Counted from the first letter of the stretch, positions 1 to 53,382 are shown. The stretch: 53,382 nucleotides of DNA from Flavobacteriales bacterium (GCA_002722245.1 PBLA01000016.1:1-53382), one strand, 5' to 3'. Numbers and translations: made by a program. The notes: generated by a model not told the origin, from the letters alone.

Positions 1-2
1 AC

Positions 3-272
3 AATCCAGAACTAGATGATGAAATGAAGGGATATGCTCAAGAGATGATTTTAAAAACCTATCCAGATGAGAAGTTGCTGAAAAAAGAATATCAGATTAA
101 GTCCTATAATGTCTATATGTTCGGAAACCAAATTCGTGGAGATTGGGGAAATAAAAAAGACAGTTGGCGAATTAGTCTGGAACTTTACCACAACAATACA
201 CTTCATTTAGCCCTACATCCTTCAAAAACGGATCATGGGATGAAATTCATGTTGGAAGTACAGGTGTATTAA
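3..272 (+). CDS. C-terminal part of an unknown protein (5' truncated by window edge)
   Basis: The reading frame is open from the first full codon of the window to the stop, giving 89 visible residues. An internal ATG lies at 24, but the acidic stretch before it (NPELDDE) reads as continuous protein, so I treat this as the tail of a longer gene. The visible part is hydrophilic and ends in alternating beta-like segments. There is no signal peptide, membrane segment or motif I recognise. It is followed by about 100 bases without a gene before the next reading frame on the same strand. Function unknown. Confidence 0.55.
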   Translation, partial: NPELDDEMKGYAQEMILKTYPDEKLLKKEYQIKSYNVYMFGNQIRGDWGNKKDSWRISLELYHNNTLHLALHPSKTDHGMKFMLEVQVY

Positions 273-379
273 ACTTGTTTTTCTAACAAAGACTATTAAA
301 TTTCGACGAAATAGTAAAAAAGAAGAGGAAATAAAATTGAATATTTTCAGTTATATCCTAATGTATAAGCATACTTAAA

Positions 380-1603
380 ATGAAATGGATTTCAGGAGTT
401 TTAAAAGCCCTCTTTATTATTCCCTTTGTATGGATTGCAATCCAACTAATCGTTCCTTCAGAACAAGCAGATACAATTTCAAAAGATCATGAATTGGTTT
501 CTCGACTTAATTTTATTGAGAATGAGCTAAAAAAAAATCATCTCGGTAAAGGAATGCAGGTGCTATTTCCTGAGGGGTATGTTTTTATTCATGCCATATA
601 TGGGTTGAGCTGGTGCGAATTATATCCTAAAACAAATGATAAATCGCTTAAAAAAAGAGCTTACTCAGAGGCTATTTATGCATTTAAGTCAATTGATTCA
701 AAAGAAGGAAAACGGTTTTTTCAAAAACATCTTACCCCTGAATATGGAATATATCATAAAGGGTGGAGCAACTATCTTTTAAGTAAAATAATAGCCTGTA
801 AGGGAAGGTTAGAGAGCAGCCAAGAATTAATACAACTTTATGATAAAAATTGTTCTGAAATTATACAAGCACTTAAAAACAGTGAAACGCCTTATTTAGA
901 ATCCTATGCATTTGATTGTTGGCCCGCTGATAACTTTGTTGCCATAGGATCTTTAAAACACCATAATGAGTTTAAAAAAATTATATCAGACTGGATTCCT
1001 AAAGTTAAAGAGCGATTGGATCCTTACACTGGAATTATACCACATAAATTTGATGCTCTAAGTGATTCCATTCTAGAAGGTTCAAGAGGATGTTCCAGTT
1101 CTCTTTCTCTCTTATTGCTTTCTGATATTGATTCTTCTTTTGCCTCGAATCAAGCAAAAAAGTATCACGAACATTTCTTGTTTAATCGATTTGGTTTCCC
1201 AGCTATTCGAGAATACCCTAAAGGAATTAAAGGAAGTGGAGATGTAGATTCTGGTCCTGTTATTTTTGATGTTGGTTTTGCGGGAACTATTGTTGGAATA
1301 GGGGCTATAAAAAAGCTTGGGTATAGCAATCTATCGGACAAATTGTATAATACGGTTTGTGCATTTGGTTTTGAAACTGGACTTCACAAAAAAAAGGTGC
1401 TTGGTGGAATAATACCAATAGGTGATGCCTTTTTAACCTGGTCCAGACTACAATCTCCTAAATTCAATTGTGAGGTCGAGTATCAATCTTCATTTACTGC
1501 TGTTTGGTTTTACATCTTTTTGGCAATTATTTTATTACTTATATATCCATCAATTCGACAAAAAGTACTGGCTTTACCCACTAATTTTTTAACTAAAAAA
1601 TGA
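380..1603 (+). CDS. Membrane-anchored alpha-helical hypothetical protein
   Basis: 407 residues. A hydrophobic segment near the N-terminus (about residues 7-25) could be a signal anchor, and a second one lies near the C-terminus (about 376-394), leaving a soluble domain of about 350 residues probably outside the cytoplasm. The domain is helical, with evenly spaced W/Y/G-rich turns (FDCWPADN, GDVDSGPVIFDVG, IPIGDAF). This pattern resembles alpha/alpha-toroid enzymes such as linalool dehydratase-like or six-hairpin glycosidase-like folds, but I cannot assign a family. Its stop codon overlaps the start of a 20-codon reading frame that runs directly into the AsmA-like gene, so the three are probably co-transcribed. 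Function unknown. Confidence 0.8.
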   Translation: MKWISGVLKALFIIPFVWIAIQLIVPSEQADTISKDHELVSRLNFIENELKKNHLGKGMQVLFPEGYVFIHAIYGLSWCELYPKTNDKSLKKRAYSEAIYAFKSIDSKEGKRFFQKHLTPEYGIYHKGWSNYLLSKIIACKGRLESSQELIQLYDKNCSEIIQALKNSETPYLESYAFDCWPADNFVAIGSLKHHNEFKKIISDWIPKVKERLDPYTGIIPHKFDALSDSILEGSRGCSSSLSLLLLSDIDSSFASNQAKKYHEHFLFNRFGFPAIREYPKGIKGSGDVDSGPVIFDVGFAGTIVGIGAIKKLGYSNLSDKLYNTVCAFGFETGLHKKKVLGGIIPIGDAFLTWSRLQSPKFNCEVEYQSSFTAVWFYIFLAIILLLIYPSIRQKVLALPTNFLTKK

Positions 1604-1662
1604 AGTTGAATAAAACCTCCTTGTTTCTTATTTTTGGAACAATCCTTGAACCTTTGACCTAA
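1600..1662 (+). CDS. Possible coupling mini-ORF (20 codons)
   Basis: This 20-residue frame starts with an ATG that overlaps the upstream stop (ATGA) and ends with a TAA that overlaps the ATG of the AsmA-like gene (TAATG). It therefore bridges the two genes exactly. The peptide is short and hydrophobic in the middle (SLFLIFG). It could be a translated coupling peptide or simply chance; the exact overlaps at both ends are the only argument for it. Confidence 0.25.
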   Translation: MKLNKTSLFLIFGTILEPLT

Positions 1663-4600
1663 TGTTTTTAACACGCAAAAAATTTTGGAAACGACTGATT
1701 ATTTTAGCTCTTACCCTTCCGATACTACTGGCCTCAATTGGCATTGGACTTGTTTATTATAAGCAAGATGATATTGTTCAGGGTCTTTTGGAAACAGTCA
1801 ACAAAGATTTCAATGGAAAGTTAGAAATAAAAGATTCCCATATATCTCCATTTACTAACTTCCCATATATCTCTATTGATTTGGAAGAAGTAAAAATCTT
1901 TGAGGATAAATCCGATTCTTCTGCCATCATTGCAGATTTAAATGAGGTCTTTTTGGGGTTTGACTTTTGGCAAACTGTTGGAGGACGTTTAGACATCAAT
2001 GACATTAAACTAAAGGACGGATATATTCATTTGGTGCAACATCTTGATGGAAATTTTAATCTCTCAGTTGCGTTAAGTAGTGACAGTGAAGTCGCAATTG
2101 ATAGTACGGCAGAATCGATGCATTTAGCCATCCATGAAATTGAAATTGAAAATGTAGATATTAATAAACTCAACGAAGAGAATCAAATGATGCTTGATGC
2201 ATTTATACAGCAAGCAGATGCTAAATTCTCTACAAGCAATGAGCATACTGCAGTACATTTTGATTCTCGATTTGAATTGAATATCATTCAAGAAGGTGAC
2301 ACCTCATTTATTAAACATAAGCACTTTGATTTAGACACGGAGCTCGACTATAATACCGTGGAGGAAATACTTACACTAGAGCCCACTAAAATTCATTTAG
2401 AAAATGCTGAATTTGACATGAAAGGGTTTGTTAACTTCAAAGACGACATGTATGTTGACTTTACGTTTAACGGAAATAAGGATAACTATGATCTAGTTTT
2501 TGCGATGGCCCCTGAAGAGTTAATTCCTACGTTAAAACGGTACGAGAATAAGGGAAGGATTTTTTTTGAAACAAATGTAAAAGGAAAAACGGCGAATGGA
2601 CAGATGCCTGCTATAAATGCCACGTTTGGTTGTGAAAATGGTTTTTTTAAGAATACAGTAAAAAACAAACAAGTTGATGACTTAAATTTTACTGGAAGTT
2701 TCACTAATGGCACTGCGAAAGACTTTTCTACAATGAAATTGATCTTAAACGACTTCACAGCAAAACCTGAAGAAGGTCAATTGGTAGCAAACTTAGAAAT
2801 CACCAATTTTGATGATCCAGAAATTGAATTCCAAATTAATTCTTCCTTTGAATTGGATTTTTTAGCTGAATTTTTCAACCTGACTGATCTTAAAGACCTA
2901 GGAGGTGCAGTGGAATTGGAAATGAATTTCCATGATATTGTGAATATTGATGCGCCTGAACATGCCATTTCGAAATTAAACGAATCCTACAAATCGGTTC
3001 TTAAAGTAACCGATTTAACATTTAATTACGGAGAGGGTGTTCCCGTAGATGACCTCGATTTACTTGTGGATATGAATGGCCATAAAGCCGTGATTGAATA
3101 TTTTGATTTGAAAATGGGAAATTCAGATGTAAATATGCAGGGTGAAATAAGTGACCTTCCTGCTATTCTTCATCATACTGATCAAGAAATTGAGACGAAA
3201 CTTGACATAAAAAGCAACTTCATTGACCTGTTTGAACTTACAGGGTTAGACTCAAACGCTTTAAATGAAAAAATTAAGGACTTTCAATTAGGGCTCAATT
3301 TTAAGAGTTCAGCTTTGGCACTTACTGAATACAAAAACCTTCCTGTTGGCGAATTCTTTATTCAAAATCTTCATGCGAATCTTCAGAATTACCCTCATGA
3401 ATTGCATGATTTTAATTTAGATATTCTCATTGATGAGGAAAATTTTCAGTTAATCAATTTCAAGGGAGAAATTGATAAAAGTGATTTTTTATTCTCAGGA
3501 AATTTAAAACATTATGACATTTGGTTTGCGGACACCCTTAGAGGTAATACTAAAATAGATTTTGACTTTGAAAGTAATCACCTACGATTGGAGGACTTAT
3601 TGGCTTACAACGGAGAAAATTACGTTCCAGAGGAATATCAGCATGAGGAATTAAATAATTTAAAATTCCATGGGAATACACAGATTCATTTCCAGGATTC
3701 ATTGGAATTTATTGATTTTAATCTCAATCACTTTAATGCTAAAATGAATCTTCATCCATTGGAATTTCAAGAATTTAGTACCAATATCCACTATGAAGAC
3801 GATTATTTGAAGGTGAATAATTTTACAGGAAAATTAGGGCAATCAGATTTTAACACTTCTCTTCACTACTACTTAGGAAATAACGAGGTGCTTGATAATC
3901 AGAAGAACCATTTCTCATTTACATCTAGCTTTTTAGATGTTGATGAATTAACAAATTATAATTTACATTCCTCTTCCACTGCGGAGGAAGATAGTCACGA
4001 TTCTGTTTTTAATATTTACGAGCTTCCGTTTACAAATATGACATTTGATGTAGATATCCATCACATGAATTATCATCATTATATGTTAGATGAACTCAAT
4101 GCAAAAGCGCATACAACACCTAACCACTATTTATATATTGATACACTTTCTGTTGGTATCGCCGGCGGTAGAATTTCAACCAATGGTTATTTTAATGGTT
4201 CCAATCCGAATTCGATTTACTTCAGCCCCAGTATGTTTGTGGATAAAATAGATCTGGATAAATTGTTTTTCAAATTTGACAACTTCGGTCAAGATTATCT
4301 TCTCTCCGAAAATGTCCATGGGGAGTTTACGGGACACATTACAGGTAAAATACATATGCATACCGACTTGGTCCCAAAACTTGATGACTCAGAAATTCAT
4401 GTTACTTCCCATATTGAAAATGGTCGCCTGGAAAATTTTGCTATGCTCGACTCTTTTGCGGATTATTTCAGAGGACAAAATATTGAAACGGTTCGTTTTG
4501 ACACCTTAGACAACGTAATCGATTTTTTAAACGGAACCATTGCAATAGAAAAAATGACAGTTAATTCTACTCTAGGCTTTTTGGAGGTTTCGGGAAAGCA

Positions 4601-4811
4601 GGATACTGATTTTAATTTTGAATACAAAATCAGTGTTCCTTGGAAAATGGTTACGAAAGCAACAGCAAGTAAACTTTTCAAACGAAAACAAGAAAAACCA
4701 CAGGATATAGAAAGTGAAATTCAATACGCGAAGAAAAACACAAAATACGTCACTGTAAAATTAGTAGGTGATTCAATAGATTATTCCGTTTCCTTAGCAC
4801 GTAGAAAATAA
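1662..4811 (+). CDS. AsmA-like family protein (envelope biogenesis)
   Basis: 1049 residues. It has a positively charged N-terminus, one transmembrane helix at about 12-32, and then a long stretch of alternating beta strands with the weakly repetitive pattern of AsmA/TamB-type proteins. The C-terminal part (about residues 830-1010, including the NGRLENFAML and FLNGTIAIEKMTVNSTLG stretches) matches the AsmA_2-type C-terminal domain. Family knowledge: such proteins are anchored in the inner membrane, span the periplasm and are implicated in moving phospholipid to the outer membrane or in outer-membrane assembly. The length suits Bacteroidota AsmA-like proteins. It is the last gene of the rightward group and is followed at once by a hairpin terminator. 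Confidence 0.85.
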   Translation: MFLTRKKFWKRLIILALTLPILLASIGIGLVYYKQDDIVQGLLETVNKDFNGKLEIKDSHISPFTNFPYISIDLEEVKIFEDKSDSSAIIADLNEVFLGFDFWQTVGGRLDINDIKLKDGYIHLVQHLDGNFNLSVALSSDSEVAIDSTAESMHLAIHEIEIENVDINKLNEENQMMLDAFIQQADAKFSTSNEHTAVHFDSRFELNIIQEGDTSFIKHKHFDLDTELDYNTVEEILTLEPTKIHLENAEFDMKGFVNFKDDMYVDFTFNGNKDNYDLVFAMAPEELIPTLKRYENKGRIFFETNVKGKTANGQMPAINATFGCENGFFKNTVKNKQVDDLNFTGSFTNGTAKDFSTMKLILNDFTAKPEEGQLVANLEITNFDDPEIEFQINSSFELDFLAEFFNLTDLKDLGGAVELEMNFHDIVNIDAPEHAISKLNESYKSVLKVTDLTFNYGEGVPVDDLDLLVDMNGHKAVIEYFDLKMGNSDVNMQGEISDLPAILHHTDQEIETKLDIKSNFIDLFELTGLDSNALNEKIKDFQLGLNFKSSALALTEYKNLPVGEFFIQNLHANLQNYPHELHDFNLDILIDEENFQLINFKGEIDKSDFLFSGNLKHYDIWFADTLRGNTKIDFDFESNHLRLEDLLAYNGENYVPEEYQHEELNNLKFHGNTQIHFQDSLEFIDFNLNHFNAKMNLHPLEFQEFSTNIHYEDDYLKVNNFTGKLGQSDFNTSLHYYLGNNEVLDNQKNHFSFTSSFLDVDELTNYNLHSSSTAEEDSHDSVFNIYELPFTNMTFDVDIHHMNYHHYMLDELNAKAHTTPNHYLYIDTLSVGIAGGRISTNGYFNGSNPNSIYFSPSMFVDKIDLDKLFFKFDNFGQDYLLSENVHGEFTGHITGKIHMHTDLVPKLDDSEIHVTSHIENGRLENFAMLDSFADYFRGQNIETVRFDTLDNVIDFLNGTIAIEKMTVNSTLGFLEVSGKQDTDFNFEYKISVPWKMVTKATASKLFKRKQEKPQDIESEIQYAKKNTKYVTVKLVGDSIDYSVSLARRK

Positions 4812-4812
4812 T

Positions 4813-4857
4813 AAGGCTGACAGGGAAGGATGGATTCCTTGCCCCAAACAGCCTTTA
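4813..4857. terminator. Bidirectional hairpin terminator between convergent genes
   Basis: AAGGCTG at 4813-4819 pairs with CAGCCTT at 4849-4855. A GC-rich inner stem (GGGAAGGA against TCCTTGCCC) lies between them. It sits exactly between the stop codons of the converging AsmA-like and lipoprotein genes. Confidence 0.7.
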
Positions 4858-4881
4858 TAAGCGATACGATCTCTAAACAAA

Positions 4882-6654
4882 TTATAATGCACTTTCCTCT
4901 ATCTCTGCCTCGGCCTCAACAGTGGTAGTGTCTACATCTACTAATTCAAACTTTTCCTTAAATTGTTCAACATGTTCTTCATGACCAAATAAATATTGAA
5001 TAGCATCGTCGTTTGAACTAATGGGATGATATTTTCTTGGCGTATTATTATCCTCTAAAATCTGATTCAATAAGGTTATAATTTCTACATAATTATTGTT
5101 TTCATTACTCGAATTAAATAAATACGCGTTATCATTATGAATAAGTGTAATCGTATAAATTGAATCATCACCATAATCTACTCCTGTTAATGAATTAACA
5201 AACGTACTATCACTCTTCTGAAATAAATACTGCATAATCGAGTGCACTTGGTCGGCAGGAAGGTTTGTATCAATGTCCGCATAAAAATCTGTGAGGTGCA
5301 ACATATTGTAAATATGTGCATCTTCACCGAAATATCGATCACCACTCTTTGCTTGAGCAATAACAGATGCAGGGTAAGGTGTTTCAACAATCCCTATTTC
5401 ATTGAGCGCATTAGCCACATCTCTTGGATGATTTTTCAGAATTTTATACGAGTACTGGATGATTTGCCTTAACTCTTTAGAAGGAATTACCGAATCCAAA
5501 TTACTAAACCATTGAACCTGTCCCATCTGGATGAAAGCGTTCACCGTTCTATCAATTCTTCGAACACTGTTATTTTTGTGTTTTCCTAGGTTCGTTAATA
5601 TTTTTTGAGGAATATCAGACTCCTTACCAAGCTCACGATGTATTTGCATCGCTGGACTTAGCGCCATTTCGTATTTAACAGAATCGGCCAAATACTGTTC
5701 AACCTTTTTAATTTCTGCTTTCCCTTTAATTCGAATCAAAGCAGATAAAGCCTCGGCTTCACGAACTTCTTTTTTAAGCATGCTCGAAATAATATCCGAT
5801 GATTTTTTATCTCCAAGTTTGAAAATACAAGACAAAATATTATCGGCAGGAGTTGAACCAGGTCTTTTTCCTTTTAAGGCATCAAAGTCTTTAGCAGGAA
5901 TCATTTTCTTATTGTAAATGGACATGGCTAACTCCAACACTTTCGTTTTCATTTCTTTAGTTCCAGAAGAGGCGTAACCTCTAAGGCCCCGAAAAACATC
6001 TTTCTCAATTTTTTTATCGAGTTTATTCGTTTTAATTTGTTCAGCAATAACGTTTAATACATCCATGCTTCTACCTGTGGTACTCAGCCAATAAAAAAGC
6101 CTTCCCATATTTTTTGACTCACCACCTAAAAACTGTTCCTCAAAAATATCAGCATATCCATCCAGTCGCATAATCCCTGCAAGTTGTATGGCATGATACC
6201 CATTGTTAGGATCATTTATTAAACCGAGAATAGCACCTTGTAATTCCCACTCTTTTATGGAATAACCGGGAGGAGCATTATACTTTTTTTGCAATTCAAT
6301 TAAAGCCTCCTTTACTTCTGAAGTTTCTCCATACGTAATTAAGTCAATTAATTCAGTAACAATTGTAGTATCTCCAAATTTGTACCGTTCAACAATAGGC
6401 TTGTCTTTAAGCGCATCTAACTCCATTTGTCTTTTTATACTGTCCTGTCGAAGTAATTCTCTGCGCAGTTCCGCAACTTTTTTAGGATCAGAAATTTTAG
6501 TCAAGTTATTCCCTATTTTCTCGTCCTCCACAACGGTTTCTTCAACCTTAGGAACCTCTTTTATCACTTTCTTCACTTGTTCTTCTTCCTTGTTTTCACC
6601 ACACCCCATTAAAATTAGAAGAAACACTATTAATATGTTCGCACTATTTTTCAT
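4882..6654 (-). CDS. Lipoprotein with HEAT-like helical repeats
   Basis: 590 residues from the chosen start at 6654. The open frame extends 17 codons further upstream, but the internal ATG puts a clean lipoprotein signal first: a hydrophobic stretch and a lipobox LMGC with Cys18. After it comes a charged, low-complexity segment rich in E and K (about 20-60), which is a typical surface-lipoprotein linker. The rest is regular alpha-helical pairs resembling HEAT/Armadillo repeats, with an acidic tail containing TTTVEAEAEIEES. Probably anchored in the outer membrane; no catalytic motif is visible. It stands alone between two terminators. Function unknown. Confidence 0.75.
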   Translation of the reverse strand: MKNSANILIVFLLILMGCGENKEEEQVKKVIKEVPKVEETVVEDEKIGNNLTKISDPKKVAELRRELLRQDSIKRQMELDALKDKPIVERYKFGDTTIVTELIDLITYGETSEVKEALIELQKKYNAPPGYSIKEWELQGAILGLINDPNNGYHAIQLAGIMRLDGYADIFEEQFLGGESKNMGRLFYWLSTTGRSMDVLNVIAEQIKTNKLDKKIEKDVFRGLRGYASSGTKEMKTKVLELAMSIYNKKMIPAKDFDALKGKRPGSTPADNILSCIFKLGDKKSSDIISSMLKKEVREAEALSALIRIKGKAEIKKVEQYLADSVKYEMALSPAMQIHRELGKESDIPQKILTNLGKHKNNSVRRIDRTVNAFIQMGQVQWFSNLDSVIPSKELRQIIQYSYKILKNHPRDVANALNEIGIVETPYPASVIAQAKSGDRYFGEDAHIYNMLHLTDFYADIDTNLPADQVHSIMQYLFQKSDSTFVNSLTGVDYGDDSIYTITLIHNDNAYLFNSSNENNNYVEIITLLNQILEDNNTPRKYHPISSNDDAIQYLFGHEEHVEQFKEKFELVDVDTTTVEAEAEIEESAL

Positions 6655-6829
6655 TTTGTTACATTTTAACAACTGACTTACGTATAGCAAGTTAGAAAGT
6701 TTCATCGGACTTTAATTCGGAAACGTTTTTAAAAAGGAATGTGTGCAAATACCCACAAATAAACCATATCCTGAACACAACCTAGAAATCACTTTAAACT
6801 CAACTAATCAATCCACCTCCAAGATTGAG

Positions 6830-6877
6830 GACAAAAAAAATCAATAGGATTTCAAAAAAGCGTTCCTATTGATTTCG
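6830..6877 (-). terminator. Rho-independent terminator of the sia module
   Basis: AAATCAATAGGA at 6838-6849 pairs perfectly over 12 bp with TCCTATTGATTT at 6864-6875. On the minus strand the stem is followed by a run of eight U (A run at 6833-6840). It lies about 15 bases past the stop of the siaC-like gene. Confidence 0.85.
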
Positions 6878-6891
6878 TAAAAAAAAATGTT

Positions 6892-7272
6892 TTAGTCAAT
6901 TATTTTATACTCATGCGACACCTCTACTAAGTCAAAAAACTCCTCTCCTGCCTCAAGTAGCTCATCGTCATCTTCCTCATAACACCAAATGATATGAATA
7001 TTTTTTCCTTTCTCGGTGTAGGCTTCCATTAACTCAAGGATATCCAATAAAATTTTGCTGGAAGCAGTATTAAAGTACTCCAAAGTCATTTCAACTGTTA
7101 GTTCCTGATGATTAAATTCATCAAAATAGTTTCTAATCCATTCAAACGTTGAACTAAAATATACCTTCGGGTTTTCTGGACGCGAAATACCTGTGATTTG
7201 CATTAGCTTATTATCTGCATTTAAATTGACTGTTGGGTGCATTTCATCACCCTCTATGATTTTATTTTCCAT
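6892..7272 (-). CDS. SiaC-family regulatory phosphoprotein (DUF1987)
   Basis: 126 residues, the usual family length. It carries the DUF1987 signatures: a RPENPKVYFSS segment followed by the FEWIRNYF helix, and then the beta strand and helix LEYFNTASSK. In Pseudomonas aeruginosa SiaC, a Thr in the equivalent YLNTSS region is phosphorylated by SiaB and dephosphorylated by SiaA; here the matching residue is Thr69. The tail is strongly acidic. It lies 2 bases after the siaB-like gene, and a strong terminator closes the transcript. In Pseudomonas unphosphorylated SiaC activates the diguanylate cyclase SiaD. No such cyclase is encoded nearby, so the output partner here is unknown. Confidence 0.85.
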   Translation of the reverse strand: MENKIIEGDEMHPTVNLNADNKLMQITGISRPENPKVYFSSTFEWIRNYFDEFNHQELTVEMTLEYFNTASSKILLDILELMEAYTEKGKNIHIIWCYEEDDDELLEAGEEFFDLVEVSHEYKIID

Positions 7273-7274
7273 AA

Positions 7275-7802
7275 TTAATCAATTGTTATGTTTACCAGTA
7301 GTGTTATGAAGGATGTCTTTTTATCCCTTGTTTCTACATTAAATTGTATTGGCTGATTCGATTTCCGAGCCATTTCTAAAATACCCAAACCTGCCCCTCC
7401 AAGCTCACTTATAGTACCTCCTTTCAATTGAGACGAGTATTCTGCTTTCATGTCGTCAATATCAAGTTCATTCACCCATAAGATCTTTTCCAAGGTTATA
7501 AGTAAATCAGGATTCTTAATTAAATTCTGGCTTAAAAAATACAACCGCTCTTTTGTATGAAGTACCATGAAAACATCAGGTGGTTGATTCACATTGTATT
7601 TCACCAGATTATCGAGCATTTCAGTAGCTATTTTCAATACTTTCTTCCGTAACCCAGTAGGCAGCAAATCCTTTAACTTTTGATTTAATTCAAGAATTAC
7701 GTTGGATGTATTTTTCCAATCAATTTCACCTCGCATTGAGACCAATTGATGCGCGTCTCTCGGCAGGAGAAAATTTCCAATATTTACTTTTTCATTGACC
7801 AT
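7275..7802 (-). CDS. SiaB-family protein kinase (DUF6272)
   Basis: 175 residues. It resembles GHKL/anti-sigma-type ATPases of the SiaB group. EMLDNLVKYN (Glu61, Asn65) fits the N-box that coordinates Mg-ATP, and ELGGAGLGILEMAR (Gly135-Gly140) fits the glycine-rich ATP lid. The family role is to phosphorylate the partner SiaC protein, here encoded 2 bases downstream. The opposing PP2C phosphatase is encoded 10 bases upstream. Soluble; no signal peptide or membrane segment. Assignment rests on motifs plus the diagnostic gene order. Confidence 0.8.
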   Translation of the reverse strand: MVNEKVNIGNFLLPRDAHQLVSMRGEIDWKNTSNVILELNQKLKDLLPTGLRKKVLKIATEMLDNLVKYNVNQPPDVFMVLHTKERLYFLSQNLIKNPDLLITLEKILWVNELDIDDMKAEYSSQLKGGTISELGGAGLGILEMARKSNQPIQFNVETRDKKTSFITLLVNITID

Positions 7803-7812
7803 AATTTTAAAT

Positions 7813-9309
7813 TTAAATTTTAAACCCCATTACAATAATATCATCTACTTGTTCAGATTCACCTTTCCAATCTTCAAATTCCTGTTCAAGCGCTTTTTTC
7901 TGACTAATCATGCTTTGTGCACAAATATTTTTCATCGTTTTAACGAACTTCCCGCGCTTATATCTTTTAAAGCTTGGACCACCAAATTGATCGATGTAAC
8001 CGTCACTAAATAAGTAAAGTTGATCGTTTTTTTGCAATTGTATTTCCTGTTTTGTAAAGTCTACCATTTTCGTATGTAACCCGATTGGCTGTGCATCTCC
8101 TTTAACGAGTTGAACCTCTTCATCCCTGATTAAGATCATCACTTGATTCGCCGCTGAAAACTGAAGAATTTTCTGATTCGCGTCAAAAAGACAAAAAGAA
8201 ACATCCATTCCATTTTTTAACTGTTCGCCTGAATCTGATTCTGAATCAAGATCTTTATTTAGTGTATTAATCAGTAACTCCCTTAGTCTTGTTAGAATTA
8301 ATTCTGGAGAGGAAATATTTTCCTCCACAATTACTTGATTCAGTAAAGCATTGGCAATCATTGTCATGAAAGCACCTGACACCCCATGCCCTGTGCAATC
8401 TCCTGCACACACATATAAATTCCCATCTTTGTCCTTGTGTGACCAATAAAAATCACCACTTATAATGTCTTTTGGTTTATAGATATAGAAGTAATCTTGA
8501 AAATTATCGGCATAAAAAGAATCTTCAGGCAAAAGCGCATTTTGAATCGTTTCCGCGTAGTAAATAGAGTCTGACATTTTCTTATTAAACTCAATGATTT
8601 TTTTCGTTGAGCTCAAAATATTCTCTCGCATGTCATTTAATGAGCGAGCCAATGTTCCTAATTCATCTTTTCGTTTAGAGGATATAAAATTGGTGTAATT
8701 TCCTGAGGATATTATTTTAGATTGTTCAACAAGACCTAGAATGGTTTTCACAATCGATTCTGCGAAAATAATTACGAGCACCAAAATGGAAATAGTGATG
8801 AATAAAATAATATACCGTAGGGTAATTAAGATTTCACTTAAATTTTCATCCACCTCACGTGTATATAATTCAATTAAAACGGTGCACGAAATTTGCTTTT
8901 CCTCGTCCACGATAGAATTTGAATAAATGGGTGTTTTTAAATAGAAAACAGAGTCATTTCTTTGATACTCTTCCTTATTTTCTATTCGGTCAAACTGTTG
9001 TGTATAATTATTAATTTCCAAAATGTTACTGGCGTAAACGTCCTCCAATGATTTCAACACCGCGATTCCCTTTACCTCTTTATCAGTTGATTGAACTTCT
9101 ACAAACCTTGAAAGTCTTCCAAATAAATTCTCATTTAAAATCCCATCCTGTTCTGTTTGCTCTAACAGATAAGCCACTTTTTGCGCTTTATCAACCAATC
9201 TCTGATTAAAGGCTTGTGAAATTTTCGAACTTATAAACGAATCCAAAAACACGCCAAGAACAACAAAAGAGATGGAGATGAAAATGATAATTTTATACCT
9301 GATTCCCAT
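7813..9309 (-). CDS. SiaA-like membrane sensor with HAMP and SpoIIE/PP2C phosphatase domain
   Basis: 498 residues. Order: TM helix 7-25; extracytoplasmic sensor of about 130 residues; TM helix about 165-185; HAMP linker about 186-240; short coiled coil with the MSDSIYYAETIQNALLP signature; then a SpoIIE-type PP2C domain (about 265-497). Metal-binding acidic residues are present in SGDFYW (Asp286) and GDCTGHGVSGAFM (Asp304), and there is a late FSDGYID motif. Known role of the family: a membrane-controlled Ser/Thr phosphatase that dephosphorylates the SiaC partner. The sensor domain is not of a type I can name, so the input signal is unknown. It is separated by 10 bases from the genes on either side. 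Confidence 0.87.
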   Translation of the reverse strand: MGIRYKIIIFISISFVVLGVFLDSFISSKISQAFNQRLVDKAQKVAYLLEQTEQDGILNENLFGRLSRFVEVQSTDKEVKGIAVLKSLEDVYASNILEINNYTQQFDRIENKEEYQRNDSVFYLKTPIYSNSIVDEEKQISCTVLIELYTREVDENLSEILITLRYIILFITISILVLVIIFAESIVKTILGLVEQSKIISSGNYTNFISSKRKDELGTLARSLNDMRENILSSTKKIIEFNKKMSDSIYYAETIQNALLPEDSFYADNFQDYFYIYKPKDIISGDFYWSHKDKDGNLYVCAGDCTGHGVSGAFMTMIANALLNQVIVEENISSPELILTRLRELLINTLNKDLDSESDSGEQLKNGMDVSFCLFDANQKILQFSAANQVMILIRDEEVQLVKGDAQPIGLHTKMVDFTKQEIQLQKNDQLYLFSDGYIDQFGGPSFKRYKRGKFVKTMKNICAQSMISQKKALEQEFEDWKGESEQVDDIIVMGFKI

Positions 9310-9319
9310 TAAATATATT

Positions 9320-9868
9320 CTAGATAGTATTAATTACTTGCATTAAATCAATAATTGCATCTGCCTTTTCTTTTGTACAATGCCGGTGTTTTTTACCACC
9401 ATGATCAGTGGTATGAATTTTTAAAATTGTTTGAAACTTCTTTCTTATTTTCTTGTCCAATTCCTCACCGTGTCTTTTTTTCACATACGGACTCATAATT
9501 TGATAACTGGAAAAACCAATATTAAGGTCATAACTTTGATTACATTGAATTTTGGCCAATGAAATCAAGGTTAACACATCTAGAATATCTGCTTTTATGA
9601 TATTTGATAATTTTTCTTGAAAAACTAGTTCACTTTTATCATTGTAGGCTGCAGTAAGGTCAGATCTTAAATTTTTGTTCGTTGCTTTTAAATACTCAAG
9701 CAAAGGATCTAAATAAGTTAAAATTTTCTGAAATTTCGGAGTATTCTTTTCTTGATAACACTTGATCATTGAAGTATATATTAAGTTATTTTGAACTTCC
9801 AGTTTAGGACGTATAGTAAATGATAGTGAGATCATCACCGCACATAAAATCAAAACTATTTTTCTCAT
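9320..9868 (-). CDS. Secreted hypothetical protein heading the sia operon
   Basis: 182 residues with a probable signal peptide (residues 1 to about 17, MRKIVLILCAVMISLSF) and a helical, lysine-rich mature part. The C-terminal half has a TTDHGGKKHRHC stretch rich in His and a Cys, which could bind metal, though this is only suggestive. It is first in the operon, 10 bases before the SiaA-like sensor, so a role as a periplasmic signal-binding partner of that sensor is a reasonable inference. I do not recognise a family. Confidence 0.65.
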   Translation of the reverse strand: MRKIVLILCAVMISLSFTIRPKLEVQNNLIYTSMIKCYQEKNTPKFQKILTYLDPLLEYLKATNKNLRSDLTAAYNDKSELVFQEKLSNIIKADILDVLTLISLAKIQCNQSYDLNIGFSSYQIMSPYVKKRHGEELDKKIRKKFQTILKIHTTDHGGKKHRHCTKEKADAIIDLMQVINTI

Positions 9869-10023
9869 AATTCATCGTTTAATTTGGTGGGAATTAATAT
9901 ACTGCGCAAAAGAATCCAAGGTTTCAAATAATTAAATCGTCTGATGAACCTTGAGAATAATAGGCTAACATTTGTGCCAAGTCGCACCATCTTAATTAAC
10001 CATTCTAAAAGAGTAAAAAATGT

Positions 10024-11277
10024 CTACACTTTCGTAAACCAGTCTTTTAACCCCTTTATAATTTGATGAAGCGATTTATTTGAGATCGTATATGGCGGAG
10101 TAGCATAGAGGTATTTTCCAATTGGACGAAGCCATAATCCTTGATCAATAGCATACTGTTTAAATCCTTTGAGGCAATTCGCATCTTTTGTTTCAATCAC
10201 CACCATGCACCCTAAACATCGAATTTCTTGAATGTTTTGATGATAAAATTCAGAAAAAGCACCCTTAAAAACTTGTTCAATGTGGGATACCTTTTCCAAA
10301 TAGTTTTCTCGTTCGAAAATCTCATAGCTTTTTAATCCAACAGCACATGCTAAAGGATTCCCCATAAATGTTGGTCCGTGCATTAGTGCCTCCTCGTAGG
10401 TGTCACCCAAAAAGGCATTAAAAACCGTTGAACTGGCCAAAGTAGCTGCATGTCCTACATATCCAGCAGTCAATGCTTTTCCCAAAATCATAATGTCAGG
10501 AGATATTTTAGCATGGTCACAGGCAAACAGTTTTCCTGTTCTTCCAAAACCAGTAGCAACCTCATCAGCTACAAAAAGCACGTTATACTTTGTACATAAT
10601 AGACGAGCCTCCTTAAGGTATCTGGGACTGTATAATTTAAACCCACCCGCTCCTTGCATAAGGGGTTCTACGATAAAAGCTGCAATACTTTTGTGATGCG
10701 AATTTAAAATACGCTCAAGTTCTTCCACAGCACTTTGCAGTTGTTCTTCTGAAGGATTTACCCCCCCTTGTGGAATGGAGGTATGAAAACCTTTATGCAA
10801 AACATGGGCATAAGAACTTTGATAATCAGGGTCATCTCCCACTTCCATGCATTTGTATGTATCCCCATGATAAGAATTTTTTAACGCGATAAATTTCACC
10901 TTTTCAAAATTCCCTTTGTTGCTCCAAAACTGAACAGCCATTTTCAGGGCTACCTCTACAGCCACGGATCCACTGTCCGAAAAGAAGACATGATTCAAAC
11001 CTTCTGGGGTAATTTCCACCAATTTTTCAGCAAATTGCTCGACGGGTTCGTGAGTAATCCCGCCCAGCATCACGTGGGCAAATTTTTCCAACTGAACATT
11101 CATCGCCTGATTCAACTCGTCATTGTTGTATCCATGTATTGCTGCCCACCATGACGAAACGCCATCAATTAAAACACGACCATCTTCTAATGTTAAGAAT
11201 TCTCTTTCGGCACCTACTACTTTTAATCGAGGTTCATTCAACTGATGTTGAGAATATGGATACCAAACGTTACTCAT
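10024..11277 (-). CDS. bioA: Adenosylmethionine-8-amino-7-oxononanoate aminotransferase (biotin synthesis)
   Basis: 417 residues, full length for BioA. It is a class III PLP-dependent aminotransferase that converts KAPA to DAPA with S-adenosylmethionine as amino donor. Visible signatures: N-terminal WYPYSQH and the SSWWAAIHGY substrate-site motif, SDSGSVAVEVALKMA, NSYHGDT, DEVATGFGRTG with the PLP-pyridine Asp238, and the Schiff-base lysine in LGKALTAGY (Lys267). No other bio gene lies within the window, so here bioA is isolated. Transcribed divergently from the Lacal_2735-type gene across about 145 bases. Soluble and cytoplasmic. Confidence 0.95.
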   Translation of the reverse strand: MSNVWYPYSQHQLNEPRLKVVGAEREFLTLEDGRVLIDGVSSWWAAIHGYNNDELNQAMNVQLEKFAHVMLGGITHEPVEQFAEKLVEITPEGLNHVFFSDSGSVAVEVALKMAVQFWSNKGNFEKVKFIALKNSYHGDTYKCMEVGDDPDYQSSYAHVLHKGFHTSIPQGGVNPSEEQLQSAVEELERILNSHHKSIAAFIVEPLMQGAGGFKLYSPRYLKEARLLCTKYNVLFVADEVATGFGRTGKLFACDHAKISPDIMILGKALTAGYVGHAATLASSTVFNAFLGDTYEEALMHGPTFMGNPLACAVGLKSYEIFERENYLEKVSHIEQVFKGAFSEFYHQNIQEIRCLGCMVVIETKDANCLKGFKQYAIDQGLWLRPIGKYLYATPPYTISNKSLHQIIKGLKDWFTKV

Positions 11278-11421
11278 TTGAAGGATTTCCTAACCGTGCA
11301 AATATCAGCATTTAGTTATGTAGAACCCAACAAAAATTAAAGAAGTCAGGATAAGTAAAATCAATACCTCTAAAAACACTCACATCAATTTTATTTATAC
11401 ATTGGTGTAAAATCATTTACT

Positions 11422-11604
11422 ATGGGCTTATTCTCGTTTTTTAAAAAAGAAACTGAAATCGAAAAACTTCAAAAGAAATATAAAAAACTTTTGCAGGAAT
11501 CATTTGACTTATCCAAAACTGATCGCGCTGCTTCTGATTTAAAACGGGGAGAAGCAGAAGCCATTGCAGATCAAATAGAACAATTAAAAAACAACCCGTC
11601 CTAA
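11422..11604 (+). CDS. Lacal_2735 family small protein
   Basis: 60 residues. It starts with MGLFSFFKKETEIEKLQKKY, the typical opening of the Bacteroidota-restricted Lacal_2735 family, and then forms a charged helical hairpin ending in DQIEQLKNN. It has no membrane segment and is predicted to be a coiled coil. The family has no established function. The downstream fused flavin reductase gene starts 12 bases later at its ATG, so the two are probably one transcript. Confidence 0.8.
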   Translation: MGLFSFFKKETEIEKLQKKYKKLLQESFDLSKTDRAASDLKRGEAEAIADQIEQLKNNPS

Positions 11605-11616
11605 AGTTTGTTCACT

Positions 11617-12669
11617 ATGAATCTATATTTCAATAAAGAAGACATAGAAAAACTAGACAAACGGTTTAAAGTAAATTTAATGAATTCCCTAAGCGGGTAT
11701 AAATCTGCCAATCTGATTGGATCAATCAATTCCAAAGGCAATACAAACTTAGCGATTTTCTCATCGGTTATTCATTTAGGATCTGATCCTGCATTAATGG
11801 GGTTCATTCAACGTCCCACATCCGTGCCAAGAGACACATATAATAACATCCAAGAAAATGGATGTTTTACCATAAATCAAGTTCATAAAAACATTGTAGG
11901 AAAAGCCCACTACACTTCTGTTCGATTTGAGGAAGACGAATCGGAATTTCAAGCACTCCAATTACAGGAAGAGTATCTTCAAGATTTTATAGCCCCGTTT
12001 GTAAAAGAATCCTTTGTAAAAATTGGACTACAGTTTGAAGGAGAACATTTATTAAGTAATGGATGCCGTTTAATCATTGGGAAAATAATACACATTAACC
12101 TTGACAAAACCGTAATAAAAAAAGACGGTTCATTGCAATTAGAAGCCGTTGACACAATTGCTGTTTCTGGTTTAGATCAATATTATCTTGGGAATTTTCA
12201 GAAAAGATACCCCTATGCAAAAAGGCATGATATAAAACAACAACTAAAAATGCCCAAAAAAGAGCGACCCGATAATGTTGTTTATGATGAGGAAACTAAA
12301 AAATATGATGCCGCGCTAAAAAAATATGGTACAAGTGTAGGGGCCCCACTTATTGAATTTGAGGATTTGGGGAATTGGAAAAGAATGGGAAGCCAAAAGG
12401 TTAATCACCACTTAGAAACACGATATCTTAAAATAAAAGAACAGTACCAAGAAGTTTTAGAATTGTATACATGGAATCAAAGGGTATACAATTCAAAATT
12501 TAATTTTGAACCACTCACAGGCTCAATATATCATCTTTACCAAAAGGAAAACGGTGAAGAATTCCTTTCTCAAATTCCTCCTGAAGACTGGAAAAAAACA
12601 CACGTTGGATCCTTTAAACTAGACCTGGATCGCGTTTTTATAAAAGTAGATGATTCAGAATTTGAATAA
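11617..12669 (+). CDS. Flavin reductase-like domain fused to DUF2452
   Basis: 350 residues from the ATG at 11617; a TTG at 11608 is also in frame but less likely. Residues 1 to about 205 look like an FMN-binding flavin-reductase-like split-barrel domain (LIGSINSKGNTNLAIFSSVIHLGSDPALMG, RDTYNNIQENGCFTIN, late SGLDQYY). From about residue 212 the sequence switches to a DUF2452-type domain (PDNVVYDEETKKYDAALKKYG, VGAP, KFNFEPLTGSIYHLYQ, GSFKLD). An ATG at 12250 sits at the junction, where a separate DUF2452 gene would be expected to begin. I believe the two families are normally separate proteins, so this is a fusion. The biochemical role of DUF2452 is unknown. Confidence 0.8.
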   Translation: MNLYFNKEDIEKLDKRFKVNLMNSLSGYKSANLIGSINSKGNTNLAIFSSVIHLGSDPALMGFIQRPTSVPRDTYNNIQENGCFTINQVHKNIVGKAHYTSVRFEEDESEFQALQLQEEYLQDFIAPFVKESFVKIGLQFEGEHLLSNGCRLIIGKIIHINLDKTVIKKDGSLQLEAVDTIAVSGLDQYYLGNFQKRYPYAKRHDIKQQLKMPKKERPDNVVYDEETKKYDAALKKYGTSVGAPLIEFEDLGNWKRMGSQKVNHHLETRYLKIKEQYQEVLELYTWNQRVYNSKFNFEPLTGSIYHLYQKENGEEFLSQIPPEDWKKTHVGSFKLDLDRVFIKVDDSEFE

Positions 12670-12829
12670 CACGTTAACTTACTAAAAAAAGACAGAAACT
12701 TGCCACACCACCTTATACAGCCTTAATTACCTCAGAAACAATTTGTTGCAAAACTCGTTAAACAAAGTACAGCGAAAGTAATTTTTTGAAACTTTTCGCT
12801 AAAAATTGAATACTTAAACATCAATAATT

Positions 12830-12949
12830 ATGGATAATTGTACTTGCAAAAATTGTAAATGCACTGTGTGTAACTGCAAAAATTGCACCGAAAATAACTG
12901 TAAATGTGATTCATGTAATTGTTTCAAATGTGATTCATGTAATAGTTAA
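12830..12949 (+). CDS. Cysteine-rich metallothionein-like peptide (39 aa)
   Basis: A short frame of 39 codons with 13 cysteines arranged as CxC, CxxC and CxxxxC (at residues 4, 6, 9, 11, 14, 16, 19, 24, 26, 29, 31, 34 and 37). The rest is almost only K, N, D, S and T, and there is no His. This composition is diagnostic of thiolate metal-binding peptides and is very unlikely by chance in AT-rich DNA. It does not match the zinc-finger-like SmtA/BmtA type. The 3' half contains an 18-nt direct repeat with 24-nt period (12902-12919 and 12926-12943), showing growth by internal duplication. Probable role: binding Cu(I), Zn or Cd. It stands alone after the flavin reductase gene and is followed by a weak hairpin. 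Confidence 0.7.
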   Translation: MDNCTCKNCKCTVCNCKNCTENNCKCDSCNCFKCDSCNS

Positions 12950-12980
12950 AAATAGACTGTTAAATTCGTTTCTATTTTTT
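12948..12980. terminator. AT-rich hairpin, possible bidirectional terminator
   Basis: AAAAATAGA (12948-12956) pairs with TCTATTTTT (12971-12979) around a 14-base loop. It begins in the stop codon of the Cys-rich peptide gene and lies before the stop of the converging T9SS gene. The stem is nearly all A/T, so termination strength is uncertain. Confidence 0.4.
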
Positions 12981-12990
12981 AATCCACAAA

Positions 12991-15900
12991 CTATCTTTTA
13001 GTTATTGGAAAAATCACGTTTTTGCCTTTCTGATCACAAATTTTTACAAAATACGTTCCTGGCGACATATCCTTTATATCAACTGATACATTACTACCTG
13101 CTGAAAAATCTGACAAAATTGACTCACCCAAAATAGAAACAATCTCGTAGGTAAAACCTTCCGAAACTGAGTTTTGTATGCTCAAAACAGCATCCGCTGG
13201 ATTCGGGAAAATTGTAATGTTACTTCCTGAAATATCATTTGATGATACCGGTAGTGCAGTAAAACAATCAGAAATAGCATAACAATTAGCTCCCTCACTT
13301 ACCTTTACTTTATAGTTTCCTGGGGGAACAGTAACTGTTCTTGTTGTTAAACTATCAATAAGCTCATCGTTGTTATCACAATCATACCATTCATAAGAGG
13401 CAGCATTTTCATGCGCAACTGTAATTTCCATCCCATCCTGAGTAATTTCTGTATCGAACACCATTTGACAAATCACATCCTCGCAAGTCTCAACAGTAAT
13501 TGACAAGGTATCCGATATATTTCCCATTTTAAACACAACCTCATAAACTCCATCTGTAAGTCCATCGGGATTAAAAATACCCTCTGTTCTGTTTGTTATT
13601 CCAGCTCCAAAATAACCGTTGGTAGTATCCGATAAGAGAACATGATTTTCTGCATCCTGATAGGAACAACTCCAAACTGCTGATAAATCATATTCACGCC
13701 ATTCGTTGCACACAGTATTTATATCAGAAGTTGTAATTTCAATCTCTTGTGCAGGAGGAAGATACATTGTTGGCAAGCCTTGTGAGGACATAGCGCTTGT
13801 ACCATTTACAATAGAGTAGGATAATCCGGTTCCAGCGTTAATATTTCCTTCAATTTTCTTTAACCCTTGTTTACTGTAATCCATAGTATACAAATTACCA
13901 TCTGGTCCCAGCTCCATGGCGTATCCTCCAAATGAATCCCCATAACTAACACAAGAGTTTTGAATGATTGCTTGATCTCCTGAGCTTATGTCTAAAAATT
14001 CCATAGTTTTTCTAAATCCACCACTTACATATACACCTTTATTATCTGGTGTAAACACAATATCATACCCTCCAATAATTTTATCTGTTGGCGATATTCC
14101 CACTCTATTGCTTAACGTTCCTGTAGCATTGTCAAAATCATACAAATTAACCTGTTGATCCATATAAGGGTACGCAGCAGGATAGGTCTCTCCCAGTTGA
14201 TGACTATCCCATGAAAAAGCTATTCCCCCACGAGCTTTCTCTAGGGTTAAAGATCTTCCAACAGATTGAGAAAGGTTTGAATTTTCCAAATCCAATCCTT
14301 GTGCTGTTATTAAATATAGGTTGTAATTCGCAGAACCGTACTCTTGTACTGCAACCCAAATATCAACACCATTGGCATGTTTAGTAGCCGCAATTCCTTC
14401 GGTTGTATTTTCAATTAAATTAGTTGGTCCTTTTAACAAAACGCCTTCTTTTGAAAAGGAAAAATGATTTAATCCGGGTGCTCCTCCTCCAATCACATCA
14501 CCAACTGTAAAAATATGATACTCATCCGGATTCAATGGATGGCGCACGGTTATAATTCCTTGATTAGCACTTGTAACATTTCTCCCATTAATACCTCCTC
14601 CCGTTTCATCACCAGCTAGCAAGCCTTCATAAAGAATCTCGACGTCATCACCAACCCCTTTGTACAAATACTTTCCATTAGAATAAAACAATAAATTGCC
14701 ATCATCATCGGATGCTGCGGTTCCGCCTTCATAATTTACTGTGATTTTTGTGCCCTTAGGATTAATTGGTGTTGTAGCGAGGGTTTCCATGTTCACAATC
14801 ATTGCATCGGTCGCACTCCCTGCATACTTTGAAATATACCAGTTTCTGTGACTCGGCCATTCGTATGGTTTAGCTTCACCCAAACCACAAAAACTTGTGT
14901 CTGCTTGTTCACATTCTTGCACAGTAATTGACAAGGTATCCGATATATTTCCCATTTTAAACACAACCTCATAAACTCCATCTGTAAGTCCATATGGATT
15001 AAAAATCCCCCCTGTTCTGTTTGTTATTCCAGGTCCAAAGTAACCGTTGGTAGTATCAGCAATTAAACTATGCTTCTCTGCAGATTTAGCGGAACATTCC
15101 CAAATTGCATTTAAATCGTATTCTTGCCATTCACTACAAACAGTATCTAAAAGTGAAGTGATTTGTACTTTTTCTGACGGCTGTAAATAAATGTTTGAAA
15201 TACTTCGATGTGGTTCCCCTGTAACAGAAAAAGAGGAAGTAGGCGTTTGTGTATTCACGTCCAAATCTATTCTTTGTAAACCACCATAATCCGATCCATA
15301 ATATAATTTACCATCTGCTCCGATTTCCAAATTAGATAGCCTTGTTTGTAAACTTGTTTTTGTGAATGAAGATCTAATTTGAGATTCAACTCCTGAAGAA
15401 ATATCAAAATAAACTAAATGTAAACCATTACCTGAAACAAAAATCCTGTTATTATCCGGTGAAAAAATCAAATCGTATCCTGCAAGAATTTGATTGTTGG
15501 GCGCAATCTCCATTTTATTGGATAACTCTCCCGTGGAATTGTTAAAGTCATACAACATCAAACCTCTTTCCGCCGTTGGCCAGCTTGCTCCATGAGTAAT
15601 CGCCATTTTACTTCCATCCCATGAGAAAGCTAAACTCCCCCTCAGATAGTCTCCAGTTATTGAATATGCCTTTGCTTGGAACAGGTTTGATTTTTCAAAG
15701 TTTATACCATTGCTTGTTACCAAATAAGCATTAAACTCCCCCTGTGTGGACATAACCATCACCCATATATCAACCCCATTGCTATGTTTAGTGGCAGCAA
15801 TTCCTTCAAAAGTATTATATGAGCCTAATCTTGTAGGACCATTTTTTAAACTTCCATCTTTATTCAATACAAAATGATTACACCCATATATTGGGGCTAT

Positions 15901-17052
15901 TGCATCGTCTACTGTAAACACATGATAGTTATCTGGATCCAGAGGATGCCTTACGGTAATTACACCCTGAGCTGCACTTGAATGTCTCAACTGTACTTCA
16001 TTCCCGGCTAATAATCCATCATAAATAACCTCTTGTGATTCTGCGTTAAATACCTGTCTTCCATTGGAATAAAATAAAATATTCCCCTCATCATCCGATG
16101 CAGCAGTTGTTCCCTCGTAAGCAGATGTTCTTTTTTCATCACGTCCACCTACTTTTGTAGAAACTCCTGTTAAACTGTTGTATATGTAACCATAACTATC
16201 CAATGAATAGGCTGGTGCTGCAAGAAACCAGTTTCTATTCCCAGGCCATTCATAAGCCATTCCTGTAGAATAACCGCAACTTACTGTATCTGCGGGACAT
16301 TCTTCAAACTCAACCGTTACAGTATCTATTGAAACACATCCATATTCATTAGCCGCCTCAACAGAAAATTCTCCACTGGAATGTATTTTAGCACTTTGGT
16401 TCGTGGAACCATTCGACCAGCTATACCCACTAAATACATCCGTGAATAATGTTACCTCTTTTCCTGAACAAGGAAGCCCGCTTTGAGAAATTGTTACTAC
16501 CGGTAGTTCATGTATAACAGTATTTGTTGATTTTGTTTTTGAACACGCATTGGAATCAACTACTGTAACAGAAATATAGTGTGCTGAGTCGAAGTATATC
16601 TGACTGGAAGTTTCACCCGTAGACCACAAATAAGACTCAAAATCATCCGATACTTCCAATTCACCAATTATCCCCTCACAAACAGAATCATTACCTAAAA
16701 TTTGAAAATCCGGACGTGGATTCAATCGTATCACCATCGAATCGACACATGCAACTGTGTTGATGGTATCCGTGTAATACACCATAACATCTGTTATGGT
16801 GTCAATATCGGAATTCCCTTCTACTATTGTATTTGAATCAGTAGTTAAAATGGTCATCAAATTCTGATTATCCTGTAACCAGATTCCGTCAATACTTCCT
16901 TCCGTTAACATCGTATCCAACTGTAGAGAAGAATTTGAACACATTTCAATTAATGAATGTTTTATTTCAAATCCGCACGCTTGTTCTCCCTGACCAAAAA
17001 CGGATGTGGCAAGTAACAAACCACAACAAATACTATTTATTTTAATTTTCAT
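12991..17052 (-). CDS. Large T9SS type A cargo protein with duplicated propeller-like module
   Basis: 1353 residues. Signal peptide 1-20; three Ig-like segments (to about 250, including YLWSTGETS and GYSWSNGSTN); then two tandem copies of a 476-residue module (about 252-715 and 716-1191). Each copy starts with Y-EWP--RNW and has blades of the form EGTTAASDDEGNILFYSNG, GVITVRHPLDPDNYHVFTV and TNGYFG-GITNRT. The pattern is that of beta-propeller proteins seen in Bacteroidota secretomes. The last 75 residues (IFPNPADAVLSI ... GTYFVKI) are a T9SS type A sorting domain. So the protein crosses the outer membrane by T9SS and is probably displayed or released. Substrate unknown. Confidence 0.85.
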   Translation of the reverse strand: MKIKINSICCGLLLATSVFGQGEQACGFEIKHSLIEMCSNSSLQLDTMLTEGSIDGIWLQDNQNLMTILTTDSNTIVEGNSDIDTITDVMVYYTDTINTVACVDSMVIRLNPRPDFQILGNDSVCEGIIGELEVSDDFESYLWSTGETSSQIYFDSAHYISVTVVDSNACSKTKSTNTVIHELPVVTISQSGLPCSGKEVTLFTDVFSGYSWSNGSTNQSAKIHSSGEFSVEAANEYGCVSIDTVTVEFEECPADTVSCGYSTGMAYEWPGNRNWFLAAPAYSLDSYGYIYNSLTGVSTKVGGRDEKRTSAYEGTTAASDDEGNILFYSNGRQVFNAESQEVIYDGLLAGNEVQLRHSSAAQGVITVRHPLDPDNYHVFTVDDAIAPIYGCNHFVLNKDGSLKNGPTRLGSYNTFEGIAATKHSNGVDIWVMVMSTQGEFNAYLVTSNGINFEKSNLFQAKAYSITGDYLRGSLAFSWDGSKMAITHGASWPTAERGLMLYDFNNSTGELSNKMEIAPNNQILAGYDLIFSPDNNRIFVSGNGLHLVYFDISSGVESQIRSSFTKTSLQTRLSNLEIGADGKLYYGSDYGGLQRIDLDVNTQTPTSSFSVTGEPHRSISNIYLQPSEKVQITSLLDTVCSEWQEYDLNAIWECSAKSAEKHSLIADTTNGYFGPGITNRTGGIFNPYGLTDGVYEVVFKMGNISDTLSITVQECEQADTSFCGLGEAKPYEWPSHRNWYISKYAGSATDAMIVNMETLATTPINPKGTKITVNYEGGTAASDDDGNLLFYSNGKYLYKGVGDDVEILYEGLLAGDETGGGINGRNVTSANQGIITVRHPLNPDEYHIFTVGDVIGGGAPGLNHFSFSKEGVLLKGPTNLIENTTEGIAATKHANGVDIWVAVQEYGSANYNLYLITAQGLDLENSNLSQSVGRSLTLEKARGGIAFSWDSHQLGETYPAAYPYMDQQVNLYDFDNATGTLSNRVGISPTDKIIGGYDIVFTPDNKGVYVSGGFRKTMEFLDISSGDQAIIQNSCVSYGDSFGGYAMELGPDGNLYTMDYSKQGLKKIEGNINAGTGLSYSIVNGTSAMSSQGLPTMYLPPAQEIEITTSDINTVCNEWREYDLSAVWSCSYQDAENHVLLSDTTNGYFGAGITNRTEGIFNPDGLTDGVYEVVFKMGNISDTLSITVETCEDVICQMVFDTEITQDGMEITVAHENAASYEWYDCDNNDELIDSLTTRTVTVPPGNYKVKVSEGANCYAISDCFTALPVSSNDISGSNITIFPNPADAVLSIQNSVSEGFTYEIVSILGESILSDFSAGSNVSVDIKDMSPGTYFVKICDQKGKNVIFPITKR
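13480..14907 (-). repeat. Second copy of 476-residue tandem module
   Basis: Encodes residues about 716-1191. A stretch of about 60 bases starting at 13501 is identical to that starting at 14929, while other parts of the two copies have diverged to moderate protein similarity. Confidence 0.75.
14908..16299 (-). repeat. First copy of 476-residue tandem module
   Basis: Encodes residues about 252-715 of the T9SS protein. It aligns with the adjacent copy at an offset of 1428 bases. The end of the module is nearly identical at DNA level to the other copy. Confidence 0.75.
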
Positions 17053-17146
17053 AATACTCTAAAAAAAGAACGAAAATAATGTATTTATTTTATATTTACG
17101 TGTTAAAATATTTACACATATGAAAAAAAAATTATTGATCTCGCTA

Positions 17147-18172
17147 TCATTTATTCACTTCCTGAAATAAAAAATCAATGAGTGATTGCTTTCCTGTTCC
17201 TTGATCAAAACTTATTTCCCAAATGGCTAATCCTAAATTTCCATTCTCTTTAACTGCAGCTACCTTTTCACTTAAGGTTTTTATCCCATTATGAATAATC
17301 ACTCCTTTTTTAGTTTGAATGGTATCGTTATCGTAGGCTTTTTTATGATCTATGAGGTAATCATTATATAGAACAGCTCTCGCCGTAGCTGAATTTCCTG
17401 GAGTATGATTTTTATCAAAACTAATACCATAGAAAGGAACTCCCATAGTGATTTTACTCGCGTTTTCTTCTCCCATTTTATTCAACCAATAAGCGTATCC
17501 ATTATTAAATAAATTCATATCGGAATGATGTCCAATGGCACTCCAAACACCTGCTCCATCATACGACATAATAATTAATTCATCACTGTAGTTTATTAAT
17601 TCTGAAGGATAATGTTTTCCATAATAATCTGTGGCGTATGCATCAAAAGATAACCAAAGGTTATTTTTTTGTGTTGCTGTGTAGAGTTCTTTGAAAAGCG
17701 CTGTAATATGTTTGTTCACAACTGTATCTACGTTATTTGGGTCTGGCCAATGTTCCCAATCAATATTAACCCCATCTAACTTATGAGTTTTACAATAATT
17801 TATAGTTTCTGAAACAAAGTTTTCTCGAGCAATAGGAGATGCTGACATCGGATGAAAAAATGTACTTTTTGTTGCTCCACCTATGGCTAATGTAACTTTT
17901 ACATTTTTCTTATGACAGTGCTTTACAATAAAATCTATTCCATCTAATTCAGAAACATTTAAATTCCCTGATTCATCGGCCCAAGCAAAACATACAATAA
18001 CTTCATCAAGCTTATCTAATGGGGCATGAAGAATAGAATATTTATGTTGATTCCAGGTTGTAAAAAATCCTTTTATCTTTAAAGGATCGCGATTAATTGA
18101 GTTTAGCTGGGCTCTTATAATAGATCCCCATAATAGGAATGATAATAAAATGAAATGTCTTAATGAGTGCAT
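17147..18172 (-). CDS. Secreted GH18 glycoside hydrolase (chitinase-like)
   Basis: 341 residues from the ATG at 18172; an upstream in-frame ATG adds five residues but spoils the signal peptide. Signal peptide is about 1-21. The GH18 barrel shows the beta-strand motif VKVTLAIGGAT (about 92-101) and the catalytic motif DGVNIDWE, with Asp133, Asp138 and the proton donor Glu140. The second Asp of the usual DxxDxDxE is Asn136, as also seen in spore-type GH18 enzymes. There is no T9SS sorting domain, so it probably stays in the periplasm or leaves another way. It acts on beta-1,4-GlcNAc polymers (chitin or peptidoglycan glycan chains). Confidence 0.88.
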   Translation of the reverse strand: MHSLRHFILLSFLLWGSIIRAQLNSINRDPLKIKGFFTTWNQHKYSILHAPLDKLDEVIVCFAWADESGNLNVSELDGIDFIVKHCHKKNVKVTLAIGGATKSTFFHPMSASPIARENFVSETINYCKTHKLDGVNIDWEHWPDPNNVDTVVNKHITALFKELYTATQKNNLWLSFDAYATDYYGKHYPSELINYSDELIIMSYDGAGVWSAIGHHSDMNLFNNGYAYWLNKMGEENASKITMGVPFYGISFDKNHTPGNSATARAVLYNDYLIDHKKAYDNDTIQTKKGVIIHNGIKTLSEKVAAVKENGNLGLAIWEISFDQGTGKQSLIDFLFQEVNK

Positions 18173-18237
18173 TTGACGAAGATACACTCTAATTCAAAAA
18201 AAGGCCATTTAAGCTCAATTAAATAAAATAGCACTTC

Positions 18238-18957
18238 TTACTTTCCTTGAAATTTTATCCACGAAAACAAAACACCCAATATATTAAACACTACAACAAC
18301 GAGATGTAAAATGGTAAGATCTTTTTTTAATACAATACTATTCACTGTAAATTCATCCCTTATTTCTCGTTCTAAGAGGTGACAACTTTCCAATGAAAGT
18401 GCCTCCACTTTTGAAAAATCTTGAGCAGGAATTTGTGATTGGGTCACATTATTTGCCGTATACCAATCTGACGGGGTATAAAAATCATTCAACGCCAATT
18501 TGTAAGATGTTTTTTCTTGTTCAACTTCAATAAATTGACGAACGTATTGGTGGGTTTCCAAATTATTTTGTACACTTAAATTGAACGGTATTCTTCGCGC
18601 CCTATTTGTAACAATATCGATCTCCACATAATCATAATTAGAAAAATCAATGTCAAGATCCTCTAACGGAAACCATACCCCTGTAAATGCATGTCCTTTC
18701 CTGTTAGACTTCGTATAAATAAAAGAAAACGAACCTTTATCACGAATAATTAACTCACCTCGAGAGGCCTGTTCTGTGTAATCTTCTGCGAATGTTCCAC
18801 AGCTTCGCTTGGGTTTTTCATTGTTTTGAGTAGATATGAGCAGGGGTAAAATAGAGTATTGAGCTACCCAGCGACTCACGATAATTACCAAAAATGAGGT
18901 CGTAGCAAGAACTACAAGAGCATTTTTAAATCCTGAGGTAAACTTTTTGGTATTCAT
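18238..18957 (-). CDS. Membrane protein with lectin-like extracytoplasmic domain, no output domain
   Basis: 239 residues. TM helix about 12-35 and a second about 213-233 flank a beta-rich domain of about 170 residues. Its core (GSFSFIYTKSNRKGHAF, DFSNYDYVEIDIVTN) resembles the jelly-roll domains related to CBM11/CIA30 that sit in front of kinase or AraC-type output domains in Bacteroidota sensors. Here the protein stops just after the second helix (ending WIKFQGK), so any sensory function would need a separate partner. It lies between a GH18 gene and a giant T9SS protein gene on the same strand. Exact family not recognised. Confidence 0.6.
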   Translation of the reverse strand: MNTKKFTSGFKNALVVLATTSFLVIIVSRWVAQYSILPLLISTQNNEKPKRSCGTFAEDYTEQASRGELIIRDKGSFSFIYTKSNRKGHAFTGVWFPLEDLDIDFSNYDYVEIDIVTNRARRIPFNLSVQNNLETHQYVRQFIEVEQEKTSYKLALNDFYTPSDWYTANNVTQSQIPAQDFSKVEALSLESCHLLEREIRDEFTVNSIVLKKDLTILHLVVVVFNILGVLFSWIKFQGK

Positions 18958-19042
18958 AACGCAAAAACATTACGCAAGAAAAGTGATGAAGGTTTATGGT
19001 CTAGACTAAATTTAACGTGATTAATCCCCTAGAAATCCTAAC

Positions 19043-22000
19043 TTATTTCATTAATGCCACGGTACCATTTTGTTGCTTTTGCTCAATCCCTCCTTGATCT
19101 GATACGTAATCATAAGTAACCTTATATACGTATACATCACATTCGGCCATTCGCCCTGAAACTGTTCCGTCCCACCCTTCACCAAGTATATTCGTTTGGT
19201 AGATTAAAACACCCCACCGATTATAAATTCGAAAATCAAAATTATCCACATGACCGTTCGTTACAGGCATAAATACCTGATTTAAACCGTTATCATCAGC
19301 TGGAGTAAATGCATTTGGTATGAATAACTTCCCTTCACAATATTCTTCTACTTCAGAGGAATAGTGTGCATTACAATGTTTATTGGATGCCCGAATGACA
19401 TACGTTCCTGGCGCTTCAATTTCCACCTCCTCTGATCTACCAAAATCATCCCAAGATAAAATTACGTTTTCATCTTCTGACGACACTTTTAATATTGTTT
19501 TTTCAATATCAAAACAATAGGCCTTTTTCCCTACTAAATCGGTTATATCTGCATGAGGTGTATCAATTTTCGTAACATTGATTTCAAAGGTATCCTTACA
19601 ATACTCACCCTCTACGAAACTTAAATAAGCTCCTGTTTCAGACACCTCCAATACATGATTAAATTCATCCTTATCCCAATAAATATTATATTTTTCAATA
19701 AAATCCGGCTCAAGGAGAATAGTTTGTCCCTCACAAACTATTTTTTCTTTTTCAAAGTATGGGTCTTCAATAATCTCTTTAAAGACATTGATTTCGTCTG
19801 TACCTAAACATCCTATAGAATCTCTTACTTCAACACTATATACTCCCTCTTCTTTAACTTCTAACGTTTGTTGAGTTTCTCCATTGTTCCAAATAAAATT
19901 TAACCCTTTATTCTTCGCATTTAATACTATCGTCTGATATTTACAAATAGTAGTATCATTACCAATATCTACGACAGGTAGTTGATTTACTTTGAGAAAC
20001 ATGTTTGAGGTATCCGCGCAACCAATATTATCACTTACAACTACCTCATATATACCTGAAGAGTTAATAGTTATATCTTGAGTGGATTCTCCCGTACTCC
20101 ATTTATAATTCAATCCATCATTTTTCGCATTTAAAACAACAGTCTCTCCAATGCAAATTGCGGTGTCCTTTCCAAGATTAGCAATAGGCATTGGATTAAC
20201 TGTCAGTAATAAAGAATCACTGCCCAAGCATCCAAACTCATCATTTACAACAACCCCATACGTTCCTGATTGAGTTGCAACAAGCACTTGTTCAGTATTC
20301 CCTGTGTTCCAAGTGTAATATAAGTCAGGGTTCTTTGCATCAAGTATAACCGATTCCCCATCGCAAATACTAGTGTCTGCACCAATATTCACAACAGGTA
20401 AATCTCTAAAAAACAGCTCTATTGAGTCAGATGATGAACATCCTATATTATCTGTAACTACAACCGTATATTCTCCATCCAAGGTAATATTTATTGTTTG
20501 TGAATGACCACCAGTATTCCACAAATAACTTGCTCCACTATTAGAAGCTGAAATCGTAATATCATCTCCTTTACAAAGCGTAGAGTCATTTCCTAAATTA
20601 ACAATAGGTAATTCTTGTATTGTAATGTTAACAGTAGTATCTCCCTTACACCCTTCAGCATTCGTAACCTCTAAGGAATAATTTCCTGATTCCTTAACGT
20701 TAATAAAGGATTGAGTGGAGTTATTACTCCATAAGTAAGTTCCTGCTAGAGATGTTTTTAAAGTAATGGAATCACCTGCACAAATTGTATTATTACCACC
20801 CAGATCAACTTCAGGCCTATCATGAACAATCACTAAAATTGAATCTCCTCCAATTGCATTATGAATTACCGGTGCAAATGAGATATCGTCAATTGCAAAA
20901 TCATTACCTCCACTCGCTGTATTTTGATTATCTAAACAAATTTCTACAGAAGTATTTAGCCCTGAGTTCCATTGAGCGGCATATTGATCCCATTGACATG
21001 CAGTTGTTGTTGCTGTTAATTGACTTCCCATTAGGGCACCATTAATTTTGAATTCTAAAATGGCTGGATTGGAGGGATGTACAGAAGTAATCCAACCTGA
21101 AAATTCATAATCAGTTTCAGGATCAACATTTACTGTTTGACACCAAACACTTACCCCAGCTTGAGTTGCGGCATTAACTACCATCATATTGCCCGCTCCT
21201 GAAGTATGGTCTCCACATGTTCTAAAACCGCTATGTGTCGCCTTTGGATTAGAATTCACACAGTATCTTCCCTCATTTAAAACACTTAATGCACACCCAT
21301 CTGAATATCCGCTTGTAAAACCAGTTCCTCCTTGCTCGAAGTCTCCATTTACAATAATATTATCACCTGTTGTGGAACCACTAGGGGTTCCAACAAAATA
21401 ATAAGTGTTGTTAATTGGTGATACTTCAATTGTTGAATTATCAATAGCTGTAAAATCTCCATTGCCTCCCCAAACTTGATCCGATACATTTTTAGCTTGA
21501 ATTTCTATTGAATCGCCTTTACATAAGTAAACAGTGTCTTCATCAAAATGGTCTATTACACAAATTTCAACATTAACCTCCTTTGAATCTGAAGATTTGC
21601 ACCCTTTATCGTTTGATATCTCTACCGTATAAATACCTGTTGTTGTAACATCAATAGATTGAATGTTTTCTCCAGTGCTCCAGGAATAACTAGCGGCACT
21701 TGGAGCATTTAATGTTACCGATTCCTTTTCACAAATAGTTGTATCATTTCCTAAGTCAAAAACTATTGTATCTTTCACCAAGTATAAAATTTGCGCTCTT
21801 TCACTCTCACATCCATCAATCGTTTGTGACACCCAAAATTCAGTAACCCCAAATTGATTGTTATCAACTGAAGGAACAGTTGCTGTACCATCTGAACTTA
21901 TTTCTGAAGAATACCATTTTAAACTCTGACCCGTTACATAATCTGAAAGCAGTGTACTTGAATTTGATGGACAAACTCTAATTGTATCTAGCACTTTATA

Positions 22001-24100
22001 AAACTCAAAATTTAACCCTCCGCCATTGTCTCCATAATTAGAATCACTCCAAGTAAATCTTTCCCCTTCTCCAGTTGCTACTCTTTCAAAGTAATAGGTA
22101 TGTTCCGTATTGTAACCATCAGGCGAAGGTCGATTTGCATTAGCTCCATTGATTTGCCAAAAAATTCCAGCAACTGGCGTAATATTTGCGCTTGCATTTT
22201 TCTCTTTATACCTATAAGCTGCATCCATAACATTTTTTGTAGGATCACTTGACCATACACTCCATGTTCCTGAAACTTTAATTTTATATTTCTCTCCTAC
22301 TTCTAATCCATTTACTGTTTCATTTAATTCTTTTGAAGAATCAAAATAAAAATTATAGAATGGTGTACCATCAATTCCATTTACCACTGGCTTGTCTACG
22401 TCACAAACTTCGCAAACAATTGATTGCGTATTTTCATCTGCACTTGATCCTATGGCCTGACCGCCAGCTGCTGATACAGGAACTCCATTCGCATCAACAT
22501 TTCCGGCTAAAACATCATTATTTATATCAGATAATTTAAACCCTGCATCCCCTTCAACAGCATCTGCACAACCATCATCATCAGAATCTAGATCTAAATA
22601 ATCTTCAATCCCATCTCCATCGGTATCACAATGTGTAGCGAAATCTGCTCCGAAGGTGAAGTTCACGTAGTTTTCATTGGCTAAATAATCGAATGAAATT
22701 TGATTGAAAACGCCATTCATTCGTAATACAACATAGCCTTCTTTACCAGTTATTTTTGTAGGAGAATTAATTGTAACTGGTCCTGATTGAAATAAGACTT
22801 CAACTGCATTTGAAAATTCAATTGGTACTGTTGGACCTCCTCCAATTGAGGAAAACATCAGTGTTGGATTTAATACGGGTTGATCGAAAGTTATTACATT
22901 GTTAGAAGTAAACCTGTTTTTAATCACTGTTGTATTCGGTATATTATAATGCGAAGGAAACTTGTTATAAGCGAATATTGTTGGAGTAGTTTCAATATTA
23001 ATTGATGAGGTATAGGTATATCCTACTCCATTTATTACTCCGATTGCAGTTTTACCATTTACTGAAGGCACTCCCGACCATTGGAAATTGCTTGTCATAC
23101 ACTCATCTATATCCAGTATCCCATCATTATCATCATCTAAATCATAATCATCACACACGCCATCACCGTCATTATCATCACAATCACACACTGGGGCTTT
23201 TTGCAAATCATTAACACTCGTTCCTACTGTTTGTCCATTTCCTGCTAAAACGGGAACTCCATTTGTACCTACAACACCACTCAACACTTCACCTGATAAA
23301 TCTGTACTTTCAAAACCTGCTCCGCCTTCTAATGCATCCTGGCAACCATCTCCATCACTATCTGTATCCAAACTATTTTTTATCCCATCTCCATCTGTAT
23401 CTATGGTACACATAACAATTCCATGGCCTTCGCCTGCAATGTTGGTTGGGCCGTCTACTTTTTGAGATAATACAACTTCGTTCTCCCCTGTTGTATTCCA
23501 AACAATATTTAACGGCTGTGGATCACCGCTTAAGATCTTCATAGGTTCCAATTCTCTCCCTGAACTTCTTTTTCCCTCAAATGTTATTTCTCCTTTTGAA
23601 TCAATTTTTAATCTCACAACCGGTTTTTCTGTATCCCCATTAATTACCCATACCTGATCATTTCCTCCTTGGCCAAACCCTGTGTTATCGGAATCAAAAA
23701 CCAATAAGGATTCTCCCGCTAAACCATTACCAAAACATTGTATCTGGTTTGGAACAACATCAATACCATTTACTTTAAGGTTGAACGAATTATCCAACTT
23801 AAAAATATCAAACTGAAACCCTCCATCGGCACTAGGTGCTAAGAACGTGGTAGTTTTTCCATTACTTGTTTGAAACGCCTTACTCACGTAAGTATTTGGA
23901 CATTCTATCTCATCTAAAATACCATCGTTATCATCGTCCAAATCTACACCATCACACACGCCATCGTTATCTGAATCCGAATCGCATTGAGCTTGTACCG
24001 ATGAAAAAAAGCCAAACAATACTATTAAGAGTAGAGGAGCGATTTTGTAAATACTATGGAACGTGTTACTTTTCAATTTTGAGTACCTTCTTAACTGCAA
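19043..24100 (-). CDS. Giant T9SS type B surface protein with Ca-binding and Ig-like repeats
   Basis: 1685 residues. Signal peptide 1 to about 38. Thrombospondin type-3-like calcium repeats (D-x-D-x-D-G) occur at about 39-67, 234-257, 307-333 and 491-515, separated by beta domains. A PA14/jelly-roll-like segment lies at about 575-705 and a CBM4/9-like domain (IIVNGDFEQGG) at about 914-1078. Several Ig-like repeats with the LGNDTTIC ... YLWSTG pattern run from about 785 to 1500. The last about 90 residues (FIPNAFTPADDNGLN ... FRIYNRWGVLIYQT ... GWDGT) form a gliding-motility-associated, type B T9SS sorting domain. Probable cell-surface adhesin; ligand unknown. Confidence 0.88.
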   Translation of the reverse strand: MQLRRYSKLKSNTFHSIYKIAPLLLIVLFGFFSSVQAQCDSDSDNDGVCDGVDLDDDNDGILDEIECPNTYVSKAFQTSNGKTTTFLAPSADGGFQFDIFKLDNSFNLKVNGIDVVPNQIQCFGNGLAGESLLVFDSDNTGFGQGGNDQVWVINGDTEKPVVRLKIDSKGEITFEGKRSSGRELEPMKILSGDPQPLNIVWNTTGENEVVLSQKVDGPTNIAGEGHGIVMCTIDTDGDGIKNSLDTDSDGDGCQDALEGGAGFESTDLSGEVLSGVVGTNGVPVLAGNGQTVGTSVNDLQKAPVCDCDDNDGDGVCDDYDLDDDNDGILDIDECMTSNFQWSGVPSVNGKTAIGVINGVGYTYTSSINIETTPTIFAYNKFPSHYNIPNTTVIKNRFTSNNVITFDQPVLNPTLMFSSIGGGPTVPIEFSNAVEVLFQSGPVTINSPTKITGKEGYVVLRMNGVFNQISFDYLANENYVNFTFGADFATHCDTDGDGIEDYLDLDSDDDGCADAVEGDAGFKLSDINNDVLAGNVDANGVPVSAAGGQAIGSSADENTQSIVCEVCDVDKPVVNGIDGTPFYNFYFDSSKELNETVNGLEVGEKYKIKVSGTWSVWSSDPTKNVMDAAYRYKEKNASANITPVAGIFWQINGANANRPSPDGYNTEHTYYFERVATGEGERFTWSDSNYGDNGGGLNFEFYKVLDTIRVCPSNSSTLLSDYVTGQSLKWYSSEISSDGTATVPSVDNNQFGVTEFWVSQTIDGCESERAQILYLVKDTIVFDLGNDTTICEKESVTLNAPSAASYSWSTGENIQSIDVTTTGIYTVEISNDKGCKSSDSKEVNVEICVIDHFDEDTVYLCKGDSIEIQAKNVSDQVWGGNGDFTAIDNSTIEVSPINNTYYFVGTPSGSTTGDNIIVNGDFEQGGTGFTSGYSDGCALSVLNEGRYCVNSNPKATHSGFRTCGDHTSGAGNMMVVNAATQAGVSVWCQTVNVDPETDYEFSGWITSVHPSNPAILEFKINGALMGSQLTATTTACQWDQYAAQWNSGLNTSVEICLDNQNTASGGNDFAIDDISFAPVIHNAIGGDSILVIVHDRPEVDLGGNNTICAGDSITLKTSLAGTYLWSNNSTQSFINVKESGNYSLEVTNAEGCKGDTTVNITIQELPIVNLGNDSTLCKGDDITISASNSGASYLWNTGGHSQTINITLDGEYTVVVTDNIGCSSSDSIELFFRDLPVVNIGADTSICDGESVILDAKNPDLYYTWNTGNTEQVLVATQSGTYGVVVNDEFGCLGSDSLLLTVNPMPIANLGKDTAICIGETVVLNAKNDGLNYKWSTGESTQDITINSSGIYEVVVSDNIGCADTSNMFLKVNQLPVVDIGNDTTICKYQTIVLNAKNKGLNFIWNNGETQQTLEVKEEGVYSVEVRDSIGCLGTDEINVFKEIIEDPYFEKEKIVCEGQTILLEPDFIEKYNIYWDKDEFNHVLEVSETGAYLSFVEGEYCKDTFEINVTKIDTPHADITDLVGKKAYCFDIEKTILKVSSEDENVILSWDDFGRSEEVEIEAPGTYVIRASNKHCNAHYSSEVEEYCEGKLFIPNAFTPADDNGLNQVFMPVTNGHVDNFDFRIYNRWGVLIYQTNILGEGWDGTVSGRMAECDVYVYKVTYDYVSDQGGIEQKQQNGTVALMK

Positions 24101-24273
24101 CGTTCAAATCCTTGAGAAGATTCTAAACATTCAAATACAGGGCGAGGTAAAATATGTAAGTTGCTTTGTTTTAACAAAACCTTTTTATATATTTTATAGT
24201 TTTTAAAAACTAAATTACTAGTTTAAAAAACTGATAATTAATATTTTAATTAAATTAAAAACAGCTTTTATAT

Positions 24274-25791
24274 TTAAACGATTTCATTTAAATCACTTAA
24301 ATAAACATCCGAATTACGCGAATAATCAACATCATTAATCGGGAATTGTTCGCTCCGAATCTTTTCAAAAGAATGACTACTTAATAACTTGTAAACAAAC
24401 AGCTTATAGGTTTGCTTATTACTCAACCGAGCAATATAATGACGAATATCTCTCGCTGTCTCTTTAAAGAGGTCGTTCAGAAGTGCCAGTAAAGCTTTTT
24501 GATCGGGATCTAACTCAAGTTCATTTCTCCTTACTTTACGATTAAAAGCCTCCAAAGCATTATCAAAGGTATCAATCTTACCCTGAAGGTAATTCTGAAC
24601 CAAGAACAATAAATCTCCTTCCATATAATGTTTGGAATATTTCTTCTTTTTTGACAAACTAAAAAATTCTGTAAGAAGAGGACCTGCTTCTTTGTAATTT
24701 TCTGCTGTAATTTGAAGTTCTATTAAGCTTAAATAAATCCTTCCAACGATTAAAGGATTTGTAATATAACCTTTAGACATAATCTCCTTAAAGGAAATAA
24801 TTAATTGGTTTAATCGATGACCATCAGATTCCCATGATTGAATAAAACAATGATTGGTAAAATAAATATCATAGTATTTCTCGGCAAAAACACTATCATT
24901 TCCTCCATCCATTATTGATTTAAAATGACGCTCCATAAAAACTAAATAAGCAGACAACTCCTTCACTCTTGCCTGAGATCGAAGTAATGTAAAGGTGTTG
25001 CTTAACACCATTAAACGCAATAAATGATCGGATTCAAATACTGGCGATAGCATTAAATGTTTCAACTGTTTTTTTCGAATAGAATGGTGACTTCCAAGAT
25101 CATTAAGCACAACAGATTCAATGGACTTAATCTCAAAAGAAATATGCTTCGCAGTATCCGAATTCAAATCTAAAGCTTCTAATGTTTTCGTGACTTGTTG
25201 TACTCTATTTTGATACTCTTGATCTCTTTTCTTAAAAAAATAATCATAATACAATGTTGTCACCATCCGATACATTTCCTCCAACCTCACTATTTTCGAT
25301 TCTTTCTCACAAACCGCATTCAATTCAGCTTGAATGGTTTCATTAGACGCTTCGTTTAACTCTCCATTTAAGAGATGAATGTTCCAATATTCCTTATAAA
25401 CTGATTTTAATACTGCAAACTCCTCTTTTTTATGCGCCTTCAGAATAAGTTTTTTACACAAACTTTTAGCTTCCGAAAAAAGACCTTTATCCATAAGGAT
25501 CTTCACACTCGATAATTCACCTCGAAAACCAAATTCAATATTTTTAGTGCTGTAATGACTTTGTAAATGCTTTAATACAACCTCATACAACAAACTTAAA
25601 TTTGATTGTGTTAACTTTTTAGTTTGTTTGACGGTCTTATTTATTTCATCAAACGAATACGTCTTTTGCTTATTTAGTAATTCAAAATACGTCTTCAATA
25701 AACTAGTTGACTTATTTCCATTTAAACGAATTTTTACAAAACGTTTTTCTCCTTGTGAGAGACTATGAATTAAATCATGTAGCTTTTTCAT
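24274..25791 (-). CDS. Cytosolic all-helical (TPR-like) hypothetical protein
   Basis: 505 residues with no signal peptide. The start MKKLHDLIHSLSQGEKRFVKIRL is amphipathic. The whole chain is paired helices rich in L, K and E, consistent with TPR-type or other helical-repeat scaffolds, and no catalytic motif is seen. It begins only 6 bases after the stop of a secreted T9SS cargo gene, so the two are co-transcribed. That makes a helper or regulator of the cargo gene possible, but this is inference from position only. I do not recognise the family. Confidence 0.7.
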   Translation of the reverse strand: MKKLHDLIHSLSQGEKRFVKIRLNGNKSTSLLKTYFELLNKQKTYSFDEINKTVKQTKKLTQSNLSLLYEVVLKHLQSHYSTKNIEFGFRGELSSVKILMDKGLFSEAKSLCKKLILKAHKKEEFAVLKSVYKEYWNIHLLNGELNEASNETIQAELNAVCEKESKIVRLEEMYRMVTTLYYDYFFKKRDQEYQNRVQQVTKTLEALDLNSDTAKHISFEIKSIESVVLNDLGSHHSIRKKQLKHLMLSPVFESDHLLRLMVLSNTFTLLRSQARVKELSAYLVFMERHFKSIMDGGNDSVFAEKYYDIYFTNHCFIQSWESDGHRLNQLIISFKEIMSKGYITNPLIVGRIYLSLIELQITAENYKEAGPLLTEFFSLSKKKKYSKHYMEGDLLFLVQNYLQGKIDTFDNALEAFNRKVRRNELELDPDQKALLALLNDLFKETARDIRHYIARLSNKQTYKLFVYKLLSSHSFEKIRSEQFPINDVDYSRNSDVYLSDLNEIV

Positions 25792-25797
25792 GAATAC

Positions 25798-26847
25798 TTA
25801 TTTAATCACCTTTAAAAGAGTATTTGATGGGGTGGGTAATTTAATAAAATACACGCCTTGTTCAAGTTTTGTTGTATTAATTGAGCAAAACTTTTGACCT
25901 GCAGTGTTTTGATGTGTCAATACTAATTGCCCTTTAGTATTGAATACCTCGATAACATTATTTTTATATGGAGAATCTATTTGGATATGCATTACATCCC
26001 CAATCGGATTGGGAAACACCATGCTCTTTTCAAAGGAAACCTCACGTGTTGAATTCGTTCCAGCAATGACTTCAACCTCAACAAATGCTTCCTCATACGC
26101 ATTGGAATCCTCTTCATAAAAACGAATCGTATAAATACCCTCTGCACTGAATTTTAAATGATTAAAGTCAAACCACTTTACGCCTGTCATACTTAAAATT
26201 CCATATAATTCTCCCGGTCCAGAAATTTGATCAACATAAATTGTTCCCGAATAACTAGAATCTAACGATCCCGTTAATGAGTTTATTACGCCAACTCTAA
26301 TTGGAAGGACCGCATCAACAGGGATAACATTACTTGCTTGCGGTTTGGCAAAAAGTTGATTTCCTCCACCGTTAACACAGTCACCGTTTGGTGATTCCTC
26401 ACAAAAATTCGCTTCTGGAGGAACTTCAAAAACCAAGTTACCAACGAAGGAACCTGGGTGTCCGCTCACATTTATTGAAACATGATAAGTCCCTATTTCT
26501 GAAAATGATATATCTTTTAAGTAAGCATAATATCCATTTGACGTCCCTGGAACTCCTTTTATATCTCCAGGCCCCGAAACCTTACTCAAGGAAAAATTAT
26601 ACGATCCTAATGTGTCAATAATACCAGTTTGAGGATCTCCAAAGGCAAACCAAAAAGGCATTGATCTTCCAGGAGGAGCATACATAATTGTATCACTATC
26701 AAATGATGTAAATAATTTAGTCACAGAGGATTCACCACAAACAACTTTTTCAAAATCACAAGGATTAGGAATGGCTTGGGCATCAACTTTAAGCGTTGAC
26801 AAGAGAAAAATAAACGGTAGAATTGTGTTAAGGGATTTCTTAAACAT
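25798..26847 (-). CDS. Secreted T9SS type A sorting-domain protein
   Basis: 349 residues. Signal peptide 1 to about 23 (ending VDAQA). Two beta-rich domains of about 100 residues each follow, with similar GPGDIKGVPG / GPGELYGILS segments (bacterial Ig-like or Calx-beta-like). A type A sorting domain of about 80 residues ends the protein (VFPNPIGDVMHI ... GVYFIKL ... LLKVIK). Exported through T9SS. Upstream partner in a two-gene unit with the TPR-like gene. Ligand or substrate unknown. Confidence 0.8.
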   Translation of the reverse strand: MFKKSLNTILPFIFLLSTLKVDAQAIPNPCDFEKVVCGESSVTKLFTSFDSDTIMYAPPGRSMPFWFAFGDPQTGIIDTLGSYNFSLSKVSGPGDIKGVPGTSNGYYAYLKDISFSEIGTYHVSINVSGHPGSFVGNLVFEVPPEANFCEESPNGDCVNGGGNQLFAKPQASNVIPVDAVLPIRVGVINSLTGSLDSSYSGTIYVDQISGPGELYGILSMTGVKWFDFNHLKFSAEGIYTIRFYEEDSNAYEEAFVEVEVIAGTNSTREVSFEKSMVFPNPIGDVMHIQIDSPYKNNVIEVFNTKGQLVLTHQNTAGQKFCSINTTKLEQGVYFIKLPTPSNTLLKVIK

Positions 26848-27031
26848 AGGCAGTTTTTACAATTGTACGAATAAATTCAATAAAAACTAAAAAACAGAAA
26901 AGGATAAAATTTAATTTTTAAAATCTAGCAAAAAATATTAAACATCACTATACGAGTTGCTTATGTATATTTTTTTTACTTTTTAAAAAAAACAAATTTA
27001 ACAATTACCACCAGTAAACACATGTTTTACA

Positions 27032-30000
27032 CTACCGTATTAATTGTACAAATCCATTTAATTGATAATTACCGCCAGATAAATCAGCATATTCTAAAAT
27101 CCAATAATACGTTCCTGGAGCACATTCCTCACCCGTTTCCAAGTTTACTCCATCCCAATTTGGCAAAACATCTGATGAATTAAATACAGGCCGTCCCCAT
27201 CGATTTACTACTTTAAAATTCATCTTTGTTGTATGTGAGGTTATAAATTCTATCGACTCATTAGGAGATTCTAAAGGAATAAATGTTTCATTTATTCCAT
27301 CATCATCAGGAGTAAACACATTCGGCATACTTAACGACACTGGCTTACAAAATTCAAAAACCTCTATCGTATCACTACCCACACACTCAAACATATTGAT
27401 TCTACTCACCGTGAATGATCCAGTATAATCCACTTCAATTTGATTTTGCTGCTCACCAGTGCTCCAAATAACATCCATCCCTTCCGCATTCAACAATTCA
27501 AGTGTCTTAACTTCTGAAGCTCCCTCACACAAAGGAAGAGAATCTCCCTGGATTATTTCTACCGAGGGAAGCGGTGATACAAAAACTTCAATTGTATCTC
27601 TACCAAAACATCCCTCATTATCAATCACTAACACATCATAAACATTAGCCTCGCCTACATCATAAGTTTCAGCCGTATCGGTAGATTGCCATATTTCTTG
27701 ATGAACAAAACTTGCATTTAAAATCAATGATGAACCAACACATATCGTAGTATCTTCTCCCAAATCAACTGGAATTTGCTCACCCTCAACAATCCAAACA
27801 GAATCTGAATTAAAACAACCATTTGTGTCTGTTACATCAACCCAATATTGACCAACAGCATCTATTTCCTCTAACCGTTCAACATTTCCTGTATTCCATA
27901 AATACGCCGCATATACTTCTGGAACTTGCAAAATCAAAGGCTTAAATGCACAAAACCGTGCAGAATCACCAATTTCAACATGTGGTAAATCAAACACCTC
28001 CAAGTGAGCCGTATCTGATCCTAAACACCCGTTGTTATCAAACACACGAAGCACATACTCGTTTGTACTATGTACATTTGCAGAATAACTTGTGCTACTC
28101 GTGTTTGTCCACGCATAGAACACATAAACATCTTCCACTTCTAAGCCCACGGAATCACCCATACAAATCGATGTGTCTTGAATATTAATAACAGGAACAG
28201 GACTTTCAAACGTATCAATATCAAGTGTGTCATAATTCACACAACCATGAACATCCATAACAGTAATAGAATATTCATGCGCACCTGTACTCATTCGACT
28301 AAAAGTTTCCGTTCCATCATTCCATAGAATAGAAACTGCCGAAGGAGCATAGGCTGAAATTTCAAAATCATGCTCCCTACAAATTGTAGTGTCATTACCC
28401 AACTCAACAACAGGGGCAGTATGTTTCGACACATAAATCGTATCGTAATTAATACAACCATTGCTATCAGTCACCGATGCAAAATAATCCCCAGAGAGAT
28501 TTACTGTTACACTCGAAGATGTCGCTCCATTATTCCACAACCAACTCGCTCCAGAATATATCGATAATGTAATACTATCCTCCTCACAAACAGCCGTATC
28601 AACGCCCAAATCAATTAGTGGTAATTCATACATTGATAATGACATTTCATCATTATTTTCACAACCGTTAGTATCCGTTACGGTCACGCTATAATCCCCT
28701 GCTTGAGTAAGCAATATCGTTTGCGTAGTTAAACCATTACTCCACTCCCATTGCTCTCCAACTACAGCATCTATTTCGAGCGTATCTCCAGAACATATAG
28801 AAGTATCCTCTCCAATATTAACGACCGGTAAGTCATATACCCCAATTGTAATGGTGTCATAATTCACACAACCATTTTCATCCTCTACACGCAAAGAATA
28901 ATCATTAGCTAAAAACACCAAAATATTTCTACCTGTATCCAACGTATTCCACTCAAATTCATAATCCCCTTCAATACCTATAATTATAGAATTATTTGAA
29001 CATATGGATGTGTCCGCGCCTAGATCTACTATTGGCAAGGCGTAAATGATTAAATTAACCGTATCATAATTTACACATCCATTCGCATCTGTTACCACTA
29101 CGTCAAAATCACCCGCTGTATTCACAGATATTTGTTTGGAAACCTCTCCTGTATTCCAAGACCAATCCACACCAATTTCTGCATCAAAAGTTATGGTACT
29201 ATCTGCACAAATCGACGTGTCATTACCTAAATTAACCAATGGCAAAGGATTTACCAATACATTCACGGTATCATAATTTATGCATCCATTCCCATCTGTT
29301 ACCATCACATCATAATCCCCTTCTGCATCAACCGTTATTTGCTGAGAAGTTTCTCCTGTATTCCAAGACCAATTTACTCCAACAACAACATCTATAACCA
29401 AAGTACTATCTGCACAAATCGACGTATCATTACCTAAATTAACAACTGGTAAATCATTAATAATTATTGTTCCATTTGCTTCTTCCGATCCGCATCCATC
29501 TGGGGTGATTGTATAGTTAAATACTCCTGATTCCGTGGGGGTTCCACTGATTGTAATCGTGTTCCCTGAATAATCAGCCAATAAACCTGATGGAAGTCCT
29601 GAACTCGACAAAATTGTTGTTACCCCTGTGGTTGAATGCGTGATGTCCGTTAACGCTGTATTTATACACAATGTCGGACTGCTTGAACCTGCGGCTACCG
29701 TTCGATCGCCTGTGACTGTGATTGTACCTGTGGCCAATGCTGACCCGCATCCATCTGGGGTAATCGTGTAATTAAATACCCCTGATTCCGTGGGGGTTCC
29801 ACTGATTGTAATCGTGTTCCCTGAATAGTTTGCCGATAACCCTGATGGAAGTCCAGCGCTCGACAAAATTGTCGTTACGCCTGTAGTTGAATGCGTGATG
29901 TCCGTTAACGCTGTATTTTCGCACAATGTCGGACTGCTTGAACCTGCGGCTACTGTTCGATCGCCTGTAACTGTGATCGTACCTGTGGCAGTAGTTGCGC

Positions 30001-31033
30001 AACCCGTAGGTGTAATGGTATAATTAAAAACACCTGATGAGCTTGGCGTTCCACTGATGGTTATTTGATTACCAGCATAAATGGCTGAAACCCCAGGAGG
30101 CAAACCCACTGAGGAAGTTATCCCTGATACACCGCTAGTCGTATGCGTAATATCCGTCATTACTGTATTAATACATACACTAGGTGAACTAGAAGCTGAG
30201 CCAACACTACACGAAACAACCGCTGAACACGAAGTTAAATCTAACGGATTGCCCGGCATAGGTAAAGCTCCTGCCGTACATGCATTATTATCCCATTGTG
30301 ATCCATTGTTACATATTATTCGAGCTGGACTACATGCAGGATTAACGTTGGGAGACCCCCAACCAATTGTTCCTGTTCCTCGAACCTTGGAATCATTCAA
30401 CACATTTAAAGTTCCTGTTACCCTCACATCTCCTGTGATAATTGCACCACCACTTCCCCACACAGACATATCACCAGGTACAGTAACATCTCCATCTAAA
30501 GTCGCTATACCATCTGCATTTATTGAAAGGTTTGTACCTACTGTAAAGGTACCATCGGTATTAAAGGCACCAGGACCTGCTTGAGTCACTGAGCCTGTAA
30601 CATTTGTGGTTCCTAAAAAACTAGCCGAACCATTATTTGTAATACTAATATTACCATTGACTGTTAAATTTCCACTGGAATTAAAGCTTCCTCCCGAGGT
30701 GTATGAAATACTACCATTAATAACTAGTGTCCCACCAGATTCAACTACCAAACGACCATTGTAACCAATCACTAAATTTCCATTCACCGTAAGATGACCG
30801 CCACTTTTTACTGTTAGTATGTTATTGTTAGTAAGGGTAACGCCACCTCTCGTTTTTGTATGTGAAATATTCACATCATGACTTCCATCCCATTTTGTCA
30901 TGTCGGGAACACATCCACAACTCCACCCTCCACTATTTCCCCATGAACTAGAAGAACCATTTGAGTTTATGGCCGCACTTAAAGATGCAGCAGAACCTAG
31001 TAGTATAAAAAATGAAAATAGTTTTTTTTTCAT
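27032..31033 (-). CDS. Giant T9SS type B protein with beta-roll head and Ig-like repeat array
   Basis: 1333 residues. Signal peptide 1-21. Residues about 50-225 form a short-period repeat rich in G, N, S and V (LTVNGNLVIGYNG, LVINGSISYTSGG), like a beta-helix or bactofilin-type roll. Then come three 85-residue putative Ig domains (277-526), the last two nearly identical. About ten Ig-like repeats follow (527 to about 1240) with the LGNDTSICADST / WSWNTGE / DTNGC-NYDT pattern. The C-terminus from about 1250 (MPNVFTPDDDGINETF ... VVNRWGRPVF ... NWDG) is a type B T9SS sorting domain. Likely a surface adhesin or stalk-like protein. Confidence 0.87.
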   Translation of the reverse strand: MKKKLFSFFILLGSAASLSAAINSNGSSSSWGNSGGWSCGCVPDMTKWDGSHDVNISHTKTRGGVTLTNNNILTVKSGGHLTVNGNLVIGYNGRLVVESGGTLVINGSISYTSGGSFNSSGNLTVNGNISITNNGSASFLGTTNVTGSVTQAGPGAFNTDGTFTVGTNLSINADGIATLDGDVTVPGDMSVWGSGGAIITGDVRVTGTLNVLNDSKVRGTGTIGWGSPNVNPACSPARIICNNGSQWDNNACTAGALPMPGNPLDLTSCSAVVSCSVGSASSSPSVCINTVMTDITHTTSGVSGITSSVGLPPGVSAIYAGNQITISGTPSSSGVFNYTITPTGCATTATGTITVTGDRTVAAGSSSPTLCENTALTDITHSTTGVTTILSSAGLPSGLSANYSGNTITISGTPTESGVFNYTITPDGCGSALATGTITVTGDRTVAAGSSSPTLCINTALTDITHSTTGVTTILSSSGLPSGLLADYSGNTITISGTPTESGVFNYTITPDGCGSEEANGTIIINDLPVVNLGNDTSICADSTLVIDVVVGVNWSWNTGETSQQITVDAEGDYDVMVTDGNGCINYDTVNVLVNPLPLVNLGNDTSICADSTITFDAEIGVDWSWNTGEVSKQISVNTAGDFDVVVTDANGCVNYDTVNLIIYALPIVDLGADTSICSNNSIIIGIEGDYEFEWNTLDTGRNILVFLANDYSLRVEDENGCVNYDTITIGVYDLPVVNIGEDTSICSGDTLEIDAVVGEQWEWSNGLTTQTILLTQAGDYSVTVTDTNGCENNDEMSLSMYELPLIDLGVDTAVCEEDSITLSIYSGASWLWNNGATSSSVTVNLSGDYFASVTDSNGCINYDTIYVSKHTAPVVELGNDTTICREHDFEISAYAPSAVSILWNDGTETFSRMSTGAHEYSITVMDVHGCVNYDTLDIDTFESPVPVINIQDTSICMGDSVGLEVEDVYVFYAWTNTSSTSYSANVHSTNEYVLRVFDNNGCLGSDTAHLEVFDLPHVEIGDSARFCAFKPLILQVPEVYAAYLWNTGNVERLEEIDAVGQYWVDVTDTNGCFNSDSVWIVEGEQIPVDLGEDTTICVGSSLILNASFVHQEIWQSTDTAETYDVGEANVYDVLVIDNEGCFGRDTIEVFVSPLPSVEIIQGDSLPLCEGASEVKTLELLNAEGMDVIWSTGEQQNQIEVDYTGSFTVSRINMFECVGSDTIEVFEFCKPVSLSMPNVFTPDDDGINETFIPLESPNESIEFITSHTTKMNFKVVNRWGRPVFNSSDVLPNWDGVNLETGEECAPGTYYWILEYADLSGGNYQLNGFVQLIR
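29456..30205 (-). repeat. Three tandem 85-residue Ig-like coding repeats
   Basis: Encodes residues 277-526 of the 1333-residue protein. Period is 255 bases (for example the ATTCCGTGGGGGTTCCAC stretch recurs about 255 bases apart, from 29530 and 29785). The two downstream units are almost identical in DNA, while the first has diverged. Confidence 0.8.
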
Positions 31034-31449
31034 TCGTCGCGTATTCGGTTAGTTGCTTGACTATGCTACTTTTAAAGTATCAAAAGAGTTTCTTTATGTT
31101 TGAGAACCAACTTCTAAAACCATTAAATTTTCAAAACTAAAACCAATGGAAAGCGATGTTTACTTTAACCCTAACTATTTGGTATATAACATAATCCAGA
31201 TTTTATTCAACGCACTCAACAAAAAAGAGTTCCATTTCTGAATATTAAATCATTCATTGCTTTCTTTTATTATTGATGATAAATAACACGCTTAAAAATC
31301 TCAATTACAAATACTTTGATGTAGATAAACAATAATTTAATTTAGAATTTCAAACTTAAACTACTGAAAAACAGGATTTAAAAAATCACTGAATTAATTT
31401 TTAAAAAATGAGGCAGAAAGAAATTCTGCCTCACCTAACCAACATGCTT
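31034..31449. other. 416-base intergenic region
   Basis: AT-rich, with no reading frame of coding character on either strand. The left part should hold the promoter of the 1333-residue protein gene, though no exact TAnnTTTG box is evident. The right end holds the terminator listed separately. Confidence 0.6.
31403..31433 (-). terminator. Rho-independent terminator
   Basis: TGAGGCAGAA (31409-31418) pairs perfectly with TTCTGCCTCA (31424-31433) around a five-base loop. On the minus strand it is followed by a U run (A run at 31403-31408). It lies about 16 bases after the stop of the CBM-like T9SS gene. Confidence 0.88.
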
Positions 31450-32280
31450 CTAGTTCTTAACTAACCTAACTACTTGGGAATTACCCCATGAATCTAGAAG
31501 TCTTAAAATGTATATACCCTGTGCTAGGGCAAAAAAATTTAATGCGATGTTGTTCTGTCCTTTCACTCCAGGTTCAGAAATTAATAGAACCTGTTGACCC
31601 CATTCGTTAAAAACAAAAATATTTACATCTCCAGAGTAAGGCAGTGTAAAACCAATAGTTGATTGATCCTCTGAAGGATTAGGAGATATTTTAATACAAA
31701 ATCCACACTCCGATTCATTTTCCGAATTAAAGACGATATCATCAAACGTTTCCGTTGATCCATCATAATCAACTTGAACTAATCGGTAATAACATATTCC
31801 ATTGCATCCCCAGGTATCAATCCATGAATATTTCTTGGGTAAAGATGAATTCCCAGAACCTGCTATTTTAGAAAGCTCTTGCCAATTTTCACCATCTACC
31901 GATTTATAAAGCAAAAAATAATCATTGTTTATTTCTACTAAAGTCTCCCATGTAAGCAAGACACTTCCTCCCGATTTTGATGCTTTAAAATGAACCATTT
32001 CAACCGGCAAAGTGGTGGGTGTACATCCACCTTCGTCATACCACTGATGACCACCCATGCACCATTGACTGCAGCAAATACAACTCGTTGGTGATTGTCC
32101 CGAGGAATTCCAATCATACCGATTTCTGTATATTTTTCCATTAAAATGCACTTGATTATTAGAATGATAGATAGTTGATCCGTTCCAATCAGAAAAACTG
32201 CTGCAATCAGGTTGTGAAAAACCCTTGTTTAGGCAAAAAGCTACTGTAAAAACGAAAAGTAAAAGGGGTGTTTTCATCAT
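31450..32280 (-). CDS. T9SS protein with chitin-binding-like (CBM5/12) N-terminal module
   Basis: 276 residues. Signal peptide 1 to about 22. Residues about 25-60 (FSDWNGSTIYHSNNQVHFNG, KIYRNRYDWNSSG) match the aromatic pattern of carbohydrate-binding family 5/12 modules, followed by a Cys-rich loop (CICCSQWCMGG). A fibronectin-like segment common before sorting domains follows (about 95-185, VLLTWETLVEINNDYF). A type A T9SS sorting domain then ends the protein (ISPNPSEDQSTIGF ... GIYILRLLDSWG). No catalytic domain, so it is probably a chitin-binding surface or helper protein. The chitin link fits the two GH18 genes in the window. Confidence 0.75.
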   Translation of the reverse strand: MMKTPLLLFVFTVAFCLNKGFSQPDCSSFSDWNGSTIYHSNNQVHFNGKIYRNRYDWNSSGQSPTSCICCSQWCMGGHQWYDEGGCTPTTLPVEMVHFKASKSGGSVLLTWETLVEINNDYFLLYKSVDGENWQELSKIAGSGNSSLPKKYSWIDTWGCNGICYYRLVQVDYDGSTETFDDIVFNSENESECGFCIKISPNPSEDQSTIGFTLPYSGDVNIFVFNEWGQQVLLISEPGVKGQNNIALNFFALAQGIYILRLLDSWGNSQVVRLVKN

Positions 32281-32440
32281 GTCATCAAATCCAGCGCAAA
32301 GATGAACCCGATTTTTAGTAATGAGAAAAACAATTTATGCTTCAAACAACAATTATTTCCGATTAAAATAAACCAAGAACTTAACTTTCAAGGAAATACA
32401 TACGATTAAAACGCGTTTAAAAAACAATATTATCTAGACA

Positions 32441-32458
32441 TGGTCCAAAGCTGGACCA
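32441..32458. terminator. Hairpin downstream of the FAD oxidoreductase gene
   Basis: TGGTCCA (32441-32447) pairs with TGGACCA (32452-32458) around AAGC. It lies 21 bases past the stop of the oxidoreductase gene. There is no U run on the minus strand, so it may be a weak or factor-dependent terminator. Confidence 0.4.
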
Positions 32459-32479
32459 GTATAATTGACACAGAAAATT

Positions 32480-33736
32480 TTAAAAAGAAAATTGCGTAAT
32501 TGTTTCATGAATTGCCTCTGCAGCTAGTTCTCCTGATAACATAGCAGCATTAAGAGAACCATTTAATTGAACATCACCTGCTAAAAATATATTGGAAGTT
32601 AACCGCGTTTCTGATGGAGGTATTTCATTCTGTAAGTTGCTTAAATTAGGAAGCGCTTGTGGAATATGGTACATTTTTAAAAATGTAGTTTGATCAATAC
32701 TACAGTACCTTGAAAGTTCCATTTGCACCTGCTTAATAAGTAGTTCATCCGTTAAAGAAGAAGCACTATTGACAAGCGTAACAGAAAGTAATTCTTCTTT
32801 CAATGGCATTTTATTATCCAGACTTGTATGATAAAAAATATTATTAATTAACGTTTTATTTGATGGAATCAAACCAATCAATGGTTCCTTAATTTTCCTG
32901 GCTGGTGTTTTAAAATATAGTGTTTGACAAGATTTCCAATTCAACGATTCGCCTCTGAGGTTAGACACTAGTGAACTCGCATTAGCAGTGATGATCGTAT
33001 AATCATTTTTCAAAACTTCCCCATTCATAAGCTCTATTTCTCCATCTCTAACCATTTTCACCTTTGTATTTAAGTGTAATGTTGTTGAATTTAAGCCTTT
33101 AAATATTTGTTCAGGTATTGCACCAATACCTTCCCTTGGAATAGCAGCGTTTCCTTCTCCAAACATCTTATAGACAAATTCAAACATTCTGCTTGAGGTA
33201 TTTAAACCGGATTCCAAAAAAATCCCTGTAAAAAACGGGGTGAAAAAATCATCGATCATACCATCTGAAAAACCAAATTCTTTTAGATATTCCAAAGTGG
33301 TTCGCTCTTTGGTTGTGAAAATTTCATCAATCGTTTTTTTCTTTAGGTATTTATTTAATTTTAAAATTTTTAGCTTGTCAGAAAGGTTACCAATGGAAGA
33401 GAACAACGTTGACCATAAAAATGAGCGTTCTCTTAAGGGATCTCCAATCTTTATCCGCTTTTGATCTTTATAAATTAACGCTCCTGGTAAAAATTCTTGA
33501 AGTTGAAGTTTTTGGTAATTCAAATGTTTTCTAGCTTCAGGATAAGCTGTTAACAGAACTTGAAATCCATGATCAAGTCTAAAACCATCAATAAGATCTG
33601 TTTTTACTCTTCCACCAATGGAATCTGATGCTTCAAGAATGATTGGACAAAAACCTTTTTCTTCTAGAGTTTTTGCCGCAACTAAACCACTAACCCCTGC
33701 TCCTATAACAATAACTTTACAATCTTTTACATTCAT
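32480..33736 (-). CDS. FAD-dependent oxidoreductase (amine oxidase / phytoene desaturase-like)
   Basis: 418 residues. The N-terminal Rossmann motif VIVIGAGVSGLVAAKTLEEKG is followed by ILEASDSIGGRVKTD, the flavin-binding GG-R signature of the flavin-containing amine oxidase superfamily. The C-terminal FAD motif is NIFLAGDVQLNGSLNAAMLSGELAAEAI. No signal peptide. It lies 11 bases downstream of the photolyase-like gene and is the third gene of that operon. The substrate cannot be inferred. Homologues are usually labelled NAD(P)/FAD-dependent oxidoreductase or protoporphyrinogen-oxidase-like. Co-transcription with a light-responsive flavoprotein suggests a photoprotective or pigment-related role, which is inference. 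Confidence 0.82.
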   Translation of the reverse strand: MNVKDCKVIVIGAGVSGLVAAKTLEEKGFCPIILEASDSIGGRVKTDLIDGFRLDHGFQVLLTAYPEARKHLNYQKLQLQEFLPGALIYKDQKRIKIGDPLRERSFLWSTLFSSIGNLSDKLKILKLNKYLKKKTIDEIFTTKERTTLEYLKEFGFSDGMIDDFFTPFFTGIFLESGLNTSSRMFEFVYKMFGEGNAAIPREGIGAIPEQIFKGLNSTTLHLNTKVKMVRDGEIELMNGEVLKNDYTIITANASSLVSNLRGESLNWKSCQTLYFKTPARKIKEPLIGLIPSNKTLINNIFYHTSLDNKMPLKEELLSVTLVNSASSLTDELLIKQVQMELSRYCSIDQTTFLKMYHIPQALPNLSNLQNEIPPSETRLTSNIFLAGDVQLNGSLNAAMLSGELAAEAIHETITQFSF

Positions 33737-33747
33737 TATTCACACCC

Positions 33748-35226
33748 TTAAATTGAATTTAGAAATTCCGCTGCATTTTGGATATGCTGGTGTTTTTTTT
33801 CAGTAGGCATTTTATCAAACATTCGAACCAACATTCCCAATCGGGGGTTTGATAGAAAAAATGTCCTTTGTTTATCCATAAAGTGCCAAAATAACCCGTC
33901 CCATGTATGCTGCCAATCCCCTTTTTTGTAATTACTCATTTTCATAATATAATTACTCCCACTAATGTACGGCTTACTGGCCATTAATCCGCCATCAGCA
34001 AACTGACTCATTCCATAAATATTCGTAACCATGACCCAATCATAGGCATCTACGAATAATTCCATAAACCACTTATACACTTCATCTGGATCAAACTCAC
34101 ACAATAACATAAAATTCCCCAAAATCATGAGGCGTTCAATATGATTACAATAGCCTGTTTTTAGTACTTTTTTTATCGTTTCGTCTACTGGTAGAATCCC
34201 TGTCGTTCCATTATAGAATGACGGAGGTATTTTACGTGTAAATGACCAAAAGTTCATTGTTCTTTCTTCTCTCCCTCTGCTTTCATACATCCCTCGAATA
34301 AATTCCCGCCACCCCATAATCTGCCTTACAAATCCTTCAAGGGAATTAATAGGAATATTATTTGATAATCCATATTTGATCGATTTATTAAGTACCTGTT
34401 TAGGCGTTAGTAAACCCACATTCATCATTGGTGTTAATACACTATGATTTAATATGGAAAACTCTTTATGTATAGCATCTTCATACGGACCAAACTCATA
34501 AAATCGATGTTCTAAAAATTGATCCAGCCATTCCTCTGCACTTTTATGACAGGAGGGATATAATGGATTATCCATTATATCACCATAATGATTATTAAAA
34601 TTGCGTAAGGTATACTGATAAGCTTCAGAATAGGTGTCATCTTTCTTGGGTAATACAACATTAGGCGGGATTTTTTTAGCAGGATATTTTTTCCTGTTTT
34701 CCGTATCAAACGTCCATTTCCCCCCCAATGGCTGGTTATTTTCATCAAGTAAAACTGCATTCTTCTTACGCTGTTCAATGTAAAAACTGGTTTGATGATA
34801 TTTTTTTTTACTCTTCTTAAAAAAATCAGCTAGCTCGTTTTTCGTATTGATAAACAACGGTGATTCAAAGCAATTAGACGTCATCCCTTCTTGGATAATT
34901 CCTTTTGAAATTCGTCGTTGTAACCAATCATCTACTGGATCAAGGTATTGGATACAAGTAATACCAAGTTTGCTCATATGCGTGATAAAATGACGAATAT
35001 CAGCAAGTGGATCATCTGCATTTATATAGAAAACCTCCTTATTCTTTGAAGTTAAAAAGGATTCATATTTTTTCATTGAACACCTATGAAAGAGGATTTT
35101 TTGCTTGTGAAATTTATAATGCTTAAAAAATAAAAACTCTTCAATGAGGTAAAACGGTTCATTCGATTTAAGTAATGAAGATTCCTTAAAAAGTTGATGA
35201 GGAAATATTACATTAATTGCTTTCAT
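33748..35226 (-). CDS. Photolyase/cryptochrome of the prokaryotic (6-4)-type group, apparently lacking the Fe-S cysteines
   Basis: 492 residues, the length of the FeS-BCP/PhrB group. It starts with a [13 protein letters not shown] Rossmann domain. The C-terminal FAD domain has the family block [37 protein letters not shown] and [10 protein letters not shown]. In PhrB-type enzymes the next segment carries Cys ligands of a 4Fe-4S cluster (a YCxGC-like motif and one more Cys about 13 residues on). Here it reads [16 protein letters not shown] (about 432-447) with no Cys. The enzyme may therefore work without a cluster. Family role: light-driven repair of pyrimidine (6-4) lesions or blue-light sensing. 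Its ATG overlaps the stop of the DUF2256 gene. Confidence 0.88.
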
Positions 35227-35351
35227 TTACTTCTTCTGCAACGCTCACTACAATATTTAACATTGGACCAATTCTTCAACCATTTTTTGCGCCAATTAAA
35301 TGGCAAACCACAAACAGGACATATTTTAGATGGTAATAGATTCTTTTTCAT
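35223..35351 (-). CDS. DUF2256 family small zinc-ribbon-like protein
   Basis: 42 residues: a lysine-rich start, then [14 protein letters not shown], then [12 protein letters not shown]. The two CxxC/CxxxC pairs and the FNWRKKW core are the signature of DUF2256, a small family often encoded beside photolyase/cryptochrome genes. The four cysteines probably bind zinc. Its TGA stop overlaps the photolyase ATG (ATGA), so translation is coupled. Function is unknown; an assembly or partner role for the photolyase is suggested by linkage only. The basic content would also allow nucleic-acid binding. Confidence 0.88.
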
Positions 35352-35551
35352 AACGCTATGGATAAGGGGTGAGCATTCTTACTTTATTATACACCAAAAA
35401 GCCACTTTTGTTTAACCAAATTTAAAAAATATTAAACAATATATACAACTCCTCTAACGCGACAAATAAATATTTAATTTCTTTCCAGTATTATTTTGTT
35501 TCCCTCCTATCCCAAAATCAAGTTCCAATTTTCCCAACGCAAAATAAACTG

Positions 35552-35559
35552 TAATTTTG
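35552..35559 (+). promoter_or_regulatory. Candidate Bacteroidota -7 promoter box
   Basis: TAATTTTG fits the TAnnTTTG consensus exactly and lies about 27 bases before the chitinase start codon. No good -33 TTG element is visible at the expected distance. Confidence 0.4.
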
Positions 35560-35586
35560 CTTCACCTAACTTAACAGCACAAAATC

Positions 35587-37608
35587 ATGATGAAAAGACT
35601 AACCATTTTATTATTCCTTTTTATTGGACTTAAAGCAAGTGCACAATTACCAAGCCCTGCCCTTGTTGGATATTGGGAAAACTGGTTTGGAAATTTTGCA
35701 TATTTCTCTGAAATAGATGCAAGATATAATGTGATAATGGTCTCGTTTGCTTCTTATAAAAACAAGAATGACTACGAATTAACCTTTAAACCCGAACCTG
35801 GTAAGTATTGGATGGACAAAGATCTTTTTAAAAATGAAATGGATTCTATTCGTGCAGAAGGTAAAAAAGTACTTATAAGCATTGGTGGTGCAACTTATCC
35901 CATAATGTTGGACTCACTTCCTGAAAAAGAAGGATTTGTTTCCTCTGTAACTGAAATGATTGAAACATGGGGATTTGATGGAATAGATATAGATTTAGAG
36001 GGTTCTTCTCTCCATTTTGATGAAGTAAAAATCGGAGACCTAAATGCTGGCGACAAACGACTAAGGTTTATGGTGGAAGCCATTCAAGAAATCATGGCTA
36101 ATTACTACAGTTCTCACGGAAAAAAATTATTACTCACAATGGCTCCAGAAACCCATTACGTTCAAGGAGGAATGTCCGAAGACTTTGTCATCAACAAACA
36201 CGGAGGTGCCTATTTGCCTATGATTGAGGCGTTAAAAGACAGTATAGATATGCTAAACGTTCAACTCTACAATTCGGGAGCTATGCCAGGAATAGATGGA
36301 AAAAACTATTCACAATCAACACCAGACTTTATTCTCGCCTTAACAGAATCAGTGATTAAAGGCTTTGAAGGAGCAGGAGATTTAGGACTGTTTAGTGGAT
36401 TACCCGCCTCAAAAGTTGGAGTAGGGTTACCATCTTGTGAAGGTTGGGGGTATACTCAACCAAAAGTTTTAGACGCCACAATGAGGTACTTACTCGGTGA
36501 AGGTCCCCAACCTGGAAACTATTCATTAATACAGGAAAACGGGTATCCTGAATTAGCAGGTATGATGACCTGGTCGTTGAACATCGACCAATTCTGCAAC
36601 CATGATCCCAAATCGTTTGTGAACTTATACGATCTTCTTTTCAATAATATTCCATACATCACCATTTCAAATCCAGATAGCATTTTTATCACGGAGGAAA
36701 ACGGTGGGAAAATTAATGTAGAAGTATGGAAAGATGCATTTGTAGATCAACCCAGTAAAGAATTCTTTTTGTTAGAGAACTTACCGAAGGGAGTAGAAAT
36801 GGATTCTATTCATGCATTAAATGATTCTGTTATACAAATAACATTAAAAGGAAATAGTGCTCCAGGCGACGAACAATTTCACATTCATAATATGGCCGTA
36901 AAAGTTTCTGGAGAAGCATTCATAAATAGCCATGATACGTTACACAAAAACTGGGGAGTTACCTTTACATCACCTGGATATTTTATTCCAACGCGAATTC
37001 AAGGGGAACACTATCACATTATGGCTGGTTCAGAAATCAGACCAACATCAGATGATGATGACAATACCAAACTTGGTGGAGGTACAACGGGTGCTTACTC
37101 TGACTACCATATCATTGTTCCCGAAACAAAAAAATACGGTTTCGACTTTCGTTACGCGACTGGTATGCACAACAAAGCTGATTACAGTATTCTTATCGAT
37201 GGCGAAGAGGTTTACAGAGATACTTTAGCTGGAACAGGAGGCTGGGATACTTTTAAAACGATCGGTTTTGATATCCCTCTTACAGAAGGAAAACATACTC
37301 TTCGAATCTATATTAACGCAGGTTGGTACGGTCTTAATTGGTTCGAAATTAAAACAGAAACTAAAAGCATGATTGATTTATCAAAGAATACTTTTGAAAC
37401 ATATCCTAATCCAGCAAATGATTTCATTACATTAAACTGTAATACAGGTCTTATTTCTATTACCAATATGCGTGGGAAATTAATTGCACAATACAATGTG
37501 AAGGAATATGAAACAATAAATATTAACGAATTACCCGTTGGTATTTATCAAATTATTCATAAAAATACATCTGGAGACCTTTCGTTTTCTCGATTTATCA
37601 AAAAATAG
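35587..37608 (+). CDS. Secreted GH18 chitinase with CBM6/35-like module and T9SS sorting domain
   Basis: 673 residues. Signal peptide 1-20 (ending ASAQ). The GH18 barrel (about 24-355) has KVLISIGGATYP (about 94-105) and the full catalytic motif DGIDIDLE with Asp131, Asp134, Asp136 and proton donor Glu138. A later MMTWSLNIDQF strand carries the family Trp. A linker beta domain follows (about 360-475). A CBM6/35-like domain (about 485-600, QGEHYHIMAGSE ... GLNWFEI) and a type A T9SS sorting domain (about 605-673, TYPNPANDFITL ... PVGIYQI) complete it. Secreted endo-acting chitinase. Stop codon one base from the converging rhomboid gene. Confidence 0.92.
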   Translation: MMKRLTILLFLFIGLKASAQLPSPALVGYWENWFGNFAYFSEIDARYNVIMVSFASYKNKNDYELTFKPEPGKYWMDKDLFKNEMDSIRAEGKKVLISIGGATYPIMLDSLPEKEGFVSSVTEMIETWGFDGIDIDLEGSSLHFDEVKIGDLNAGDKRLRFMVEAIQEIMANYYSSHGKKLLLTMAPETHYVQGGMSEDFVINKHGGAYLPMIEALKDSIDMLNVQLYNSGAMPGIDGKNYSQSTPDFILALTESVIKGFEGAGDLGLFSGLPASKVGVGLPSCEGWGYTQPKVLDATMRYLLGEGPQPGNYSLIQENGYPELAGMMTWSLNIDQFCNHDPKSFVNLYDLLFNNIPYITISNPDSIFITEENGGKINVEVWKDAFVDQPSKEFFLLENLPKGVEMDSIHALNDSVIQITLKGNSAPGDEQFHIHNMAVKVSGEAFINSHDTLHKNWGVTFTSPGYFIPTRIQGEHYHIMAGSEIRPTSDDDDNTKLGGGTTGAYSDYHIIVPETKKYGFDFRYATGMHNKADYSILIDGEEVYRDTLAGTGGWDTFKTIGFDIPLTEGKHTLRIYINAGWYGLNWFEIKTETKSMIDLSKNTFETYPNPANDFITLNCNTGLISITNMRGKLIAQYNVKEYETININELPVGIYQIIHKNTSGDLSFSRFIKK

Positions 37609-37609
37609 A

Positions 37610-38161
37610 TTATTGACTATTTTTAAGCTTTCGCGAGAAAAAATAAGACACCAATACCCCACTAACGGCTCCAAATAAGTGACCATCCCAAGAAATACCT
37701 GGTCGGGTAGTAAATGGTGTCATTCCGTAAATTAATCCACTATATGTTGTTGCAAATACAATTGAGATAATAATGGATTTTAACTTTCTTTCCAATAATC
37801 CATTTACAATAAGATAACTGGCTAACCCATATATCACACCACTTGCACCTATGTGATTGGCATCACGTCCAAAACACCACAATAGGATTCCTGAGATCAA
37901 AGTAACACTTACCACAATTTTCCATACCTTATTTTCATAAAAAGCAATAAGTGTAAACAACATCACAATTAGTGGTATGGCATTTGAATTTAAATGTAGA
38001 AGATTTCCATGAAGAAATGGAGCAGTTATTATTCCCAATAAACCTCGCTGACTCCTTGGAATTAAACCAAAAGCATTCAGTTTAATTGGAAAAATCATAT
38101 CTGATATCCATACAGCATAAAGCAAGACAATAATTATGAGGATTGGTTTGAATTTCGACAT
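37610..38161 (-). CDS. Rhomboid-family intramembrane serine protease
   Basis: 183 residues from the ATG at 38161; the frame extends 17 codons upstream, but those residues are hydrophilic and unlike a rhomboid. Five to six transmembrane helices. Catalytic and oxyanion residues are in place: HGNLLHLNSN with Asn58, GASG with nucleophile Ser107, and WDGHLFGAVSG with His161. It cleaves membrane-spanning substrates within the bilayer; the natural substrate is unknown. Homologues are common in Bacteroidota. Divergent from the MerC-like gene, sharing a 121-base promoter region. Confidence 0.92.
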   Translation of the reverse strand: MSKFKPILIIIVLLYAVWISDMIFPIKLNAFGLIPRSQRGLLGIITAPFLHGNLLHLNSNAIPLIVMLFTLIAFYENKVWKIVVSVTLISGILLWCFGRDANHIGASGVIYGLASYLIVNGLLERKLKSIIISIVFATTYSGLIYGMTPFTTRPGISWDGHLFGAVSGVLVSYFFSRKLKNSQ

Positions 38162-38247
38162 ACACCAACTAAGATACGTTAGAGAGTTAAAACTAGAACA
38201 TCTCACGTTCAAAAGAGAGAAGATTATTTCAAGTTAATTAAATAAAT

Positions 38248-38268
38248 TATATTTGCAACACTGTTGCA
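38248..38268 (+). promoter_or_regulatory. -7 box overlapped by a perfect palindromic operator (candidate Zur-type site)
   Basis: TATATTTG at 38248-38255 fits TAnnTTTG. It overlaps a perfect 15-nt inverted repeat, TGCAACA-C-TGTTGCA (38254-38268). The palindrome sits where a bound repressor would block RNA polymerase, 15 bases before the MerC-like start. The downstream gene content (COG0523, FolE) points to a Fur-family zinc regulator, which is inference. Confidence 0.6.
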
Positions 38269-38282
38269 TTTACACTTGCCAA

Positions 38283-38672
38283 ATGAAAAGTAAATTGATA
38301 AAAGCAGATTTTTGGGGAATGTTGATTAGTGGGCTTTGTTTAATCCATTGTATCGCTACTCCATTTTTGTTTATCGCTAAAACATGCTCTAAAACATGTT
38401 GTCATGATACTCCTACATGGTGGAAAACAATTGATTTCATATTTTTAGGAATCGCCTTACTTGCTGTATTTGAATCTTCTAAAAAAACGTCGAAAAATCC
38501 TCTGAAATTTGGCCTTTGGTTGAGTTGGTTTTTTTTAGCCATCGTCATTATAAACGAACATCTAGCATTCATTGAGGTTTTTGATCAATTAATTTTTATT
38601 CCCGCTATAACATTGATCTCCATACATTTTTACAGCCTTAAATATTGCTCATGTACTACGAAAAACTGTTAA
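38283..38672 (+). CDS. MerC-domain membrane protein
   Basis: 129 residues from the ATG at 38283; the frame is open ten codons further up, but that part contains the operator. Four hydrophobic helices. Cys19 and Cys23 lie in the first helix pair (SGLCLIHC), the classic MerC metal-binding arrangement, with a further KTCSKTCCHD loop and a C-terminal CSCTTKNC cluster. MerC-like proteins carry metal ions across or within the inner membrane; in Bacteroidota they often accompany zinc-stress genes rather than mercury resistance. No mer genes are nearby. First gene of the putative metal-regulated operon, directly under the palindromic operator. Confidence 0.82.
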   Translation: MKSKLIKADFWGMLISGLCLIHCIATPFLFIAKTCSKTCCHDTPTWWKTIDFIFLGIALLAVFESSKKTSKNPLKFGLWLSWFFLAIVIINEHLAFIEVFDQLIFIPAITLISIHFYSLKYCSCTTKNC

Positions 38673-38682
38673 TCTTTTCCAG

Positions 38683-38859
38683 ATGCTAGCCCTACAAATA
38701 ACCCCCTATAAATATTATCAGAAAGTGAAGCAAATAAAGGACTTTACTGCTATTTTCAATAAAAACACAAAATTACTTCACAAGAGCCCTGAGGCATCAA
38801 AAGGACATGAAAAAGGATTCTTACTCCGAATTGATTTCGACCAAATTTTAAACGTTTAA
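38683..38859 (+). CDS. Small hypothetical protein (58 aa)
   Basis: 58 codons, beginning 10 bases after the MerC-like stop and ending 2 bases before the next start, so spacing fits an operon gene. The sequence is basic and soluble (ITPYKYYQKVKQIKDF ... LLRIDFDQILNV), with no Cys and two His. No family recognised. The tight fit between neighbours is the main evidence that it is translated. Confidence 0.45.
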   Translation: MLALQITPYKYYQKVKQIKDFTAIFNKNTKLLHKSPEASKGHEKGFLLRIDFDQILNV

Positions 38860-38861
38860 AA

Positions 38862-39053
38862 ATGATCCCCCAGAACTTTCAGCAATGGCATAAATGCATT
38901 ACACAAGATTGTAAAATTCAATTAACGAAAGAATTTGTAGAAAAAAGATTATCCGTTTACATGGACACGAATCATTCAGAAACAATCCGTTTTAGAAAGC
39001 TGTACGGCGATCATCATTTAAGCAATGTTATCAATTGGCTTCAGCAGGTTTAA
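38862..39053 (+). CDS. Small conserved-looking protein of the COG0523 cluster (63 aa)
   Basis: 63 residues with WHKCITQDCKIQLT near the N-terminus (two Cys and a His) and FRKLYGDHHLSNVINWLQQ near the C-terminus. It looks like a helical single-domain protein able to bind a metal. I have the impression that similar short proteins occur beside COG0523 genes in other bacteria, but cannot verify this here. It lies 2 bases after the 58-codon frame and 45 bases before the COG0523 start. Proposed, by context only, to assist metal delivery. Confidence 0.65.
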   Translation: MIPQNFQQWHKCITQDCKIQLTKEFVEKRLSVYMDTNHSETIRFRKLYGDHHLSNVINWLQQV

Positions 39054-39098
39054 TCTATATTTAAATGACAAAAATTGACTCTAAACATTATTAGCAAA

Positions 39099-40337
39099 AT
39101 GGTTGAAAAAAAACTCCCCGTAACTGTTCTTAGTGGTTTTTTAGGCGCAGGAAAAACCACATTATTAAATCATATTCTACACAATAAAGAGGGATTAAAA
39201 GTTGCCGTTATTGTAAATGACATGAGTGAGGTTAATATTGATGCTCAATTAATTGAAAATAACGACGTGCTCTCACGAACAGAAGAGAAACTTGTTGAAA
39301 TGAGCAATGGCTGCATTTGTTGTACACTTCGAGAGGATTTAATGGTAGAAGTTGAACGGTTAGCAAAAGAAAATCGATTTGATTACTTAGTGATAGAAAG
39401 CACAGGAATATCGGAACCAATACCTGTTGCCCAAACCTTTACATTTCAAGACGAAGAAAACGGTATTGACCTTAGTAAATTTAGCTACATCGATACAATG
39501 GTTACTGTTGTGGACGCCTTTAACTTTTTTAACGATTTTGGATCAAGTGAGTTGTTGTTCGATCGTGAATTAACTGATATCGATGGGGATGATCGATCAA
39601 TTGTAAATCTTCTCACCGATCAAATTGAGTTTGCTGATGTGATCATTTTAAATAAAGCTGATTTAGTGGATGAACAAACACTCGAATTATTGGAGGCTAT
39701 GGTTAAAAAACTTAATCCAAGAGCAAAAATCATTCAAACCTCACATAGTAATGTCCCTTTACATTCTATAATAAACACCGGATTGTTCGATTATGAAGAA
39801 GCAGAACAAAGCGCAGGTTGGTTAGAGGAACTAAACAAACCTGAACATACGCCAGAAACAGAGGAATACGGTATAAGTTCCTTTGTTTTCAAAAGTAATA
39901 AACCGTTTCATGCAGAGCGTTTTTGGAACTTTATTCAAAACGAATTCCCCCATAACATTATACGAAGTAAAGGCTTATTCTGGTTAGACTCTCGTCCAAA
40001 TCAAGCCTTAACCTGGGGACAAGCAGGAGGCTCTTTAAAAGCAGATAGTGCTGGCGTTTGGTGGGCAAGCATGCCACTAAGTGTAAGGGTTCAATTTCAA
40101 AACTTTGTTTATGCTCAAGATGAAATTGAAGAAAATTGGGACACAACATTTGGTGATCGAAAAAATGAACTCGTTTTTATTGGACAAGACCTAGACAAGA
40201 ATCTTGTTACACAACAATTGTGCTCATGCTTAAGCACACCCTCAGAATTAAAAGAAATGGATTGGGAGGACGGAGTTGAAGATAGCTGGCCTGTCCAAAG
40301 AGCTATCCCCCCTCATAAACAAACTTTTGAAAATTAA
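39099..40337 (+). CDS. COG0523 (CobW/G3E) GTPase, putative zinc metallochaperone
   Basis: 412 residues from the ATG at 39099; an in-frame TTG at 39075 is less likely. Walker A is GFLGAGKTT (13-21), followed by the metal-binding GCICC motif (Cys72, Cys74, Cys75). [11 protein letters not shown] switch and the NKADLV guanine-specificity motif follow, and a CobW_C domain fills the C-terminal third. The family uses GTP hydrolysis to insert metals; members next to folE and under Zur control act in zinc allocation during scarcity. Length resembles the YeiR/ZigA subgroup. It is followed 4 bases later by folE. Confidence 0.9.
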
Positions 40338-40341
40338 ATTC

Positions 40342-41004
40342 ATGGAAATTCCTATTGAAAAAAAACACATTGATGATGTTGGAGATAATCACGTCATGAC
40401 AAGTATTCAAACTCCAATGACTCCTGACGCTTTTGACAAAACAGATGAAGAAAAAATACAAATTATCCAGGAGTACTTTAAAGGCATTATGGAAACATTA
40501 GGTCTTGATTTAACGGATGATAGTTTAAAAGGAACACCGTATCGATTTGCTAAAATGTATGTTAAAGAATTATTTAGTGGTCTTGATCCTAAAAACAAAC
40601 CCTCTATTTCTGTTTTTGACAACAAGTATCAATACAGCAAAATGCTGGTAGAGAAAAACATCTCTTTTGAATCTGCCTGTGAACATCATTTCCTACCAAT
40701 GCGAGGAAAAGTCAATGTAGGATACATTTCCAATGGAAAAGTCATTGGACTTTCTAAAATAAACCGGATTGTAGAATACTATGGTAAACGGCCTCAAGTA
40801 CAGGAAAGAATGACTATTCAAATACTCAATGAATTACAACAGGCGCTAAACACCAAAAGTGTTATTGTTGTTGTTGATGCCGAACACCTTTGTGTGTCTT
40901 CCAGAGGAATAAAAGATCCCACAAGCTCCACCGTAACCATGGAATATGGAGGAGAATTTTTAAAGGAACACGAAAGGGATACCTTTATTAAACTATGTAA
41001 TTAA
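40342..41004 (+). CDS. folE: GTP cyclohydrolase I (zinc-dependent type IA)
   Basis: 220 residues from the ATG at 40342, 4 bases after the COG0523 stop; the open frame further upstream lies inside the previous gene. It converts GTP to 7,8-dihydroneopterin triphosphate, the first step to folate and pterins. Zinc ligands are intact: Cys113 and His116 in CEHHFLP, and Cys184 in EHLCVSSRG. The signature GKVIGLSKINRIVEYYGKRPQVQER is complete. The cofactor-free type IB enzyme usually appears in zinc-limitation loci; finding the zinc enzyme here suggests it is a client of the adjacent GTPase. Confidence 0.95.
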   Translation: MEIPIEKKHIDDVGDNHVMTSIQTPMTPDAFDKTDEEKIQIIQEYFKGIMETLGLDLTDDSLKGTPYRFAKMYVKELFSGLDPKNKPSISVFDNKYQYSKMLVEKNISFESACEHHFLPMRGKVNVGYISNGKVIGLSKINRIVEYYGKRPQVQERMTIQILNELQQALNTKSVIVVVDAEHLCVSSRGIKDPTSSTVTMEYGGEFLKEHERDTFIKLCN

Positions 41005-41014
41005 AATTTAAATC

Positions 41015-41476
41015 ATGATAACAAAAGAACAAGTATTAGACGCCCAAAAACAATGGGGTGAAGGAGTTGTAAAAATTGGATCTTTAAAAGAAACCCGATC
41101 AGCTTGTGAGGCTTTTGCAAGTCAATTTTTAGATGAGCGGTATACGTTTGAAAACGGACCTGTTTTATTTAAACCTACTAAATGTGCTGAAGAGCAATTT
41201 AGACCGTCAAAAGTAGAAGCTTTATCTTATTTCATTGCTGGAGATGACAGAAAATGTAAAGAAGATCAAGGTTTTGCTATAAACCCTTGGACCAATGTTC
41301 GATTTGAAAACAGTGAATTCATTTTAGAGGAAAATAGAGCGATTGCCATGGGTAATTACTTCTTTACCGATTTAAATGACAACGTAGCAAAAGTAGAATA
41401 TACATTTGGGTATAAATTGATTAATGGTGAATTGAAAATTGATTTACACCATTCTTCTTTCCCTTATAACCCATAA
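41015..41476 (+). CDS. NTF2/SnoaL-like small protein of the zinc cluster
   Basis: 153 residues. The pattern (AQKQWGEGVVKIG, FENGPVLFKPTKCAEEQFR, YFIAGDDRK, MGNYFFTDLND, KVEYTFGYKL, DLHHSSFPY) fits a cone-shaped NTF2-like fold with a pocket lined by aromatic and His residues. Homologues are sometimes labelled phosphoribosyl-AMP cyclohydrolase, but the HisI cysteine motifs are absent, so I do not adopt that name. It starts 10 bases after folE and ends the operon at a strong terminator. Possible pterin-related enzyme or binding protein, by context. Confidence 0.75.
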   Translation: MITKEQVLDAQKQWGEGVVKIGSLKETRSACEAFASQFLDERYTFENGPVLFKPTKCAEEQFRPSKVEALSYFIAGDDRKCKEDQGFAINPWTNVRFENSEFILEENRAIAMGNYFFTDLNDNVAKVEYTFGYKLINGELKIDLHHSSFPYNP

Positions 41477-41495
41477 TTCATTTAATGATAAACAC

Positions 41496-41536
41496 AAAGG
41501 TGACTGTAAACTCATGGAAAACAGTCACCTTTTATT
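41496..41536 (+). terminator. Rho-independent terminator
   Basis: AAAGGTGACTGT (41496-41507) pairs perfectly over 12 bp with ACAGTCACCTTT (41521-41532), followed by a short T-rich stretch. A second small hairpin (ATTGGCT 41534-41540 with AGCCAAT 41547-41553) follows at once. Confidence 0.88.
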
Positions 41537-41612
41537 GGCTCTAATAAGCCAATTCACGCAATAAATTCACCGCTCATTTTTAATCAAAACTTAACAATTA
41601 AAAGCATTATTT

Positions 41613-42515
41613 ATGGAACCCATTATCGCCATAGTAGGATTCTTAGGCGCAGGAAAGACGACTCTTCTGCGTCATCTATCAGAAAGCTTCATTAATGTAG
41701 GTTGGTCACCTTATGTGATTCTAAATGATTATGAAAATGCGATGTTAGACGCTCAACAGCTATCCGAAAAAATCGATTCAAGACTTATTAAAGCACTGAA
41801 TGGGAGTTGCATCTGTTGCAGCGGAATTGCGGAATTGCGAAACTTTGTAAATAACACCCCCGAACGAACAAACGGCATAACATTAATAGAGGCTAACGGT
41901 ACATCAGATGCCTGTTCATTAATGGGGTTTTTAGGTGTTGGTTTGGAGGATCGATTTATGCCACCCGTACAAATATCCGTAGTGGACGTAAAAAACTGGC
42001 AAAAAAGAGGAGAACACAATGAATTAGAAGCCAATCAGATTCAAGTCTCATCGGTAATTGTTATGACTCATCTGGACGATGTTTCTGAAGTACGAAGAAA
42101 TCATGTGAAAAAAGCACTCAAAGAATTAAATCCCCATGCACAAATTCTAACCTTAGATGAATTAAATATTTTTTTACTGCCCAAGCTAGTTCCCTCTAAA
42201 AACAACCCTGAAAAGCTGGATCACTTAAAAGCACACTGGGCTTCATGCTCAATTGATCTTCCAACATTACCCCATGAAAACGACATTCATGCCATTTGTA
42301 AGGCATTACCAAAAAGTATATTAAGAATTAAAGGGTGCACAAGAATAGGTGATAATGAGTCATTTACCTTTTTTGAACAAACTCCTGACGGACAAGTTCA
42401 TATTCGCCCATATAAAGGTGTGCCTTCAACAGGATCAAAATTATTAACCGTTGGACCCGGAAGCGAGCCTTCTATCCTGAAGAAAATTTTAACCAAGCAC
42501 CTTCAATTCCATTAG
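41613..42515 (+). CDS. Second COG0523 (CobW-like) GTPase
   Basis: 300 residues. Walker A is GFLGAGKTT (9-17), the metal motif is SCICC (Cys66, Cys68, Cys69), and a short CobW_C domain ends at about residue 295. Where the first paralogue has ESTGISEP this one has EANGTSDA. The usual NKxD guanine motif is replaced by MTHLDD (about 149-154), so nucleotide specificity may differ. It lies after the operon terminator and has its own terminator, so it is transcribed independently. No palindrome like that at 38254 is visible upstream. Client protein unknown. Confidence 0.88.
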   Translation: MEPIIAIVGFLGAGKTTLLRHLSESFINVGWSPYVILNDYENAMLDAQQLSEKIDSRLIKALNGSCICCSGIAELRNFVNNTPERTNGITLIEANGTSDACSLMGFLGVGLEDRFMPPVQISVVDVKNWQKRGEHNELEANQIQVSSVIVMTHLDDVSEVRRNHVKKALKELNPHAQILTLDELNIFLLPKLVPSKNNPEKLDHLKAHWASCSIDLPTLPHENDIHAICKALPKSILRIKGCTRIGDNESFTFFEQTPDGQVHIRPYKGVPSTGSKLLTVGPGSEPSILKKILTKHLQFH

Positions 42516-42519
42516 CACA

Positions 42520-42543
42520 GTGTAAAAAAGATTTTTTTTACAC
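42520..42543 (+). terminator. Rho-independent terminator
   Basis: GTGTAAAAAA (42520-42529) pairs with TTTTTTACAC (42534-42543), starting 5 bases after the stop of the second COG0523 gene. The stem is AT-rich and the T tract lies inside it. Confidence 0.6.
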
Positions 42544-42583
42544 CGTTTAAACTCTTATTTTATTAGTTTAAACCCCTTCGCCT

Positions 42584-43594
42584 ATGAAAGCTTTTCCTCT
42601 TTTAACATTGATATTTTTTGCTTTCAAAGCATATTCACAAAACTGGAACCTCGTGTGGTCGGATGAATTCACCTCTTCCATCAGCCCTGATTGGAGTTTC
42701 GAAATTGGAAGAGGAAACAGTGGTTGGGGAAATAATGAATACCAATATTATCAACAAGAAAACGCAACCATTGAGGACGGAAAATTAATTATTACCGCAA
42801 AAAAAGAGAGTGTACATGGTGCAAACTATACTTCAGCAAGATTAAAAACACAAGGAATAAAGTATTGGAAATATGGAAAAGTTGAAGCCAGCATATCTAT
42901 ACCCAGTTTTACAGGCTCATGGCCCGCTTTTTGGATGCTTGGAGAAAACATAACCACAGTAAGTTGGCCGGCATGTGGAGAAATCGACATCATGGAACAT
43001 ATAAACAACAGTGATCAAATTCACGGAACAATGCATTGGCAAGATCATAATGGACAATATGCAAATTATGGAATAGGTCAATCTTTTGACTTCTCAGGAT
43101 TCCATACCTATTCTATAGAATGGGACGAGCAATATATTAAATGGTTTTTTGATGGACAACAATATCATATTGCCAGTATTGAAAATGGTATTAATGGGAC
43201 ATCAGAATTTCATAATCATTTTTTTATACTATTAAACATGGCAATCGGAGGCAATTGGCCAGGATTTGTCATTGATGACACAAAACTGCCCGCACAAATG
43301 AAAATAGATTATGTGAGAGTTTATCAAAAAGAATCCGTCACCTCCACTCAAGACCAACTAAAAAACACCATACAACTTTTCCCAAACCCTGCATCAAACC
43401 ACATTACCTTAATTACGGAAAATGCAGCAAACTATCGTATTTCGGATGTAACGGGAACAACTGTTCAGTCCTCAGTAATTGTTCAAAACAGATCAATCAT
43501 TGATCTCAACACAATATCCTCAGGCATATACTTTTTCTCCATTTTTAATGATAAAAATCATCTAATAAAAAGCGAACGAATTGTTATTAAATGA
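42584..43594 (+). CDS. Secreted GH16 beta-glucanase (laminarinase-like) with T9SS sorting domain
   Basis: 336 residues. Signal peptide 1 to about 18 (ending AYSQ). The GH16 jelly roll (about 20-252) carries the catalytic motif EIDIMEH with nucleophile Glu133, Asp135 and acid/base Glu138, which is the non-lichenase ExDxxE form typical of endo-beta-1,3-glucanases. Aromatic substrate-cleft residues are present (WPAFWMLG, MHWQDHNGQ). A type A T9SS sorting domain covers the last 80 residues (LFPNPASNHITL ... SSGIYFFSI). It likely degrades laminarin or related beta-glucans outside the cell. Confidence 0.92.
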   Translation: MKAFPLLTLIFFAFKAYSQNWNLVWSDEFTSSISPDWSFEIGRGNSGWGNNEYQYYQQENATIEDGKLIITAKKESVHGANYTSARLKTQGIKYWKYGKVEASISIPSFTGSWPAFWMLGENITTVSWPACGEIDIMEHINNSDQIHGTMHWQDHNGQYANYGIGQSFDFSGFHTYSIEWDEQYIKWFFDGQQYHIASIENGINGTSEFHNHFFILLNMAIGGNWPGFVIDDTKLPAQMKIDYVRVYQKESVTSTQDQLKNTIQLFPNPASNHITLITENAANYRISDVTGTTVQSSVIVQNRSIIDLNTISSGIYFFSIFNDKNHLIKSERIVIK

Positions 43595-43689
43595 TGAACA
43601 TAAACTTCAATTTAGTTCTCTACTTTTTTTCCTTTAAGGGCTACTTATTTTATCATACAAAATCCAATCTCTCGAGGTTGAATAAAAAA

Positions 43690-45207
43690 TCACCACCTAT
43701 TCTTTTTTAAATTCAAAATAAGTTTAGGATAATCTATTTTAGAATAATGTCTTGGATCTCGAGGAATATTCCTTACATAAATAACTGAGTCATGTTTAAT
43801 TAATTCATTTGGAATCTCCTTTTTCGAGTGGGCATCACCTTCAATTACTAAAATTATTTGGCCATCAATCTCTAATAATGTTCCACATGAAAAACCTAAA
43901 TAGGTTCTAATCATATATTCGTACACAAATGGAGACAAATAACTGTTATGATCCTTTATCAGTTGACTACATCTTCCAAATAAATATAATTTTTGACCTT
44001 CCATTCTTCCAGAATCACCTGTTCTATGCCATACTTTATTTTCAGTGAGAATTTTATTCCTTCTAAACGCTTTGTCATTATTGATATATGATTTCAGCAC
44101 ATGATTTCCAGCAACAACAATTTCACCAACGTCTCCTTTTTCCAATTCTATTTCTGTAAGATTATCATCTTTCGTTTCAATGATATCATCAACTATTCTA
44201 ATAATTTTTAATTCTATTTCAGAGTATAAATTACCAACACACAAACCTTTTTTTAAAATCTCCTCTTCACAACTCACTAATTCAGTCCCATTTATTAAAC
44301 TTATTGGTTCAGCTTCGGTAGAGCCATAAGCAATATTAATTGAAGAATTTAAAAAAGCATTCTTATACCTTTTTACTTGATTTGGAAAAACAGGTGCACC
44401 CCCAGTAAAAATTTTTTCAATCCTTGGTAAAGTAATTTTTGTACTTATTAAATACCTAGAAATATGATCGAAGAAAAATGGTGATGCCGTAATCCGATTC
44501 ACCTTATTTTCAAAAATCTGTTTCACTATTCTTTTAGACTTCATTTCAGTTAGTTTTCTGGAGTTAAAACTGACTATTAATGAAGTTGCTCCAACGGCTA
44601 AATTGCAAAGTAAAACAATAGGTAATAAAGGCATATCAATATCTGATGATTTTGGATCAATTTCCTTTGATAAGGCTTTAAACTGTTCTCTTAGGAATCC
44701 ATGCGTCCTATTGGCAGCCTTGGGAATTCCAGTGCTTCCAGTTGTAAAAGTGATTAAGGCCGTATCATTTTTCAAATTCATATGCTCCGGTGATTTCAAA
44801 ACATCTTGTTCTGTCATTAAATGTGTGCCAATCTTCACAGGTATTTTTCTTAATTCTTTTGAAAAAAAAGAAAGCACTCTGATTTTACGATCAGATACAA
44901 AAGCCTTACATTTCGCAATTTTACAACATATTTCCATCCTTGATTTACTGACCCATTCATCCAGAAATACAGCTATTGCTCCAACGTAAAATACAGCTAA
45001 AACAATTCTATATAAATGAATAGACATAGGAATAAAAATAAGGACTCGATCACCCTTGTTAACGCCTTTCTCTTTTAACATCATAGCAGTTTGCCTCACC
45101 TGCTTTTCTAGCGTTTGATAATCAATTTTATGTTCTTTTTCAATAATGGCTACATTACTAGGATAAGATTGGGAAGCATTAATAAAAAGATCTATAATAT
45201 TATTCAT
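43690..45207 (-). CDS. Acyl-adenylating ligase (AMP-binding, acyl-CoA synthetase / OleC-like)
   Basis: 505 residues. The ANL superfamily P-loop is FTTGSTGIPKAANRTHG, followed by AYGSTEAEPIS (A5 motif) and HRTGDSGRMEGQKLYLFGR (the A7/A8 hinge region). The C-terminal lysine region is shortened and unusual (RHYSKIDYPKLIL). It activates a carboxylic acid as acyl-AMP; the second substrate is unknown. The overall pattern is closer to stand-alone ligases such as OleC-type than to NRPS modules. No carrier protein is encoded nearby. Last gene of the seven-gene operon, 2 bases after the GNAT-like gene. Confidence 0.82.
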   Translation of the reverse strand: MNNIIDLFINASQSYPSNVAIIEKEHKIDYQTLEKQVRQTAMMLKEKGVNKGDRVLIFIPMSIHLYRIVLAVFYVGAIAVFLDEWVSKSRMEICCKIAKCKAFVSDRKIRVLSFFSKELRKIPVKIGTHLMTEQDVLKSPEHMNLKNDTALITFTTGSTGIPKAANRTHGFLREQFKALSKEIDPKSSDIDMPLLPIVLLCNLAVGATSLIVSFNSRKLTEMKSKRIVKQIFENKVNRITASPFFFDHISRYLISTKITLPRIEKIFTGGAPVFPNQVKRYKNAFLNSSINIAYGSTEAEPISLINGTELVSCEEEILKKGLCVGNLYSEIELKIIRIVDDIIETKDDNLTEIELEKGDVGEIVVAGNHVLKSYINNDKAFRRNKILTENKVWHRTGDSGRMEGQKLYLFGRCSQLIKDHNSYLSPFVYEYMIRTYLGFSCGTLLEIDGQIILVIEGDAHSKKEIPNELIKHDSVIYVRNIPRDPRHYSKIDYPKLILNLKKNRW

Positions 45208-45209
45208 TT

Positions 45210-46220
45210 TTAAATGTCTATTTTAAAAAGGCTATAATTTTTATATTCCTTCCCCATACTGTTTTTAGATAGATGATTGGAAAAGTTATCTTTAAGCATA
45301 AGAGCGTGTATAATGTCTTGATATCCCAGTTCACGCGCCTTTTTTATTGCCATAAAGCCCAACATTTTACCAATTCCTTCAAATTTTTTTCCATTTTTTC
45401 TTGCCAGCGTTTTTATCACTAATCTTTTCTTAGTTTTTGAATAGAGATCAGGAAAACAAAAAACAACACCAACAAGTTCATCATTGTATTCAGCCAGAAG
45501 AACTAATCTTGAATCTATAATCTTTTGTAGTGGGATAAATTTGTTTAAAAATCGTTCCTTAGAAATTGGAGTAAACAAAAAATTATTTGAAAATGCTTCA
45601 TTACAAAATCTATGTACTTTTAATAACTCACTCTGATAAGTTTCTAATTCTATAGATCGAAAAGTAATCCCTTTATTTAAAAATCGCTGTTTACTCTCCT
45701 CCACAGCTACGCCTTTAAATTTAGTTGTTGTATCAATAGAAGAACAAAATTCTGCTAATTTTTTAAATCCAAAAGCTTTAAAATGATTTGGATAAGCGTC
45801 CGAATTATATGCTTCTCCAAAAAACATATCCTTACTATTAAATGTAGGATCTATAAATCTATAATCATTCCATGTAGAACCACTCATGGGACCAATAATT
45901 GAGGAAATACCTTCTTCCTTACAAACACGAATTGACTCATTTAGAATAAGTTTCCAATATCTTTCATTGTCAACACACTCATAAGCACCCAATGTTGCAA
46001 TTAAATTTAAATTAGGGTTGAAATAAATTCCAACTCTCCCTTTTGGAATTCCATTTTCAAAAAGAACTACGCATACTTTTAAAAATTCCTCTTCTAACAC
46101 GTGTAAACGATAGTATTCTAATTCTTTCTTACTATATATTTCGTAAGGAACATGATCAAAATACTTGAAAGAATCCTCACCAGGCATTGTATGTATAATT
46201 TTCAATGAATTTTTAGACAT
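45210..46220 (-). CDS. GNAT-like N-acyltransferase (YghO-like)
   Basis: 336 residues. The middle segment GPMSGSTWNDYRFID resembles YghO-type proteins. The C-terminal half (about 160-330) is a GNAT-like fold with strands such as LVLLAEYNDELVGVVFCFPD and a KFEGIGKMLGFMAIKKARELG helix in the acetyl/acyl-CoA-binding position. Substrate unknown; related proteins are poorly characterised. It stands 19 bases after the small membrane protein gene and 2 bases before the ligase, so an amide- or ester-forming step using the ligase product is plausible but unproven. Confidence 0.72.
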   Translation of the reverse strand: MSKNSLKIIHTMPGEDSFKYFDHVPYEIYSKKELEYYRLHVLEEEFLKVCVVLFENGIPKGRVGIYFNPNLNLIATLGAYECVDNERYWKLILNESIRVCKEEGISSIIGPMSGSTWNDYRFIDPTFNSKDMFFGEAYNSDAYPNHFKAFGFKKLAEFCSSIDTTTKFKGVAVEESKQRFLNKGITFRSIELETYQSELLKVHRFCNEAFSNNFLFTPISKERFLNKFIPLQKIIDSRLVLLAEYNDELVGVVFCFPDLYSKTKKRLVIKTLARKNGKKFEGIGKMLGFMAIKKARELGYQDIIHALMLKDNFSNHLSKNSMGKEYKNYSLFKIDI

Positions 46221-46239
46221 ATGCTACATAATAAGAACA

Positions 46240-46461
46240 TTAAATAACAAGCGATTGAATAGGAATAGTCAATCCCTCATATCCTTCAAAAGGAGTCGAT
46301 AAAGCAATAGTTTGGGCGATGAAAAATACCGTCAGGATTATTCGCATTTGATCCATTCTAAATCCACTCAAACCTAGATTTTTGATTCTGAATGGAAAGA
46401 GAATAAATAAAAGTGTCCCAACGATCATTTTACATAATCCTATTTTTATCCAACTATTCAC
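46240..46461 (-). CDS. Small membrane protein (73 aa)
   Basis: 73 residues with two predicted transmembrane helices (about 8-24 and 39-58) and a short polar tail. Its start overlaps the end of the DUF3419 gene by 8 bases, which supports translation as part of the operon. No family recognised. It could tether soluble enzymes of the pathway to the membrane. Confidence 0.6.
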   Translation of the reverse strand: MNSWIKIGLCKMIVGTLLFILFPFRIKNLGLSGFRMDQMRIILTVFFIAQTIALSTPFEGYEGLTIPIQSLVI

Positions 46462-47548
46462 TAAACTTTTTTACAATATTAAAATCACGATAAAAGAACC
46501 CCTTGTCAAGCTTTCCCAACGTCAAAGATTGATCCGTATCTAAAACAAAATGTTTTGGTAACATTTCGTTTAATTTTCGGGGAACCATTAAATTCCAATA
46601 TGCTATTCGAGATTCTATTTTAGTGATCTTTGAAACTTCCTCTGCCACAAGCATGAATGTGTCTTTATCCATATATTCAAAAATATTCGAAAGATTTAAC
46701 GAGTCAAAAAAACCATATTTTCTCCCAGCATCCTGCACATAATTTTTTTCTAATACTAATTGAGATAAATTAGATTTAATAGTATCGTAATTCTCCAAAC
46801 GAACATAATGCGGCAATCCATTTTCAAACGAGCCTCTTAAAATAAAGCTCAAGAAATAATTTTTCTGACAGCTTACTGAGCTCAAATGATGTTGAGCTTT
46901 TTCATAAATAAATTTACCTACGGGTATTTTAACCTCTTTTAAAAAAGCAGGATCTCTTCCAAACCTTCCCATTATTGTTTTACTAAAAAAAAGTTTAAAC
47001 AATAATTTCCATCGAAAATTATTCCATTGCTCTGAGTAGAATTTCAATTGTTCTGATGCAATTTTATTTTCAAATAATTCATTGATAATTTTCTCCTTAT
47101 GGATATACGGAAGAATTTTCTTTTGAAAAAATTTAAAATACCTTTCGAACTTCCCACAGAAAACAATCCCATATTCAATATCTTCTTTCTTTGAATCCCA
47201 AAAACATTTCGTTTCAGGATCTAATTTCGATCTTATTCCCAAGTAAGTATGATATCTTTTGATCCCTTCTGTAAAACCCGAAAAAGACAGATATTCCTCT
47301 CGATTCAAAACTGAAATAGCAGCAATTTTTAATCGCATTAAATTTAATTGTGCAACATTTAAATCTGCCGCTACAATTAATTCAGGATGAGAACTGAGTA
47401 AAGAGAGCGTATTATCTCCTGCAGATGCAATAGATAATATTTTTGATCCTTCTTCTAAACAAAGTCCTTTCAAAAGAATGTCTGCATCCTCCCAACAATT
47501 AGCATATCTAACATAATCAGAAGAAACATTTTGGAGATGATTACTCAT
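46454..47548 (-). CDS. DUF3419 / BtaA-like SAM-dependent aminocarboxypropyl transferase
   Basis: 364 residues. The N-terminus YVRYANCWEDADILLKGL and the SAM site ILSIASAGDNTLSLLSS followed by VAADLNVAQLNLMRLKIAAI are the hallmarks of DUF3419, the family of BtaA. BtaA moves the 3-amino-3-carboxypropyl group of SAM onto diacylglycerol to make the homoserine head of betaine lipids. The methyltransferase BtaB, which completes DGTS, is not encoded here, so either the product stays unmethylated or the acceptor differs. The gene overlaps both neighbours by 8 bases. Confidence 0.82.
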   Translation of the reverse strand: MSNHLQNVSSDYVRYANCWEDADILLKGLCLEEGSKILSIASAGDNTLSLLSSHPELIVAADLNVAQLNLMRLKIAAISVLNREEYLSFSGFTEGIKRYHTYLGIRSKLDPETKCFWDSKKEDIEYGIVFCGKFERYFKFFQKKILPYIHKEKIINELFENKIASEQLKFYSEQWNNFRWKLLFKLFFSKTIMGRFGRDPAFLKEVKIPVGKFIYEKAQHHLSSVSCQKNYFLSFILRGSFENGLPHYVRLENYDTIKSNLSQLVLEKNYVQDAGRKYGFFDSLNLSNIFEYMDKDTFMLVAEEVSKITKIESRIAYWNLMVPRKLNEMLPKHFVLDTDQSLTLGKLDKGFFYRDFNIVKKFSE

Positions 47549-50087
47549 TTGACAATACTATTAATTCACCTGTAGACCCGTCCATTTCTACTTCATCACC
47601 TGTTTTTAAAACCTCGAGCAACCCTGTTATTCCTACAATGCAAGGTATTCCCAATTCTCTTGAAACGATAGCAGAATGACTCAACATACTACCTCTTTCA
47701 ACAAGAATAGCAGAAGCAGTTGGAAAAAGAGTTACCCAACCAGGGTCAGTACTTGAAGTAACTAAAATGTCCCCATTTAATGAAGTACATTCATTAGGAT
47801 GGTTTACAACTCGCACTTTACCTCGAATCCTACCAGGGCAACATCCAACACCTTTAATATCACCACTCAACTTCTCTCCTCTTGGTCCTGCAAAAAAGTT
47901 ATTATTTACATACACCATGCCATTCGTTGAAATTCGCTCAGAAGGTGAAGGCATATTTTCATACTTTAGAAATTCCTCTTTTCTAATTTTGATCAATGCT
48001 TTAAGACTTACCGAAACTGCAGTTCCTTTTATAAAGTCAAAAATTTCTTCCTGAGTTAAATAAAACACATCTCTCTCATGATTAATTAATCCTTTTTTAT
48101 AAAGTTTCCTACCGATCGATGCAAACATCTTACGAACCATTCCAAAAGCTCTTGTTCGCTCATATCTTAAATTCTCTCTCCCGCTTACCATTGATCTGGT
48201 TACACGAAGAACATAATTAAAAATCCCTTTTTTAAATAAATTCCACCTAAATGCTGTTCGAACAATCTCATTTGCATCCTCTCTCAATTTTTTCTCTATT
48301 CCAGATTCTCTATGAGAAGAGACTATCCCTTGTTGAACATAAGATTTTATAATTTCCACAAAAACATCAGGCTGCTGATTGTAAGAGAGAGTTTCTAATT
48401 TCAATTCACCTACACAGCGATCACCAAATAGAGATAAATAACTTTGGATCTTTTCAGAGACATTTGGATACTTTTTTTGTTGAATAGCTTCCCAAATCAC
48501 CTCACTACTATTCATAATGAAGAAATCTTTTGCCTCATTACTCTTTAATATTTCCGAGGATATTTCTAAAATTCGTTGAACAGGCTCAGTTGAAATAATA
48601 TCATTACTTCCACATAAAAGATCATTATGAATATGCTTATTCTCGCTTTTTAGCCAAGTTTTGGTTATTTTTTCTAGAATACCAAAATATATCATTGCAA
48701 AAAAATCGTTTACCAATGGAGCTTTCCATTTAGTTAACAACACATTTTCAAACTCTTTGTAATGATCCATTAATTCTTCTGGAGTTAAGACCTCAAAATC
48801 CATACTTTGATAACGTTGAATTGTAGAATCAACCTCCCTATGAAATTTTGTTCTTTGGCTCGATAACGTGATTAAATTATAACCTATCTTAAAAATGGAT
48901 TGTCCCAATCGTAACCAAGCCATTCCTTTAGAAAAAGATTTTTGTTTTTTTAATTCAAATCGCTCTTTAACTCCCATCATTTTCTCCATGAAAGAAGCAT
49001 TTAAAGAATAGCCTGGTAATAGCGAAAGAGCTTTGTACCAACTTAATAAATTATAATAAACTCTTCCTTGAATTAAACCCAGCATATTTGAAAAAACATC
49101 CTTATTCGCATTAACTTCTTTTAAATGAACACCCATTAAAAGTGCAAATTGTCGATAAACTGCCTCATACATTTTAATAATAAAAGAGAAAGTAAGTGGT
49201 GTTGTAACTCCAGGGTATGACTCAATAATATTACTGTTATCCCAAATAATAAACTGATGGTTCTCCTCTTTTGTGTCAAGTGTCGTTATCGGACGTGTTT
49301 GAAGAAGAAATAATTTTTCTTTAAAATATGCAAATTCAACATCTTGAGGAAGTTTAAACTCCCTTCCTAAAAGATCCAAAACATAAGCAACTTCCTTCAA
49401 TTGATCATCTTGCATAACCGGTTTCGAAACCATCTCCTCTGAGATTTTAATCTTGGAAATCCCATCATAATCAGAGTTTACTGCAAAAGCATATTCTTTT
49501 TCAACTATCGTTTTATCAATTCCATCTTTTTTAATTTTATAATTATCCGCATTGAGATCACCAGAAACCAAACCTTCACCAAGTCCATAAACAGCAGAAA
49601 TAATTTTTGAATCATTATCTCCCGTTATTGGATCTGCTCCAAAAGCCACTCCTGATATCTCAGCATCAACCATTAACTGAATAATCACAGCAATTTCTTG
49701 ATGTTCTGAAAGCCCTTTATTTTTTCGATATTGCAGAACTCGATCGCTATTCGCCGAACGTCTAACCTCTTGAATTGCATCCATAAGATTATGGACATCC
49801 ACATTCAAAAGAGTTTCGAATTGTCCAGCAAACGACGCTTTTATTCCGTCCTCATCAATTGCAGAAGATCTAACAGCAAAACGAGCCCCTTTATTTTGGA
49901 CAATTAATTGATGGTTTTCCAGAGCATATTTAATCTTCTCAATTGGAGTTGATTGAAGTACATGGCTAGGAATAACAAACCATGAAGGTACATTCATCTC
50001 CAAATCCTCTAGTTTTAAAAGATTTCTGGCCTTACCACCAATATCAACATTAGTCTTATACTTTATTTGCCCTGACTCTATAAACAT
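47541..50087 (-). CDS. PEP-synthase-like phosphotransferase (PPDK_N plus PEP-utilizer mobile domain)
   Basis: 848 residues from the ATG at 50087; a TTG just before it is also in frame. The ATP-grasp PPDK_N domain (about 8-275) has VDIGGKARNLLKL, RSSAIDEDG and GVAFGADPITGD. A long helical middle region (about 280-735) is family-specific. The swivelling phosphohistidine domain (about 745-845) ends with GSMLSHSAIVSRELGIPC, His804 being the phospho-acceptor. This layout matches rifampin phosphotransferase or PEP synthase; the PEP/pyruvate TIM barrel is missing, so ATP-dependent phosphorylation of a bound small molecule, as in rifampin phosphotransferase, is more likely than PEP synthesis. Starts within the UbiA stop (TGATG). 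Confidence 0.85.
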   Translation of the reverse strand: MFIESGQIKYKTNVDIGGKARNLLKLEDLEMNVPSWFVIPSHVLQSTPIEKIKYALENHQLIVQNKGARFAVRSSAIDEDGIKASFAGQFETLLNVDVHNLMDAIQEVRRSANSDRVLQYRKNKGLSEHQEIAVIIQLMVDAEISGVAFGADPITGDNDSKIISAVYGLGEGLVSGDLNADNYKIKKDGIDKTIVEKEYAFAVNSDYDGISKIKISEEMVSKPVMQDDQLKEVAYVLDLLGREFKLPQDVEFAYFKEKLFLLQTRPITTLDTKEENHQFIIWDNSNIIESYPGVTTPLTFSFIIKMYEAVYRQFALLMGVHLKEVNANKDVFSNMLGLIQGRVYYNLLSWYKALSLLPGYSLNASFMEKMMGVKERFELKKQKSFSKGMAWLRLGQSIFKIGYNLITLSSQRTKFHREVDSTIQRYQSMDFEVLTPEELMDHYKEFENVLLTKWKAPLVNDFFAMIYFGILEKITKTWLKSENKHIHNDLLCGSNDIISTEPVQRILEISSEILKSNEAKDFFIMNSSEVIWEAIQQKKYPNVSEKIQSYLSLFGDRCVGELKLETLSYNQQPDVFVEIIKSYVQQGIVSSHRESGIEKKLREDANEIVRTAFRWNLFKKGIFNYVLRVTRSMVSGRENLRYERTRAFGMVRKMFASIGRKLYKKGLINHERDVFYLTQEEIFDFIKGTAVSVSLKALIKIRKEEFLKYENMPSPSERISTNGMVYVNNNFFAGPRGEKLSGDIKGVGCCPGRIRGKVRVVNHPNECTSLNGDILVTSSTDPGWVTLFPTASAILVERGSMLSHSAIVSRELGIPCIVGITGLLEVLKTGDEVEMDGSTGELIVLSNE

Positions 50088-51019
50088 CAAAAAAACAATT
50101 TACTTACCATAGGTATTCCTCCAAGACCTAAATACATAAAAACAGTCCAAAGTGACGAGGCATGTTCAATGAATTTGGCATTTTTATTACTTGGTTTGAT
50201 CAAAAATGAAAATGCAGGAAGGATGCATATTAGAAATACCGTTCCAAAAAAATAAAAGGCTATTAAACCATAATTAGCATAAACGCTTGTAATAAGACTT
50301 AGAATTAATGTTGATGTAATTACAAGAATCCAAATCCAAACAGCCTTTTTTGTTCCGAAATATTTCGTGTATGATAAAACACCTTCTTCTTCCGATTCTG
50401 GAGGTTTAATTTTTCTCCCAAATTCTAATACAATACCATTCATAAAAGAAACAGCAAAGAAAAACAAAAGGCCAACAGGAGCTTCAAATCCATTATAAAA
50501 CCAATCTAATCCACTGGCATATACATCAATTAATGGAATGATAATCATATGTGAAACAACATAAATCAATTGATGATTCTTAAGCCATTTTGGCACAAAA
50601 AATTCTGCTCGCATTAAAAGAAGATAGCCCATTACAATAGCATATAAAAGAATCATCTCTTTCTGAAAAAAAAGGATCAAAAAAAGCTGAATTAAAGCCA
50701 CTAATATACCCACCCATCGTAACTCTTTAAGAGAAATTAATCCTCGAGGAACAGGAAGGTATTTTCGATATTTAGCATCCTCTTCTTTATCCTTAAATTC
50801 ATCAAATATTCGGACTAAAAAAAATAAAGTGAACGTAGTTATTATTCCAATTAAATAATGTTTCCAGTCAATAAAACCATTCTCCCCTCTACATATTCTT
50901 GAATAAGAAATTGCAGAAAATGTAAAAACTCCAATCAGAATAATATATCCAACAAAAGGAAATCGCTCCTTTTGATAAATATAGAAGCGGACGAAAAAAG
51001 AATGCGTATTCTGTTCCAT
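50087..51019 (-). CDS. UbiA-family prenyltransferase
   Basis: 310 residues with about eight transmembrane helices. The first Asp-rich motif is RIFDEFKDKEEDAKYR (Asp73, Asp77, Asp81), followed by VPRGLIS, fitting the DxxxDxxxD Mg-prenyl-diphosphate site of UbiA enzymes. The second region, EFGRKIKPPESEEEGVLSY, replaces the usual second Asp cluster with acidic and basic residues, a form seen in a less studied subgroup. It is expected to attach an isoprenoid to an unknown acceptor in the inner membrane. It starts 3 bases after the SRPBCC gene and overlaps the phosphotransferase gene by 1 base. Confidence 0.82.
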   Translation of the reverse strand: MEQNTHSFFVRFYIYQKERFPFVGYIILIGVFTFSAISYSRICRGENGFIDWKHYLIGIITTFTLFFLVRIFDEFKDKEEDAKYRKYLPVPRGLISLKELRWVGILVALIQLFLILFFQKEMILLYAIVMGYLLLMRAEFFVPKWLKNHQLIYVVSHMIIIPLIDVYASGLDWFYNGFEAPVGLLFFFAVSFMNGIVLEFGRKIKPPESEEEGVLSYTKYFGTKKAVWIWILVITSTLILSLITSVYANYGLIAFYFFGTVFLICILPAFSFLIKPSNKNAKFIEHASSLWTVFMYLGLGGIPMVSKLFF

Positions 51020-51022
51020 TTT

Positions 51023-51637
51023 TTATTGCTTTATAAAAAGATGTACCCGTTCATAAGTATCTCCTCTCTCTATTAAATTTTTAATGTTCTCTAGGTTTTT
51101 TTCAAATATTTCCTCAGCCTTATAAGCAGCAAAATACATTTTCAATTCATCAATGAAACTAATTCTTTTTGTTGGGTCAAAAAATATCGTGAAAGTTAAC
51201 TTACATCCTCCATCATAATTCTCATATAGCTGATCCGTCATTAAATTATCAGCACTCAAATCAAAATGAACCATATTAAAAATGGATAACCGTCTTCTCG
51301 AATTAACTTCGTTTACGAGTATCTCCTCATCCCATCTCAACCCATTTTCATCTTCCTGCTGAAAACACCTTCTAACAGAGCCAACAGATCCATCACTTAT
51401 CTCATTGGAATTCAACGTACTGATGTGGTGAACAAAAACAGACCATTTTCGTGCATTATCAGAATTCCCTAGAATTTTATACGTAATTTCTTTACTTGCA
51501 TTTACTTCTATTGAACAAGCCAAATAACGATTTTTGTAGAGCTTCCCCTTCCCATAAGGACTAAAAAGAATCATTATTCCAATAGCAAAAACAAAGATTA
51601 ATATAAAGGATACAACGATTTTGAAAATACGCTTCAT
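51023..51637 (-). CDS. Membrane-anchored SRPBCC (START-like) protein
   Basis: 204 residues. One N-terminal TM helix (about 5-28) and then a START/polyketide-cyclase-like fold: ACSIEVNASKEITYKILGNSDNARKWSVFVHHI, VGSVRRCFQQEDENGLRWDEEI, CKLTFTIFFDP, and a long C-terminal helix that would close a lipid-sized pocket. Such domains bind hydrophobic ligands; here a prenyl or lipid intermediate is a natural guess. First gene of the seven-gene operon. Confidence 0.78.
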   Translation of the reverse strand: MKRIFKIVVSFILIFVFAIGIMILFSPYGKGKLYKNRYLACSIEVNASKEITYKILGNSDNARKWSVFVHHISTLNSNEISDGSVGSVRRCFQQEDENGLRWDEEILVNEVNSRRRLSIFNMVHFDLSADNLMTDQLYENYDGGCKLTFTIFFDPTKRISFIDELKMYFAAYKAEEIFEKNLENIKNLIERGDTYERVHLFIKQ

Positions 51638-51988
51638 AACTTTTTCTAAAAACCAGAGTGAAAAAAATGAAATTTAACTAAATGCCAAAATAAATGAGTT
51701 TAAATATGTGTTAATTATGACATTATATTTTAACTCCCTCTAATCCTAAGTTCTTTTAGGCTAAACATTAACGTAAACAATAGATAAAAATTAAAGAAAA
51801 CGGGAAAATATACTACTCTCAATTAAAAATAAATATGCATCAACTGTTTAAAAATGAAAACAGAGTTTGATTAACAGATTATATATTAAGATCTTTTTTT
51901 GATTTCAATGAATAATTTTACCTCTAGTCTTAAACCTTTTTCAATTTTTATCGTCTTAAAAACCTGTTATAATACAAACATAAAAATC
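51638..51988. other. 351-base divergent intergenic region
   Basis: AT-rich spacer between the biosynthetic operon (leftward) and the DUF2541 gene (rightward). On the minus strand TTATTTTG, complement of 51689-51696, is one mismatch from the -7 consensus about 52 bases before the operon start. TATAAT lies at 51968-51973 before the rightward gene. No further gene or strong hairpin seen. Confidence 0.4.
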
Positions 51989-52399
51989 ATGAGAAATATT
52001 TTAGGAATTTTAATGGCATCCTTTCTTTTAATTGGAATGTCAAGTTTTCAACCTTATAAAATAACCCCTAAAAAAAAATGGGTGCATTTAGGAAGTAGAA
52101 AAGTAAATTGGGGAATAGAAAAAGATGTGATTGAAGTAGGATCCAATGAAGGTGGATTTACAAAACTGAAAATAAAAGTAACTGGAGGAGCCGTTAATAT
52201 GAGAAAAATGATGGTTACCTATGGAAACGGGAACAAAGATAATATTCCTTTAAAATTCAATTTCAAAAAAGGCGCTGAATCCAGGATCATTGATTTGAAG
52301 GGAGGATCACGAAAAATCAAAAAAATTACCTTTTGGTACGATACTAAAAACCATAGCAAACGAAAAGCAACAGTTCATGTAGCGGGAAAAAAAGGATGA
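51989..52399 (+). CDS. DUF2541-family secreted protein
   Basis: 136 residues from the ATG at 51989; the frame extends 30 codons upstream, but the internal start gives a clean signal peptide (1 to about 20, ending MSSFQP). The mature part WVHLGSRKVNWGIEKDVIEV, VTGGAVNMRKMMVTYGNG and RIIDLKGGSRKIKKITFWYDTKN matches the DUF2541 pattern: a small basic beta-sandwich in the periplasm or at the surface. No enzymatic function is known. Monocistronic in this window. Confidence 0.82.
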   Translation: MRNILGILMASFLLIGMSSFQPYKITPKKKWVHLGSRKVNWGIEKDVIEVGSNEGGFTKLKIKVTGGAVNMRKMMVTYGNGNKDNIPLKFNFKKGAESRIIDLKGGSRKIKKITFWYDTKNHSKRKATVHVAGKKG

Positions 52400-52920
52400 A
52401 AATTAGGAAATAGGTAAACGATGCTATCCTCACACCTACATTTTTTGCGAAAACAAAATGGAGATTTTAACTGTACTTTAATGTCTAAATATTTTGACTA
52501 AAACCTTTTGGAAAAATTGGCCCCTTTAAAGCTCTTTAAAGAAAATACAATCAAACAACCTTAAACTGAGTCACAAAATCGTCCTAAATATCCTTTAGCT
52601 ATTGGTGCAGTAGGCATGATCTAAACCTTCTTTTAGTTCATCAAATCCAAAGTTAAATTGAGCGTTAATTAAAATAGGTCAGTCCCATAGGAGAGAATAC
52701 TACATACAACTGGAATTAACTCGAACTATGATGTTTTAATCAGGGTTCTGACAAATAAATTTCGTTTGGGCTTTATGATAGAGGACATCAAATATTAAGT
52801 AATAAATAAAAAATAGAACTAAATTTATAGTTTAAAGTCTAACTGCAAAAGATTGTATATACGCGTACTTGGCCCAAAGTAAATAGATCTGAAGTGACTT
52901 AATACGACAACTTACCTTCC
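52400..52920. other. 521-base region without an evident gene
   Basis: No credible reading frame, tRNA-like fold or strong terminator seen on either strand. A 27-codon minus-strand open stretch (52595-52678) reads like protein (NFGFDELKEGLDH) but has stops at both ends; it could be a decayed gene fragment or chance. Confidence 0.5.
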
Positions 52921-53382
52921 ATGAAAATGAATCTACGCAATAGAATTTTACTACTACTTATTGTCGGATGCACGCCCTCAATTTTGTTTGGCTCAATAGA
53001 TATAAATATAGAAGCCGAGGAAGCAACACTTTCAGATAGCTACACAATAGAAAATAGTGAAAACGCCTCAAATGGGACTTTTGTTAAGCTCAAAAACAAT
53101 CCTTCCTTAGAAGGAACAATCACATATACAATAGAAGGGATTCCAGCTAACGGGTCCTATAAAATGGAAGTATTTCATTTTAATGGCGGAATAAATCAAT
53201 CGGTTGACATCTCAATAAATGGTGGATTGGCAAGTACCAAAACACTTCATAAATCGAATTGGGCCTATGAAGATAAAGCTCGATCAACTTTGTTGAATCT
53301 CGATCTAGTGGCCGGAACGAACACCATCACTTTAAAAGCTATGCATACAACAATTTTGATTGACAAGATTAAAGTGACTGAT
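52921..53382 (+). CDS. Secreted protein with CBM6/35-like N-terminal domain (3' truncated)
   Basis: 154 codons visible, open to the window end. Signal peptide about 1-26 (LRNRILLLLIVGC ... LFGS); the Cys there (VGCTP) could alternatively mark a lipobox. The mature start INIEAEEATLSDSYTIENSENASNGTFVKL and the strands ITYTIEGIPANGSYKMEVFHF and NTITLKAMHTTILIDKIKV are those of a CBM6/35-type beta-sandwich that binds polysaccharide. A catalytic or further binding domain probably follows outside the window. Fits the polysaccharide-use theme of the region. Confidence 0.75.
   Translation, partial: MKMNLRNRILLLLIVGCTPSILFGSIDINIEAEEATLSDSYTIENSENASNGTFVKLKNNPSLEGTITYTIEGIPANGSYKMEVFHFNGGINQSVDISINGGLASTKTLHKSNWAYEDKARSTLLNLDLVAGTNTITLKAMHTTILIDKIKVTD

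Follow-up and report, generated by a model that had tools for sequence, protein, structure and literature searches.

The window, the whole stretch of DNA analysed (53,382 nucleotides), contains seven ORFs on the minus strand between positions 43690 and 51637. As the earlier note had described, they run in one direction with overlaps or short gaps (spacings of 3, -4, -8, -8, 19, and 2 bases along the series; Table 1). A gene on the opposite strand lies on either side. The families named in that note for the UbiA protein, the PPDK_N/phosphohistidine enzyme, the DUF3419 protein, and the AMP ligase are supported by Pfam matches above the curated cut-offs (UbiA, PPDK_N plus PEP-utilizers, DUF3419, and AMP-binding). 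Its SRPBCC and GNAT assignments both fall just below the Pfam cut-offs, at 27.2 bits for Polyketide_cyc2 (cut-off 27.4) and 18.3 bits for GNAT (cut-off 20.7). Of these two, the GNAT assignment holds: a confident structure model (mean pLDDT 92.8) matches VipF, MshD, and other tandem GNATs in Foldseek at 1e-10 or better, so that the tandem GNAT fold is confirmed at the level of the predicted structure. The SRPBCC gene is accessory and is present in 8 of 40 relatives.

Table 1. Genes and features of the operon in the window.
Feature	Coordinates	Strand	Remarks
SRPBCC protein (Polyketide_cyc2-like), N-terminal hydrophobic stretch	51023-51637	-	First gene of the operon in the window
Junction SRPBCC/UbiA	51020-51022	-	3 bases; loci L007 and L009 have a ~430-aa HMGR homologue here
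UbiA-superfamily membrane enzyme	50087-51019	-	Pfam UbiA
PEP-synthase-like phosphohistidine enzyme (PEPS)	47541-50090	-	PPDK_N + PEP-utilizers
DUF3419 protein, distant BtaA relative	46454-47548	-	Pfam DUF3419
73-aa membrane ORF, KIN stub	46240-46461	-	Aligns with the C-terminal third of KIN
Tandem-GNAT acyltransferase	45210-46220	-	Structure model and Foldseek
AMP-forming acyl ligase (AMPL), ANL family	43690-45207	-	Pfam AMP-binding

A DUF3419 profile built from five sequences was used to scan one genome per species, and 80 loci were retrieved from Bacteroidota, Gammaproteobacteria, Nitrospirota, Geobacteraceae, Spirochaetes, and Lentisphaerae. The predominant order in Bacteroidota, with overlaps between genes, is HMGR-UbiA-PEPS-DUF3419-KIN-GNAT-(SRPBCC)-AMPL. 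Related or rearranged versions occur in Alpha- and Gammaproteobacteria, Nitrospirota, Geobacteraceae, and Lentisphaerae, and a Roseinatronobacter plasmid carries genes for UbiA, a PEP-synthase-like enzyme, DUF3419, a membrane protein, a GNAT-like protein, and a ligase in the same order as in the window. Forty non-redundant loci with enough contig, selected by DUF3419 similarity, were compared. All 40 are arranged on one strand; UbiA, PEPS, and AMPL are each present in 39, KIN and GNAT each in 38, and the HMGR homologue in 35. Because choosing loci by DUF3419 could bias these counts, 395 Bacteroidota genomes were searched as an independent check. The operon-type UbiA was found in 10 genomes and the operon-clade DUF3419 in 12, and every one of the 10 UbiA carriers also has this DUF3419 at a distance of a few kb (hypergeometric probability about 3e-18, kinship uncorrected). 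The co-occurrence in the loci and in this independent set indicates that the operon is real and patchily distributed. The earlier note had proposed a search for the gene set across Bacteroidota; the set in the window is not a chance assembly and is co-conserved in relatives.

As these relatives show, the full operon has eight genes, two of which, the HMGR homologue and KIN, are missing or reduced in the window. In locus L007 of the same-genus genome G003, SRPBCC and UbiA are separated by the HMGR homologue, and DUF3419 and GNAT by a 217-aa KIN. In the window the former gene is gone and only the short junction remains. The 73-aa ORF, listed in the earlier note as a two-helix membrane protein with a gene of its own, is instead the remnant of a KIN gene that is 217-228 aa long in relatives. 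A KIN search over the whole genome of the window matched this stub only (E 0.02, 28% over KIN positions 138-213), and the KIN profile aligns with it at positions 146-214; the 15.6 bits of this alignment exceed the score of every one of 2000 shuffles. In the stub, the Asp and Asn that are invariant in KIN are altered.

Full-length KIN is a membrane protein, putatively CdsA/SEC59/VTE5-like. It has no meaningful family match in Pfam or NCBIfam, and Foldseek returned nothing at E 0.001 or better. The best structural matches are to CDP-DAG synthase (Z 9.5, rmsd 3.7, 156 aligned, and Z 9.0), and the archaeal lipid enzyme 5guf (CarS type) gives Z 7.3, all within the range that is ambiguous for helical proteins. 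Its RKxxH and DPxAA motifs resemble those of SEC59/VTE5 kinases. From these motifs and the weak fold match, KIN is a candidate CTP-enzyme-like lipid kinase. The KIN slot is occupied by a DAGK/YegS lipid kinase in locus L142 and by an APH-type kinase in L010. In the distant operons L142 and L143, the HMGR slot is occupied by a NAD_binding_4 protein. NAD_binding_4 is a family of fatty-acyl and thioester reductases, and this slot therefore points to acyl-thioester reduction. Since DAGK or APH kinases replace KIN and NAD_binding_4 replaces HMGR, the pair reads as alcohol formation followed by phosphorylation, and the steps missing from the window look like acyl-thioester reduction and then phosphorylation. 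The phosphorylation proposed in the earlier note is better assigned to the KIN/APH/DAGK slot than to the PEP-synthase-like enzyme. The occurrence of KIN together with a UbiA-family enzyme resembles phytol/dolichol salvage, in which a VTE5/SEC59 kinase is paired with a UbiA-type transferase, but no VTE6 was seen, and the HMGR homologue, PEPS, DUF3419, GNAT, and ligase are additional.

The DUF3419 protein matches its Pfam family over its full length (195.9 bits, cut-off 28.2, residues 13-360) and shares 22-24% identity with BtaA-type proteins. The operon proteins form a clade separate from BtaA encoded beside a BtaB-type methyltransferase (support 99/92), with long branches. The tree includes one mis-called BtaA row in a wrong reading frame (L128), which was left out of the residue comparison; with this row and the long branches, the separation is weak. 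Equivalents of E20, D21, G44, and D62 are shared between the DUF3419 and BtaA-type proteins, and a search by sequence found no solved structure for DUF3419. The homoserine-type head from SAM suggested in the earlier note stays the best guess: as a distant member of the BtaA family, the protein may work like BtaA and add a SAM-derived aminocarboxypropyl group. The operon resembles the BtaA/BtaB route to the betaine lipid DGTS in having a DUF3419-family protein expected to transfer this group to a lipid. It differs from that route in that no BtaB-type N-methyltransferase is encoded in the window operon or among the genes conserved across the loci; a tandem GNAT, accompanied by an AMP ligase or a phosphatidylserine decarboxylase (PSD) homologue, is present instead, and the operon additionally includes a reductase and a kinase.

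The UbiA protein scores 52.7 bits against a Pfam cut-off of 34.2, and its first motif (D73xxxD77xxxD81) is intact. The canonical second motif, DxxxD, is replaced by E199-F-G-R202-K203 (ExxRK), in which E, R, and K are invariant. The donor may therefore be unusual, and the "prenylated" core of the earlier note stays putative, as this UbiA is without the canonical second aspartate motif. The solved relatives nearest to it are DGGGP synthase, the closest, and chlorophyll synthase. The archaeal ether-lipid route is thus similar in its DGGGP synthase, and also in the CarS-like proteins and CDP-alcohol phosphotransferases of related clusters; it differs from the operon, which has no second Asp motif and has a SAM-type head group and a tandem GNAT. 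The Ebo cluster (UbiA-297/EboC), the operon of a published study, was rejected as an identity, with a score of just 15.8 bits for the EboC model. The neighbourhoods of UbiA and HMG-CoA reductase in the lipocone paper (PMC12419801) consist of other gene sets.

PEPS has the architecture of rifampin phosphotransferase and PigC, with the catalytic phosphohistidine (His805) conserved. It scores below every NCBIfam equivalog cut-off (best 733.9 vs 883 bits; PigC 307 vs 1300). With rifampin phosphotransferase, PigC, and PEP synthase it shares an ATP-grasp N-domain, a central domain, and a phosphohistidine domain. It differs in that its Pfam matches include no pyruvate-binding C-domain and in that the operon PEPS always adjoins lipid genes. 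For the AMP ligase, the nearest NCBIfam model is PRK09274, below its cut-off. OleC-type beta-lactone synthesis was rejected, the ligase scoring 168 bits against an OleC cut-off of 900.

Genes for lipid enzymes occur around the relatives' loci, including CDP-alcohol phosphotransferase, CdsA, CarS-like proteins, DAGK, PSD, PlsC-like acyltransferase, and polyprenyl synthase, the last adjoining the operon in L142. CdsA and CDP-alcohol phosphotransferase are added in some operons. The operons of L142 and L143 include a PSD homologue and lack an AMP ligase, and L144 is a minimal trio of DAGK-DUF3419-GNAT; both arrangements fit an intermediate with an amino-acid head group. This genomic context gives the lipid reading good support. 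Where the earlier note had predicted an undescribed lipid or meroterpenoid, the first part is supported, and nothing points to the second.

We therefore favour, with about even confidence, a membrane-lipid biosynthesis operon whose copy in the window is without the first two steps and likely borrows them from an HMGR-APH fusion encoded on contig C27. The product is best read as a phosphorylated lipid whose aminocarboxypropyl group comes from SAM and is N-acylated. In the first step, the HMGR homologue, or elsewhere a NAD_binding_4 reductase of the fatty-acyl type, would reduce an acyl thioester to a lipid alcohol, which the lipid kinase (KIN, elsewhere of APH or DAGK type) would phosphorylate in the second. 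UbiA and PEPS, which are nearly always found together, would make or activate the hydrophobic part in the third. DUF3419 would then place the aminocarboxypropyl group on the lipid and so provide a new amine. In the fifth step, the AMP ligase would activate an acid, and the tandem GNAT would move it onto this amine.

We consider it unlikely that the product is not a membrane lipid but a small prenylated compound, such as a meroterpenoid or a secreted signal. Relatives of UbiA and PEPS do act in secondary metabolism (PigC/RedH, rifampin phosphotransferase), PEPS relatives in Streptomyces are encoded beside AfsA-like and isoprenylcysteine-methyltransferase-like genes, and the patchy spread and plasmid copy would suit an accessory product. 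However, the operons that were read contain no enzyme forming an aromatic acceptor, no PKS, and no NRPS, and the genes linked to them encode lipid enzymes (DAGK, PSD, CdsA, CarS, CDP-alcohol phosphotransferase, PlsC).

A new route to a zwitterionic phospholipid head is another candidate that we regard as improbable. Here the lipid alcohol would again arise by thioester reduction and be phosphorylated, and the alkylation by DUF3419 with SAM's aminocarboxypropyl group would take place on the phosphate instead of on a hydroxyl. This would give a phospho-homoserine lipid without a CDP-alcohol step, followed by N-acylation by GNAT or by decarboxylation by PSD to a phospho-propanolamine lipid. The trio in L144 and the PSD homologues in L142 and L143 fit such a route.

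How the trimmed operon of the window could operate is suggested by a second cluster (cluster B). The only class-I HMGR homologue in the genome of the window lies on contig C27 and is fused to an APH kinase domain. Behind the fusion follow genes for a CarS-like protein, a PEP-synthase-like protein, a UbiA-like membrane protein, a methyltransferase, a PlsC-like acyltransferase, and a desaturase. The UbiA-like protein (246 aa) is labelled from its motifs and its slot, with no Pfam UbiA match. HMGR-APH fusions are rare, being found in 1 of 395 genomes across the phylum Bacteroidota and in 4 of 149 nearer genomes. The only other operon found to have neither HMGR nor KIN and no replacement for either is that at locus L077. 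Its genome likewise encodes the fusion, which is divided between two contigs and followed by CarS-like and CDP-alcohol-phosphotransferase-like genes. Both genomes in which the two genes are absent and unreplaced thus carry an HMGR-APH fusion elsewhere, and genes of the CarS-like and CDP-alcohol-phosphotransferase-like types belong to the cluster-B loci. All three KIN-less loci are also HMGR-less (chance about 0.002). Against the overall scheme, KIN is retained at three loci without HMGR, and in two of the genomes concerned no HMGR was found elsewhere. As loss of KIN is tied to loss of HMGR and to the fusion in both doubly lacking genomes, cluster B is proposed as the supplier. A reductase-kinase fusion would fit two consecutive steps, and the fusion most likely supplies those missing from the window operon, a proposal drawn from two genomes, one of which, that of the window, prompted the idea.

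The loss of two core genes could also mean decay instead of rewiring; the window copy would then be a remnant without current function, and its decay would have begun with the reductase and KIN. We think this rather improbable. Same-genus G003 has both genes, and this DUF3419 occurs in no more than 2 of the 5 genomes sampled from the genus, as decay would allow. Against it, the other six genes in the window are intact, and at the positions that 95% of relatives conserve they are almost unchanged, with one GNAT position differing. Their dN/dS values against L007 are 0.08-0.13, which are approximate as dS is near saturation. At a dN/dS of about 0.1 and with conserved positions kept, the six genes are under purifying selection and look functional. 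Furthermore, the separate lineage of L077 is without the same two genes and has kept the rest.

The HMGR homologue of the operon matches Pfam HMG-CoA_red with 383 bits, and its catalytic Glu, Lys, and Asp are invariant in 54 of 54 sequences. Glu replaces human Ser684 in all 54, no Lys stands at human position 735 in the aligned set, and the position of human His866 is variable (His/Gln/Arg/Ser/Asp). In published structures, Ser684 and Lys735 of the human enzyme hold the HMG carboxylate. The homologue scores 331.8 bits, below the NCBIfam NADPH-HMGR equivalog cut-off of 441.8. HMG-CoA synthase was found in none of 18 carrier genomes, and DXR of the MEP pathway in 16. Despite its Pfam score and catalytic residues, an ordinary HMG-CoA reductase boosting mevalonate-derived isoprenoids for UbiA is very unlikely and was rejected, because the pocket residues are replaced, HMG-CoA synthase is absent, and DXR is common. 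This branch of class-I HMGR with a changed binding pocket would be misnamed by annotation.

In agreement with the earlier note, which knew of no characterised pathway with this set, no description of the gene set was found in open-access full texts. The same literature records no product for the operon, which includes a UbiA branch with an altered second motif. An ordered operon that occurs in several phyla and has interchangeable parts at two steps should make a definite product. Cultured carriers exist in Dyadobacter and Sphingobacterium, in which this product could be found.

A second lipid-type cluster in the genome of the window lies on contig C27 (L092). It comprises genes encoding an HMGR-APH fusion, CarS-like, PEP-synthase-like and UbiA-like proteins, a methyltransferase, a PlsC-like acyltransferase and a desaturase. 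Genome G005 (L120) carries an identical gene content, and related clusters occur in G103 and G536. A third type of HMGR homologue (L123, L124 and L125) has Glu in place of Ser684 and Asp in place of His866 (human numbering). In L123 and L124, it adjoins genes reading as beta-oxidation and FadD-type. Neither HMG-CoA synthase nor the MEP-pathway marker DXR was found in Portibacter genomes G151 and G159 (loci L031 and L086).

Features discussed, with coordinates
Feature	Locus	Coordinates
Second lipid-type cluster	L092 (C27)	1697-10225
Third-type HMGR homologue	L123	8194-9882
Third-type HMGR homologue	L124	9346-10887
Third-type HMGR homologue	L125	8900-10666
PEP-synthase-like relative, Streptomyces plasmid	L130	7024-12401
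PEP-synthase-like relative, Streptomyces plasmid	L131	4598-13838
DUF3419-speD, Deefgea plasmid	L129	6917-8403
DAGK-DUF3419-GNAT group	L144	5440-11870
Putative CobW-FolE-like-CobW group	window	39075-42515

On the Streptomyces plasmids, AfsA-like hotdog and isoprenylcysteine-methyltransferase-like genes adjoin the PEP-synthase-like enzyme's relatives, and these groups are perhaps butyrolactone-type signal clusters. On the Deefgea plasmid, the adenosylmethionine decarboxylase gene (speD) directly follows the DUF3419 gene, a hint that some members of the DUF3419 family may transfer aminopropyl groups. The genes after the DAGK-DUF3419-GNAT trio of L144 read as encoding a PLP decarboxylase-like protein together with an ABC exporter; this group may represent a simpler version of the operon's chemistry.

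Elsewhere in the window, a FolE-like cyclohydrolase lies between two CobW/COG0523 GTPases, as the genes read, with the Pfam test covering the second CobW only. The layout recalls zinc-starvation loci.
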